From Anas platyrhynchos (lineage: Eukaryota; Chordata; Aves; Anseriformes; Anatidae): 64,000 nt of DNA. The stretch lies in contig NC_092589.1 in the NCBI RefSeq assembly GCF_047663525.1, positions 105,150,001 to 105,214,000 of the forward strand, given 5' to 3'. Numbering within the stretch: the first letter of the stretch is position 1; each line of letters opens with the position of its first letter. A program made the position numbers and the translations under genes. The notes under the pieces are model-generated. The model was not told the origin of the DNA. It worked only from the letters and a program-made list of their open reading frames with translations, and ran no database searches. Shown here one piece after another: positions 1 to 64,000 of this stretch.

Positions 1-1422
1 TCCTGCCAGAGCGCTGCCACACCAGGCTGGGATGGATTCGTGCCCAAACCAAAGCCCTCCTCAATCCCTTTGTGCTTCTTGCCTGATTTTATCCAGCGCT
101 GATGCAACCGGGTCAGTGACATCACAGAAATCCACCTCCCGCTGGTGTTTCAGAGTCTAGATTGTGACCGGCAGATTAGTCAGTGGTGTCACAATCCCGT
201 GTTTGTATCATTGTCTCCTGAACGTGGAAGTGATTGCCATGTCGATAACTACGTTTTCATCCGTGAATCAGGCTGTTAAGAAAAGCAGGCTCTTTTGCAG
301 AGGCACCAGCCCTGATTTATTCGGAATAAGGCCTCGGCCAACTTTAGTGCAGTAGAAACGCCAAGCAGGGCGCATTGCGAAGATTTCAGCAATCGGGGTG
401 CAGTGTGAGCAGGCGGCTGAACTTCAAGGCACACTGCCCCTGGGTCACTGAGAGCCACGGGGTAGGGCCGAATTTTAGTGTTAATGAAAAGTGTGCACAT
501 GTGCCAAAAAAGCAGCGATCGCGCGTGCACATCCCCGAGCTCTAAGAACAGGGAGCATCACAGACAAATAACAGTTGAGAATGTCAGCAGCTCTTTCCAA
601 TGCTTCTAATTCTGAGCTGGTTGTGTAATTTGTGTTGGAAACAAAGCCAGTTTTACTCGTTTGGAAAAATGTAATTTTCTGACATCTTAATTGATGATAG
701 CACTTTTTCAGAAGTGCAAGCCGGTAAGAAATCACATCTTCTGTGCAATCCAGAACGAGATTTTAAAATGGGTTAAAAATACGGGATAGCTTTTACTGCA
801 TGCCATGAAGAACAATTCAAGTCAGTTCATTTCACGTAGTAGAGCGAGATCCTGCCCAGATAGCAATATTTATCTTCTGCCATCCTAGTGGCAGTGTTTG
901 CAGACCCAAACAAAGCATTTTGTTTCTAGAACGCCAGTTGTAATCCAGTCGGAGGATATTAGGCAACTTCCAGAATTAGACCCTTAGTGAAAGTTTGTTC
1001 CCTTTGGTTTCATATTTCCCTCGGTTGGCTGCTTGAATTGTCCTTCTGTAATCTTGCATTGGAGTATGTCCTGCACAAATAGGGAAGAGATTTTGACCTA
1101 GAAGAGAGACCTCTCATTAGTCCACACGCTTTTAAATTACAGCAGTTATCTGCAGCATCTGGGCATGTGATAGAGAGCGTGGCTGCTGCATGGGGTTTGA
1201 TTCAGCTTGTTACTTCAACAGGCGGCCTCCCACCCTTGTATTTCTCAAGGAGGAACTCAAGATTTGCTGATTTTTGTTGGCGTGCCCCCACTGGATGTAC
1301 CCATGTCCTCATACCCACTGGCACCCCAAGGCTTCAGCAGCATCTCCTCCGAGGGCTGCGGTGTCCTTGGGGTCCACCGGAGCAGGGCAGTGGCGAATTG
1401 TTCTGTCTTTAAGGACTTTTCC

Positions 1423-1425
<3 letters not shown>
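1..1425. other. Upstream flank, no gene recognised
   Basis: Moderately AT-rich sequence with only short chance ORFs. I see no splice-flanked coding segment, RNA gene or recognisable repeat. In human the gene upstream of GRHL1 is TAF1B, but nothing here could be matched to it. Confidence 0.5.

Positions 1426-1455
<30 letters not shown>
1426..1455. repeat. Poly(A) run, about 30 A
   Basis: Uninterrupted adenine homopolymer. It could be a retroposon tail, but no element body or target-site duplication was recognised beside it. Confidence 0.9.
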
Positions 1456-1457
<2 letters not shown>

Positions 1458-1570
1458 TTTAGTGTGGAAAGTCGTGTGGAAAGTCGCGGGGGGGAGCGGG
1501 GCGAGAGGGAGGAGGGGAACCTGGCCCCAAGGTTTGGGGGCTGAGCCGCCGGGGAGCAGCACGGGGGAAA

Positions 1571-2545
1571 GGCGCTTTTTACCTCAGGAACAGCCTTCTT
1601 TAAATTTATTTACCTCAGGAACGGGCTTTTTATTTATTTATTTACCTCAGGATCGGCCCTTTAAATCTCAGGAGCAGCTTATTTACTTATTTATTTATCT
1701 ATTTATTTATCTACTTATTTATTTATTTAATGTTCCTCTAGAATGAACTTTTTAACCTCAGGAACAGATTTTTATTTATTTATTTTCCTCAGGAACAGAC
1801 TTTTTACCTGAGGAATGGCCTTTTTTTTTTTTTTTTTTTACCCCAGGAACGGCTTTTTATTTATTTATTTTCCTCGGAAACATTTTTTTTTTTTAACCTC
1901 AGGAACGGCCTTTTTTACCTCAAGAACGGCATGTTATTTATTTATTGTCCTCAGAAACTGACTTTTTAGGTCAAGAACGGCTTTTTATTTATTTATTTAT
2001 TTTCCTCGGGAATGGACTTCTTACCTCAGGAACGGCCTTTTTTTTTTTTTTTTACCTCAGGAACGGCTCTTTATTTATTTATTTTCCTCAGGGACGAACC
2101 TTTTTACCTCGGGAATGGCTCTTTATTTATTTATTCTCCTCAGGAACGGACTTTTTACCCCAGGAACGTCCTTTTTTTAACCTCAAGAACGGCTTTTTAT
2201 TTATTTATTTTCCTCAGGAACGTACTTTTTACTTCAGGAACGGCCTTTTTTTACCTCAGGAACGGCTTTTAATTTACTTATTTTCCTCGGGAACTGACTT
2301 TTTGCCTCAGGAACGTCCTTTTTTTAACTTCAAGAACGGCTTTTTATTATTTATTTTCCTCAGGAACTGACTTTTTACCTCAGGAACGTCCTTTTTTTAC
2401 CTGAGGAACAGTTTTTATTTACTTGTTTTCCTCGGGAACTCACTTTTTACCTCAGGAACGGCTTTTTTACGTCAGGAACAGATTTTTTTTTTCTTTTTAC
2501 CTCAGGAACTTTTTTTTCTTTTTTCCTTTTTTTTTTATTAAATCT
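1571..2545. repeat. Minisatellite upstream of GRHL1
   Basis: Nearly 1 kb of imperfect tandem repeats alternating a CCTCAGGAACGG core with T-runs and TTTATTTATTTATT blocks. The exact CAGGAAC core recurs about twenty times, with roughly a dozen variants (CAAGAAC, CGGGAAT, CGGGAAC). Unit length is irregular, about 25-50 bp. The array ends within about 20 bp of the CpG-rich GRHL1 promoter. ORFs across it are low-complexity Phe/Leu/Tyr strings and are not coding. Confidence 0.9.
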
Positions 2546-2906
2546 CGGGAGCACCCCTGTCAGCGTGAGGACGCCCCCTCTCCTCACCTCCCCCCTCCCT
2601 CCCCTCAGCACCGAGCCCCTCTCACCCCCCTCACTGCCGCCGCCCGTCCCCTCCGCTCCCCTCAGCGCGGTCCCGCCCCCTCCCTCCCTTCCAGCCAATG
2701 AGGAGCCGCCGTCTCCTCCCCGCCGCCCTCGCTGGCCAATGGGAGGCTTCGATCGGCGCCCGTCCACCTGCGGCCGGCGGCGCCACCTGAGCGGGCGAGA
2801 AAAGCCGCCAGAACCCGTCGGTGCGGCGGGCTGCGCGCTGCTCCCTCCGCTCGCCCCCGCTCCCTCCCGACCCGCTGGGCCAGTTCTGCCGCCTCCTCCT
2901 CTAGAC
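2546..2906 (+). promoter_or_regulatory. GRHL1: GRHL1 CpG promoter and 5'UTR
   Basis: GC- and CpG-rich, with no TATA box. Forward CCAAT boxes lie at 2695-2699 and 2736-2740. Two CACCTG E2-boxes lie at 2765-2770 and 2784-2789, each followed by GC-rich sequence. The start codon follows at 2907. The transcription start cannot be fixed by eye; the downstream part is probably 5'UTR. Confidence 0.7.
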
Positions 2907-5900
2907 ATGACCCAGGACTACGACAAGTGAGTGCTGCGAGTCCCCGTGGGGCGGGGAAAAAAAGAAAAAAAAAAAAAAAAAGGGGTGGGGGTGTGGGGGG
3001 GAGAAGCCCCTCAGGGGGTGCCCCCCCCCCCCCCCCCTCCATCTTAGGGCCGCGACCTGAGGCGGGGCGGCGCGAAATGGCGGCGGGGAGCCCCCGGCCG
3101 CCTCAGGGGGCTGAGGGGGGGGGGTGTGGGGGGGGACGGGGCAGCCCCGCGGCCGTCCCGCCCCCTTCCTCCTCCTTAAAGGCCGCCTGTGGGGTGTGCG
3201 CCCCCTCCACACGCGTCCCCAATGCCCGGCTGGGGGCTGTGAGCCGGCCCCATGGACTTCTACGAGGCGCACCCCGCCGGGAAGGTGGATTTCGGCAGGT
3301 AACGGGGCGGCCCCGCTTCGTCCCGTGGGTTCCTGTGGGGTCGGGGGGGATTTGGGGCTGTGAGAGGTCCCCTCCGCTGCCAGGCTTTGGGCTTCGCCTC
3401 AGCGGGTGCTGCTCCTCGCTGTGGCCGGGATGGGGAAACGGCGGAGAAGCCGGCGGCTGGAGGGTTCGTGGTGGCCAGCCCTGCTCCTGCTGCCCCCCTT
3501 CCTCCCTTCCTTCTGTCCCCCTCTGGCTCCTGGCATCGCAAGGATGGGTGAGAGGCACCGCACTCCGCTGCTTTCACCTCCCTTTTTCTCCCAAATGACC
3601 TGACTCGAGGAGTTACCCGCTTGTTGTGGATATTCCCGGTTCCTTTCATCGCGTTGTGTAAGAACAGGAGGATCCTTATTCACCCCTTGAGAGAATCCAG
3701 CTTTATCTCTCGCTGTGCGCTCCTTGCTGGGAGGTGGATGTCCCCCATACAACCTGTAATTCAGCACACGTGTGGCACTCCACACACAAATCCCCACAAA
3801 GACCTATAAAAGGGTTTGGTGGAGAGCTCGTCTCTTTTGTTATTTGCTTTTTTTTTTTTTTTTTTTTCCCAGCTACACAACGCTGTTTTATAGGTACAAA
3901 GTGCTCTTCTATATCCTGGGAACTCCCACTCGCTTAAGCCCCGCCGAGCTGTCCCCCTGGAGCTGCGGGGCTGCTTGTGTAAGCGATAAAGGACCGAGCG
4001 CATCGTTTGCAGGGTGCTCGGCAATCTTTGGGGGAGAAGGTGGTGATAAATGCAGGAGCGCTAAGCTGATTACAGTGATTAGAGCGTTTCACAACTTGGC
4101 GTTTCACAACTTTTTGTGTTCGTAGTGTATTTCAATCTCTGAATGCATCTGGGTGAATAACAGATGAAAAGAATCCTTATCTTCCGGGGAAGGGGTATGA
4201 AGGTGGTGAGGATGTGTTTTGGTGGGTTTTTGTTTGCTTTTTTTTCTTTTTTTTTAACAACCTGTTATCGATCTATTAAGGATTGGGGCTTGGATAATTT
4301 GAGGAAATCCAAATATCCCCTGTTCCACCCAGTCTAGCAAACTAATGTTGCGATTGCACTGGAAGGAAAACTATTTGAGCTAGTCTAAAAAGTCAGATTA
4401 AAAAAATGTTTTCTTGAGCTGACTTTAAAGATGAAGCACGTGTCTTACAAACAGGACATGAATTTGTCAAGGTGTCTAAGCTGGTAGGGCTCTGTGGTTG
4501 TCCTGCTTTCAGTTATGGGCTGAAAGTCCACGTTTTGTCCCTTTCTCCTTCGCAGCAGTAGCAGAATGTTCAGAGCAGACGCAGTTTCTCAATGCACTAC
4601 ATCATCAAGGAAATAACCAAGGTTTTGTCTCTTTCCCAGTTCTAACTTGTCATTGACTCAAGCTGGGCTCACATCTCCTCAGCAGTCACCAGACAGCAAA
4701 TCTTTTGGTGTTTTAATGTGGGCTTGGAGAGCACGGGCACCTTCTGAGGGCTCTGGGAGAAAGATGTTTTGTCGGTTCACACTTTCTAGTTCCACATGGA
4801 AACTTGAGCAGGTTGCGGCTCGCTACCATTACGCAGGATGTGCTGGAGGTTTTGTAGGTGGTAGGCCAGCAAGCACGTATAACTTCTGGGCTGGATTCAG
4901 AGCCTTAGCAGGTCTGGGGTGCTCTTCAACGGCCCTGTGATTGTATATGGGCTGGTGTAATCCCGCTGAGTTTGCTGACGTTAATCCCGATTTACACTGA
5001 GCACGGGTGAGATCAGAATTAGGTTTCTGGGCTTTTTGTGTTGACTAATCCTTGCAGCGCACTGAATCAGAACTTGAACCCTGTGAAACTGGGGCAGCTA
5101 ACTTGAAAGAACTTCAGGAATGTTTTTCACGACTTCTAACAGGTGCTTTTTTCCTTTTTCTTTTTTTTTTTTATGCTTCAAGTAAAAGACCCGTGCTGGT
5201 TCTTCAGAATGACTCTCTCTACTCCCAGAGACGTCCGTACACCAGCGAAGATGAAGCCTGGAAATCCTTTCTTGAAAATCCCCTTACGGCAGCTACCAAA
5301 GCTATGATGAGCATCAACGGCGACGAGGACAGCGCGGCTGCCCTCGGACTGCTGTACGATTACTACAAGGTAGATTGGCGTGGGCGTGCTTCTGGCAGCC
5401 CCTGGAGCTTTTATTCCACCGGTAGAAAAAGCATCGGTTACTTGATGACAAAGAGTCGTGGCATGGATTTTGCTGAAGCCATGAATTTATCGCGAGGACT
5501 TTAAAATATAGGGCTTTAAAAAAAAAATCCACAAATTTCTCCTGAAAGATGGTTAATTTTTAGCTCAGTAAAATAAGACCTGGATCTTGCTGTGATGGTT
5601 AAAAAAATCCAGTAGCACTTTACTCTGCCTCTGCAGAACCCAGAGTCGTTAAATAGTCTCGATGAATGAAACTTTGGAGCGTGTCCATGTCTGAATGCAG
5701 ATCTGCATTTCCTTTTGCTCGTGTGATCCCCGTTCTGGTGGGGCCGCTGGTTTTTGTGCTGCCGTGAAGCTACAAAGGCAGAATTTTTGCTTGTGGGTGG
5801 GGGATTGTCAGCCAGGAGGAGTTGGTGCCTGCTTCCCTCTAACCTTCAGCGAGCTGTTAACGTGTTCATCCCTTGGCAGCTCTGTTTGTCTCCCCTTAGC

Positions 5901-8900
5901 ATTCGAGGTCTTCTCAGAGACATTTACCTTCCTAAATGCCGCCGGGTGAGCTGAACCCAAGCAGATAACATTCTGAGCTGCACGGAGTACATTTCATTGA
6001 GTTTTCTTCTCTAAATACGGGAAGCCCAAGCCAGGCTGGCTTCCTTCACCCCAGTGTTCGAGTCAGTGGAGGCCTGCAGACACTTGTAGGCAGGGAGGTG
6101 TCGTGCTTCTGTTGGAGTGGCTGGAGCTGCCTGGTTTTTCCTTGCTGAGCAGGCAGGGAGCTTGGCTCTGGGGGCTGGCATTTTGGCTAGTGCCTTTCAA
6201 CAGCACTGAGTGCAGTTGCTAGCCTCAGTATGCTCCTCAAACCCTAGCAGAGGTGGCATTGGGCATACAAAATCTTTGCCTTTTTTTTTTGATTTGAACA
6301 CATCTTATGTATCAAAATATTCTTGTAATGCTTTCTGTGGAGCTTAGCGCTCCACGCATGCAACAAAATGCCACAAATTCACTGGTGGGAGTGTTATTTG
6401 GCTAGTTTTTTGAAAGTATTGCCTTTTGTGCCTGCACTTGCTGCCCTTTTGGGTAGCAATAAATCACGTTCACCAGAACAATTTTAACCCACAGAATCAG
6501 TTTTGATTTCTAAATGTGTGGATTACAAAGAGAACGGCGATGTCGATCCTTCATGCTCGGCAAAGCAGAAGGGATTTGCTGTACGTTACCGTCTAATTCA
6601 GGGTTTCCTCGTGTTTGTGTATCAGTAGGTGGGTAGGAAATTTGGTGGAAAAACAGGTATTCAGCACACTTGTGAGGCAGGACGGTTAGGGCTGAAAGAT
6701 TTATTGGAGGCTGCGATGAAGTAATGTCAGAGGGACAGCGTCTCGGCATTCGCAATACGCCCCCTCTCCCTTTGCAATATTAAAAGCAGTGATGAGATCA
6801 CCTTTGAATATTTTATATTTAAAAAAAATACACTTGAAGACTCTTTTGTTTGATTAATGGGCTACCCTGATCCTTCGGCTGTTGCTAGCAGGCTCTGAGA
6901 GAAGTTAAATTTTCAGTCAAAATGTGGATTGTGCAGCTGTGTTGGGCTTTGGGGGTCTTCAGATAGAGATTTTTCAGAGTTCTGGTGGCTGTGGAAAATC
7001 CATTTCTGGGGTTTTTGGAGTCCTCGTGTTAGGTGGAACAGACAGGATTCAGGCTTTAGTCAGGGGCTATTAAGAGAAATATGCTTCTCATGCAGCTACG
7101 TCGTCAGCATCAGAGCTAATTAGCGGCGCAGCGGTGATTACTTGCCTTGCACTTGAGCTGGCAAATGCAAGCAGTGTCTGAGTGCACCTGTGGAGCAAAG
7201 GGAAGTGCTGGGAGTCGGTTCCTCCTCGCACAGGAATATTTTGGCTTTAATCCTTCAGGTGGCACGCGGGGTCCAAGTGTTTGAGCACTGTTTGAGCCTG
7301 GTGCCTCCACTCCTCTGGTCTCTGAGGAGAACTTAAAGCCTTGAGCGGCCTCAGAGAGCTTAATGTGAGCAGAGAGGGGGAAGAGCTGTAATGGCTGTGT
7401 TTGAAGGGCCAATTTTTTGTGTGGATGGGAGGAGGAATGCAATGACAGCGTGTGTTGTGTTTCCCAGGTGCCAAGGGAGAGGAGATCTTCAACAGCTAAA
7501 CCAGAGGTAGAACATCCTGACCAAGATCATAGCAAAAGGTATTAGCTCTTGTTGTCGTGTCTGCTTCTCTCCCTTTGCTCTTAGACCACCAAAGCTGCTG
7601 AAAGGGAACTTTGCTGCTCCGGGAACAGGGCAGGGACTGGGCTGTGCTGTGGAGAGCTGAGGCCCAAACTGCTGCTTATTGCTGTCCATTCTGCTTTCTG
7701 TCTGCTTGTGTGATACAGTCAGCTTGGCAGAAGCTGCTTCCTTTAACATTCAGTGAAGGCTTTCCTTCCCAAGGCTCGCAGAGGTCTTTTTTCCTTTTTT
7801 TTGCATGCAGTTATCTTGGTTCTTCACCGCTGAGTTTGGTCTCAGGCACCAGCAGCATTGCTCCCTCACACATGGGCTGCGGGGTAGGGACCGTTCTTGG
7901 CCTTCTTTTGTATCCTCTGGAACTTCTTTATTTCTTCTTCCTCTTCCTGCCCTCCCTCTCTTGTGCCCACTGCCCAAAGCAGGCAAAGATACTGATTAAA
8001 CAAATATTATGAGCAATAGGTTCATTCAAGACAGGCTTCCACTCCCACCATCCTCTTCCTTTGCCCCGATTAGCAGATTAAAATGTCTTGAGGACCTGAG
8101 GTGAGGTTTTGTGGGCTGCTCGGATGACTTCTGGTTGAGGAGAGCAGCCTGGCTCCTCGCCATGTGTTTCCACTGCTCCCCTGGCACCAGCTGTGGTCTT
8201 CCTCTGACCCACAACCTAGCAGGACAAAAAGCAGATTGGTTTTCTGCCAGTGGAACAAGTTGAACTGGCTCCCCAGGGGGATGGCAGCATCCGAATTGGT
8301 GCAGAGCAGAGGGCAGCACCACGCTGTCGGGAGGGAGAAAGGAAGGGAGGGCAGGCTCCGAGCGGCTGCTGGCTCTGAGGTCAGCCCGGCCGCAGGTGTC
8401 GGTGTCATCCTGGCAGAAATGGGCGTGGTGGGGTGGGGTGGGGAGTGTGAAGCTATGCAAACCATCCCAGGGAGTCTCACTGGGGGTTTTCTCGGGGGAT
8501 GTGCACGAAGGAGGGCTCTGATTTCCCCGGGAGCTCTTCCTGGGTGGCAGGCTTGTAGGGCAGAGGAACGGCGACCTCGTTCCCGATGCCCCTCTGGCCA
8601 CCAGGCAGCAGTTTGGTGCAGCCTAGCGTGAGCCTGCATGTGGTGAGAGGAGCATCACAGCGCTTGGTTTTGGATCGCTGTTTTCCAGGCAGTGAGAATC
8701 GGGGCTGTGAACCCTCACCCTTTGCTCCAGGGTAATTCATCTCCAAGGTGGAGTTATTAGCAGTGGGTGAGTGGTTTTTCTTTTTTTTTAATGAGTTTTC
8801 TCAGCTTTTCAGGTTAGAGTAGAGCCGTTCTTCACAGACACTAGAGTTGGTATCAGTTGTCCTTGTCCTAAAGGCTGAAAAGCAGTTCTTGTTTAACGAG

Positions 8901-11900
8901 AAAATGAAAAGTTCTGTTTATTTACTTTTTCCCTTGCCTTTTGAAGGAACAACATCCCGAATGTGACGGAGCAATCGCTTATTTCCGCCGGGGAAAACAG
9001 AGTCCAGGTCCTGAAGAATGTGCCGTTCAACATCGTCCTCCCGCACACGCCCCAGATGGGCATGGACAAGAGGGGCCACCTCACCACCCCTGACACCACT
9101 GTCACCGTCTCCATCGCCACCATGCCCACCCACTCCATCAAAACGGAGACCCAGCCCCATGGCTTCGCCGTGGGCATCCCTCCGAGCGTCTACCACCCCG
9201 AGCCCCCCGAGCGGGTGGTGGTCTTTGACAGGAACCTCAACCCTGACCAGTTCAGCTCCAACACCCAGCCGCAGAACTCCCAGAGACGGACGCCGGACTC
9301 AACCTTCTCTGAGACCTTCAAGGAAGGCGTGCAAGAGGTACAAAAAAAAAGACATACTCCGTGTGCGTTTGTCTTAATGATATGCACTGAAAATGGCAGT
9401 AACCGTGGTTTTATTTATTTTAAAGCCACACATTAAGGAACTGTGTAGCTGCTCCCTGTCTCTGAGATTTGGGGAAGCTTTAAAATGTTGCCATATGTTG
9501 ACTCAGAAGGCTTGTGAGATGTTGTGCTTAGTTGACACCCAAAAGTTTAGGATTAAAAACCTGCTCTGGTGTCCTGTGGGTACAGACCAAAAATCAGCTC
9601 TTATCTGATGATCAGTTTGCCCGCCAGAAGTTCTGTGGCAACAGGTATCTGTTTAATCTTGACTTTTCTTGTTGCTGCCGTGTTAATTGTTGTGTTTTGT
9701 TTTGTGTCTGCACCAGGTTTTCTTCCCTGCTGAACTGAACCTCCGGATGACCAACATGAATTCAGAAGATTATGTTTTTGACAGTATTTCTGGGTAATGC
9801 TTTAATGTCCCCGTTGGCCTTTACTCTCTTCTTCTCTTAGAGTTGGTTTTCCTGTGAGGAAGCGGTGCAGCTCGCTCCCTTCTGCCCTGAGTCTCTGTCA
9901 GGCTCTGGGTGTGAAAAGCAGCACCAGCAGCTTATTAGCTTGTGAATTTAATTGAATTGCTAATAGCTAATGGATAGCTTTCTGTTCCATGAGAGCAGCT
10001 TGCTGCTCTATGATGGAACAGAGAGCTTCCAGGCCGGCCTGCTGCTGTGACTTGGAATTTAGCTTGCCAAGAACCTCTCTGAAATCTTCATTCATGAAGG
10101 GAATAGTTTTAAAAAGGGGCTCGTCCTGTTTTCCAACTTCCTCGCCTGTTGATGGCTCTGTGAGTCAACTAACGACTTTGGAATTTCTCCAAATTAAATG
10201 TAAAACATTTAATCAGCTTTCCAGGAAAATGCCTTAGCAATCGCTGTCCTCTTGGCTTCACAGGAACAACTTTGAGTACACCCTGGAGGCCTCCAAGTCT
10301 CTGCGACAGAAGCCGGGGGACAGCACGATGACTTACCTGAACAAAGGCCAGTTCTACCCCATCACACTGAAAGAAGTGAGCAGCAGCGAAGGAATCCATC
10401 ACCCCATCAGCAAAGTGCGAGTAAGTGGCAGCTTTTGGGGTTTCTTGGGAGGGAGGGCATGCATCTTGGTAGCTTAAGCTATCCAAAAACAAATCCCAAC
10501 TGGAGAATCAGCACACTGGGCAGCTTTTACCCGCTCTGTCACCTCAGTGCTCGCTCTTCCACTGTCCACCTCCTTCCAGACCAACCCCTCCTGGCTCTTC
10601 CTGCTAGGAAGCGGTGTCAGCACTTGCGTGCAGGTGATGCAACCCCTGCAATGAGCGGAAAACCCAACACCGAGGAGGACTTCCAAGACAAACGTACTCC
10701 ACGGCCTTTTCTTTCTCCTCTTTGCGTTGGGTTTTCTTTAATCTTCTGCCCTCCCCCTCTCCTTTCAGAGCGTCATCATGGTGGTGTTTGCTGAAGACAA
10801 AACAAGAGAAGATCAGCTCAGGCACTGGAAATACTGGCACTCGAGACAGCACACAGCCAAACAAAGATGCATTGACATAGGTAAAGGAACACTCTTCTTG
10901 CTGATGTCAAACTCCAGCCTAATTCCTTGGCACGGTTTGGCTTTCTGCTAAAGCTTTGTTATTTTAAGCAACCTTTGGATGACGCTTTCAACTCTCCATA
11001 GCTCTGCTGAAAGACTGGAGAGAGCTGCTGATTGTTTCGAGCTGGTGTAATTTTTAGCACCCTGTAGAGGGTTTATTTGGAGGGGTTTATTTCGTTCAGG
11101 AGCAGGCTGAGTTCAGAGCCCTGCGTTGGGAGATGGAATTTGGAGACAGTCATTACAGGTGCTTTGGCCTGTCTTGGTGGCTGTAGCTAAATTGCAGCCC
11201 ACGGTCTCTGCAGCAGTCTTAAATACCGTGTATTTAATGATTTCTTCAAATCCTTGTGGAAATACCTCGATGCTAGTGATCCTCCTTCCCCCAGCTCTGC
11301 TCACAGCTGCCTTTTGGTGCCCGGCAAAAAAAGAAAACACTGCAAATTTTCACTCGCTTCTAGACAAGGCAGTGGCTGGCTGGCGTCCAGCCTCCTCTGG
11401 CTGAAGGCTGGCTTGTGCTCCTCGCCTTCCTTCTGCGAATAAAAGCAGGGATTAATCACTTGGCACTTGGAGCAGACGCGCATGCAAATCTCTGTTAGTG
11501 AAGGAGTTTTACTGCGAGCTTGTTCCTCTGCCATCCGGAGCAGAGTTTCCCGTACGCAGCAGGTTGTGGCATGGGGCGTGCAGTGTCTGATGTCTGCTTT
11601 TCCTCTAGGAGAAGCACTAGGGATCTCCTGGGAGCCCCCTATTTTGCCCCTCCCTCCTGTTTTTTTTTTTGCTTTGTGTGTGTGCTTGGTATGAGAGCTA
11701 TTTGCAGCCTTTTTAATGATCCCTTTTTAAATACAGTTCAGCTTCCTTTGCCCCCAAGGGGTTGCTGAGGAGTTGCAGTTTCTAGCTGCTGTGTGTGTGA
11801 ATTAAGAGCTCCTCCGGACGGTATCGCCTCTCCCTCTCCCTCACGCCTCTCCTTTCTAACAGCTGACTACAAGGAGAGCTTCAACACCATCAGCAACATC

Positions 11901-14900
11901 GAGGAGATCGCCTACAACGCCATTTCCTTCACCTGGGACATCAACGAGGAGGCCAAGGTGTGTGAGCACGCTCAGGCTGCCCGTCCTTTCGGGGGGGAAG
12001 GGAAGGGCGTGTGGCCTTACCCGGTGATTAGCGTGTAACGAGTTTGTTTACGCTCTGCTGTGAGGCAAAACCTCCTGGCTGTTTCTTCAGAGGCTTTGGA
12101 TGCGCAACTGCTTTCGGGTTCTTGGCTGAATCGTCTTCCCTGAGAGATGGGCGCTGGCAGAAGGAAGCGCCGAGGGTTTCCAGGGGAGATGAGGCGGTGC
12201 TGAGCGCAGCGGGGCTTGGCAGTTAGCACAGCCCCTTGGCAGGAGCCAGGGGGACAATTTTTGAGGAGTTAAGGTTGGGACGAGGGGCTCGTCCTCAGGA
12301 GAAGGGGGAGCAGCTGCTGCTGTTGAGCTACCCAAACAGTGCTGCTGAACCCGCAGGTGCCAACGCACGGTGACCTATTTCCAGCTCCAGCAGCCTCCCA
12401 GTGAACTCCCTTCTGATCTCGCTGCAGAGAGCTGCCTTGCAGCGTGCCTGCAGTGAGCCGGGTATGGATTTGGGTACCAGGCTTCCCGCTGGCTGTCCTG
12501 AGGAAAGCAATCCCTTCCCACCCGCTGAGCCCAGCCATTTTTCTCCCAATTTCCTCTCTCAGGGTAGTCTCAGCAAGCCAAGAGGCACTGAGCAGATCCA
12601 GATAGAGGACGTGGTGAATTTTTAGCACCAAAAACGCTGTGCAACACCTCCCCTGCGCCATCCTTGGCACGTCCAGGTGGAGATGCTGGTTGTAGCGGGG
12701 CCAGCAGCATTCATCTAGGTGAACCGAAGTGTTCAAACAGGTTCCTCAGCAGGGAACTGATGCACTTGATCTGCGTGAACCTGGTGCCAGGTGGTCATCG
12801 CCCAGGTGCTCCGCAGACCCCTGAACGTTCAGGTCTTGCAGGCCCGCAGGGAAATTGCCCGTGGCAGTTTGGAGATGTCTCAGGACACCCCTGGGGCTGT
12901 ATTTCAGCTCGCGGGGTGAGGTGGTGCAGGGAGATGTGACCCAGACTGGTTTTGTAGCTACAGAAGGCGAGTTTGTCTCCAGACTTTCACTCCTAGTGTG
13001 CAAGATCAGTGTGCTTTGAAGGCACTGTGACTCCAGGAGCCAAACGCTTGTGCTCTTGGTGTCAGGATCGCATTAAGACCAAAATACCGTGGATTTGGAG
13101 TGTTCAAAGAACTCTCATTTGTAACAAACCCTCTGTGTTTTAAATGTCTATTCAACTTCTTTATTTTTTGCCCCCGAGTGGATGCGTTCTGTCAGTGGTT
13201 GGGTTTCTCAGCCGAGCTGCTGCTCTTTCCCAACTCCTGTGATCTTATCAGGAGATGCCTGAGCCAATTTCAACAATTTTTATTGCACGGTTCGCTTACC
13301 TTGTGTGCACGCACTCTCTCCTCCCCCTCCATCTCCTTTTTTTTCCCCCCGAAGAATATTCTTGAAGAATACACAAAGAGCAGGGAGTGAGGAGAGCTGA
13401 ACTCTTGTGGAAGACCTTCTGTAGCATCAGAAATAAATAATGTCTGGTCTTTAATAAGAGCAGCGTGGCATGGATGGTGCATTTAACCAGCCGGCAAGCC
13501 TTGCTGCTTAGAAACTTGTCTGATTCCCCTGGGATGCAGGACGTGGCAGCTCTGCTCAGAGCGACAGCGTGCTATGGAGTGCGCCAGGAGCACTTCACGT
13601 GTGCCAGGCTTTTCCCACTCTGGGATCAGTGCCTGTGGGTTTTGGAGCTGTTTTGTGCTTCTTTCTGGCAGCTCCTCTCTGCCCTCTTCTGTTCCTGGGA
13701 GACAACACAGGAATTGCTGGGAAAGTGGTGTGTTAAGAACTTGCTGGGCTTCCCGGGTGTGTTCAAGCCAGAAAAGGGCTCAGGACCTAAAGTGAGAGTG
13801 GCGAGGAGACACAGGTTTTGAGTGGGAAAGAGTAGGAGATGCTTCTGAGATTGGCAGGAGAGTGAAGAAAGGGTAGAAGGATGGAGAAGGAGGTGCTGTG
13901 GAGAAGGGAGGATGGCAAACTGGGAATAGAGCTGACGAATTGTGGAGCTGGGGATTTGGGAAAGTCAGCACGGCCGCTCGGGAGCAGCCCCAGCTGGGTG
14001 GGAGCGTGGCCTGCTGAGTCGGGCAGAGATGGGAGCTGATAGAGCCGCCTGCACGCGGCAGGGAACGCTGGAGTCACCCTCAGGCTGGCCGAGACTTCAA
14101 ACAGTTTCCCACCCCGTCCTGGGCTTCTGCTGCGCTGGGCAGACGGTCGAGGCAGAATTGTTTCTTTTGGTAACAACTTTTGGGTGTCTGAAGACAAACT
14201 CATCATCTTCTGGTGCTTCATTAGGGCTGGGATGGAGCTTGCTGTGGAGGTGCCTGCCCCTCCTTGTTGACCAAGCGGGCTTGGCCGTCTTTAAAGTCTG
14301 TTGCTGAAGCTGGGGAAGAGGAATTCTTGTCCTTGCAGTGCTTTTTGTGTGAGTTGTCTCCACCTGGCAATGGGGAGAAGCATCTGTAGGCTCAGGGTGT
14401 GAGTTTTTTGGGACTGGGAGCCGTCTCCTCGGGGTCCATACAGCATGCCTGGTTCTCCTTCCCCTGGCTGCTATCTGTTAGAGGTCTCCTGATGGGAATT
14501 GTCACCAGGCGCGTGGTTGAGTGCGCGTTTCTTACCCGTCTTTCCTGCCAGTCCATGCTGGCTGTGGTCCTGTTACCTCTGCTGCTACCCGTTAGGCTGC
14601 GTGGAGCAAATTCTCTCTCTACCTCTGGCCTGGGGACACGGCCTTGCTCTCAGGTCAGTGCCGGCTGAACAATCTGGCCGGGTGGCTTTCTCCAGGGGTA
14701 ACTGGCTGTGCTGGATCCGGCTTTGCTCAAATCCCGTGGAGCAGGAGGGTTGGGGTTGGGGTTCTGCCCGGGGGGGCTCCAAAACGACTCACATGCCCGA
14801 CCTGCTCAGCTGCAGCTCCAAGGAGAGGCAGGATTTGGCAAAACACATCCATGTCCTCTCGGTGGTGGTGTCTTCGCCGGATTTTGTGGCTGCAAGAACT

Positions 14901-17900
14901 CGAGGTGGTGTTTGAGGCACCCTTCTGTGCTGTAAGCAGGCACTGTGTGAAAAGACTCCCCCAAAAAGGGGTACCCAGGGAGGGTGTAGCCGTGGTGTTG
15001 GCTGGTAGCGCTTTTGGCTTCTTCCCACCGAGGAGGAGGTGCTGTGAGGTCTCTCAAGTGACATCCTGAATGACAGAGTTTAAACAATGCCCTTTTTTTG
15101 CCCAAGATGAATGGGACAGTGGTGCATTAAGGTAATTTGTGGCTAATTTGAATTAGCCTTCAGAAATATCACATTGCCCCGCAAGGGTGGTCTTCTGGCA
15201 GTCCTCATGCTTCTTGCCTGCAATTCCTGGGCAGAACTTCTTCTCTTCTTCTGGAGAGGGCGGATTTCGTGCTCATAACTTGAATTAAGGCTGGGGCGTA
15301 CGCTGCTGGTTTGTTTTAAGAGTTTCTTCTGGTGTAGCCCTAGCTTTGTGTTGGCTGTAGGAAGAGCTCAGCTTCTGTGATTGATGAATATTGCCCGGCT
15401 TTGTATGGATGCCATTGTAATGAAGCAGCAGTCATATGCCTCATTAAAGGAGGTGTTGCCACCTCGAGAAGCGCTGAGGCCGTACAGGTTTGGTGAGTTG
15501 GAAATGAAACGATGAAATGTGATGAGTCAAACATACTTCAAGGAGAGGGGCTGGGTTGGAGCCAGCGCTGCAGACCACGAGTACTTTGAGGCACAGCTAC
15601 TTGGAGCAGGGACGTAGGGAAGGCACAGCAAGGATTGCCTGCCTCGCAACACGGACAGATATTTTTCTTTTAACTTCCATTCCTTTCATACCTTATGGCA
15701 AAACTTCCTCTTCAGCCATGTCTGTGCCTTGGCAGACTTCATTCTTTGTCTTTTTTACCTCATGGCCAATTGTTCTCCCCCCCAAGCTGCTGCTTTTGTT
15801 TCCTTTCGAACCACCCCGCCGGGAGCTGACACCTGGGCTGCATCTTTTATCTTATCAGAGCGTGGGGCGGGGAGGAAGCGCTGGCAGGAGTGGGAACCTC
15901 TCTCCCCGCTTTTCCCACGTGCTGGGAGCAGAGCTTCGTGCGTTTCCTCGCCCCAGAACACGCTGCTATACCAATCAGCCTTCCCATTTGAGCAGGAATC
16001 TGCATTTTCCTTTCATTCCTGTGCCTTCTTCTGTTGGTGGCACCAGCTCGCTCCGAGGATGCTCTGGACTCTGCCAGACACCCACAGGGGCTCGGGGGCT
16101 GCTGCAGATCGATTCCTCGCGCTCCCAGTGGATGCTGCCCCATCACGGCCCTGCCAGACGAGCCTTATTTGGAGCGTCCGATCCCGAAGGCGGGGAGCCC
16201 ACAGGTGCACGAGTTGCCCAATTTATTTTTTTTATCTCCCTTTTCCTGGCTCGCCTCCTGCTGATGCAAAACCTGCGGTGCGCACGTGGGAGGCGAAGAA
16301 ACGAATGTGAGAGCAGGAAGACGAGCGACCTCTCAGGTGATCCCTACTGAGCTGGTTTGGTGTTTTTTTTTTTTTTTTTTTTTTTTGCTCTTTTAAAGCC
16401 AGAGCAGTTTTCTCAGCACTGCTTTCTTAGGACGTGCCCCGGTGGATGTGTGCGGGCAGAGCTCTGCTCACACTATGAGCCTGGAAGCCACCTCGCTTCG
16501 TTAGCACCCCTCAGAGCCACGCTGGTGCATAAATTATAAAGCTTTGGGGCCAGGGGATTTGCATCCTGGCAGCTCGCAGCACGGATTGAGCATGTTAAGG
16601 CCTATCTCGTGTGCATCCCATCTTGTATACGTCCGTGTGGATGTATCTTTAGCAAAGACCCTTTATTTTTCTCTTCCGTGTCCATATTTGTCCAAGCCTG
16701 GAGGGAAACCACACGCCTTCTGCTGTCAGCACTTCAACAGCAACCTTGGAGTTTCTGGGTAGTTTCTCTTTAGTGTGTGGCTGATGAATGAGTTGTTGGG
16801 GCTGCTCTCACCGGGTCATCCCCAAAGGTTCCTCTTTGGGTTAGCTCGGTCGAGGGCTTCTGTGTCTCTTTGTCCTGCAAAAAGTGAAAACAACACGGAG
16901 GTAAAATCAGCTGCGCAGCAACTGCTGCCTTCCCCTGCCAGAGCCCACAGGGAGGAGCATGAGCAGCACGGATCCCACGGGTCCTGTTGGGTGAGCTCTG
17001 GGTGCGTGGGGAGCCCGTCCACAGGTGAGGCTGCCCCTTTGTGGGGTGGAAATGATCCCAGAATGTGCTGGGACCACTTTGCCTACTGTGTGTGGGACCA
17101 GGACAATCCCAGAAGGACATCCAGGAGCTGCATGATGGCCAAGATAAACTGGGGGGAAGAGCACAGGGTGCTCCAGCCCTTCCTTTTGGAGAAGCATCTC
17201 TCATCTCGCTGACAGTGAGGTTCCTGCAGCGCTTTGATTGCCCTTTAATTACACCTGGCTTGTTTGAAAGGCAGATCTGGTTGGAAAAAGGTGCTGTGTG
17301 GAAAGAGCTCGGCTGTCTCCGCTGCCCTTCCTCGAGGGCACGCAGCGGAGCAGCCGGATTAATTTTTCCTGCGTTATTAAAGCTCGCGGATGGTTCCTCG
17401 TGGCTCCCGAGGTGGGCACGGCGCCGTTCCTACCAGCTGTGAGCAGCGCGGGAAGTCACAAGGTTGGGCTTCTTCCCACGCTGCCTCCTGTCCTGATCTC
17501 AGATCTCCCTGCTTTAAAGCCTCCGTTTGTGCTCTCTGTGAGGCCGGGCTGCTCCTCTGCCCCCAAAGGCTGCAGGACACGAGATGTGGTGGCGAGGGAG
17601 CGGTGGGTGCGGGGCTTCTGTGGCACATTGGGGTGAAAAACCAACAAAAAAGAAAGAAAAAGTAAAGCCTGGCTTTGGTTGTAGAGGAAAAGCCTGCAAA
17701 TCTGATTCAACGTACACTCAAGGCTTAACTGCCGAGCAAGCAAAATAGCTCGGGAACGGGTTCCTAATCCTTTTCCAGATCTGTTTTAAAGAAAATCTAC
17801 CTAACTTTTGAGGCTTTGAGTCATGGCTGTAAGCGCTCGGGCTTGACAGCGCTCTATTTTTAAGCGCCGTCGTTGTGTTGGATCCTGGGAGGTGAGATGA

Positions 17901-20900
17901 GAGAAAATGTTTTTTTTTTTTAAAAAAAAAAAAAGTAACAACAAATCTTAATATAGCTGAGAATGCGGAACTGCCCTTAGAAAAATAGGTTGGACAGATG
18001 AAAAGGAATCTTGCTCAGCAGGCTGGAGACGCAGAGCAGCTTCTGCGGTTACGTTTTTCTTTCTTCTGGCAATGTTGGGGTGGGGATGGAGCTGGCGCAG
18101 TCCCTCGGCCTGACGTTTCTTCTCCGGGGCGAGTCAAATCTTCCCCAACAAAAGCTCCTGGCTGAAACTGCTCGAGCCCAAAGTGTAGAAGCTGCTCCCT
18201 GAAAGGCTGTTTTTGGGGAAGTGGAGGGGATTTTAAGCTCAAAAATAGGATTTGGAGCTACAGGGCGGGGAGGGAGGAGGAGGAGGGGAGCCTTTCCCAA
18301 GGGCTTTGTAGGAAGGGGAGCGGCCAGGCTCTGAGGGAGGTGGTTGTCATCTGCCTGGCGTCCCCAAGACTTAAAGGGCATGAAAATGAAGTCAGCCGTT
18401 CAAAGCCCCAGCTAAGCAAATGAGGAGAGCTTCGAGTGGGAGGATAATCTTTGCCATCTGACGGGGCCCCGAATTCCCGTGGGACACCCAGAAGCACCCA
18501 TCCCTCGTGTCAAGACCCAGGCTCCGAGAGCCGCCTGTGCTTTGCTTCCCTGCTAAGCCCATCCTCCAGGGAGCCTCTTGGGCAGCAGCCTGCAGGCAGA
18601 GCCCAAAACTGGGACCCGAATTCTCCAGGAGATACGTGCTGCCTCTGTGAAACCTGTGTGGGATTTCCCAGGAGCTGTGAGGCTGTGGCAGACCTGGAGT
18701 GGCTGCTGCTGCGTGTTTCCCCGCAGAACATCCCCCCCTTTTTCGTGCAGACAGGAGAGCTGCGTGTGAATATTCACCGGGGTAAATAAACTTCAAATTA
18801 AAAATGTCAAAGCATGCAAACACCAGAGCCACGGCTCTCTTACAACACCCCCCCTGCTCAGGGAAGCCAATTACTCAGGCTGTGCCTGCAGCTGATTACA
18901 GGAAAGGGGTGAGAGCAGCTCTGAAAAAACCTCCGAGCTTTCCCCAGGGCCCTGCCAGAATGCGCTTTGGGAGCTGAAGGCAGCAAAAAGGGGAGGCAGG
19001 CGGATGAAAGGCAGGGTAGGGATGGGAAGCGTTCAAACAGTGATCCCAAACAGACCTCCTCGCCTTTCCGAGCTGCGATTGAGCCTTCGCAGTACCGAGG
19101 AGGCTCCGGAAGGTGGCAGGAGCTCACCGCACAGCTCCTCAGCCTGGCTCTCAGTGTTAGAGGCGAGAGGAATCAGCAATTAGGTGGTGGGAGCGTGCTC
19201 CTGCAGAAGGACAATGTGCTTCTGGCTTCCACAGCTTGGATGCCTTATTTTTTAAAAAAAATTTATTATTTCAGAGGTGGGTGGCCAGCCTTAGCTCACG
19301 AGGCAGAGAGGAGAGCCTTTTTCTGAGGCAATTAAGAAAATGAAATTAGATGTGTTGAAAAATCACTCCTAATTCAATTTTTTGTTAGAATAATGAAAAT
19401 ATTGCCCTTTCCTGGTGGTTCTGAGCTCTGACAGGGTGCTGCAGGTCTTCCTGGGGAACATTCAGAATGGTGTTTGTAGTTTTAAGAAGCAAACCCAGGA
19501 ACTCTCTCACTGAAATGATAGCATTATTTATTTGGTTAAAGGTAATAGCTTGCCTAATATTTTAATAGCTTTTAATACAACTTAATCTGATACAAGCACT
19601 CAGAACTTTTTATGTGCAACTCACAAAGCTTTGGTTTACCACGTCCAAATTAATGCAAGTCTTTCAGGGTGGTAAAAGACTTGCCAGTGAAGCTTGGGTA
19701 TAGGAGAATTCCTGCTGCTAAAGGTTTGCTGAGGAGAGATGAGATAAAAAAAAAAATACCAAGGAAAGACAGGTGGAGCTCTCCTGAAGTTTGAGAGTTG
19801 GACAAAACCCTTGAACAAGAGTGAATTTCCCTTATAATGCCATCTATAAATACTAAGGACCGTGATACTGCTTCGTGTGGCTCTCAGCTGATACCTCAAA
19901 AGACAGAAAGCTCTCCCTGGAGGATGAGGGCCTGCACTTAGCTCTCAGCTCTGGCTGTGTAGTGCCTTGCCAGGAATTTCTGTGGCACTTGTGACAGATT
20001 GGTTTCCTCTCCTGCAGGTTTTCATTTCTGTGAACTGCCTCAGCACGGATTTCTCCTCGCAGAAGGGGGTGAAAGGCCTGCCCCTGAACCTGCAGATCGA
20101 CACCTACAGCTACAACAACAGGAGTAACAAGCCCGTGCACCGAGCCTACTGCCAGATTAAAGTCTTCTGCGACAAGGTAAGGCTGGCTCAGCGTGCAGGT
20201 GATGTTTTGGGGCGGGCTGTTCCACAGCTGAGGGGGCTGCTTGGGATTTGGGCTCACCGAAGGCTCCTGTGCAAGGGAAAATATTCCAACCCCTTCCACT
20301 TGGCTCGTGGAGGTTAGGATGACCTCAGATCAATTTGCTGCTCTCCTGAGCGCTGTGGAGATGTTGACTTTGGAGAAAGGTCAGCCTGTGGCAGAGGATC
20401 AAATGTGGTGGTCCAGACACCCGGAAAAGCACCTGATGGATTGAGCAAGCGGAGGCTTTTATTTTTGCTCAGCTTCTGTCTTGACAGCCTTTGAAAGCGC
20501 TGGGTTTGTGGAGGAGAGGGATATCTGCCTGTCTCTGTAACCTGCTTCCATCCAAACCATCCTCAGAGGGACTGTGTCCTCTCCGGATGGGCTTCCTGTC
20601 ACCCTAGGGCACTGCTGCAAAGATCCCAAAATGTATGGGATCTGCCTCTGCTATGGCATCCCATGGTTCCACCCTGCCACGTTTTATTGTCCAGTTTTGT
20701 ATTAAACCCAAATTTATTAAATTTACCAGGGAGCTGAATTCTTGCTGCTACCCTTCTGCAGATGTTCTTCTGTGAAGTTGGGTAATAAAAGGGCAGGCTT
20801 GGTGAGCACGTAATTTCATCAAATCCCATTATCCTGCCGTGCCGCTGGATCCTTTATTTTTGTTTGGGGTTTTGACCTTTCCTCCCGCTTCCTTCCTCCA

Positions 20901-23900
20901 GATGCTTTGCAAACTGGAGCTGAATTAACGGAGGGAGAGAGGGGGAGAGAAGGCACCGAGTCCCAAACCCCAGCCTTGTCCATCCCCTCTGGCCACCTGT
21001 AGGAGCCCCGGCATTTCAGCAAGAGCTCCCAGTTTTCCAGCAGCAGTCGTGCTTTAAATCTCGAGCGATCAATCAGCTTATCACAGCTGCTTATAGGAGC
21101 AGGGTTACTATAGCATCCACACAGCTCAGTCCTTAATGTGTTTGTCCTCGTGGCGCTGCCTGCAGGCGAGTGCTGCTATCAGGGGGAGCCTTTTAGGAGG
21201 AGCTGAAGCTCCAGGGGCACAGCCCTGAGGACCTGCAGCCAGTGCCCCTTTTCCAGCGCCTCCTGCACGCTGCGGGGCATGGCTCCAGCCTCCAGCTGGC
21301 TCCCTGCAGCACCGTGCTGTTACATGAGACCCGTTTGGCTCCGTGTCCCCGATGCCCTCACGTCTCCCAGCCCCTTTGCCCTAGTTTCCACGACCGGGAA
21401 GTGGCTCCTGGTGACATTTCCCCCCCAGCCAAGCACCCCAGCTGCGTTGGCAGGTGCAGAGGCACGTTGGGCACGCCGACGGGGAGCCCAGCTTGAGTTC
21501 CCCAGCACACAGAGCCCTGCTGAGCCCCTGCCTGGTGCTGCTGGATGGCCTGCAGGGGAAAGGCCCCGCCCTGGAGCACCTGGGGAGCTCCTCTCCTGTG
21601 TGTCTGGGGCTTACCAGCGAGCCCCCTTCTGCTGCAGGAGGGAGGAATGAGCGGCTGCCCTCTCCAAAACACAGCTTCCCTTTTACAGCCCAAGAATCCC
21701 TTACACAGCCAGAGACTTAGCAGGAGAAAAGCAACAACCACAAAATCCTGTGGCCTTTAACACGGTGGCGAGAGCACAAAATCTTAGATTTCAGGCTGTA
21801 GGCAGTTTTCCCAGCTTCATCACCTTGAAAACTTCTTTCTTATGAACTTGTTTATCCCAGAACTGTCGAATACTGGCTTTCTGTCTCTTCTTTCCTATGT
21901 CTCTTTTTCTTCCTTCCTCCAAAAGTACCTTACCCTTAAGCAGAAAGGGCTGTTACCAAAGCAGCTGAGATGCTGCGGGTTGCAGGGGATTGAAAACAGA
22001 GCTCTGAGACTGTACAGAAAGGGAGGATGGAGGAGACTTCCTCAAAACACCTCCAAATCCTGGTCTGTGTGTTCCTCGCATCGAAGACAGCGCAGTTCTG
22101 TAGTGTGAAGTTTGAGTGGCAGAACTTCAGTAATCCCAAACAAAAGGTAGAAGACACAGGGCTGGAGCCAGATGTGCTCTTCCTGCTGCCATCCTCTGCA
22201 GTCCCCACAAACCAGACTTCCTTTTTCCTTGCCGTTAGAGCTGCCTGCGTGTACCTAGCAGGAAATACAGCTCCCTCCCCGCTGCTGCTTGGGCTGGAGC
22301 TCCAGAGCTGTGTGGGCAGGAACCAGGGGGCTGTGGCTTCTGTCATAGCCTGGCACTGGCACGAGGAGAAGAAATAACGCCTGCTTTAAAGCAATGAGTG
22401 TCTGCAGCTTTGGCTGTGTTTGTGTGACGTGCAGAAAAGTAGCTGGCACTTGGTGACCCAATGTGGCTTCGTTTTCACAGATCAGTGTTTAAAGATCATT
22501 TACTGAACTCTTACGTTGAGAAAATGTGAAAGCTTTTCTTGTTTCAAACACTTTGGATTTATTTCATATCACATTTCTTAACGGTTGGTTTTGCTGTGGG
22601 TATCTTTTGTCATCACATCCCCATCTGACTCGAAAAACAAGCCAGTGGCTTCATCTCGGATATGGTCACTGGACTTTAGGTGGCAGGACTTGGAAGTAAA
22701 TTCTGGGCAGATCTCAACGTTGCTATGATCTTACTGAAGCTGACCTCCACAAACACAGCTCTTAAAGAATCACTGTTCCTGCCTCTGGATGGAAACCCAA
22801 ACTAAAAAGACCTTCCCTCTCACCCCCTTTCCTTAATCTCTTGTCTGGCAGGGGGCAGAAAGGAAGATCAGGGATGAAGAGCGAAAACAAAGCAAAAGAA
22901 AAGGCAAGTGCACTGACCCCAGCTCTCAGTTGAATGCCTGTAAGTAGAAATTACTCTGCGAGTATTTTAAATAGTAGATCTCATTTTGGCTGCAAGTAAC
23001 TTGTGCGCTGGTGTTCTCCTGAGTCCATTTTTTTATCCCCTGTGGAATCGGTTTTGTTTTAAGCTGGTGTTTATGGAGTCACTCGCTGTTTCACAACTTT
23101 CCTAGGCCTGCACTTTTCCACATGTATGAATGAAGTGAAGGCCTCAGCAGTCTGTGTGTGATGTGGGGATGAGATTTTTGTGTTTTTTACCTCTGCTGCT
23201 GAGTTTTTGTTTTTTTTTTTTTTATTTTGACTGCAGCAGACCCTGTGTTTTGACTAGTTATTCGCTAACAGAGCCGCTTAGAGGAACATCTCCCTGCTCA
23301 CCTCTTTGTGGGGCAGGCGTGTGCTCTCTCCTGCTATGATCAGGGGCTGGTTCAGCAAGCACGCGCCTCCCGCCTTGCTGGGCAGGATTTTCCTGACGCA
23401 GCAGGTCTGGGCAGCTGGAGCAGCTTCAGAAGCAGATAATGCTCCCAGGGAACCCGTTTGCTCAAGGGCAGGTGGAAAAAAGGGATGGGTTTTTGCTTTT
23501 TGCCCTGAGTAGAAGGTGGGTTTAGCACAGTGTCACACAGGCAGTCCCCCGGCGGCTCCCAGGAGATTTTTTTTCTTTGCCTAACGGCTGCACGCTGCCA
23601 GCAGCTCCAGCACTGACTCCCAGGGTCTTGTGATTTTACAGAAGGTGCTTTCTAGGATGAATTTCCTCGGCTTGGGCTTAGCCCGAAGTGACCTTTATAT
23701 TCCTGGAAAGCCCAAACCATTGCTCTTCAGTTCTTGTGTGGGGAGTTTTTAATTGCCTTGAGCCACTAAGCTGTGGTACCCACTCCAGGATCTCTAATAC
23801 CACGTGCCCGTGGATTCAATGGCAGAAATGATTTTCACCAAAAGTCACCAATTATTTTATTTTACAGGAATTGAGCAATCTTGAAAAAAAAAATAAATCA

Positions 23901-26900
23901 GTGGCATGTTAATTCTTTGTCTTCCTTCTGACTTTCTGGTGTGGGAAATTCAGCAACATTTTGGGGGAATGCTTAGGGAGAAGAGGGGAGTTTGAACCAT
24001 CTTTTGCCCTCTGTTTGGTTCACTTGGTACGTGGAAAACCTGGTTTTCTCTGTTGTGTGAGTGGTCAGAGCGCTCCCCAGCCTGTTCTAATGCTTCAATG
24101 AAGTCAAGCAGCTCACTCAGATGGAGCAAACTCCTGTTCCTCTGCAAAATAAGCTGGTTTTTGGGGTCCAGGCCCTCCCCCAGGACAACCCAGGTTCAAA
24201 CTTCCCTGCTACAGGAGGTTCTCCCTTTCCTGCAGGGTACTCGTCCCCAACAGTCTCTTAATTTGAAATGATTTAGGAAAGCTTTGGCCTCGTTGCCATT
24301 TATTTACCCTCTCCTCCACCCCCCTCTTTGGTCTCTCCCCAGTTTCCGATGTCAAAGTGCCCATGCTTCCCTCGCACAAGCGCACGGACATCACCATCTT
24401 CAAGCCCTTCATGGACCTGGACACGCAGCCCGTCCTCTTCATTCCCGACGTTCACTTTGCGAACCTGCAGCGCGGGGCTCACGTAAGCACCACCCATGGG
24501 CCTGGGGAGGGCTGGGGGGCGTAGCTGCAAGAAGTCTGGGGTGCTGTGCGTGCAAATAAATCCCAAATACCAGGCTGTCTGCACTGGGGCTGTACACAAA
24601 CACAGGGCGAGCCTTAAATGAGCAAGGGACGTTGCTCCGAGACGTGTTGGCTGGAGTTACCCAGGGATGTTGTCTGAATTAATTATTTTCAAATGAACTC
24701 CTGTTGGTAAGAACCTGAAATGATTTTTTTTGCCCAAGCATCTCCAGCTGAGAGTTCCCTGAAGGAACCGCAGGCTGTTTTTCTCTTGTAAAGTCTGTCG
24801 GGTTTCTGGTGGGCTGCTGTAGACCTCGGGCTTCTCTATCTTCAGCCTGCTGCAGAGTGAAAAGCCGTTTGGTGGAGCTGGCGAATGTCTCAGCTTTGTG
24901 ATCTGCTGCCAGAGCACCCTGCCGCAGCATTCCTGGAAAGTCCCAGCTGACAGGAAGCTGGAAGGGAAAAAAAAAAAAAAAAAAAAGGAGTGAAACTTCA
25001 AAACCTTCAGCTTCACTGTGTCGAGAGTTCTGGCATGTGACAATGTTAACCTGATCTGTTAAGACCACTGCCTGAGCTCCTACCAGGGATTGGGAGAATA
25101 AATGTGTATCTGTAAGATTGTAGGAAAGCACGTGTTAAAAATCAAAGGTTCCTACTGCTGAGTGCTGATGGAAGACACTGAACTAGACAGAAAACCGATT
25201 GGCTCTTGTATGTTCCCATCTTTAGCATTTGAGATCCTTCGATTTCTTTTAAGAGGTAAAGATGCTTAGTGGCTTCTGGAAGATTGAGTCTTATTTTTGA
25301 TACAGGGTTGAAAGATAAGAAACAAAATCCAGTTCTGGATAAAATATTTTATAACCCTAAGCAAAAATATTACCTGTTTGTTAAAATGAAGGCAACATTT
25401 ATTGCTTGGACCCGAGCATCTCACTTCTAGTAGTGTAGTTTTGGCAGGCTCCCTACCTGACAGCCTCTTTATCCCCTGTATCCTGTACCGATCCTTGAAC
25501 AAAAACTTGTCACTGGGGCATCTCTGGGTGGATAGCAGCAGGATCATCCCAAGTTTTTCTGCATAAGTCAAAAATAAATGTTCTCTTTGTTTTTAAAAGG
25601 TCCTTCCTGTTGCTTCGGAAGAGCTGGAGGGTGAAAGGTAAGAGCGGTGCTACTTCAGCCTCATCAAGTTTTGTCTCTAACTGTGCTGTGCCTAACTTTT
25701 TGTCCTGTCAATGACAGCTCCAACCTGAAGAGAGGAGCTTATATTGGCGAAGAGGACTTCATCGCCAGTCCTAATAAGATGGCCAGAATAGAAGAACCAA
25801 AAAGAGGTATTGAACCAAACTGAGTGTGTGTTCTGCTGCTTTAAAGCTGTTATCAACTTGTGCACTCTGTTGTGGGATTGGACATTGCTGTGGGGTCGTG
25901 GAAGAAGATCAGATCCCTTTGGGATGAGATCCCCTTTGGAGTTGTTACAGAGGGTTACCTGCCTGGTGAGAGCTGTGTGTGGAAAGACGATGATGAAGTT
26001 TAAAGGATTAAAAGGCGAGGATTAAACTTCTGATGGGGCAAAGTTAAAGCTCCCAAGTTGGATGTGAATGGGGCTACTGCTGTAGTCTGTGTAACCTAAA
26101 AAGAAACGATGGATTTTACAAAAGGGAATGAGGCTTCTTGGTTTCTCTTGCTGCTGTATGCCACAAAACAAGACCCTTGTATCCCATCCAGGCTGCAATA
26201 CCTACTCATTAGAAGACAGATTAAAGCTGGCAAAGACGTCCAAGTCCTGGCTTTTTAGCTGATAAGGCCTGCTCCTCAGCCTTAACGCAGGTTTTAATGA
26301 GGCTGATTTTATTTACGCTGACTCTCTGCTAGCTTGAGAACACTTGGGGTGTTTGTTAAGGGGAAGGAAGACTGATGAGACAGCACAGGAGGAGTGGGGG
26401 AGCACACAAATAAATTAATTAAAAAGGAAGAGGTGGCCGGGTTGGCTTCACCTACTGCCCAGGTCTTTGAGGAGCAGTTACACAGTTACCTCCTCTCTGA
26501 TTTGTTTTCCAGTGTTGCTGTATGTCCGGAAAGAGTCAGAAGAAGTCTTTGATGCACTTATGCTAAAGACCCCGTCTCTGAAAGGCCTGATGGAAGCTGT
26601 AAGTACCGAGGCTGTTTCCTAGTCCTTGCCTCCAGTTGGAAGAAAACACGAGTGTAGTCCCTGGCTGTCCAGTCGTGCACAAATAATTGTAGGAATGCTG
26701 ATCCCAGTTTGTGTCCTTGTGTTCCTGCTGCTTTGGGATCAAAAGCAGAAGGCTGGTGCACTTTCAGTAGTGGGAAAATGAACATAAATAACACTTCGAT
26801 TCACTGCTGAAGGGGCTTTTGGAAGCTTCCCTAAGTGACTTACTCCATTAAGAGACTTACTCCACACACTGAAGGTCTGAGTGTAAGGAGGTGTTTCTTA

Positions 26901-29004
26901 GCCTTCCTGAAAATCCAGGCTCGTCTTTTTCAAGTCCCAGCTTCTGAGTGTGCTTGAATACTTTTTTTATGTATCCGTGCACACAAGCATGAATTTAATT
27001 CCCTGGTGGGTGACTGCCAAAATAGCCTTCCACCACCCCTGCTGCTGCAGTGCTGCAAGAGAATTCAGAGCTTAACCCTGGGGAACGGCGCGATGCTTGG
27101 CACAGGCTCAACACTGACATTTCTGCCTGTTTTTCTGTGAGTGGTGCCTTGCCGAGGCGCAGAGGACAGATGTTTTGTGGCTGCACAGCCAGGTTAGCTT
27201 TGGAACCCAGGGATGGGTCCTGCACTGAAGCTGCACCTTTATTATTTCACCTGGACTTCATAAAACAAGGTATCAAAGCTCAAAAATGCAGGCTGGAGAG
27301 CTCCTCCTGTGCTTTTGTGCCCTGTCCATACTGGTTTGGTGCTCACTGTCAGTGCAATAGAGCAACTTGCCTGGGTAAATCAGACTTAGGATAGCAGCCC
27401 TGTGATTTTATGATGTCTGTATGATGAAATGCCATGCTCAGAGGCTGTGGTTCCGCCTGGGGAACCCTGTGATGGGTAAAGGAAGACATTTATGATCACC
27501 GTATGTCTTTAGCAGCAGGGTTCCTTGCTCTTTTGCCATTTTTCCCCTCTACCAGCCACTGCGATGACTGGTTTTCACCTCACCCCTCCGACACTGAATT
27601 TAAAAGCGGCTTTCAATGTGCTGAAGGCAGCCCGGAGAGGATGCTGAGTGTTTGTTTCCTGTTTCTTGCTCTGTGTGGGCTTTTTGTCGGGTGGGCGGGG
27701 GGTTGCCTGGTGAGAAGTCAGTGGCTGGGCTTAGAACATTCACATTTTTTGCACTGAAGTTGGCAAACTGCAGAGGAGGGGCTCTCATCTCTAGGTTTCT
27801 CCTTGTATTCCAGATTTAGTATTGCCCTGAAAGGGCAGAGCAGACCTTTTATTGTTCCTGTCTGTTACAGTAGTGGAAGGCAGCACTGACAGTCCCCTTG
27901 CTTTACCCATGCTTGCTTTCTTTTGTTCCAGATATCTGACAAGTACGATGTTCCTTTTGACAAAATAGGAAAGATCTTCAAAAAGTGTAAAAAAGGGTGA
28001 GTATGTACCCGTGCTGCAACTCTGAGAACACGAACACCTTTTTCCAAACCTGTAGGCAGATCTGCTTTAAATACCTCTCTGTGCACCGCTCATATGCAAA
28101 TCCCACATCACAGAATCTTCAAGGTTGGAGAAGCCCTCCAAGTTCATCTGGTCCAACCATCCCCCTACCACCAATGTCACCACTAAACCATATCCCCAAG
28201 CACCACGTCCAACCTTTCCTTAAACACTCCCGGGGACGGTGACTCCACCACCTCTCTGGGCAACCCGTCCCAGTTTCTGACTGCTTTTTCTGAGAAGAAA
28301 GTGTGTGTGCACCGTGTGCTAATCCTATTCCAGCACCCCTCATGGAGCAGGAGACTGGAAGGGTCTCACAGAAATAAACACTCTGACTTTTCCTATAGAA
28401 CCAAGTCATCAGACCTCTCAGATTTAATTGCCGTTTGAATCAGAGTTGATTGTGTCAGAGGAAGAAGAGTTCAGTTTGTTTACAGGCTCCTAGTGACAAG
28501 GAACCAACTTCAACCCCTGTTAAATTGCTCCAGTGTCTAGCTGTGCTCAGGGTGTCTCCATGTGGCTACAGTTACTAAACCCGCTCCTCTTTTTGTGCGC
28601 TACATTGAAGACAACTTGACTCGCAAAATACCTGCTCCCCACAAAGGCCAGGCTCCTTTTTATTTTGTAATATAGTTGAGCTCATGAACATGCCTTTATT
28701 TTCAGTAATTTTGCAGGAATTTTCTTGGTTCTTCTCTAAATCTTCTCTGAAGTCCCTTCAGTTTCTTAGCCCCTTCCCCCCAAATCCCTCTGGTCAGAAA
28801 AATGAGTGCTTTTATCGCCTTTGGAACGTGGTTCTGAGCGTTGTGCTTTTATAGCAGAATTACCACAAGCTTGATTTTTATTTTTCCAGGATTCTGGTCA
28901 ACATGGACGACAACATCGTGAAACACTACTCTAACGAAGACACCTTCCAGTTGCAGATTGAAGAGGTCGGGGGATCTTACAAGCTCACTCTCACCGAGAT
29001 CTAA
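2907..29004 (+). CDS. GRHL1: Grainyhead-like transcription factor 1 (16 coding exons)
   Basis: Sequence-specific nuclear transcription factor of the Grainyhead/CP2 family, controlling epithelial differentiation and desmosomal cadherin genes. Coding exons: 2907-2926, 5183-5369, 7468-7538, 8947-9337, 9717-9793, 10264-10420, 10769-10880, 11863-11957, 20018-20176, 22852-22939, 24343-24482, 25600-25637, 25718-25806, 26513-26598, 27932-27996, 28890-29004. All listed junctions are GT-AG and every phase closes, giving 1890 nt, 629 codons plus TAA. Human GRHL1 is 618 residues. The product starts MTQDYD. An N-terminal activation region carries the family block [20 protein letters not shown] (exon 2). 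The immunoglobulin-like CP2 DNA-binding domain spans about residues 240-470 (exons 5-11, including [15 protein letters not shown] and [17 protein letters not shown]). The C-terminal ubiquitin-like dimerisation domain is about 545-629 (exons 14-16), ending [11 protein letters not shown]. Intron 8 is the largest at about 8 kb. An internal GC donor in exon 10 would give 617 codons. Confidence 0.97.
2927..5182 (+). other. GRHL1: GRHL1 intron 1
   Basis: The first kilobase is CpG-island continuation with G-, A- and C-homopolymer runs (about 2957-3040); the rest is AT-richer. Apart from the alternative-exon candidate at 3252 I see no coding or RNA feature. The acceptor at 5181-5182 follows a T-rich tract. 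Confidence 0.7.
3252..3298 (+). CDS. GRHL1: Candidate alternative first coding exon of GRHL1
   Basis: A start codon in good context (CCCCATGG) opens a 15-codon reading frame beginning [11 protein letters not shown]. It runs to a consensus-like donor at 3299 (CAG|GTAACG). It ends in phase 2, the same phase as the canonical exon 1, so splicing to exon 2 at 5183 would stay in frame and replace MTQDYDN with a 16-residue leader. It lies in the CpG island 350 bp downstream of the main ATG. Phase agreement has a one-in-three chance, and I know no published counterpart, so this remains a candidate. Confidence 0.35.
5370..11862 (+). other. GRHL1: GRHL1 introns 2-7 and their exons
   Basis: Introns of about 2.1, 1.4, 0.4, 0.5, 0.35 and 1.0 kb separate exons 2-8. 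The ORFs found in the introns lack family similarity and are not phase-linked to exons. No repeats were recognised beyond short T-runs. Confidence 0.6.
11958..20017 (+). other. GRHL1: GRHL1 intron 8 (about 8 kb)
   Basis: The largest intron, mostly moderately GC-rich unique sequence with many chance ORFs (the longest, 264 codons at 15556-16350, has no recognisable domain). It contains a T12A13 palindrome at 17910-17934. An AT-rich island at about 19320-19640 stands out from its surroundings and could be a constrained noncoding element; nothing in the sequence proves this. Confidence 0.55.
17910..17934. repeat. T12A13 palindrome
   Basis: Twelve T followed directly by thirteen A, a perfect inverted repeat able to form a hairpin. 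Located in GRHL1 intron 8. Confidence 0.9.
22852..22939 (+). CDS. GRHL1: GRHL1 exon 10 with two alternative 3' ends
   Basis: Exon 10 encodes the basic tail of the DNA-binding domain ([17 protein letters not shown]). The outer donor at 22940 is GTAAGT, which adds [13 protein letters not shown] second donor 36 nt upstream at 22904 reads AAAAG|GCAAGT, the consensus of GC-AG introns. Using it removes exactly 12 codons and leaves KRK joined to VSDVKVP, the form I recall for human GRHL1. Both ends are phase 1 and compatible with exon 11 at 24343. The exon itself is certain; use of the inner donor is inferred. Confidence 0.85.
28106..28303 (-). repeat. CR1 LINE 3' fragment, GRHL1 intron 15
   Basis: Reads CACAGAATC...GGTTGGAGAAGCCCTCCAAG...TCTGGTCCAACCAT...ACCACTAAACCATATCCCC...ACCTCTCTGGGC, which is the reverse complement of the conserved CR1 3' end. 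It is 5'-truncated like most CR1 copies and lies antisense to GRHL1. CR1 is the dominant LINE of birds and other reptiles, and this is the best clue to the host group. Confidence 0.9.
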
Positions 29005-29620
29005 GATCGCTGAGCCTCTGGATTTTAACCAAAGGTCTCGAGTGAACATTTTCCCAGAATTTGGTGTGTTGGGTAAAACACTAATCACCTTCTCCAGGAG
29101 CCAGCCAGCTGCCGGCTCGTTCTGGGGATCACAGTGGTTTTGCCTAACACCTTTTGTGTCTCTGCTCTTCCCAGAGAAGGTGGGAACGCTCATGGCCTTA
29201 TTTGCACTTGAAATGAGCGAGCAGAGACCAGCAATTAAATAGAGAGCATGTATAAAACACTAGTAACTACGGGAGGGGAAAAAAAACCCTTGGAAGGTGG
29301 CCTTGTAGAGCGGTGATCCCTTATTTATCTCTTCAGTACCCACGTGGGAGCCTGTTCTCAGCTACTAGCCTTGTGTCGGCCTGTTTTCTGCTAGGTAGGG
29401 CTGCGAAACCGCTCCGTGACACCCGGAGGACTTGGGGCAGGTCGGAGAGAAGCCTTCGTGATGTTTACTCCTTAACAGGGCAGGTCGTTGGGGTCATTTT
29501 TTTTTGTTTTTTTTTTTTTGTTTGTTTGTTTTGGAGGGGGGGGGAAGAACGTAAAAACTGCCTTGCTTATGAAGAACTCGCCTTAGTAACTGTGTGAACT
29601 CTCGTCAGATGAAGCTATAT

Positions 29621-29669
29621 TGTATATAAGTGCAATATATTTTTGAAGGTTTGTAAATTTGTGTACATA
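29621..29669 (+). promoter_or_regulatory. GRHL1: Pair of Pumilio-type 3'UTR elements
   Basis: TGTATATA at 29621-29628 and TGTACATA at 29662-29669 both match the Pumilio consensus UGUANAUA, about 40 nt apart, in the AU-rich part of the GRHL1 3'UTR. PUM1/2 recruit deadenylases to such sites. Binding is inferred from the motif alone. Confidence 0.5.
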
Positions 29670-31021
29670 GGAGTGATATATATAATATATATAAACCCTG
29701 CTCCTCGCCTACGTGCCGCCAGTCTCTGCGACGAAGCCCAGTGAGAAGGAAGCCGCGTGCAGGGGACGCAGATATTGAACGGGGCTGTTTAAACCCGGAC
29801 AAACCCTCACCCTCAGCCCCAGGGGAGCGTGTTTGGATGTTGGCGGAGCGCCCCGAGGGAGCTGGGGGCTGAGCATTAATGGGGTGCATCCTATGGGGCA
29901 GCTGGTAGCAGGGAGTGCCAGAAACCTCCCCAAAGTGCCATTGTGCCGCATGTGTGCTTCTGAAGGAAGGGAAAGGCGCCCTCTGATCAGCAGCGAGTGA
30001 GGGACACACAGGGGAGCGGCAGCACCGGGCTCTAGGGCAAAAACCCACATTATGGGGTGCCAAGTGAGCAGGGAAGGGCGAGCGCTGGGTCCTTGCCCCT
30101 CTGGTTTTCCTAGCAAGCGGGATTTACGATGGGTTTGTCATGTTTTTGGGCTGGGAAGGGCTGCATGTGCTTCGCCTAGGGCACAGAGGTTGCTCTGGCT
30201 AGGAAATCTGGCTGGGATATAGGGCTGCGAGACTGACACGGGTAGGGTTTGCTGCTTGGGGCAGGAGCAGAGCCTGTAGGAAACAGGAGAGAGCCGCCTT
30301 TTGCTCCACTTGGCACAGGGAAAGCCCCAGCTGGAGCCTCGGGCCAGCAGAGCGCCAGGGAGTGGGCTTAAATCGCAGAAATTCAGGTTTACACACTCAG
30401 AAGGTTGGTTTTTTTTTTTTTTTTATATATATGTATTTTATTGTTATTATTTTATGACTTAAGACATGAGTGTTTTGGGGGTTGTGTTTGGGATCCCAAG
30501 CTGGGTCCTACACCGGGTGCCGTCTGCTCTCCTCTGCGCGGGTTGACGGCCACCACGTCCAGCACAAGGATGGATCCCGGGGGTCTGTGGGCCACAGGAG
30601 AGCAGCACGGTACTGTGGCCCTACAGCTGATGGCCATGGCCCTATAGAGAACCACTGTGACCCCACAGAGAGCTCCTGCAGTGATCCCACAGAGCACTCG
30701 GCCTGGCACCGGACCTGCCCCTTGGGCTTCCCTTCACCTTCTGGGGAATGGAGTTATTATGGCAAGGGAACTTTTTTAAAGCTGATCTATAGATACAGAA
30801 TATATATATTTACAGGTTTTTATCAAAAATGGAAGTTTTAGGGCCGAACCTCAGTAGCTGTGGCTGTGTAGAGGTAGGGTGTGGGGTTCACAGCTGTGAG
30901 CCCCAGCTTGATGCTTGTTTTCCACTGGGCCGCGGGTCTTGGAGCAGTAGCAGCGCTGCGGGGTGTGCGTTTCGCGGTCCCTCTGCTGTTTTGTAACTCG
31001 CCGTGTATTTCCCACCGCCCT

Positions 31022-31027
31022 ATTAAA
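31022..31027 (+). terminator. GRHL1: Candidate GRHL1 poly(A) signal
   Basis: ATTAAA followed within 30 nt by a T/G-containing stretch, the last such signal before the GC-rich KLF11 promoter. An earlier ATTAAA near 29234 could give a short 3'UTR. Confidence 0.45.
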
Positions 31028-31199
31028 TTTTATATGGTCCTTTCTAACGAGCAGCCCTTCATTCCACGGGGCCGGGACGTGGGGTGCTTGGGGGTCTGTG
31101 CAGAGCTCAATAGAGCCGTGGGGGCAGCACCCTGGGCCCTTCCCCTTCCCACCAGCGGCTTTTTGGGGTGCCCCCACCCCCACTGTCCCTAAAACTCCC

Positions 31200-31622
31200 C
31201 CAATTTAGGGCGCCCACCCCACCCCACCCCACCCCGCTGCCCACGTGCGGCGCGGCACGGAGCTGGCGGGGGCGGCCCCCAGGCCACGCCCCCTCCCCGT
31301 GGCCACGCCCCCATCCCGTGGCCACGCCCCCTTGCGCCTAGGCCCCGCCCCCGACCTTTCCCCCAGTTTCCCGCTCCTCGCCCCGCCTCCCCCCCCTTCC
31401 CCCCCCTCCCTCCCACGCGGCGCCCCCCCCGCCGCCAGCCCCGCGGCACGCCGCGATCACGCCGCCCGCCGCCTCCCATTGGCCGAGCGCGGGGCGCGCC
31501 GCGCGCTGATTGGCGGAGAGCCGCTCCCCGGGGGCGGGGCAGGGGAGGGGCGGGGGCGGGGTGGCCGCGCCGCGCCGTGCCGCCAGCCCGCTCACACCGC
31601 CGCCGCCCGCGGGGCCCGCGCC
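31200..31622 (+). promoter_or_regulatory. KLF11: KLF11 CpG-island promoter
   Basis: Extremely GC-rich and without a TATA box. Three CCACGCCCCC boxes at 31284, 31303 and 31322 are spaced exactly 19 bp apart and match KLF/SP sites. Two inverted CCAAT boxes (ATTGG) at 31478-31482 and 31509-31513 are 31 bp apart, a usual NF-Y spacing. Several GGGGCGGGG SP boxes follow at about 31530-31560. The start codon is at 31623. Confidence 0.75.
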
Positions 31623-34600
31623 ATGCACGGCTCGCCCGGCACGGGGATGGGCGATGCGGCCGCGGTGAGCGCCCGGCGGGGCTGGGGGAGGGAAGGGAGG
31701 GGAGCGGAGGGGCTGGGGGCTGGGGTACGGGGTGGGGGGGCAGCGGGGGGCAGCGCGGGCACGTGCTCGGCGGGGAGGGGACCGTTAGGTGGGGAGGGGG
31801 TCGGGACATGAGGGGATATCGCGTCCCTGAGGGGCCGGGGTCGTTTTCCTGAGGGGATATCGGGACCTGAGGGGCTGGGGTCGGGACCCTGAGGGGGCTA
31901 CCGGGACCCTGAGGGGCTGGGGGCGGTAACCTGAAGGGATATTGGGACCCTGAGGGGATATCGGGGACCCTGAGGGGCTGGGGTCGTTATGCTGAGGGGA
32001 TATCGCGACCCTGAGGGGCTGGGGTCGGGATCCTGAGGAGATGTCGGGATCCTGAGGGGCTGAGGTCGTTATCCTGAGGGGATATCGCGACCCTGAGGGG
32101 ATATCGGGACCTGAGGGGCTGGGGTCGTTATCCTGAGGGGGCTACCGGGACCCTGAGGGGCTGGGATCGGGATCCTGAGGCGATATCGGGACACTGAGGG
32201 GATATTGGGATACTGAGGGGCTGGGGGCGGTAACCTGAAGGGATATCGGGGACCTTGAGGGGATATCGGGGACCCTGAGGGGGTTACCGGGACCCTGAGG
32301 GGCTGGGGTCGTTATGCTGAGGCGATATCGGTACCCTGAGGGGCTGGGGTCGGGATCCTGAGAGGATATTGGGGACCCTGAGGGGATATCGCGACCCTGA
32401 GGAGATATCGGGGGTCCTGAGGGGATATCGGGACCCTGAGGGGGCTGAGGGGTGGTCTCCGGTGCCGCTGCCCTGAGGGGCGGTTGTGACCGTTACCCTG
32501 AGGGGCTGGGGGCGGCTGCGGCCGTTACCCTGAGGGGAGGCGGGGGCCCTGAGGGGACCCCGAGGGGCCGGGGGCGGCCGGGGCCGGCTCCCTGCGGGGC
32601 GAGGAGCCCCTGAGCCCCCCCGGGTGCCCCCCCCCGGCCCCTCCCGGAGCCGCCGCCTCGCCCCCGGGCGGAGGAAGCGGCGGCGCCGCGGGGAGCAGCA
32701 GCAGGAGCAGGAGCAGCCCCCGCTTCCTGCCGCGGGGTGAGGCGAGGACAGGCGGGCCTGGCAGCGGGCACGGCGCGGCCGCGGGAAGCCCTGGCTTTAT
32801 GTAATTATTATTTTATTTTGGAGCAGGGGAAGCCGTTCTCCTGAAATGTCGGCTAAAAAAAGCAATGAAATCATGAACTAAGCGCTGTGCTGGCTCGGCA
32901 TTGCCGGCAGCTCGCCTGGCACCTCTTTGACAGGTGATGGGGGCTGACGCCCTGCGTTGTGCTCGCCCGCCTTCCACTTGACATTATTTTCAGTGGAGAT
33001 GTTTGATTTCTTTTCCTGAGCACTCAACCCCTTGGCTTCCTAATTTAGAGAGCCTTAACCCCTCCCTGTCCCTAGCCTTCAGCCTCTGCGCCGGGTGCCT
33101 GGTGTTTTAGGTGAGAGCCCTGTGTGAGTGGCTCGCTCGCTGTTTCAGATCCATTTTGTTGGAAACATTTGTGTCTGTAGTGGCAACAGTGTCACACACA
33201 CACATCTGTGTCCCTGTGACACCACTGAGCTTGTTACTTGAGTCAGTAACAAAGCTCCTGGCCTCCGGTCCAGTGCTGTCCCAGTGCTGTCATCCAAGGA
33301 GCAGGGCTCCGTGAAGGGTGTGATAACAACACAGAGGTTCTTATTTTTTTAATTAAAAGCCCTTTTCAGTAGTGTACGAACACTGCATAGCAGCATGGGG
33401 CTTAAATATTTCGCTCTGCACTGCTGAAGTGCCTTTGCAAAGCGTGGTACCCTGAGCCAGAGATCAGCCCTCAGAGCATCTCACCGCCAGCCTGGAAGCT
33501 ATGCCCTCAATGAGGCAGGAAAGAGATTAGTGCTAAATACCAGCAGTCCGTGGGGTCTGGGAGACAGCCCTGCCTCAACAAGGTTGGAAGGAGAATCCTT
33601 CTCTTTTTGCTGGTGTGCAGGCGAGGGGTGTGTTTATTCAGAGCAGTGTCATCCAGGAAAGTAGCCCTGGAAACCCAAGCTGCGTGTTACACATATCAAT
33701 TCCTTTCCTGCAAGTCATTTATTTTATTCTTTTTTTTTTTTAAAGAAGAGTAAGGGGGTGGGGAGGCGAGCTGGCAGGGGGAGGGGAAGAGTTGAGCCGC
33801 CTGGTAAAAGTCTTGCCGCGGGCCTGGGATCTGTTTCAGATGACCTTCATCGCCAGCAGACAGCGCGGGGGTGGCGGCAGCTTTGTCTGCGGACGTGTCC
33901 TAACAGCCGGTAATCCGATTGCCTTTAGGTTGACATTGTGGACATCTACGAGTCCATCCGAGAACGGCAGCGCCACGACAGCGAGAGGTCTTCCTGCGGC
34001 GCCTTGGAGCAGAATGACATCGAAGCCGTCGAAGCCCTTGTTTGCATGAGCTCCTGGGGGCAAAGATCGCAGAAGGGTGACCTATTAAAGATAAGACCCC
34101 TCACGCCCTTCTCGGACTCTGGCGATTTCACAATGCACGCCGAGGCTACTTCTGAGTTACCAAAGGATTATTTGTCCACGCTGGTAAGAGAAACGTGACT
34201 GCAGAATGAGCGTGTGATGGCTGGAAGTCCCATCCCTCTGATGGGAAAGATGCTCACCTTGCTTACATGTCCCTGCAGGGAATAGCCACAGCTTTCTGCT
34301 CTCTCTGGGTAGCAAATGTAGGGATGTGTGCAGGCAGTTTGGGTGCTGGCTGGAAGTTTCACAGGATCCCACAGCCCTGAGGTGTGCAGGGACCTGAGGA
34401 GGCCCCAGCCCAGCCCCTGCTCCAGCAGGGCCACCCAGAGCAGGGTGCCCAGCACCACGGCCAGGCGGCCTCGGAGGAGACCCCACCGCCTCTCTGGGCA
34501 GCCTGGGCGGTGGAAAAACGCGCTTCCTGCCTCTGGGAGGCTTTGCAGTAAGAAAGGCAGAACCAGCCGCGGTGATTCAGCGCTGACTTAGCTGGAAGTG

Positions 34601-37600
34601 CTTTAGGAAAAAGGCTCCTGACGACATTTGGCTTTGCTCTCATTGCTCTAAGAGAAAGCACAGGTTCCCATTATGAAACGGGGATTTTAATTAGCTTTAT
34701 GCTGTGTTTCTACATGCAGCCTGCTGTTTCTCCAGAGCATTGGCCTACTCTGACTGACTAATGTCAGCTGAATCACTTTTTTTGTTGTTGTTGCAATTTG
34801 TGTTGCAATAAACGTAGATAAAAAAAACAAAACAACAACAGCAAAAAAGGCAACCCTCTGTGCCATCGGGGTTTTAGAAGGCCCTATTTCAGCTGGTAGA
34901 CTTCTTAGGTCAGAAGAAAGGAACAGCAGAGGAAAAAAGGCTGAGGTGGCACCGCAGCTGGCCGCTGGGCTGCTCCTCTCTGGCTCCTGGCACTCAGGAT
35001 TGGAACTGTCTCTTGAGCAGCACAGGAGCCAGGCGTGGGCTGAGTTTTTGGTATTAAAGGAGGAAGGCGAGGTGGTGGCAGCAAGAGCCCAGAGGGAAAG
35101 GAGTAGGTGAGGGGAGAGAGCAGTTTGTGTGTGTTTATCCTACTGCCCTGCCAGCTGGTGGGGGATTATTATTAAAAGACTGAGGCCTTGCTGGAAGGTA
35201 GCAGTTTAAACGGTACAGGATTGCTGTCACTGCTCTGCTTGCTGCGAACAGCAGAGCCCTCGTAGCCTCTTAGAGCTGCTCCTGTTGCTGAGGAGGAGAA
35301 ACCAGAGGGTTTTTGTAAGGCAGTGAGTAGACGTGGAACAGTCATACACAGCTTTACAGTCTGCCTCATTGCATTCCTGTTATTAGACTGCTTTTACGCC
35401 TGTTCCCAGTGGCCATCAGGTGAAGCAACGCACGCTTTAACTGCTTTCCCCAGCAAGCAGGCTCTGACATTCTGGGGAGGGGGCCAAATTTTCTTTTTGC
35501 TTTAAAAACCGTAGAAAACCGCGCTGTGAAGCTGCAGCGTTGTGTAACGGCGCTCTCTTTGTGCAGTGCATGACCCCGCCGCACAGCCCGGACTTCGTGG
35601 AGATGTCGGCCGCGATGCTCCTCTCCTCGCAGCTCACTTACTCCAAGCCGAGGACTGTCATGGCAAACACGGCCTCCTGCTCGCTCACCTCCACCACCGC
35701 CGCGTCCCCCGTGAGCAAACCGTCAGTGATAAGCGTGGAGAGCCGTGGGGCCGAGCCCGCCGCGCCGCAGCCGTGCCGGGCCATGGCCACGAGCGTGATC
35801 CGCCACACGGGCGACAGCTCGGCCTGCCTCCGCCTCGAGAAGGCGGCCGAGTGGTGCGGGGCAGCCGAGCGAAGACACTGCAGAGCGCCCCAGGACGCGT
35901 GCGCTGCCGCCGACGTCCTCAGCAAAACCTCCCCGGAGCATCCGCCCCACGCACATGACTGCGATGACCCCACCACCGATAAAGGGCAGCTTCCAGCCCG
36001 CCCCGCTTCGCCGCAGCCCCACGTGGCAAAGAACTGTGACAGGGACTTGCAGAAAAGAGCCACCCCGGTGCCGCCCGTCCCCGTGTCGAGCCCCCAGGTC
36101 GTGTGTCAGATCTCCGTCCCCTTGAGCAGACAGAGCAGCATGATCAATGCTTACGTCAAGCCTCCTGCTCCAGCGGTCTCGACTCCGATGAAACCCATCC
36201 TCCCGCAGACGGCCCCGCTTTCCCAGCCCGTGCTCATGGGACCTTCCGTGCCTCAGGGGACCGTCATGTTGGTTCTCCCCCAGCCTGCTGTCCCGCAGGC
36301 ACCGCCGTGCCCGCAAACGGTCGTGACCGTGGGGAGCACCAAGTTACTGCCCCTTGCTCCAGCCCCCGTGTTCATCGCTTCTGGGCAAAGCTGCACCCCC
36401 CAGATGGACTTTTCTAGGCGGAGGAACTACGTTTGCAACTTCCCGGGCTGCAAGAAAACCTATTTCAAGAGTTCCCACCTCAAAGCCCACCTCCGCACCC
36501 ACACGGGTGCGTACCGGGGGGATGAGCCCTGCCTTCGGGGTGCCGAAATGCACGGCTCCTCCGGGAGGGGTGGGAAGGGGAAGGGGCAGGTGATCGGGAA
36601 TCTTGTGCTCCTCTCGGAGAAGAGAAGAATGCTCGTTCTTCACGGGCGGGCAAAACAAGCCAGACTTTGTTCGGAGACCTCAGCTGACCCCGTAGCGTTA
36701 GCTGGCTTTCGCGTGCTGTAGTTGGAGCGAAGCGCAGCCCGCTGCGTGCGTGTGTGTGGATCGGGGTGGATCTCTGCCACCTGGACTAGGCTGAAGGGGA
36801 TTGTGCAAGCTTTTGTTTTGAGTGTGGAGGGATCTCCCAGCTCCAGTGCAGGCAGTTGCCATTCGGTTTTGTAAAGTAAAAGGAAAGAGAGAAAGTCAAA
36901 TGCCGCATGTTTTCCTAGAGCTTTGTCTAGGCTAAAGGGGTGTGCGTTAAGGTTTTGGGCTACTGTGCTGGGAGGCAGCGCTGCTGCAGGAATCTAACTG
37001 TTTTCACTTACTTCCAGAATTCCCTTTGTGTAAGTAAATGAAAGTTAATTACAATTAATAAGCGCTAATTTGCTCTGTAACACCTGGTTAGCGTGGAGGC
37101 AGTATAAATGTATTTTACTTACCCTTTTTCTAGCTCAGAGCTTCTATTACAACTAACTTCTGAGCTCTTGGAAGGGACTATTTTTGATGTTGAAGGCCTA
37201 GGATAGCAGATTATTGGTATAGAACAGCTCATTTAAACATTTGTCTAGTTTGTTCCTTGCCTTACTTCCCCCACCCTCTGGTTTATTAGAAGGCAGCTTC
37301 CATGGCAAGGCTTCCCAGCAGTTCGCCAGCTTGTCCGGACAGTTCCTCTGGGAAAAGAGCTTAAACTCTGTGTGAAGCCGATAATCCGTGCAAAGCAGAG
37401 CTCGGCTGCTTCCGTGCGGGTTTGAGGGAAGCGCTGCAGGCTGGTGAGTGAACCTGGTGCTGCGGGACAGCCACGGGCTGGCAGCAGGTGTCTGCTGAGC
37501 CCAGAGCATTGCTGATCCGCAGGGAAGCCAGCCTGCTGCACGGCACCAGTGGGCAGAGCAGCTTCAGCTTGCTCCTGCTTCATCCCGCTCATTCAGCTGC

Positions 37601-38647
37601 CACCACACTCACCCAGTGCAGAGCTTCCCCCCTGCAATGAGGACAGAGCTGCTGCGGTGCATCCCTTCCTCCGGCCTTCTTGTTCTGCTCCAAAGGGATG
37701 CCGTAAATCTGGTCATGCGGTAGATGTTTATCTGGAGCTCTGCGGGTCATGTTGCTTGGGACGGTTCCGATGTAAAGCAGGCACTGAGGTGACGCTGAAA
37801 GCCTTCCTGGCTGCTTTCAGTGCCTGGCAGCCAGAAATGCCAGCGGTGTCTGGGCATGCAGGCGTGGAGGATGTTCCTTGGTACCCCACGTGGGTATGCA
37901 GAGCTAGAGCGCTTCGGCAGGTCTGGGAGGTTGGATTCCAGGTTCCTTCTTGCCCACAATATTTGCTGATGTCGTGTAGTGGTCACGGAGCTGTGGCCAC
38001 GTAGGAGGGACGGGCTCAGAGGGATTTGCTTCTGGTTTAGTCGATAGATAATGTTGCTTTGTGAAGAATCATTTTTCTTTAAACTGGGTTTTGGACAACT
38101 AAAAAAAATAGGCTTGATTAAAGGTCATTAGAATAGATGTGAGGAAATAAAAATCATTGGTCTTGTTTCTGCTTATCTCTGAAACTGGAATTAAGCTTCC
38201 ACTTCAGCAAATGGTGACTTCATGCATGAGCAGTTCAGGGAAAAAGGTCAGAATTTTTTTTAGGCTAGAACTTATAAGTTAGTTCTTCGATGAAATGGAG
38301 CATAATGACAACAAGTTGTGTTTCTTTCGTGTCCTGCAGGAGAAAAGCCTTTCAGCTGCAACTGGGAAGGCTGCGACAAGAAGTTTGCCCGCTCGGACGA
38401 ACTGTCCCGCCACCGCCGAACTCACACGGGGGAGAAGAAGTTCGCCTGCCCCGTGTGCGAGCGCCGCTTTATGCGCAGCGACCACCTGACGAAGCACACC
38501 CGCCGCCACATGACCACGAAGAAGGTGCCCAGCTGGCAGACAGAGGTTGGCAAACTGAACAGAATCGCCACGGTGGAGAAACCCAAAAGCAGCAGCAGCG
38601 CTCTCGGTATGCTCATCCCCATGCCGCCAGCTGTCTGCCAGGGCTAG
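31623..38647 (+). CDS. KLF11: Krueppel-like factor 11 (TIEG2), 4 coding exons
   Basis: Nuclear zinc-finger factor that binds GC/CACCC boxes and mostly represses by recruiting SIN3-HDAC; a TGF-beta early-response gene. Exons: 31623-31664, 33929-34183, 35567-36506, 38340-38647. All are GT-AG, phases 0/0/1 close, and the product is 514 codons (human 512). The first exon gives 14 residues ending in AAA before [10 protein letters not shown]. Exon 2 carries the SIN3-interacting motif, [13 protein letters not shown] at residues 45-57, and the proline-directed block [12 protein letters not shown]. Exon 3 is a long Pro/Ser-rich regulatory region. Three C2H2 fingers at the C-terminus have ligands C389/C394/H407/H411, C419/C424/H437/H441 and C449/C452/H465/H469; the intron 3 junction falls in the first linker (HTG|EKPF). 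The C-terminal tail matches the KLF11 form (EVGKLNRIA). Long minus-strand ORFs over exon 3 are composition shadows. Confidence 0.97.
31800..32568. repeat. GC-rich minisatellite in KLF11 intron 1
   Basis: About 770 bp of imperfect tandem units, each near 20 bp, of two alternating kinds: CCTGAGGGGATATCGGGA and CCTGAGGGGCTGGGGTCG. GATATC recurs about a dozen times. The array starts about 135 bp after the first coding exon, so it sits inside the transcribed CpG-island shore. It is purine-biased on the plus strand. Confidence 0.92.
32569..33928 (+). other. KLF11: Rest of KLF11 intron 1
   Basis: A second very CpG-rich block (about 32569-32790) is followed by ordinary sequence, with the acceptor CCTTTAG at 33921-33928. 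The CpG block could host an alternative start or enhancer, but no splice-compatible alternative coding exon was found. Confidence 0.5.
34385..34515 (-). repeat. CR1 LINE fragment, KLF11 intron 2
   Basis: Contains GCCCCTGCTCCAGCAGGGCC, AGAGCAGGGTGCCCAG and CCTCTCTGGGCAGCCTGG, which match the reverse complement of the CR1 3' region. It is diverged and has lost the terminal octamers. Antisense to KLF11. Confidence 0.8.
34516..35566 (+). other. KLF11: KLF11 intron 2, distal part
   Basis: Unique sequence with a short A-rich stretch near 34810-34850. No RNA or coding feature recognised. The acceptor CTTTGTGCAG precedes exon 3. Confidence 0.5.
36507..38339 (+). other. KLF11: KLF11 intron 3
   Basis: Begins GTGCGT in the first zinc-finger linker and ends TCCTGCAG. 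Read-through of the donor would add an unrelated tail and stop at 36719-36721, giving a protein without fingers 2 and 3. No other feature seen. Confidence 0.6.
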
Positions 38648-40600
38648 CCTGAGAGCGCGCCTCTTCCTCCAGCTTCCTGAAAATCGGGAAGGGCTCTGCT
38701 GGCTGCGAGAGAACTGACAACGCAACCCTCCTCCCCCAGCGTGTCTGTGCACACTTCAGCTTCCTTCTTTTTAGGTCCTCGGTTATTAATGCGATGTGAG
38801 AAATATGGCCTGTGTTTCCTCATCCCTTCCCTACGTGTTGTTTTTTTTTTCCATTTTGGGGCAAATGCAATCACCAGCACTTCAGGAAAGCAGAACTCTT
38901 TTTGAAATGATTTCGGTAATAGGTTCAAAAAGTCACTTGTAATGCTTGCTGTTAATATTCCGATGGACAGTGAAACAGGGTGATTTTTAATTTTTATACT
39001 AGTGTTTTCTATACCAAATATATTTTGTATTTATTCATTTTGGTCTTGGTATGCAGGCAATTACTTGGCCTGCATTAGTAGGGGTGTGCAGGATGAGACC
39101 CAGGGCTTTGGAAACTTTTTCAGGTAGCCTAAAGAAATGCATTCAGAGCATTTTGTGAACGCATAATGTTTCAAAACTCAGTGTTTGGGGTTTTAACGCT
39201 TCGGGATCCCGATCCTGCAGCGGGCTGGTGCTGTTACACCCTCCTTGTGCAGGTGGCACTGGAGGTTTGAGATTCTGAGATCTGTGTGTGGCATTGTTTC
39301 AAAACACAACAGAACGATTGCAGAATAAAAGCCTTGAGGATTCCAACCTCAGCCAAGCTCGTACCCTTTGTGAGTGGGGGGTGCTGTGACTTCTGGTAAA
39401 GCCCGAGGTGCTGGGCATTCCCAGGTCCATGCTCCACCTCAGCAAAGTTTGGAGGAGCCAGGCTGTTCTGCTGGAGCTGCTCCAGGGGAGGTACGAATAC
39501 TGTTGAGCAGCCTTGACACTAAAAACGATCCTTTTGGTCCCATTAAACCAGCATATCAAAATCTACTGAAAACATGCAAAAAGGGCAAGATAACCTGTGA
39601 ATAATTCGCTGGGTCTCGGGGTTTTTTTTTTTGAACACAGGAGAAATGAGAAATTTAAGTTTTTTATGTCTTGTGGATGCTTATGCACCTTATAGGAAAC
39701 TCTTCCAGGCTTTCATTTACCCGTATCGAAGCACCAGAGGAAATACTAATCATGTCTTAACTTAAAAAACCAGCCACCGTGTCAACCCGATGATGCTCTC
39801 TATGTGGCCTTATACTCCCCCCCGTACTTTGTATGAAATCACCCTTTTCTATTAAATGAAATACTCTCCCCGCTGCATGGATTTTCTTTTACATGGGCTG
39901 CAAATGTGACCGGGGAGGGAAATCTCTGTTCTTACCCGTAAGCGTAGGGCTGGAGCCTGTGCTGGGTGCTCTGGAGCTCTGTGCCTCACCTAAAAACATC
40001 CACGCCCTGCTCTCGTCGCGCCGCAATCCCCCTGGCTGGCCTACGTGCCGCGCAGCGTGTGCACGTGCAGGCCTGCTTTGTGCTCCCCGGGGCTCGGCCC
40101 AAAATGTGCTCAGGCGCCCTGAATGCCTGCAGTGTTACCCTTCGGGGGCAGTGTCCCCTTTGCCATGTTAGCGTGGTGAAAAAAAGAGAGATTTTGGCTC
40201 TTTCTTGCTCTGAAGTTCCCTAGAGCAAGAGGTTTGATTTTTAGATGCTGCTTTAGCGTGCCTATAACGGGGGAGGACTGTCCTGTCTCGATCTGATAGC
40301 CAATTTAGTACTTTGTGTGCGGCTTTGTTTGCTTTTTTTCCCCCAAAACCAACCATTTTTGGTGTCCACCTGAGCAAACTGGCTTGGGAACTCCCTCCAT
40401 AATTTAACACAAGGTTGTGTTAGGCTGTTGCATCACAGGGAGGACCCAATGGGCTGGTGATACAAAATTTCCTGGTGGGTGTGGGAACACAGAGGCGGCT
40501 TGTCTTCCTGCAGATGTGCGTGGAGGGGTGGCTGGGCATTTTGTACCTATCTTTTTTAAATTCCTATTAAAAAAACTATGTAATATGACCACTTTTAAAT
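38648..40600 (+). other. KLF11: KLF11 3'UTR (probable)
   Basis: AU-rich noncoding sequence after TAG. Candidate poly(A) signals are AATAAA at 39324-39329 and ATTAAA at 39851-39856 and 40566-40571. Which is used cannot be decided by eye. The next gene, CYS1, converges from the right with its own signal at 41017. Confidence 0.5.
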
Positions 40601-40999
40601 CATAAAAAAGTGAAATTTCAGGTTTCCTATAAATATATGTTCCAGAACTGTGTAAAGACATCCGAATAGGTTATATATCCAGGCCAGGGGAAGACTTCAG
40701 GGCTCGCTGCTTCACTTGCCCTCAAGCGCAGCCTTTTTTTATTTTTGTAATTGTTTACATTTGTAAGTGCCTCCGGCTGCCTCCCAGGTTAGGGCAGCGT
40801 TTATTTCTGGCTGCTACGTTTTGAGATGGCAGCGGCGTGGGAACAGGAGGGGGCACAGAAGGGAACGGGAGGCGAGAGGAGGTGAGGCGCTGCTGCCGGC
40901 GCTGTCCCAACTGCTGGCTGCGGCTGTGAAAAGGCAAACAGAGGTGGAAAACAGCAAATGGTGACTCAAAAAGTGGCACCACCGACTGGAGACGTTTTC

Positions 41000-41781
41000 T
41001 GAACAGCTTATTTGCCTTTATTGAGAGTTATGCAGAATACAGATCCGCTTCTTTCCCTTACACAGATTTCAGGAATGACAAAGAAGCCAAAATACAGCTG
41101 CGCCCTGCTGTTTCCCCTTGCGCTTGCACACGCTTTGTGCAGATTTCATCTGGCACCTTTTACAGTTCAGCTGAAGGCAGAAATAAGGTACTTTTCTACG
41201 CCTGATAATAAGCAGCTACTCATAGCACATTAAGATGCAGGCAAAACAGAGGCAGAAACCCTAAAATACCAGGCTTCCCTGTCAGGGAATGCTGAAAACA
41301 TACGATTTTCCGTGGCGATCCAGCCTTTCTGATGCAGCTAATGATAAATTGTAGTGATTTTTCTTCTAGACTAGCTATGGAGGAGAAGAAACGCACGGGC
41401 AGGCCAGGGGCGATGGCTGAGAATGGGTGGCAACGAGCTGCTCTGCAAGGCCCTCTCTGAGCAGATGGCCATGGCGAGGTGGCCCTGGGGACGTGTCTCC
41501 TGCTGGGACTGGGGGGGAAAGCCCTTGTGCTGCGGGTACAGCACCCGCACTGCCAGGACAACAACAAAAAAAAGGTTTTCCTTCAAAGCACCATCTCAGC
41601 AGAGCTCTAGTACGCCTTCGTTGGGAAATATGGTTTTCTTCAGGTCATCCTCCGTGTCTCCGGAGCAGTTGCGCTGCCTCTCGCCCATCCTCTCCTTCTT
41701 CCATCCTCTTCCTCCTCCTCCTCCTCCTCTTCCTCCTGGCTGTGGCCTGTTGGCAGCAGCTTCCTGCCCCCCGCTTTGGGC
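41000..41781 (-). other. CYS1: CYS1 3'UTR (probable)
   Basis: Lies between the CYS1 TGA and the AATAAA at 41017. It includes a CAG/GAG-rich purine stretch on the minus strand just after the stop (about 41700-41740). Confidence 0.55.
41017..41022 (-). terminator. CYS1: CYS1 poly(A) signal
   Basis: AATAAA on the minus strand (TTTATT on plus), about 760 nt after the CYS1 stop codon. It is the first canonical signal downstream of the gene. Confidence 0.6.
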
Positions 41782-41887
41782 TCAGCGGCCGTACTCCCGC
41801 TCGATGCTGGCCATCAGCTCCTCCTCTGCGCAGTCGTAGGACACGGCCGGGCACCCCGCCGGCTGCTTGCTGCTCCCTCCTGGGCAC
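41782..41887 (-). CDS. CYS1: CYS1 exon 3 (conserved C-terminus)
   Basis: Acceptor CTTCACCAGCAG, then the last 34 residues and TGA. The SYD...EELMASIEREY block is diagnostic of cystin, and it is hidden because the longer ORF over this stretch is in a different frame. Confidence 0.92.
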
Positions 41888-44800
41888 CTGCTGGTGAAGG
41901 GCAGGAGTTACTGCGGGCATGAGGGGGAGCCCAGCTCCGAAGACACAAAAAGACACTGATTTCATCTTGTTGTGAATAGAAAAGTCGCGATGCAAGTGGC
42001 TCACTGAGACAGAGATACTCTAACGCATCAGATTTCCAGCTCTGGCTGACGTTTGCTAACACTTGGCATCTATTTCAGCCGGTGAGTTCATGAAAGTGAA
42101 GCCCTCGCAATGCTGCACCTCATACTCCCGTAACCCCATAACCCTCTGGTGAATTATGGCCAGCTAAAGCTCGCCATAACCTTTACACCAGTTCCTCGCC
42201 TCGAGGCTTTCTGCAGAAAGGTGTTGGGACTATTTTCTGTTTGTTTATTTCAGGATTTGCCTGCCCTCTGGCTTCCACCCCTTTCGATAGCGCTGGACAT
42301 TACCTGTAGGAACGGCTTGCGTTTCCCCAGGTCTGGTATTCTGCACTTCTGCTTTGGAGATGTGTAAGATAAAAGGTGGTTTTATTTGTCCGGGCTCTCA
42401 TGGGCCTGAACAACCCCCTCCAGGTTTGGTCTCTGCGTGTGGGCTCTGCTGGGCCCACGATTCACTGGGAGGAGCTCAGGTATTAACACATCTTCATAGA
42501 CCTGCAGCTCGGTGCGTCTGCTTTGTGCCCTCCAGGAACAGGTAAGCGAGAAATGAAGGGTTTTGTAGGGCAGTCGGTTGGTTACCAAAATAAGGTTTTC
42601 ATATCTGATGGCATGGCTCTAGCTCTATCACCATCAGTATCTGTGGGTCTAAGGATGAGCTCCATCTCATCCTTGGCTTTGGGTGAATTTGGTGTTAGCA
42701 TCCCTTGGGGAAAAAAACTGAGAACCCTGGTTATGGGATGAGAGCTGCCCCAAAGCAGGTAAGCGTGGAATGAGAATTGAAGGAAAATGCCTGAATTGAA
42801 GGAAAGTGCCCTGAACTGAAGGAAAATGCCCTGAACTGCTTTTCTAAGGAACCTTTCTCATATCTGGGAGCTGCTTTCACAAACCCACAGCCATCTTTGG
42901 CAGCCAGGAGCGGTTCTCCTTGGGCACAGGGGTGTCTGTAATGTTTCTGAAGCAGGCACTTGCCCGTTGGAGCAAACTGCACGGAGGCAGCTGCACCTTT
43001 TAAGACAAAAAGCCCAGCTGGCCCGGCCTGGCAGTGCTCGTGCCATGCCCTGTGCATGTCAGGAATAGTTTGATGTTTTCCCGGGAGCCACCTGGCCCCC
43101 AGCTGGCGTGGCGGCCGCATCATGTGGGCCTGGGGCTATGGACATTGCACCCTGCCCTCGGCTGCAGCTTCTCCTGGCAGCTCCCGAGGAGGATTTAGCC
43201 AGCGGGCTCTGCTGAGCCTTCCTTTTCTTCCTTTCTCCTCTCCTGAAGGGCTGTGAGCTCTCTGGTTTCTGCTGCAGCAGCGAATAAGGGAGGAAAGCTG
43301 GCAGCCAGTGCCCACGAGCCAACAGCTGCAAAGCAAATTCTTTTGAATTTGAAAGAATCGGGAAAAGGAAATGGAGCAACCCGACTTAAACACCCAGCTG
43401 GCACCTGATTTATTGATATAAACCCTGCGCTGGGACAGTCCAACTAATTTCATGTTACACGGTGGGTCGGGTCAGAGGCAGAGCTCTTGTCAGCTCGCTC
43501 ACGGACCCACAGAAGAGCCATTGTTTCTCCTAACGACTGCTAATTCCTCACTGTTAATTATTCTTCATCCCCTGGCCTGGCTGGTGACCCCCGAGCATTA
43601 AAAAGTCTCCAGGTAAAATTCAAGCTGGGTGAAATATGTGTTTTTAGGAAGGCAAAAGCAAAGCCCACTGCCACGCAGGCCCCGGAACCAGGCGGGATAA
43701 AGGGGGCAGCGTTTACTTCATGAGCAAGGCCCTGCCCGAGTGGGCAATCTCTGCTATTGTGGCAAATCTATCTGCCGTTTAATTTGGAGAAATGGCAGTA
43801 AGTCCAAAAAAAAGTGGCTCCATCTGCTTCAAAAGAGAAACTTCTCCACCCTGAGGACAGCTGTGCAGGCCTCAGAGGTTGTCAGGGCCTGGCCGCACGG
43901 AGGCCTGAGCGTGGCTCCAAGCCAGAGCATGGGCAAGGGACTTCACGAGGCCCTCCCAGCCCCATCCTTCATCTCAGGGGCTTGTTAAACGAAGTCTGGA
44001 TTTTATTTTGGGAGCCCCAGCACACCCTGCATCTCCGGGAGTGTCTTCAGAGAGGGCTAAGGCAGGAGGGACGCCACCACGTCGAGGCACTGCCTGCTGA
44101 ACCCAGCCAAGGGCTCTGAGACTTCCCGGCTCAGAAACCAGCAGGCCAGGACGTCGAGGGAAAAATTATTAAAGATCTGGCTGTTTTGGGGCAGGGAGAG
44201 AGCTGAGAAGGAGCAGTGCTGGGAGGAGAAGAGCCTGGTGGGACAGCAAAGGAAAACAGGCCAAGGAAACCCATCAGGATGTCTCTGGGTATCTGAGTGC
44301 TAAAAAGTTATTAACAGCTTGGAGGGAGTTAAAAAAGCAGCAGTAAGGATGATTTTAGAGGCAAAGCAAAGCAATTAAGGCAGGAGGAAAGCAAGATGTG
44401 TGGTCCCGTCCAGAGTTGGGAAGGCCCAGAGTCACAGGATGGCCGTGGCTGAAGGGACCTCCAGAGGTCAGCCAAGTTAATCAAGTCAGCCCCAGTGCTA
44501 TGCCTGGAAATGAGGTGGGATGAATCCAGGCCACGGGTTTTTATCATTCTGCTGAGGACGGGCAAGTCCGGGATTAATCATTACAATGCCTTCTGCAAGA
44601 CCTCATGGCTGGGAAATGGGTCAAAACCACGGCTGGGCAACTCTGCTCGTGACACGGGGCTTGGGAGCAATTAGAAAATCATTATAACGATCCTGGGCCG
44701 TGTCATCCGACCTGTGCACTGCCACGCTTAATGGGGTCCCACGTGAATTTTTGCAGTCCGTGCCCACCCCCAGCAGCCACCACGGGTGCCTGCTCTCCTG

Positions 44801-47762
44801 GCCGTGGTTCTGCAGGGTCTCCTTTTTGCTCCCCAATCAACATTTATTTCTTTAATTGGTTGTGCAGGAATTCCTCCAGCTGGGCAGTCCATTGGGATGT
44901 TTGCTGCTCTACATGAGGGAAGGGAAGGGAAGGGAAGGGAAGGGAAGGGAAGGGAAGGGAAGGGAAGGGAAGGGAAGGGAAGGGAAGGGAAGGGAAGGGA
45001 AGGGAAGGGAAGGGAAGGGAAGGGAAGGGAAGGGAAGGGAAGGGAAGGGAAGGGAAGGGAAGGGAAGGGAAGGGAAGGGAAGGGAAGGGAAGGGTAGGGA
45101 AGGGTAGGGAAGGGAAGGGAAGGGAAGAACTCACTCATTGCTGACATTGTTGTTCTCTGTGTCGGGCGGGCTTCCAGGTAACACAGCCTTGAAGAGAACA
45201 AACATCAGGTACCTCAGTGGCAACATCTGGGAGCTGTGTTCAGCTCTAGGAGGTTGTTCTTACACCCCAAACAACCTCTGTGAAGATGACAGAGGTGCAA
45301 GAGCATCCCTATAGCAGCAACAGTCCTGCTGGCTCTCCTTCAGCTTTCTGGGCACCCGGCTGGCTGCCGAAGCCACCATGTGTTACGTGCCAGGCACAGC
45401 CCCAAAGCCAGGATTTGGTGCCTGGAAACAGCTCCTGGGGCTGGCTGCACGAGCTGATGGCCAGCAAAGAGCTCCCTTCTGGTCACGGAGCATCACCTCC
45501 CAGCAGCCTCCCACTGCCAACAAAATGTTCCACATCCTGGAGCATGCCGCATCCTCCTCATCCTCATCCTACTCCTTGTCCCCACCAGGATGCCGCTGCC
45601 CCAAATCACCCTGCACAGGGTTTTCAGCCCTTTCCGCCATGGGACCCCTCCTTCCTACACTGCGGGTGGGTTTGGCTCATGCTTTGCTGCCTTTTTCCCC
45701 CCCCTTTTTTTGGCTGACTGCTGCACGTTACGAGCCGTACGTGTCGTGTGGGTGGAAGGCAGAATTAATTACTCATCGGGACAGAGCGGCAAGATCTGCT
45801 TCCCTCTGCAAAACCCGCTCCCACCTTCTCCCCGGGATCCGTCAGCACCGAGGCTTCTTTCCCAGGAAAGTGGGAGCATCAAAAGCAGCCCGCTGGCCCT
45901 GCTGGCACGGCAGGCAGCACCCTCCAGCGACGCGAGAAATGCTGTGGGTGGCCAAACAGCACCTCGGGTACAAAATCCAGGGGTAATGGGTACGGGAGGG
46001 AAAGGACAGGCCCCTCTCTGCTCCATCCGCCGGCTGGGAACCCGTGCACAGTGCTCGTTTTGGGTCAGGGGTGGTGGCGGGATCAAAGTGACCCGTGCTG
46101 TGTCTGGACTCGGGGGTTGGGACACGCTTTTTGGCCATGAATAAAAGCAGGAAGGAAAGGCAGAGATAAATTGCGAGATCTGGGCGATCAGATTTCTGCG
46201 GCCAGAGGCCTGGTTTGGCGAGGGCAGGAAACCGCATCTGCCGTCGGCTGGGGGCGTCCGGCAGCAGGGTGATGCACTGAGGGGTGGAAAACGCCTTGTT
46301 TGGGCTGAATAAACCAGCTTTTGGGACTTAACCAGGGCTTTGGAGACATGCGGCACCCCAGCAGAAGATGGTTAACGCAGGCTCTGCCTGTGTCACTGCA
46401 GCACCCCGGCTGGGCGGTGGATTGCTGCCCTCCTCTCCTCACCCCACATCTCCTCCTGCCCCCCAGCTCACAAACCTCCCCATGGGAAGGGTGGGACGGC
46501 GGCTTGCACAACACCCTAAATCCTAACTAAATCCTAACTAAATCCTAAACCGCATCCTGCGAGCAGGCACGGAGCCCATGGGGCTGCTGCCCGGGAGGGA
46601 CCACGGCCACCTCGGCGCAGGCAGGAGCCCAGCTCTGCCCTGCAAACCTCCCCCTGATGGTACGAGCTCTCTCCTTTTGCTATTCCCAAGGCTTTCTTTC
46701 TTTCAGTTTTGTTTTGTTTTGTTTTGTTTTTTCCTTTAAGACTCGCATAAAACTGCTTTTTGTGCTCACCAAGCCTCCCGCTCGCCGACTGGGTTTGCGT
46801 GCAAATCGTTGCCGTGCCATGGGCATGCGGTTCGGTCATAGAAAAAAAGCAAAACAACTAAAAGTATCGCATCCTAAATACTTATTTCTGTCAGTAAATC
46901 ATGGAATCATACGATCTTTTTAGGTTGGAACAGACCCTAAAGACCAGCAAGCCCAGCACTGCCAGTCCCACCACTATACCACGTCCCTAAGCCCCGTTTG
47001 CCCCTCTCAGGACCCCCAGTGGGAACATTTCACCCACGCTTTGGGGCTGGTGGTGCCCCTGCTTGGTTTTTTTTTTTTTTCCTTACAACCAGGACACAGC
47101 TCCCACAACAACAACTTCCAGCGAAGACGAACGCTGCCAGCAATTTTTGGCCCCTGCTATAGGAACACAGGGGACCCACACAGATCGTGGAGCCCAGCTG
47201 CACACGGGGCCACCCCAAAACCAGACCCTGTGTCTGACAGCGTTACCCAAACCCTTCTTAATCCCTGTGGGTCCCTTCCAGCTCGGACACTTCACTATTT
47301 CTAAACCCCGCGGCGATTTCCGAGCAAGGGGAAAGAAAACAAATCTCTGCTTTTCCCCTCCCCGGAGGAAAATCCAGGAAACGGAGCAGTTCCTGAACCA
47401 GCTGCAGCGGCCGGGAACCATTTGGGGCCGGTTCCCTTTGGGGTAATACAAACCCTATTTATATTTGGGGGCTTCCCGAGGAAACAACGGGGACGAGGAG
47501 CAACTCGGGGTAACACCGAGCCCCCAAGGGGGGCTGCGACCACCCTTGGGGTTTGAGGGGGAGAGGATTTGGGGTCGCTGAGGGGCCCGGGGGGGGCACT
47601 TACCTCCCTCGGGGGGCTGCCGGGGGTGGGCAGCGCCGCCGCCCCCTCGCCCCCCGCCGCCGCCTCCGCCGGGCTCGGGGTCGCCCCCGGCCCTCGGGGG
47701 TCGCCTCCGCCGCCTCCCCCCGTGGCCACCGGGCCCCGGCGGCGGCTGCTGCCGCTGCCCAT
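41782..47762 (-). CDS. CYS1: Cystin-1, short bird form (3 exons)
   Basis: Cystin is an N-myristoylated protein of the primary ciliary membrane; its loss causes the cpk polycystic kidney mouse. Exons on the minus strand: 47762-47604, 45187-45135, 41887-41782. All are GT-AG and phases 0 and 2 close (AAT GA + G), giving 105 codons plus TGA. The N-terminus MGSGSSRRR keeps the Gly2 myristoylation signal and the following basic cluster of mammalian cystin. The C-terminus VSYDCAEEELMASIEREYGR is nearly identical to the mammalian end (recalled as ISYDHSEEGLMASIEREYCR), and the middle has NNNVSN where human has GNVSE. Its position between KLF11 and RRM2 on the opposite strand matches human. It is odd in being about 50 residues shorter than human: the acidic LLDELL segment has no counterpart in exon 1, and an exact AxEGG ciliary motif is absent (nearest AAAGGEG). 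A missed exon in intron 1 is possible. Confidence 0.88.
42774..42838. repeat. 20-bp tandem repeat, about 3.3 copies
   Basis: Units of GAATTGAAGGAAAATGCCCT type at 42774, 42793 and 42813, with a partial fourth at 42833. Inside CYS1 intron 2. Confidence 0.9.
44430..44482 (-). repeat. Short CR1 3' remnant, CYS1 intron 2
   Basis: TCACAGGATGG...TGAAGGGACCTCCAGAGGTCA resembles the reverse complement of the CR1 terminus (TGACCTCTGGAGGTCCCTTC...). Only about 50 bp are recognisable. Confidence 0.55.
44916..45126. repeat. Pentanucleotide array (AGGGA)n / (TCCCT)n
   Basis: About 42 nearly perfect units. Only two point variants are visible (T at 45095 and 45105). It is in CYS1 intron 2, where the transcribed strand reads (TTCCC)n, ending eight bases from the exon 2 donor. 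ORFs of repeating Gly-Lys-Glu-Arg or Pro-Phe-Ser-Leu across it are artefacts. Confidence 0.98.
45135..45187 (-). CDS. CYS1: CYS1 exon 2
   Basis: 53-nt exon with acceptor TGTTCTCTTCAAG and donor GA|GTGAGT, encoding AVLPGSPPDTENNNVSN. It joins exon 3 in phase. The TTCCC array begins eight bases into the following intron. Confidence 0.8.
46516..46548. repeat. 11-bp tandem repeat, 3 copies
   Basis: Three perfect copies of CTAAATCCTAA in CYS1 intron 1. It superficially recalls telomeric CCCTAA but is too short and has a different period. Confidence 0.9.
46897..47025 (-). repeat. CR1 LINE 3' fragment, CYS1 intron 1
   Basis: Starts AATCATGGAATCATACGATC, the diverged terminal repeats, then AGGTTGGAACAGACC and CCACCACTATACCACGTCCC. 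This is the reverse complement of the CR1 3' end, so the element is in the same orientation as CYS1. Confidence 0.9.
47604..47762 (-). CDS. CYS1: CYS1 exon 1
   Basis: 53 codons from ATG to the donor GAG|GTAAGT, phase 0. It encodes the myristoylation/basic start and then a Gly/Pro/Ala-rich region, and lies in a CpG island. Continuing past the donor gives an unrelated proline-rich tail. Confidence 0.88.
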
Positions 47763-47950
47763 GGGCTCGGGGAGCGGAGCCGGGGCCGGCTGAAGGCTGG
47801 GGCCGGCCCCCGGGGCAGGCGGAGGGGGGCGAGGGGGCGGTCAAGAGGCGAGGGGGGAGCGGCGCCGGGCGGGGAAGGAGCCCCCGGGGAGGCCGGGAGG
47901 AGGGGGAGAGAATGGGGAAAATGGGGGAAGGGGGGATATGGGGGAGGCTT
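47763..47950 (-). promoter_or_regulatory. CYS1: CYS1 CpG-island promoter
   Basis: Very GC- and CpG-rich sequence directly upstream (minus strand) of the CYS1 start, continuous with exon 1. No TATA box seen. Confidence 0.6.
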
Positions 47951-50900
47951 GCTGTCTTTTCTGCCCTCTCTCCCTTTTCCCTAGGGGTCCAGGGGGTGGT
48001 CTCTATTCGGGGAGGGTCCCCGGAGGCTGCCACAGCCCCGAGAGCAGCCACGGGTTGGGATCAGCCCTTCTGGGGGTGTCCCCCAAAGCCTCCCCAAAAT
48101 GGGGGAGCCAGGAGGGCGACACATTTACGGATCACTCCTGTGAGACTCCCAGCCACAGCAGGGGACCCTGGAGGGGTTCTGGAAACTCAGGGTGCCCAGC
48201 ACCATGTCCAGGGCTGGTGACACGCTCAGGGTGACAGAGGGGATGCTCTGGGCACGGTCCCGAGCGGTGGCACTGCCTTCAGGGCCTGGCCACCAGCACA
48301 GCTCCCGGCTCCCTGCAGGCCTGGAGCCTCCTGGAAAGTTTCCTGGCGGCCCCGATGGAAAAAAAATTCCCTGCCTGCGCACAGCCTGCGTCCCACGGCC
48401 AGCTGAGCCTGTCGGGTTTGGGAGCAGCTGGGGACAGGGAGTGTTGGGTCAGCAGCGACCCCAAATGCTGCCGGGGTTTATCCAGGAGGCCAGGAGATGT
48501 TTCCCTGCTGCAAAGTCTGCCGGGGACTAAAGTGAAGATATTCAGAAAGTTAAAAGCCTGGTAAGGCCATGAATTCGCAGGAAAAGCAGCAAAAATCGGC
48601 TATCAAATCCCTTTTTATTTTATTTTGATTTTTTTTTTTCTGGTGGCTTTAAGCACGGTTTCCCAGCAGGGCCGGTGTTTAGCATCCTGGCTGATCTTCA
48701 GGAGCGAGGGCTGGCAGCTGCGGGTGGCACCCAGCCAGCGGCCGGGACACGGCCTCGGGGGAGGCAGCGGCTCCGGGGCCCTGCTGGGGGATGCTGCTGC
48801 CACAGACTTTAACATCGCTGTTATCCAGCAAAGCCACGAGGGCTGGTTTGCCCCGTTGGGGTATTTGCTGGGCTTTGCTGGACTTCCGAAATCAATGGTT
48901 GAAGCAGAGTTGAGAGGTGCAATTGTCTGGGCCAAATCTCCCTTTCTGATCGTATTTTCAGGTTGCTCATTCCCTGAATATGAGAATAAAAAGGAGAATA
49001 AAAGAGAATGACTGTCCTGACCCGTGTCCAAAAATGATGACGGCAGCTGGAGAGCAAGGAGGGATGACAGGGCACGGCGGGGTGCCAGCGGTCACGATCC
49101 CTATTGCAAACAAGGAGTGTGCTTGCTGGGTGAACTAGCAGCTCCTCTCACCATGATAACCAAAACAGGGCCGGGGAACTCTGCTTTCTCATGTTGTCTT
49201 CCCACCAGAGCTTTTCCAGGGCACTACAGGTAGCACGTTGAGCAAGCTGACCTTGTGACAAGAAGCATTACGCTGCATGTTTTGGTTCTGCCTTCTTTTC
49301 TGACACTGGATTTTCTACAAATCTTCAACAGATAAATTCCCTCAGCATAAGAGCAGTGGAACAAAAAGGATTTAAACCCAAAGTTAATGTATATATCATG
49401 TCAGATCTGCTCTCTGCAGAGCCATCGGGAAAACCTCAATCTGTCCCACTGCGAACTGCGGGGCTGGTGTCACCCTTCGGTGAGCAGGTTTATTTATTAA
49501 TCTGCCTGTCTAGCATTAACTCGTGTGCAGCAAGGAAATGTGTGCATTGCTCAAATCGGAGCCTGCCTCTACCACGCAACGGGACCGCTAGCCTGGCCTT
49601 CAATTCCTTTTCCCTGATGTAGTCTTCACCTGGGTTTGCTACAGTTCTGGCACCAAACCTGCAAAAATAAAAATTAAAAAAATACAGTTGTGATGGTTCT
49701 TCAGGCTCTGATGTGGGGATCTCACATCCTGTGCCTCTAAACCCCAAGAAAAAAAATATCCGTGAGGTGGAGGCTGGTGGGACACAGAGAGGAGAGGTCC
49801 TGGGACGGATGGTGGGAGCTGTGGGTTGGTGCCCCCAGCCCTGCCCCATCCCTGGGGACAGCAGGGCTCAAGCAGCTGCTGGGCATCCCCTGAATCAGCT
49901 GAGATGGTCTGGAAAGGTGGGAGGAAAATATGAGCCTACAAGGTGGGTGTTTTCCAGCAGGGGAGGCCGGTTCCCTTGTTGAGGAGCTGTCCCACAGCAG
50001 GATGGAGCCCAGGACACGCTGGAGGCTGCCCCTGTGTAATTAGCGGAGCTGGGCTTTGGCTCAGGACTGGGGTTTGACTCATCAGAAAACCTGCTGAGAA
50101 CACGTATTTAAATAAATAAACATAAAAGCCTATTTTTAAGAGTTGTCCTTTCAACACCTCTCGGATTTCGCTGCACCCTGAGCACTGTCAGGAAAAGATT
50201 TCCCTTCCTGCAGCCCACGGGTTAAGGGCAGGGCCCTGCTTTGCCCAGAAGTCCCAGCCCAGGGAAGGGTTATGTTTTATGGCTTTCACCACCATGTCCT
50301 TGTGCATTTTTCCTGTTGGTACCGCAGAAGGCTGTGCCATGGGAGAGCTTCTGCCACCAGCTGCTGTGGGGTGTGTGTGCTGGCCCTGCTGCCTGAGCCG
50401 AGGAGCTCCAGAGGCCTGTGGGTGTATGGAAACACCAAGCGCTGGGCCTGGGGGCTGAACCTCCCCTCCCACTGCAAACTTTGCTCTGGTTCCAGTTCTG
50501 GGAGCTGTTTCTGCCCCTCAGTGTGGCCGAGGCTGAGGTCTGAAGACCGGCTGGTCCCTGGTGTGGGGCAGGCTGTGGGATTTCAGCCGGGCAAGGCCTT
50601 GCTGGGCTTGGACCTCAGCTCCCTCAGCTGAGGCTTGCTGGGACCCCACAGAGAGCAATCCCTCAGCTGTATCTCATCCCAGTGCCACCAACACTTGGGA
50701 CAATCTCCCTAATGGGACAAGCTGCAGCTCGCAGAGGTCTGGGGTGACACCAGGCGGGTGACACCAGGCCTGCTCTCACAAGGCCTGGGCAGCATCTGAC
50801 TCAGTTCCCCAGGGGTTTTAACCCGCAGGGAGGAAAAAACCAGCTGAGGTTAATATCCCACCAGCAAGCAATGAGTCTGACCTAGTATTCAGCCACCCGC

Positions 50901-51439
50901 GTGAGTTACGGGAGCTGGCAGGGCTGTCCCCTGGCAGCGGGGCCCTGCTGGCTGTCCCCGTGTGCCCTTAGCCCACTTCAGGCTGGAGCCAAGGCAGCGC
51001 CCCACGGCCAGAGGCACGCACTTGGATAATGTCAGCGGCTCCGGGCCTGGAACAACTCGCTGAGAGGCTGTAACGTGATCGTGCCTGGCCCCCACCAGCT
51101 GTCCTGGTGCCAGCCAGCCCGTGTCCCCGAGGGGACGCAGCCACCAGGGGGGTCTGTAGCGGGGCTGCCCGTGGCGGTGTGCATCCTGCCCTGGGGCTCT
51201 GTCTTGAAGCATCACTTCTGCTGGCAACAGCAGCTGGGAAGAGATGGTCCTGTCATCCACCTGGGCTTTGAAGTGCCAAATGATGTGCTTTTACCTCGAG
51301 GGGGAGCCTCGGCCTTTTGCTGGTTGCGAGAGCTCGTGCGATTTTTGGTATTTGACTCTGAAGAGACACACAGCAGGGAAGGTTTTACGGACAACAGACC
51401 TGTCTACAGAAAGTGCTGGGTCTCAAAGCCCTAAACCAA

Positions 51440-51650
51440 CAGAGTAATTCAGGCTGTTAGGGACATCTGGAGGTCTGAGTCCAACCCTCTGCTCAGATCA
51501 GGGCCAGCTAGGTCACACAGCTCAGGGCCTGGCCCACTTCTGACTCCACATCCTCTCTGGGAAACTTTTTCCAGCATCTGACCACCTTCACGGTGAAAGC
51601 TTTTATTCCACAAACATAATCAGATTTTCCCTTGTTCCAGCTTGTGGCCA
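51440..51650 (-). repeat. Diverged CR1 LINE fragment
   Basis: Pattern GGACATCTGGAGGTCTGAGTCCAACCC...CTCTGGGAAACTTTTTCCAGC...ACCACCTTCACGGTGAA matches the reverse-complemented CR1 3' region. It has lost part of its terminus. Confidence 0.8.
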
Positions 51651-52317
51651 TTCCCTGGGTCCTGTTGCTGATCTCCTTGGAGGAGAGCCACGGATGTCCT
51701 CAATACAGCAGAGCGCTGACAATAGGTTAAATTTGGGCAATCAAACTCTGCTTGGGGTTTATTTTCCCAATCAGCATGCAACTGGTCTGCACACAGGGAA
51801 AAAATATAGTTTCTGCCCCAACTTCTGACCTGTGAAAAGTGAATGAAATGATAAGGCTTGCTCATTTACCTTTCCCACAGGTGAATGAGTCCACAGGTGT
51901 CAGTGGGCCACTGAAATCCTATTGCTCAGGATTATTCTGAACAGTATTTGTATGGCCACCAGTTATCAGCGGTCTCACAACGTCTGTGGGACATCCCCAG
52001 GGGTGTGCTGATGCCATGGCCTCATGGATGAGCAGTGAGGGGCAGCCCTGGTGCTGTTTGTGCAAGTTGGTACCTGGGGAGCACTGAACCTGTGTGGGCA
52101 GCTCACAAATACGTCGGGATAGGAAATAAATGGCTGGAGCAGGAGTAGGAGGGCAAAAGATAAAAACCAAAGCCTGATTTCCTGCGTGGTGGTAACCACG
52201 GGCCTGAGCTTATGAGAATACAGAGCTGGACTATTCTCTAGGGTCAAACAGGGAGAGGTGATGTTCCCACTGAAAACGGGGAAAAGTTCCCCACCCTGCG
52301 CGTGGTTAAGCACTGAG

Positions 52318-52455
52318 GAGGCTGCTCAAAGAGGCTGTGGCGTCTCCATCCTTGGAGGCTGTCAGAACTTGCCTGGCCTTGGGCAACCTGCGCTGATTTG
52401 GCAGCTGGGGGCTGGAGCAGGTAACTGCTGGGAGGCTCTTCCCACCCGAATTTTC
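52318..52455 (+). repeat. CR1 LINE fragment, plus orientation
   Basis: GCTCAAAGAGGCTGTGGCGTCTCCATCCTTGGAGG...CTTGGGCAACCTG is the sense strand of the CR1 segment seen in reverse elsewhere in the window. It is truncated before the terminal octamers. Confidence 0.82.
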
Positions 52456-55295
52456 CTTGCTTCGTTTGAGGAGGAGGAGGAGGAGCAGGAAGCCTCCACA
52501 GCGTCCACCCAAGAGGGCTTTTGTGTTGCCTCTTTTTTTTTTTCAGAGGGCTTTTGTGTTGTGGACAGGCTATGGCTGCCTTTATTTACCAACACAGATG
52601 GGTCCTCTGAGGCTACGCTTGTTTGCAGGGAAGTCCAAAGTGCGCTTATCTGGGTGGCATTGCTGGCTGGGTCCCAAGCAGGTGGCCAGCATCACTCCAG
52701 TCCTGTGGGAACACGAGCTGGAAATGCTCCCTGCCCGTGCTGGCGTTGATTTACAGGGATGGGAACAGGGCAGATTTACAAATTCACCACTCCAGGGGCC
52801 GACCCTGCACCAGAGATGTGGCCAAACCAGGGCTGGCTGCACTGAAAATGGTGAACTCGAGTTTGTTGCTCTGGCTGTATGAAGGTTTAAGCATCAAGGG
52901 GGTAGTGCCCAGGAGGGAAAAGCTGTTCTGGAGCTGGTGGAAAGCTGGGGGTAGATAAGGGTGTGTGTAATCCGAGGGGATGTGGCAGATGTGCGTGGCT
53001 GAGGGTGGAAAACCGAAGCAGAAGAATTGGGAAGACAGAGTGCCTTGTGGGGACAGACCCCAGGGAGCAAAGATGCTCTGCTTAGAAAAGTAATTCCTAA
53101 CAAAATTGTGGGGTCTGTGATATTATTTATTCATAACCTTTATTCTCACATATGATTTTATGCTACCGTTACTTTGCTTTACCATAGGCCCTCAGTTGGA
53201 CCTCAGTTGACCTCCTATGCCCCTGGTTGTAAAATCTGTGTGCAACATCACCTGGACGTCATCTCTGCATAAATCCCCCTCCTTTATTATTTTTATTATT
53301 TTTTTTTTACCTCTGGGGCTCTCATCACTGCTCAGCCAGCCCTGGGATGCTGTGAAATACCTGGGTCAGTTCTCAGCAGCACCTGAGCAGTGCTCACAGA
53401 CAAGTTTGTGCTTCCTAAACCTGGGGAGAAATTCCCAGAAGGAGGAGGACCGGTGCCTCAGGTACTTCTAGAGATGAGTACTCACAGGCTTTTAGTGGCC
53501 TTAATAAAGCATATGGAAGTTTGCTGTCAGATCTGCTTTTTTTAGCCCAATTGTCTTGACCCCAAGTGAGACCTGAGTCCAGATCTGGGGACGGTGGCGT
53601 TTTGCAAATTCTGTTTTATTTAATTGAGTTGTGGGGTGAGCAGGGCTCGCAGCATCGCAGACGGTTAGTTAAAGCAAGCTGACTTAATGTCACTGAGTCA
53701 TGAGCAAGTCAGGCTTCTGCCTGCTGCCTGCTTCTTCTGGGACGTGTCAGGGCATCGCTACGAGCAGGGCGCACTTACCGAGGAATAATGGCTTGCTTAA
53801 TAACGAGGGGTTTTCTGCTGAGCTTCGCGAAATGGCCCTTACACAGGTTGGGCATTAAAGTCCTGGAGACAACGTATATGGTACTAATTATTACAAAATG
53901 CTGCAGCAAGGACGTGCTCTCCCTGTGACAGCACGGCACAAGCCTTGGCTGATGGGGCTCCCTGCTCCTCTCGGGGTGGACGTGGTGACCTCTGCGGACG
54001 GGGTTTGCTGGCTGGTGGAAACGGTTCCCACAGCCCCAGAAGAACTTAGTGCTGAATCTCCTGATAGTGCATGTAGGTTTGGGTTCTGAGGTAAGCCCAG
54101 ACTTAATTAGAAGGCCTTTTCTTTCTTCAAAACCACAGCAAAAAAAGAAAAGGCTGCAGAAGCCTGCCTACACTTCCCTTGGCTGGCAAGGTGCTCGGCA
54201 CCGTAATGACCGGGGTTATTAACCACCAGTCCTCACAAACCAAGCGGTCTCGGCCTGCCAGGAGAATAAAAAGATGAGGAAAGTAGGTAGCTCAGAGCCC
54301 TGAGTAAGGGATTAGAAGGTGGGGATTTAACTGGAAATTTGTGACACGGGGGCGGGCTGCGATCTCTTCCAAGTCCAGGTGGTTTCTGTGCCATGGAGCA
54401 AGGCGCGGGGCTGGAAACCACCACGTGCATTGGTATGCTGGCTCCTGCCGTTTCATCTCCAGGCTCTTGCTTGACACCTCGGTGCAATAAGGTCGGGAAT
54501 AATAAACGGTGAGCTATAAAACCTTGCGCGTGGCCTCCCTTTGTGCTGACGGCAGCGCGTTTCCCCCGACACGGCCCGATGCCATCCCGCTCCCGGCTGA
54601 GTCAGTTCCCTGAGCGGGCAAAAGCCTCGGCTCCACAGCTGGCAGCGCCTCCACGCCGCTTGCCTGGAGGCAGCAGCAGGTCTTGGTGCTGCCTTTTGAT
54701 CCCAGGGGTCCCCGGAGGACATTGGTCTGGGAGGCGTGGGTCTTGGGCTTAGGTGGCTTCTGCAGAGCTGCTGAAATACCACCGTGAGTCCTGAGGGCTG
54801 CATGAGCAGCTGGGATGCTCCTCGCAGGGTTTCTAGCTCTTGGTGCAAGAGCAAACCAAACGAGGACATCATCTGAACCATCCCCTCGTGCTGAGATGGA
54901 GATACTGGGAAGCAATATTGTCTGATACTGGGAGGCAACCCACTGAAAGCTTCTGTCGCTCTTCATCCAGCCTTAATTAAAAAATGGGGGAACAAAAGGA
55001 GAAGTCTGGTCTCCTAAAACGGGTTTAAGAGGGTTTATTTCTGCTAGTTTTGGAGGCTGAGTGCTGGTGTCTATAGGAAAGTTGTGCCCTTGCAGTCTCA
55101 AGGTACTTAATTGCAATTTGTTATAAACGAGCCTTTTAATCCTCGCTAGTGGCCCTGAGCCTGCAAGCAGATGCAGCTCGGGCTTTGCACAACCTCCGAG
55201 CAAGGGGAACACCAGGAAGGGCTCTTCCCAGCACAGCGAGTAACCATAGCAGCCAAGGCCTGCTTTGGAAAGAAGGGTTTGATTTCTGCTCTCTC

Positions 55296-55322
55296 TTTTT
55301 TTTTTTTAAAAAAAAAAAAAAA
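55296..55322. repeat. T12A15 palindrome
   Basis: Twelve T followed directly by fifteen A, like the run in GRHL1 intron 8. Confidence 0.9.
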
Positions 55323-55706
55323 GTTTGTTTTTACACCAGTTCCAGAAGAACTTCCCATAAAGAGGTTATTTAGGTTTAAAAGGAGACAAAGCTCTCCCCC
55401 AACTCCTGTTTAGCACTGATTGGACTCAAAAGCAGGGTCTCCTGAAGGCGTTTAAAGTGGAAATAACAATCATCCTGAGAGAGCTGCGAGTGGAAGACCC
55501 TCCGCCCTCCCCCTGGTGAATAAAACACAGCTGGGGAAGTGCTTAGCAGTGCCCAGCCAGCTTTGCTGGGTTAGAAACTTGTTTTTCCTCACTCACTGCT
55601 TACAGGCTTGACTTGATTTTAGGTCAAAAACAAAACAAACAAAAAAAAACCCACAACCCAACCTCACCTTATTTTTTCTCTCTCTAAACCCAAATTGTCA
55701 GGAGGA

Positions 55707-55846
55707 TTTTTTCTTCTTCTTTTTTCTTCTTTTTTTTTTTTTTTTTCCCTTTCATTTTCTTCTTTTTTCTTCTTCATCTTTTTTTTTTTCTTTTCTCCTT
55801 TTTTTCTTCTTCTTTTTTTTTTTTTTCTTTTTCTTTTTTTCTTTTC
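55707..55846. repeat. 140-bp polypyrimidine tract
   Basis: Only T and C on the plus strand apart from single A interruptions near 55754 and 55776; irregular TTCTTC and T-run texture. Such tracts can form triplex DNA. Confidence 0.92.
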
Positions 55847-56425
55847 ACAATGTTAAATGTAAACCAACCCTAACAGGTCGCATGATGCTCCAGCAGCTTG
55901 AACTGGCCTGAGAGCAACCAGTGAGAAGAATACAGCTAAAAATCCGCTCGTGAAATGTCCCTGCTGGAGGCCTGTGACAAGGAGGTAAGTGGAAGAAGAG
56001 GGAAACCCCGGTCCAGCTGGGTGAGAGAAGCCACCGCTGCCTGTCCTGTCAGCACATGGTGGTGTTTGTGAGCACAGCCTCTTGGCTTTCGAGGTCCTCT
56101 GCATTTTTGGAAGTGGTAGGATGGGACACAGGGGGAAATGCACAGACAAAGCGGGGGCAGGCACAGGGTGGTTGCAGCTTGGGGGTGGTGAGGGGATGCC
56201 TGGGCTGAAGGGGCAGCAGGACAGGTGTCATCCTCCAAAAACGCAAGGTTAGACGGCTTCTGGTGGGAATTACACGGCGTGGGATTCATGTCATGTCCAG
56301 GATGAGGTCTGCTGGCTGGTTGACATGCAGGAAATTTAATATTATTTCTAAAAAGGCAGTGGGGGTCCACGAATTACAAGGAGACAAGGAGGAGAGGAAC
56401 TTCGATGACACTGGGCAAAATGCTC

Positions 56426-56476
56426 TTTTTATTTTATTATTATTTTTATTATTATTTATTATTATTATTATTTTTT
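56426..56476. repeat. (ATT)n microsatellite
   Basis: Imperfect ATT/TTATT repeats between T-runs. Confidence 0.9.
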
Positions 56477-57213
56477 CCTTTTTGTCTGTAGGGTATGAGA
56501 TGACATCTTCAACACTTCGCTCTTCCCCCCTGCCGTGCTGCCCAAGCGCCCCTTGCCCTGCCCAAGCCCTGCGCAAAGCTGCGGCGCGCAGCGGGGGCGC
56601 ACGGGGAGGCCTGCGGGCTCCCTCTGCTGTCCCTGCGGGGTCAGAGCCGCCAGGAAAAGGATCCTGGGGTCGGGCAGAGACGGATCCTGGTCCCTACAAA
56701 CCCCTCTGCAGCCCTGCAAGGGTCTGCCTGTGCCCCCTGCCTTGCTGTGCCCCGGGGACACCAGCCCCTGCTGGCCCTCTGCTCCCCAGGGGATGGGGAC
56801 GGGCAGCTGCGGGAAAATTGTCCTTGTCTCATGGCTGCTCCTCCACTGGGGGATTTTTATGCCTTGTGCAGGTAGCTGGGTTTAAAAAGCGGTGCTCAGA
56901 GCCAGAGAAACATCTCTGGGTTGTCCTGCTTGGTAAGGGAGCATGGTGCCAGGGAAGGGATGGTGCCAGGGAAGGGATGGTGTCCCTGGGGAACGCAGAG
57001 GCCACTTTGCAGAGCTGCTTTTGAGCTTCAAAAGATGGGAGCTGAGGCTCTGGGCTCCAGATTTTGGGCAGCCTGGGGAAAATGAGGCTGGAAGCAGCTG
57101 ATGGAGGCTGGTGCTCAGCAGGACCAGCTCATATGTGAGCCCTAGGGCCAGGGTGGGGATGGGGAAGGAGCCCAGGCGAAAGAGGCTGCAAACTGCTTTG
57201 TCTTAAAGAATTC

Positions 57214-57702
57214 ATGTGGCAGCACTGCAGAAAAGGGCATAGACAGCAACTTAAATACTGGAAAATAACAGAAAAACTAGAGAAGAAATGGGGGCAGTCA
57301 CAAGGGAAGGCAACTACTGTGGAAAACTGGAGGAGATGCAACTCTAATGCGGAACAGGTAATGAATGGTTATGTAATGGTTGCTGCATCCATGCGTGATG
57401 GATCTGGGATGCCTAAATCATGGAAATTTTTCTCAAACAGTAGTAATTTGGCTGCAGAGCTGTATCTGTTAACAAAACGAAATAATGTCTCTTCTGCCCC
57501 AAGCACTGCTATGGGAAAGGAGGAGAGAGTAGATTTGTTACAGGTTTTAGAAGGAAGGGGGGGGATGGGACATGACGCATCTTCTGGCTTTTTTTTTTTT
57601 GGTGGTGTGTTGAAGTTACAGTCACAGGAAACCATCTCATGGAGGTTTCTTTTCCCCCTGCCTTCAGCTGGGTGTGTCGGCAGGCACAGCTGGGGCAGCT
57701 GA
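57214..57702 (+). other. Unrecognised AT-rich ORF, 162 codons
   Basis: An open frame starting MWQHCRKGHRQQ in a stretch (about 57190-57560) clearly lower in GC than its neighbours and with a mixed, protein-like composition. I recognise no domain. It could be a decayed transposable-element coding fragment, a lineage-specific exon or chance. There is no visible promoter, and the last third runs through a T12 run into GC-rich sequence, so at most the first 115 or so codons look natural. Confidence 0.25.
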
Positions 57703-59292
57703 GCCCCTGGGCTGGCTGCTGAGCGCCGTGATGGATGCCAGGCAGCAGGGCTAATCAAATCATCCGCCCTAATCCCTTTACCCTCAGCGAAACTTGCATT
57801 TCGGCTCATTAACGCTGAGGCCAGAGTGGGACAGGCCAGGTTTATGCTCATTACTCACTGCCTTCACAAGCACGCTTGTGCCTGTCTCATCTTTCACGTC
57901 CTCGCGTGTATTTGGGATCTTTCCTACTGCTGCCTGGTTGTGCACAGGGACTGACCAGCAGTAGGGTCCCCTGCACCTTGTTCTGCCCCCATGGGGTCAC
58001 TGCTGGGCCCCGTGATGAAGTTTGCCCTGGCAGAGCAACAGACCACGGTACGAAAGGAGCCTGCTGGTCCCATCTTGAGGTGACTGTGACCAAACCCAGC
58101 CAAATACTGAACTTCCCAGGCTCTGCAGGGCTGTTTCTGGCAGATGCCACCAGAAAAGCAGTGAGAAGGATCACCCTTTGCTGTCCTGCCTCGGTCTCCT
58201 CGGTTGTGGACTTCCACGGTTTTGGGGCTGCTTTTCTTTGAAGGACATGGGGGCTCCTGGCTGCTTTGTGAGCAGGGCAAGCTAAGTTTTTGGAGCAAGA
58301 GAAAAGCAGCTGGGGACACTTGGTGCTGTGGTCACTGAGATGCACCAGAAAAGCTGCCGTGCAGGAGCAAGGGACCAGCTCGGGCGGCCTTCCTGTGTAT
58401 GCATTTCATGTGAGTAAAGGCAGAGGAATGTAACCCAAAGGAAGCTGCAGTGGAAATATCCGCTTGTGGTGACTGACAGGCTCCTGTAATTTTCCATGTG
58501 TGGCAAGAGTTGGGGCGCGCTGTCTGTGATCAGGGCGCCGCAATTAAAACCCCCTTTGGGCCTAAAATCCCCTGGAAATGGCTGCCCCCAGATGCAGTTG
58601 TGTGATGGAGGAGGACGGGCTGTGGGGTTGGCTGTGGCTATCTGCTGGCAGCAGGGCAGGGTGGAGGTGCCTGCTGAGGAGGTGGCAGGAGATAGCAGGG
58701 CCCTACAGGGTGCTGGCAGGCCTCCCTGCCCCTCCTGCCCCAGGGATCACCGTCCTGGGGGGGGGCTGGAGCTGCCCCCTGCCTCCTGACCCCATACGGG
58801 GGCACCACCTTGGCTGTGGAACACGATGGCCTAGAAAAGTTTCTCCCTGATAGCCAACCCCATGGTTGATGTAGGAGGCTGGGATAGCCTCGATGGCCTC
58901 ACAGCCTCTTTGTTTTTTAACAGGAACAGGTCTTATGGCTTGGGGTGTCCTACAGCAGGTTTGGAGGCCATCACGGGTGGGTTTTTCAGGGCGCTGGGAT
59001 GTGGTCTTTGGGTGCACAAAAAAACAGGATGGGGTTTTTGGGTCCCAGGGCTGGGGTGCGTACTGAGCCCTCAGTGTTTGGGGTGCTGTCAGCATGCAGA
59101 CCCTAAATGGGACAAATGCCCTAAACCCACTGCCTGGGCTGGCCTTTTTGGGGGCTGCCAGCTGAGGGGAGCCCGGCCCCAGGTCTGTGATGTGGAATGT
59201 GTGACTGGTTTGAACTTATGGGGTCTGGGGGCAGCGCCTCAGGTTCCTATAGGGAGAAAGGGGCCCCGGGCCCATGGGGCGCCTCAGCACCC

Positions 59293-59314
59293 GGGGGGGG
59301 GGGGGGGGGGGGGG
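59293..59314. repeat. G22 homopolymer upstream of RRM2
   Basis: Twenty-two consecutive G on the plus strand about 255 bp upstream of the RRM2 start; able to form G-quadruplexes. Confidence 0.95.
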
Positions 59315-59339
59315 CACAGAGACCCCGGGGGCGTGGCCT

Positions 59340-59569
59340 GCCCGCTCGGTGGGCGTGGCCTCCGCGAGCGCGCCAAAACCTCCTTGCCCCTCTTCCTGGC
59401 GCCACAATGGGAGGCGGGCCTCTGGCCGGCCTCCCGCCCAATGAGCGCCGCGCTCGGGGCGCGGCTCGGGCTCTGATTGGCCGGCGGGCGTTGTGGCGCC
59501 AAGTTCGAAGGGGTATATAAAGGGGGCGGCGGAGCCCCTCGCCCCCCAGTCGCTCTCCGCGCCGCCGCC
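59340..59569 (+). promoter_or_regulatory. RRM2: RRM2 promoter and short 5'UTR
   Basis: TATATAA at 59514-59520 places the transcription start near 59545, giving a 5'UTR of only about 25 nt. A CCAAT box at 59438-59442 and an inverted one (ATTGG) at 59476-59480 fit NF-Y. A perfect E2F site, TTTGGCGC on the minus strand, lies at 59370-59377, and a GGCGCCAA element lies at 59495-59502 next to the TATA box. This matches the S-phase, E2F- and NF-Y-dependent control known for RRM2. Confidence 0.85.
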
Positions 59570-63808
<4,239 letters not shown>

Positions 63809-64000
63809 GTAAGGCTAACACACAGATCTGTCGTGGGGAGAAGACCATAATAAGTTTAATTTCTTCCAGAAACCCAAATCCTCAAATGGCTGCAGCGCTA
63901 TTGGTATAACTTACAGATTCAGTTATTAGTCCTGCTGTTAGGAACTGTTTGGGTACCCACAGCAGAAAAGGCACAAGAACACTAATGAAAGACACGTAGG
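63809..64000 (+). other. RRM2: RRM2 intron 9, truncated by window end
   Basis: Starts at the donor GTAAGG. The last coding exon (about 50-58 residues, C-terminal RRM1-binding tail) should lie just beyond 64000. Confidence 0.8.

What the first reader, a model, noticed from the sequence alone, without database searches (positions are those of the whole stretch)
41782..47762. Hidden three-exon CYS1 encoding an unusually short cystin
Seen: three small minus-strand exons join in phase into about 105 residues with a myristoylation-type start (MGSGSSRRR) and the cystin C-terminal signature (EELMASIEREY). Known: mammalian cystin is about 158 residues with a central LLDELL-type segment and an AxEGG ciliary motif. 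Neither is visible here, so this lineage may have a reduced cystin, or another exon remains unfound. Short GC-rich exons such as these are easily missed in bird annotation.
Basis: partly seen in the sequence, partly recalled or inferred. Interest (0 to 1): 0.75.

Follow-up and report, generated by a model that had tools for sequence, protein, structure and literature searches.

The report
Shortened bird version of cystin gene
What looks like a bird genome carries a normal-looking CYS1 (cystin, a kidney cilium protein) gene in its usual place, whose first exon appears half as long as the human one and lacks two mammalian motifs; the gene itself is ordinary, and its shortness still needs RNA and other species to confirm.

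Summary
Minus-strand exons 47762-47604 (159 nt), 45187-45135 (53 nt) and 41887-41782 (106 nt with stop) join in phase into 105 residues. The gene is very probably CYS1. It lies between zinc-finger (KLF11-like) and RRM2 exons, starts MGSGSS and ends ELMASIEREYGR. Exon 2 is 53 nt, as published for human, and intron 1 falls between codons, as after human c.318. Exons 2+3 encode 52 residues, as in human (sequence recalled). So the whole length difference lies in exon 1: 53 codons against 106.

AxEGG is absent from the gene. No LLDELL-like segment stands clearly above chance in exon 1 or intron 1; one weak candidate near 47395 remains. The exon 1 donor scores best of 337 GT sites. In the 1.26-Gb host genome the product matches only this locus (exons 1 and 3). 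Not settled: loss here or gain in mammals, transcripts, and completeness of the 87% GC exon. The best-conserved part is the tail needed for necdin binding, although necdin is eutherian.

The parts
47604..47762 (-). CYS1 exon 1, coding part: 53 codons, MGSGSSRRR start (myristoylation-type), GC 87%, ends in phase 0 at GAG|GTAAGT
   Evidence: (donor rank 1 of 337)
47763..48000 (-). GC-rich 5' flank, probable 5' UTR and promoter side (74% GC, CpG o/e 0.59); no upstream ATG in 47763-48060
   Evidence: role inferred
45135..45187 (-). CYS1 exon 2, 53 nt, phase 0 in, phase 2 out (same length as human exon 2)
   Evidence: peptide not recognisable on its own
41782..41887 (-). CYS1 exon 3, coding part 106 nt with stop; conserved C-terminal tail SYDCAEEELMASIEREYGR
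41017..41781 (-). Probable 3' UTR ending at the first AATAAA (41022-41017); two more AATAAA/ATTAAA signals lie at 40805 and 40743
   Evidence: inferred from the signals only
36434..38509 (+). C2H2 zinc-finger exons, KLF-like (KLF11 by position), left neighbour
   Evidence: the name KLF11 rests on recalled motifs and recalled human gene order
60030..63044 (+). RRM2 exons tested here, right neighbour (the gene begins further left, and runs on to the right)

Best explanation
This is the CYS1 gene (about 6 kb, three coding exons, minus strand, the only matching locus found) of a probably avian genome, encoding a 105-residue cystin. Shown: intact joined frame, consensus splice sites, locus order, and exon 2/3 lengths and phases equal to human. 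Inferred: the protein is N-myristoylated at Gly2, held at membranes by the lipid plus the adjacent RRR, carried to the cilium by UNC119-ARL3, and acts there through its short C-terminal helix, the part best conserved. Its shortness lies wholly in exon 1: the low-complexity linker is 53 codons against 106 in human, and the mammalian AxEGG and LLDELL-like pieces are not seen there. If ciliary, it must be targeted by the lipid and UNC119 route or by another sequence.
For: Frame and sites. Donor 47604 first of 337. Human exon 2 of 53 bp and exon 1 boundary c.318 (PMC8440558 passages). Equal 52-residue exon 2+3 product with the split Glu codon at the same place, 22 of 52 identical without gaps, 0 of 20,000 shuffles as good (human sequence recalled, its residues 1-44 match the table in PMC11240719). 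Last 25 residues 16 of 25 identical to recalled human and 18 of 25 to recalled mouse. Exon 2 is the only candidate of its quality. Zinc-finger exons on one side and RRM2 on the other, both on the plus strand. In the 1.26-Gb genome the product has 2 matches at E up to 0.001, exon 1 and exon 3 of this locus (60 candidates scored). UNC119/PDE-delta family exons on three contigs (8 matches). A 14-residue C-terminal helix in an AlphaFold2 model of the exon 3 peptide. LLDELL-like probes: exon 1 best score 10, reached by 255 and 284 of 300 resamples; intron 1 best 23 and 25, reached by 43 and 19 of 300; the tail positive control was reached by 0 of 300.
Against: No transcript evidence. No Pfam or NCBIfam match, and only two chance-level PDB rows, for the product (I infer that these libraries hold no cystin). 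The exon 2 peptide is not conserved beyond chance. Weak Kozak context. The 87% GC exon 1 could be mis-assembled. The structure model is from a single sequence, five-model mean pLDDT 61-78. For the shortest LLDELL probe the best place near the gene (25) exceeded all ten 9-kb control stretches (20-24) and the plus-strand control (22), though the two longer probes did not stand out. That place belongs to an in-phase candidate exon, 47401-47291, which scores 23-25 by the later probes where the next-best unrelated one of 298 scores 16.
Confidence: 0.75

Rival explanations
1. CYS1 is fuller here, and the central segment lies on a further exon in intron 1, for example 47401-47291, giving about 142 residues.
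For: 298 open phase 0-0 AG...GT candidates exist in intron 1, 15 with an LLxxL-like pattern. The one at 47401-47291 (and its shorter form from 47392) reads LVQELLRFLDFPPGRG and is by far the most similar of the 298 to the recalled mammalian segment (25 and 23; next unrelated 16). In one search it beat all ten controls for the shortest probe.
Against: Weak sites: acceptor 3.3, donor -0.2, together 3.1, against 12.4 for exon 2. The likeness stops after LLRFLD (FPP where mammals have ELL or QLL). Similarity at its level is reached by 19 to 43 of 300 resamples of intron 1. In human the boundary at c.318 puts the segment (recalled) inside exon 1.
Confidence: 0.12
2. Exon 1 is truly longer, but the assembly has dropped or collapsed part of this 87% GC, low-complexity exon.
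For: In earlier bird assemblies missing sequence was biased to GC-rich 5' exons (PMC9516821 passages), and a human CYS1 exon 1 splice variant was not detected by exome sequencing, the authors suggest because of GC content.
Against: The window has no N, the assembly has 42 contigs and so is probably long-read (inference), and the frame runs intact from ATG to a consensus donor.
Confidence: 0.12
3. The short form is ancestral or widespread in sauropsids, and mammals lengthened exon 1, so nothing was reduced here (compatible with the best explanation).
For: Total length already differs within mammals (mouse 145; human 158, recalled), whereas exons 2 and 3 keep the human lengths in this genome.
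Against: None here; no outgroup could be read.
Confidence: 0.35
4. The exons are a decaying CYS1 pseudogene or chance pieces.
For: No expression evidence; the exon 2 peptide is unrecognisable.
Against: Intact frame, consensus sites and a tail identical at 16 to 18 of 25 residues with recalled mammals; no second locus matched in the genome.
Confidence: 0.04

Closest known systems
Human CYS1 / cystin (158 residues, recalled; exon 2 of 53 bp and exon 1 to c.318 from PMC8440558 passages)
   Same: Three coding exons; exon 2 of 53 nt; phases 0 and 2; 52 residues from exons 2+3; MGSGSS start; C-terminal ASIEREY tail; place between KLF11 and RRM2 on the opposite strand (human order recalled)
   Different: Exon 1 is 53 codons against 106; no AxEGG (human AALEGGTR); one basic cluster RRR against RRRR and RRR in human residues 1-44; no LLDELL segment seen; ends YGR rather than YCR
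Mouse Cys1 / cystin (145 residues, length from PMC8440558; sequence recalled)
   Same: Tail 18 of 25 identical, MGSGSSR start
   Different: Mouse has (recalled) ASEGG and LLDQLL, and 93 residues before the last 52
NPHP3 and other myristoylated ciliary proteins carried by UNC119-ARL3 (UNC119 carriage recalled)
   Same: MGxxxS-type N-terminus; works like a lipid-anchored cilium protein (inferred)
   Different: NPHP3 also needs a coiled-coil domain (PMC6678300 passages); homology not tested

Membership tests
CYS1 orthologue | Locus between KLF11 and RRM2, opposite strand | tested here: met
   Zinc-finger exons 36434-38509 (+) and RRM2 exons about 60.0-63.0 kb (+) flank it; human order and the name KLF11 recalled
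CYS1 orthologue | Three coding exons, 53-nt exon 2, intron phases 0 and 2 | tested here: met
   transcripts not available
CYS1 orthologue | Conserved C-terminal tail (last 25 residues, required for necdin binding in yeast two-hybrid) | tested here: met
   16 of 25 identical to recalled human, 18 of 25 to recalled mouse; binding role from PMC3859662 passages
CYS1 orthologue | MGxxxS myristoylation start with polybasic stretch | tested here: met
   MGSGSSRRR by sequence; motif MGxxxS from PMC6678300; the modification itself not tested
Mammalian-type cystin | AxEGG ciliary targeting motif | tested here: not met
   5 AxEGG matches in six frames of the window, none in 41782-47762
Mammalian-type cystin | Central LLDELL/LLDQLL segment (recalled) | tested here: inconclusive
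   Not in exon 1; nothing clearly beyond chance in intron 1, but one in-phase candidate exon with weak sites resembles it
Mammalian-type cystin | Two nuclear localization signals | tested here: inconclusive
   Only one basic cluster (RRR at 7-9) in the product; the section read does not give the NLS sequences
UNC119-ARL3 cargo | Binding of the myristoylated N-terminus to UNC119 | not testable with these tools
   UNC119/PDE-delta family exons are present on three contigs; binding not tested

The most novel reading that the evidence does not exclude
This lineage has a natural minimal cystin: a lipid anchor, a short linker and the conserved tail helix, without AxEGG. It would then show that AxEGG is a mammalian addition rather than the core targeting signal. 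It would also show that the tail was constrained before its known partner necdin, a eutherian retrogene, existed, so the tail has an older partner, perhaps the ancestral MAGE protein or a ciliary one.
Probability: 0.4. Interest if true: 0.5.

Novelty: new variant of a known kind. Interest (0 to 1): 0.32.

Why it matters
CYS1 loss causes recessive polycystic kidney disease in mice, and a CYS1 splice variant has been reported in one human patient (PMC8440558 abstract). A natural cystin without AxEGG and the central segment would separate what cystin needs from what mammals added, and would question necdin as its general partner. It also adds a GC-rich first exon of the kind easily missed in bird assemblies.

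Tried and rejected
Search for the missing segment: regular expressions in six frames, BLOSUM62 probes with ten 9-kb control stretches, phase-compatible extra exons in introns 1 and 2 and exon 1 extensions (298 candidates in intron 1, 162 in intron 2, none of the 162 with an LLD-type pattern), resampled controls, and the listing of all 15 LLxxL-like intron 1 candidates. The candidate 47401-47291 (LVQELLRFLD...) is in phase as a separate exon. I ranked it low for weak sites and because its similarity is reached by 19 to 43 of 300 resamples, but it is kept as a rival. The best in-phase donors that would extend exon 1 score 2.6, 2.2 and 0.7 against 11.6 at 47604.

A ciliary X-box (RFX) consensus scan found none in the window. 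Rfam and tRNA scans found nothing. Pfam and NCBIfam have no match for the product; PDB gave two rows at E 0.74 and 0.75, a bacterial-type peroxidase, taken as chance.

The MAGE family search of the genome found nothing, but nothing rang in the 14 controls either, and the chicken gene is cut into small exons, so only an intronless necdin-like copy is made less likely.

Papers: in the main texts of PMC6321700, PMC8449477 and PMC12954441 the terms CYS1 and cystin do not occur (supplements not read). In PMC9516821 the one 'cys1' hit is a residue number. In PMC4376690 (goose) the hits are cystine and residue numbers. Searches for cystin or CYS1 with birds (20 of 31 listed), KLF11 and RRM2 (0 found), cystin-1 with chicken (0 found), zebrafish (10 of 1,029 listed) and chicken plus cilia (5 of 5 listed) showed no title on non-mammalian cystin (listings, plus passages of PMC10952043). 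So I found none in print in this open library; that is not proof.

Full report
OBSERVATION. Joined, 159 + 53 + 106 nt give 318 nt and 105 residues, MGSGSSRRRGP...EELMASIEREYGR, with no internal stop. The first donor, GAG|GTAAGT, ranks first of 337 GT sites scored on the minus strand of 48500-40800; the second donor ranks 12 of 337, and the acceptors 27 and 16 of 582 (recalled weight matrices). The first AATAAA after the stop lies at 41022-41017, so a 3' UTR of about 760 nt is likely; two further signals lie at 40805 and 40743.

IS IT CHANCE? The tail matches 15 of 20 residues of recalled human cystin; the next best places in six frames of the window match 7 of 20. MGSGSS occurs once in the window and in 0 of 20,000 resamples of the local region; the looser MGxxxS...RRR in 9 of 20,000. 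Exon 2 is the only open 3n+2 candidate of 20-300 nt in 47603-41888 with two sites at least as good as its own. It has 53 nt, and 9 of 200 resamples gave such a 53-nt exon, but resamples held about 1.1 candidates of any such length on average. Against: its peptide alone scores 17 with recalled human exon 2, less than the 28 found elsewhere in the region and in 86 of 200 resamples. Human and mouse (recalled) themselves share only 6 of 18 residues there, so exon 2 rests on length, phase and sites together.

WHAT IT IS. The paper on human CYS1 gives exon 2 as 53 bp and the exon 1 boundary at c.318, a codon boundary (PMC8440558 passages). With 158 codons plus stop (recalled), human exon 3 must code 106 nt. 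The window has 53 and 106 nt with the same phases, and the codon split by intron 2 is Glu in both. The 52 residues of exons 2+3 align without a gap, 22 of 52 identical, 0 of 20,000 shuffles as good. The recalled human sequence agrees with the printed residues 1-44 in PMC11240719 (passages). Plus-strand C2H2 zinc-finger exons lie at 36434-38509, and RRM2 exons are seen from about 60.0 kb on. That is the human order KLF11, CYS1, RRM2 (recalled). The host genome has 1.26 Gb in 42 contigs, the window is C3:105150001-105214000, and the product has two matches, exon 1 and exon 3 of this locus (exon 2 is too short and too diverged to be found that way).

HOW SHORT, AND WHERE. All of the difference from human lies in exon 1: 53 against 106 codons. 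Mouse cystin is 145 residues, so length already varies in mammals. AxEGG does not occur in the gene interval (5 matches elsewhere in the window). No LLDELL-like segment was found in exon 1 in the three frames of the coding strand (score 10, reached by 255 and 284 of 300 resamples). In intron 1 the best scores, 23 and 25, are reached by 43 and 19 of 300 resamples, while the positive control, the human tail, was reached by none of 300. One place deserves telling against my reading. Of 298 open phase 0-0 candidate exons in intron 1, 15 have an LLxxL-like pattern, and the one at 47401-47291 (with its shorter form from 47392), LVQELLRFLDFPPGRG..., is clearly the most similar to the mammalian segment, 25 and 23 where the next unrelated candidate has 16. 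For the shortest probe it also exceeded all ten control stretches (25 against 20-24), though two longer probes did not stand out there. Its sites are weak (together 3.1, against 12.4 for exon 2), and the likeness ends where mammals go on with ELL or QLL. I keep it as a rival at 0.12. After re-checking I lowered the main reading from 0.8 to 0.75 and raised this rival from 0.10 to 0.12.

HOW IT MOST LIKELY WORKS. Cystin is myristoylated at Gly2, this is needed but not sufficient for the cilium, and AxEGG is described as necessary (PMC6678300 passages). Deleting the last 25 residues abolishes necdin binding in yeast two-hybrid, and a C-terminal fragment alone suffices (PMC3859662 passages). Here the anchor and the tail are kept. 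The tail is the best-conserved stretch, 16 of 25 with human and 18 of 25 with mouse (both recalled), and a single-sequence AlphaFold2 model of the exon 3 peptide makes residues 19-32 a helix. Exons of the UNC119/PDE-delta family are found on three contigs of this genome, so the carrier is probably present; which of the three are UNC119 was not determined. I therefore infer a lipid-anchored cilium protein that works through its tail, with the linker free to vary. None of these functional steps is shown for this protein.

A SIDE RESULT. MAGE subfamilies including necdin arose by retrotransposition at the eutherian radiation, and chicken has a single MAGE gene (PMC3112145 passages). The MAGE model found nothing in this genome. 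That search had no ringing control and would miss a gene cut into small exons, but it speaks against an intronless necdin-like copy. So the constraint on the cystin tail probably predates necdin. This is inference from one sequence and recalled mammalian ones.

WHAT IS NOT SETTLED. No transcript, no second sauropsid and no raw reads could be consulted. The search of the whole genome with mouse cystin did not complete in six tries. Reduction in this lineage and lengthening in mammals cannot be told apart; an assembly error in the 87% GC exon (about 0.12) and a missed exon (about 0.12) remain open. Missing sequence in earlier bird assemblies was biased to GC-rich 5' exons (PMC9516821 passages). 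Whether annotation has missed this gene could not be tested.

VERDICT. A sound find of an ordinary gene with one interesting feature. The gene is known; the short exon 1 without AxEGG would be a new variant if confirmed.

Noticed in passing
window 44916-45127: A 212-bp array of about 42 copies of a 5-bp unit (AGGGA on +, TCCCT on the CYS1 strand; 98% matches) begins at about the eighth nucleotide of intron 2, next to the exon 2 donor. It puts a long pyrimidine tract just inside the intron; any effect on exon 2 splicing is untested.
   Followed up: no
window 41704-41737: GAG/GGA-rich triplet run (TCC unit on +, 11 copies) in the presumed 3' UTR just after the stop codon.
   Followed up: no
window 5049-5501 and 8945-9433, + strand: Long open frames that I recognise from memory as GRHL1-like exons, as expected left of KLF11; Pfam gave no match for either, and PDB none for the second.
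   Followed up: partly
window 1201-2927, + strand: Runs of diverged repeats that translate as LPQERPFLPQER / LFIYFPQER in overlapping open frames.
   Followed up: no
window 46905-47290, - strand: CR1-like retrotransposon motifs inside intron 1 (46910, 46930 and 47284; identification as CR1 recalled).
   Followed up: no
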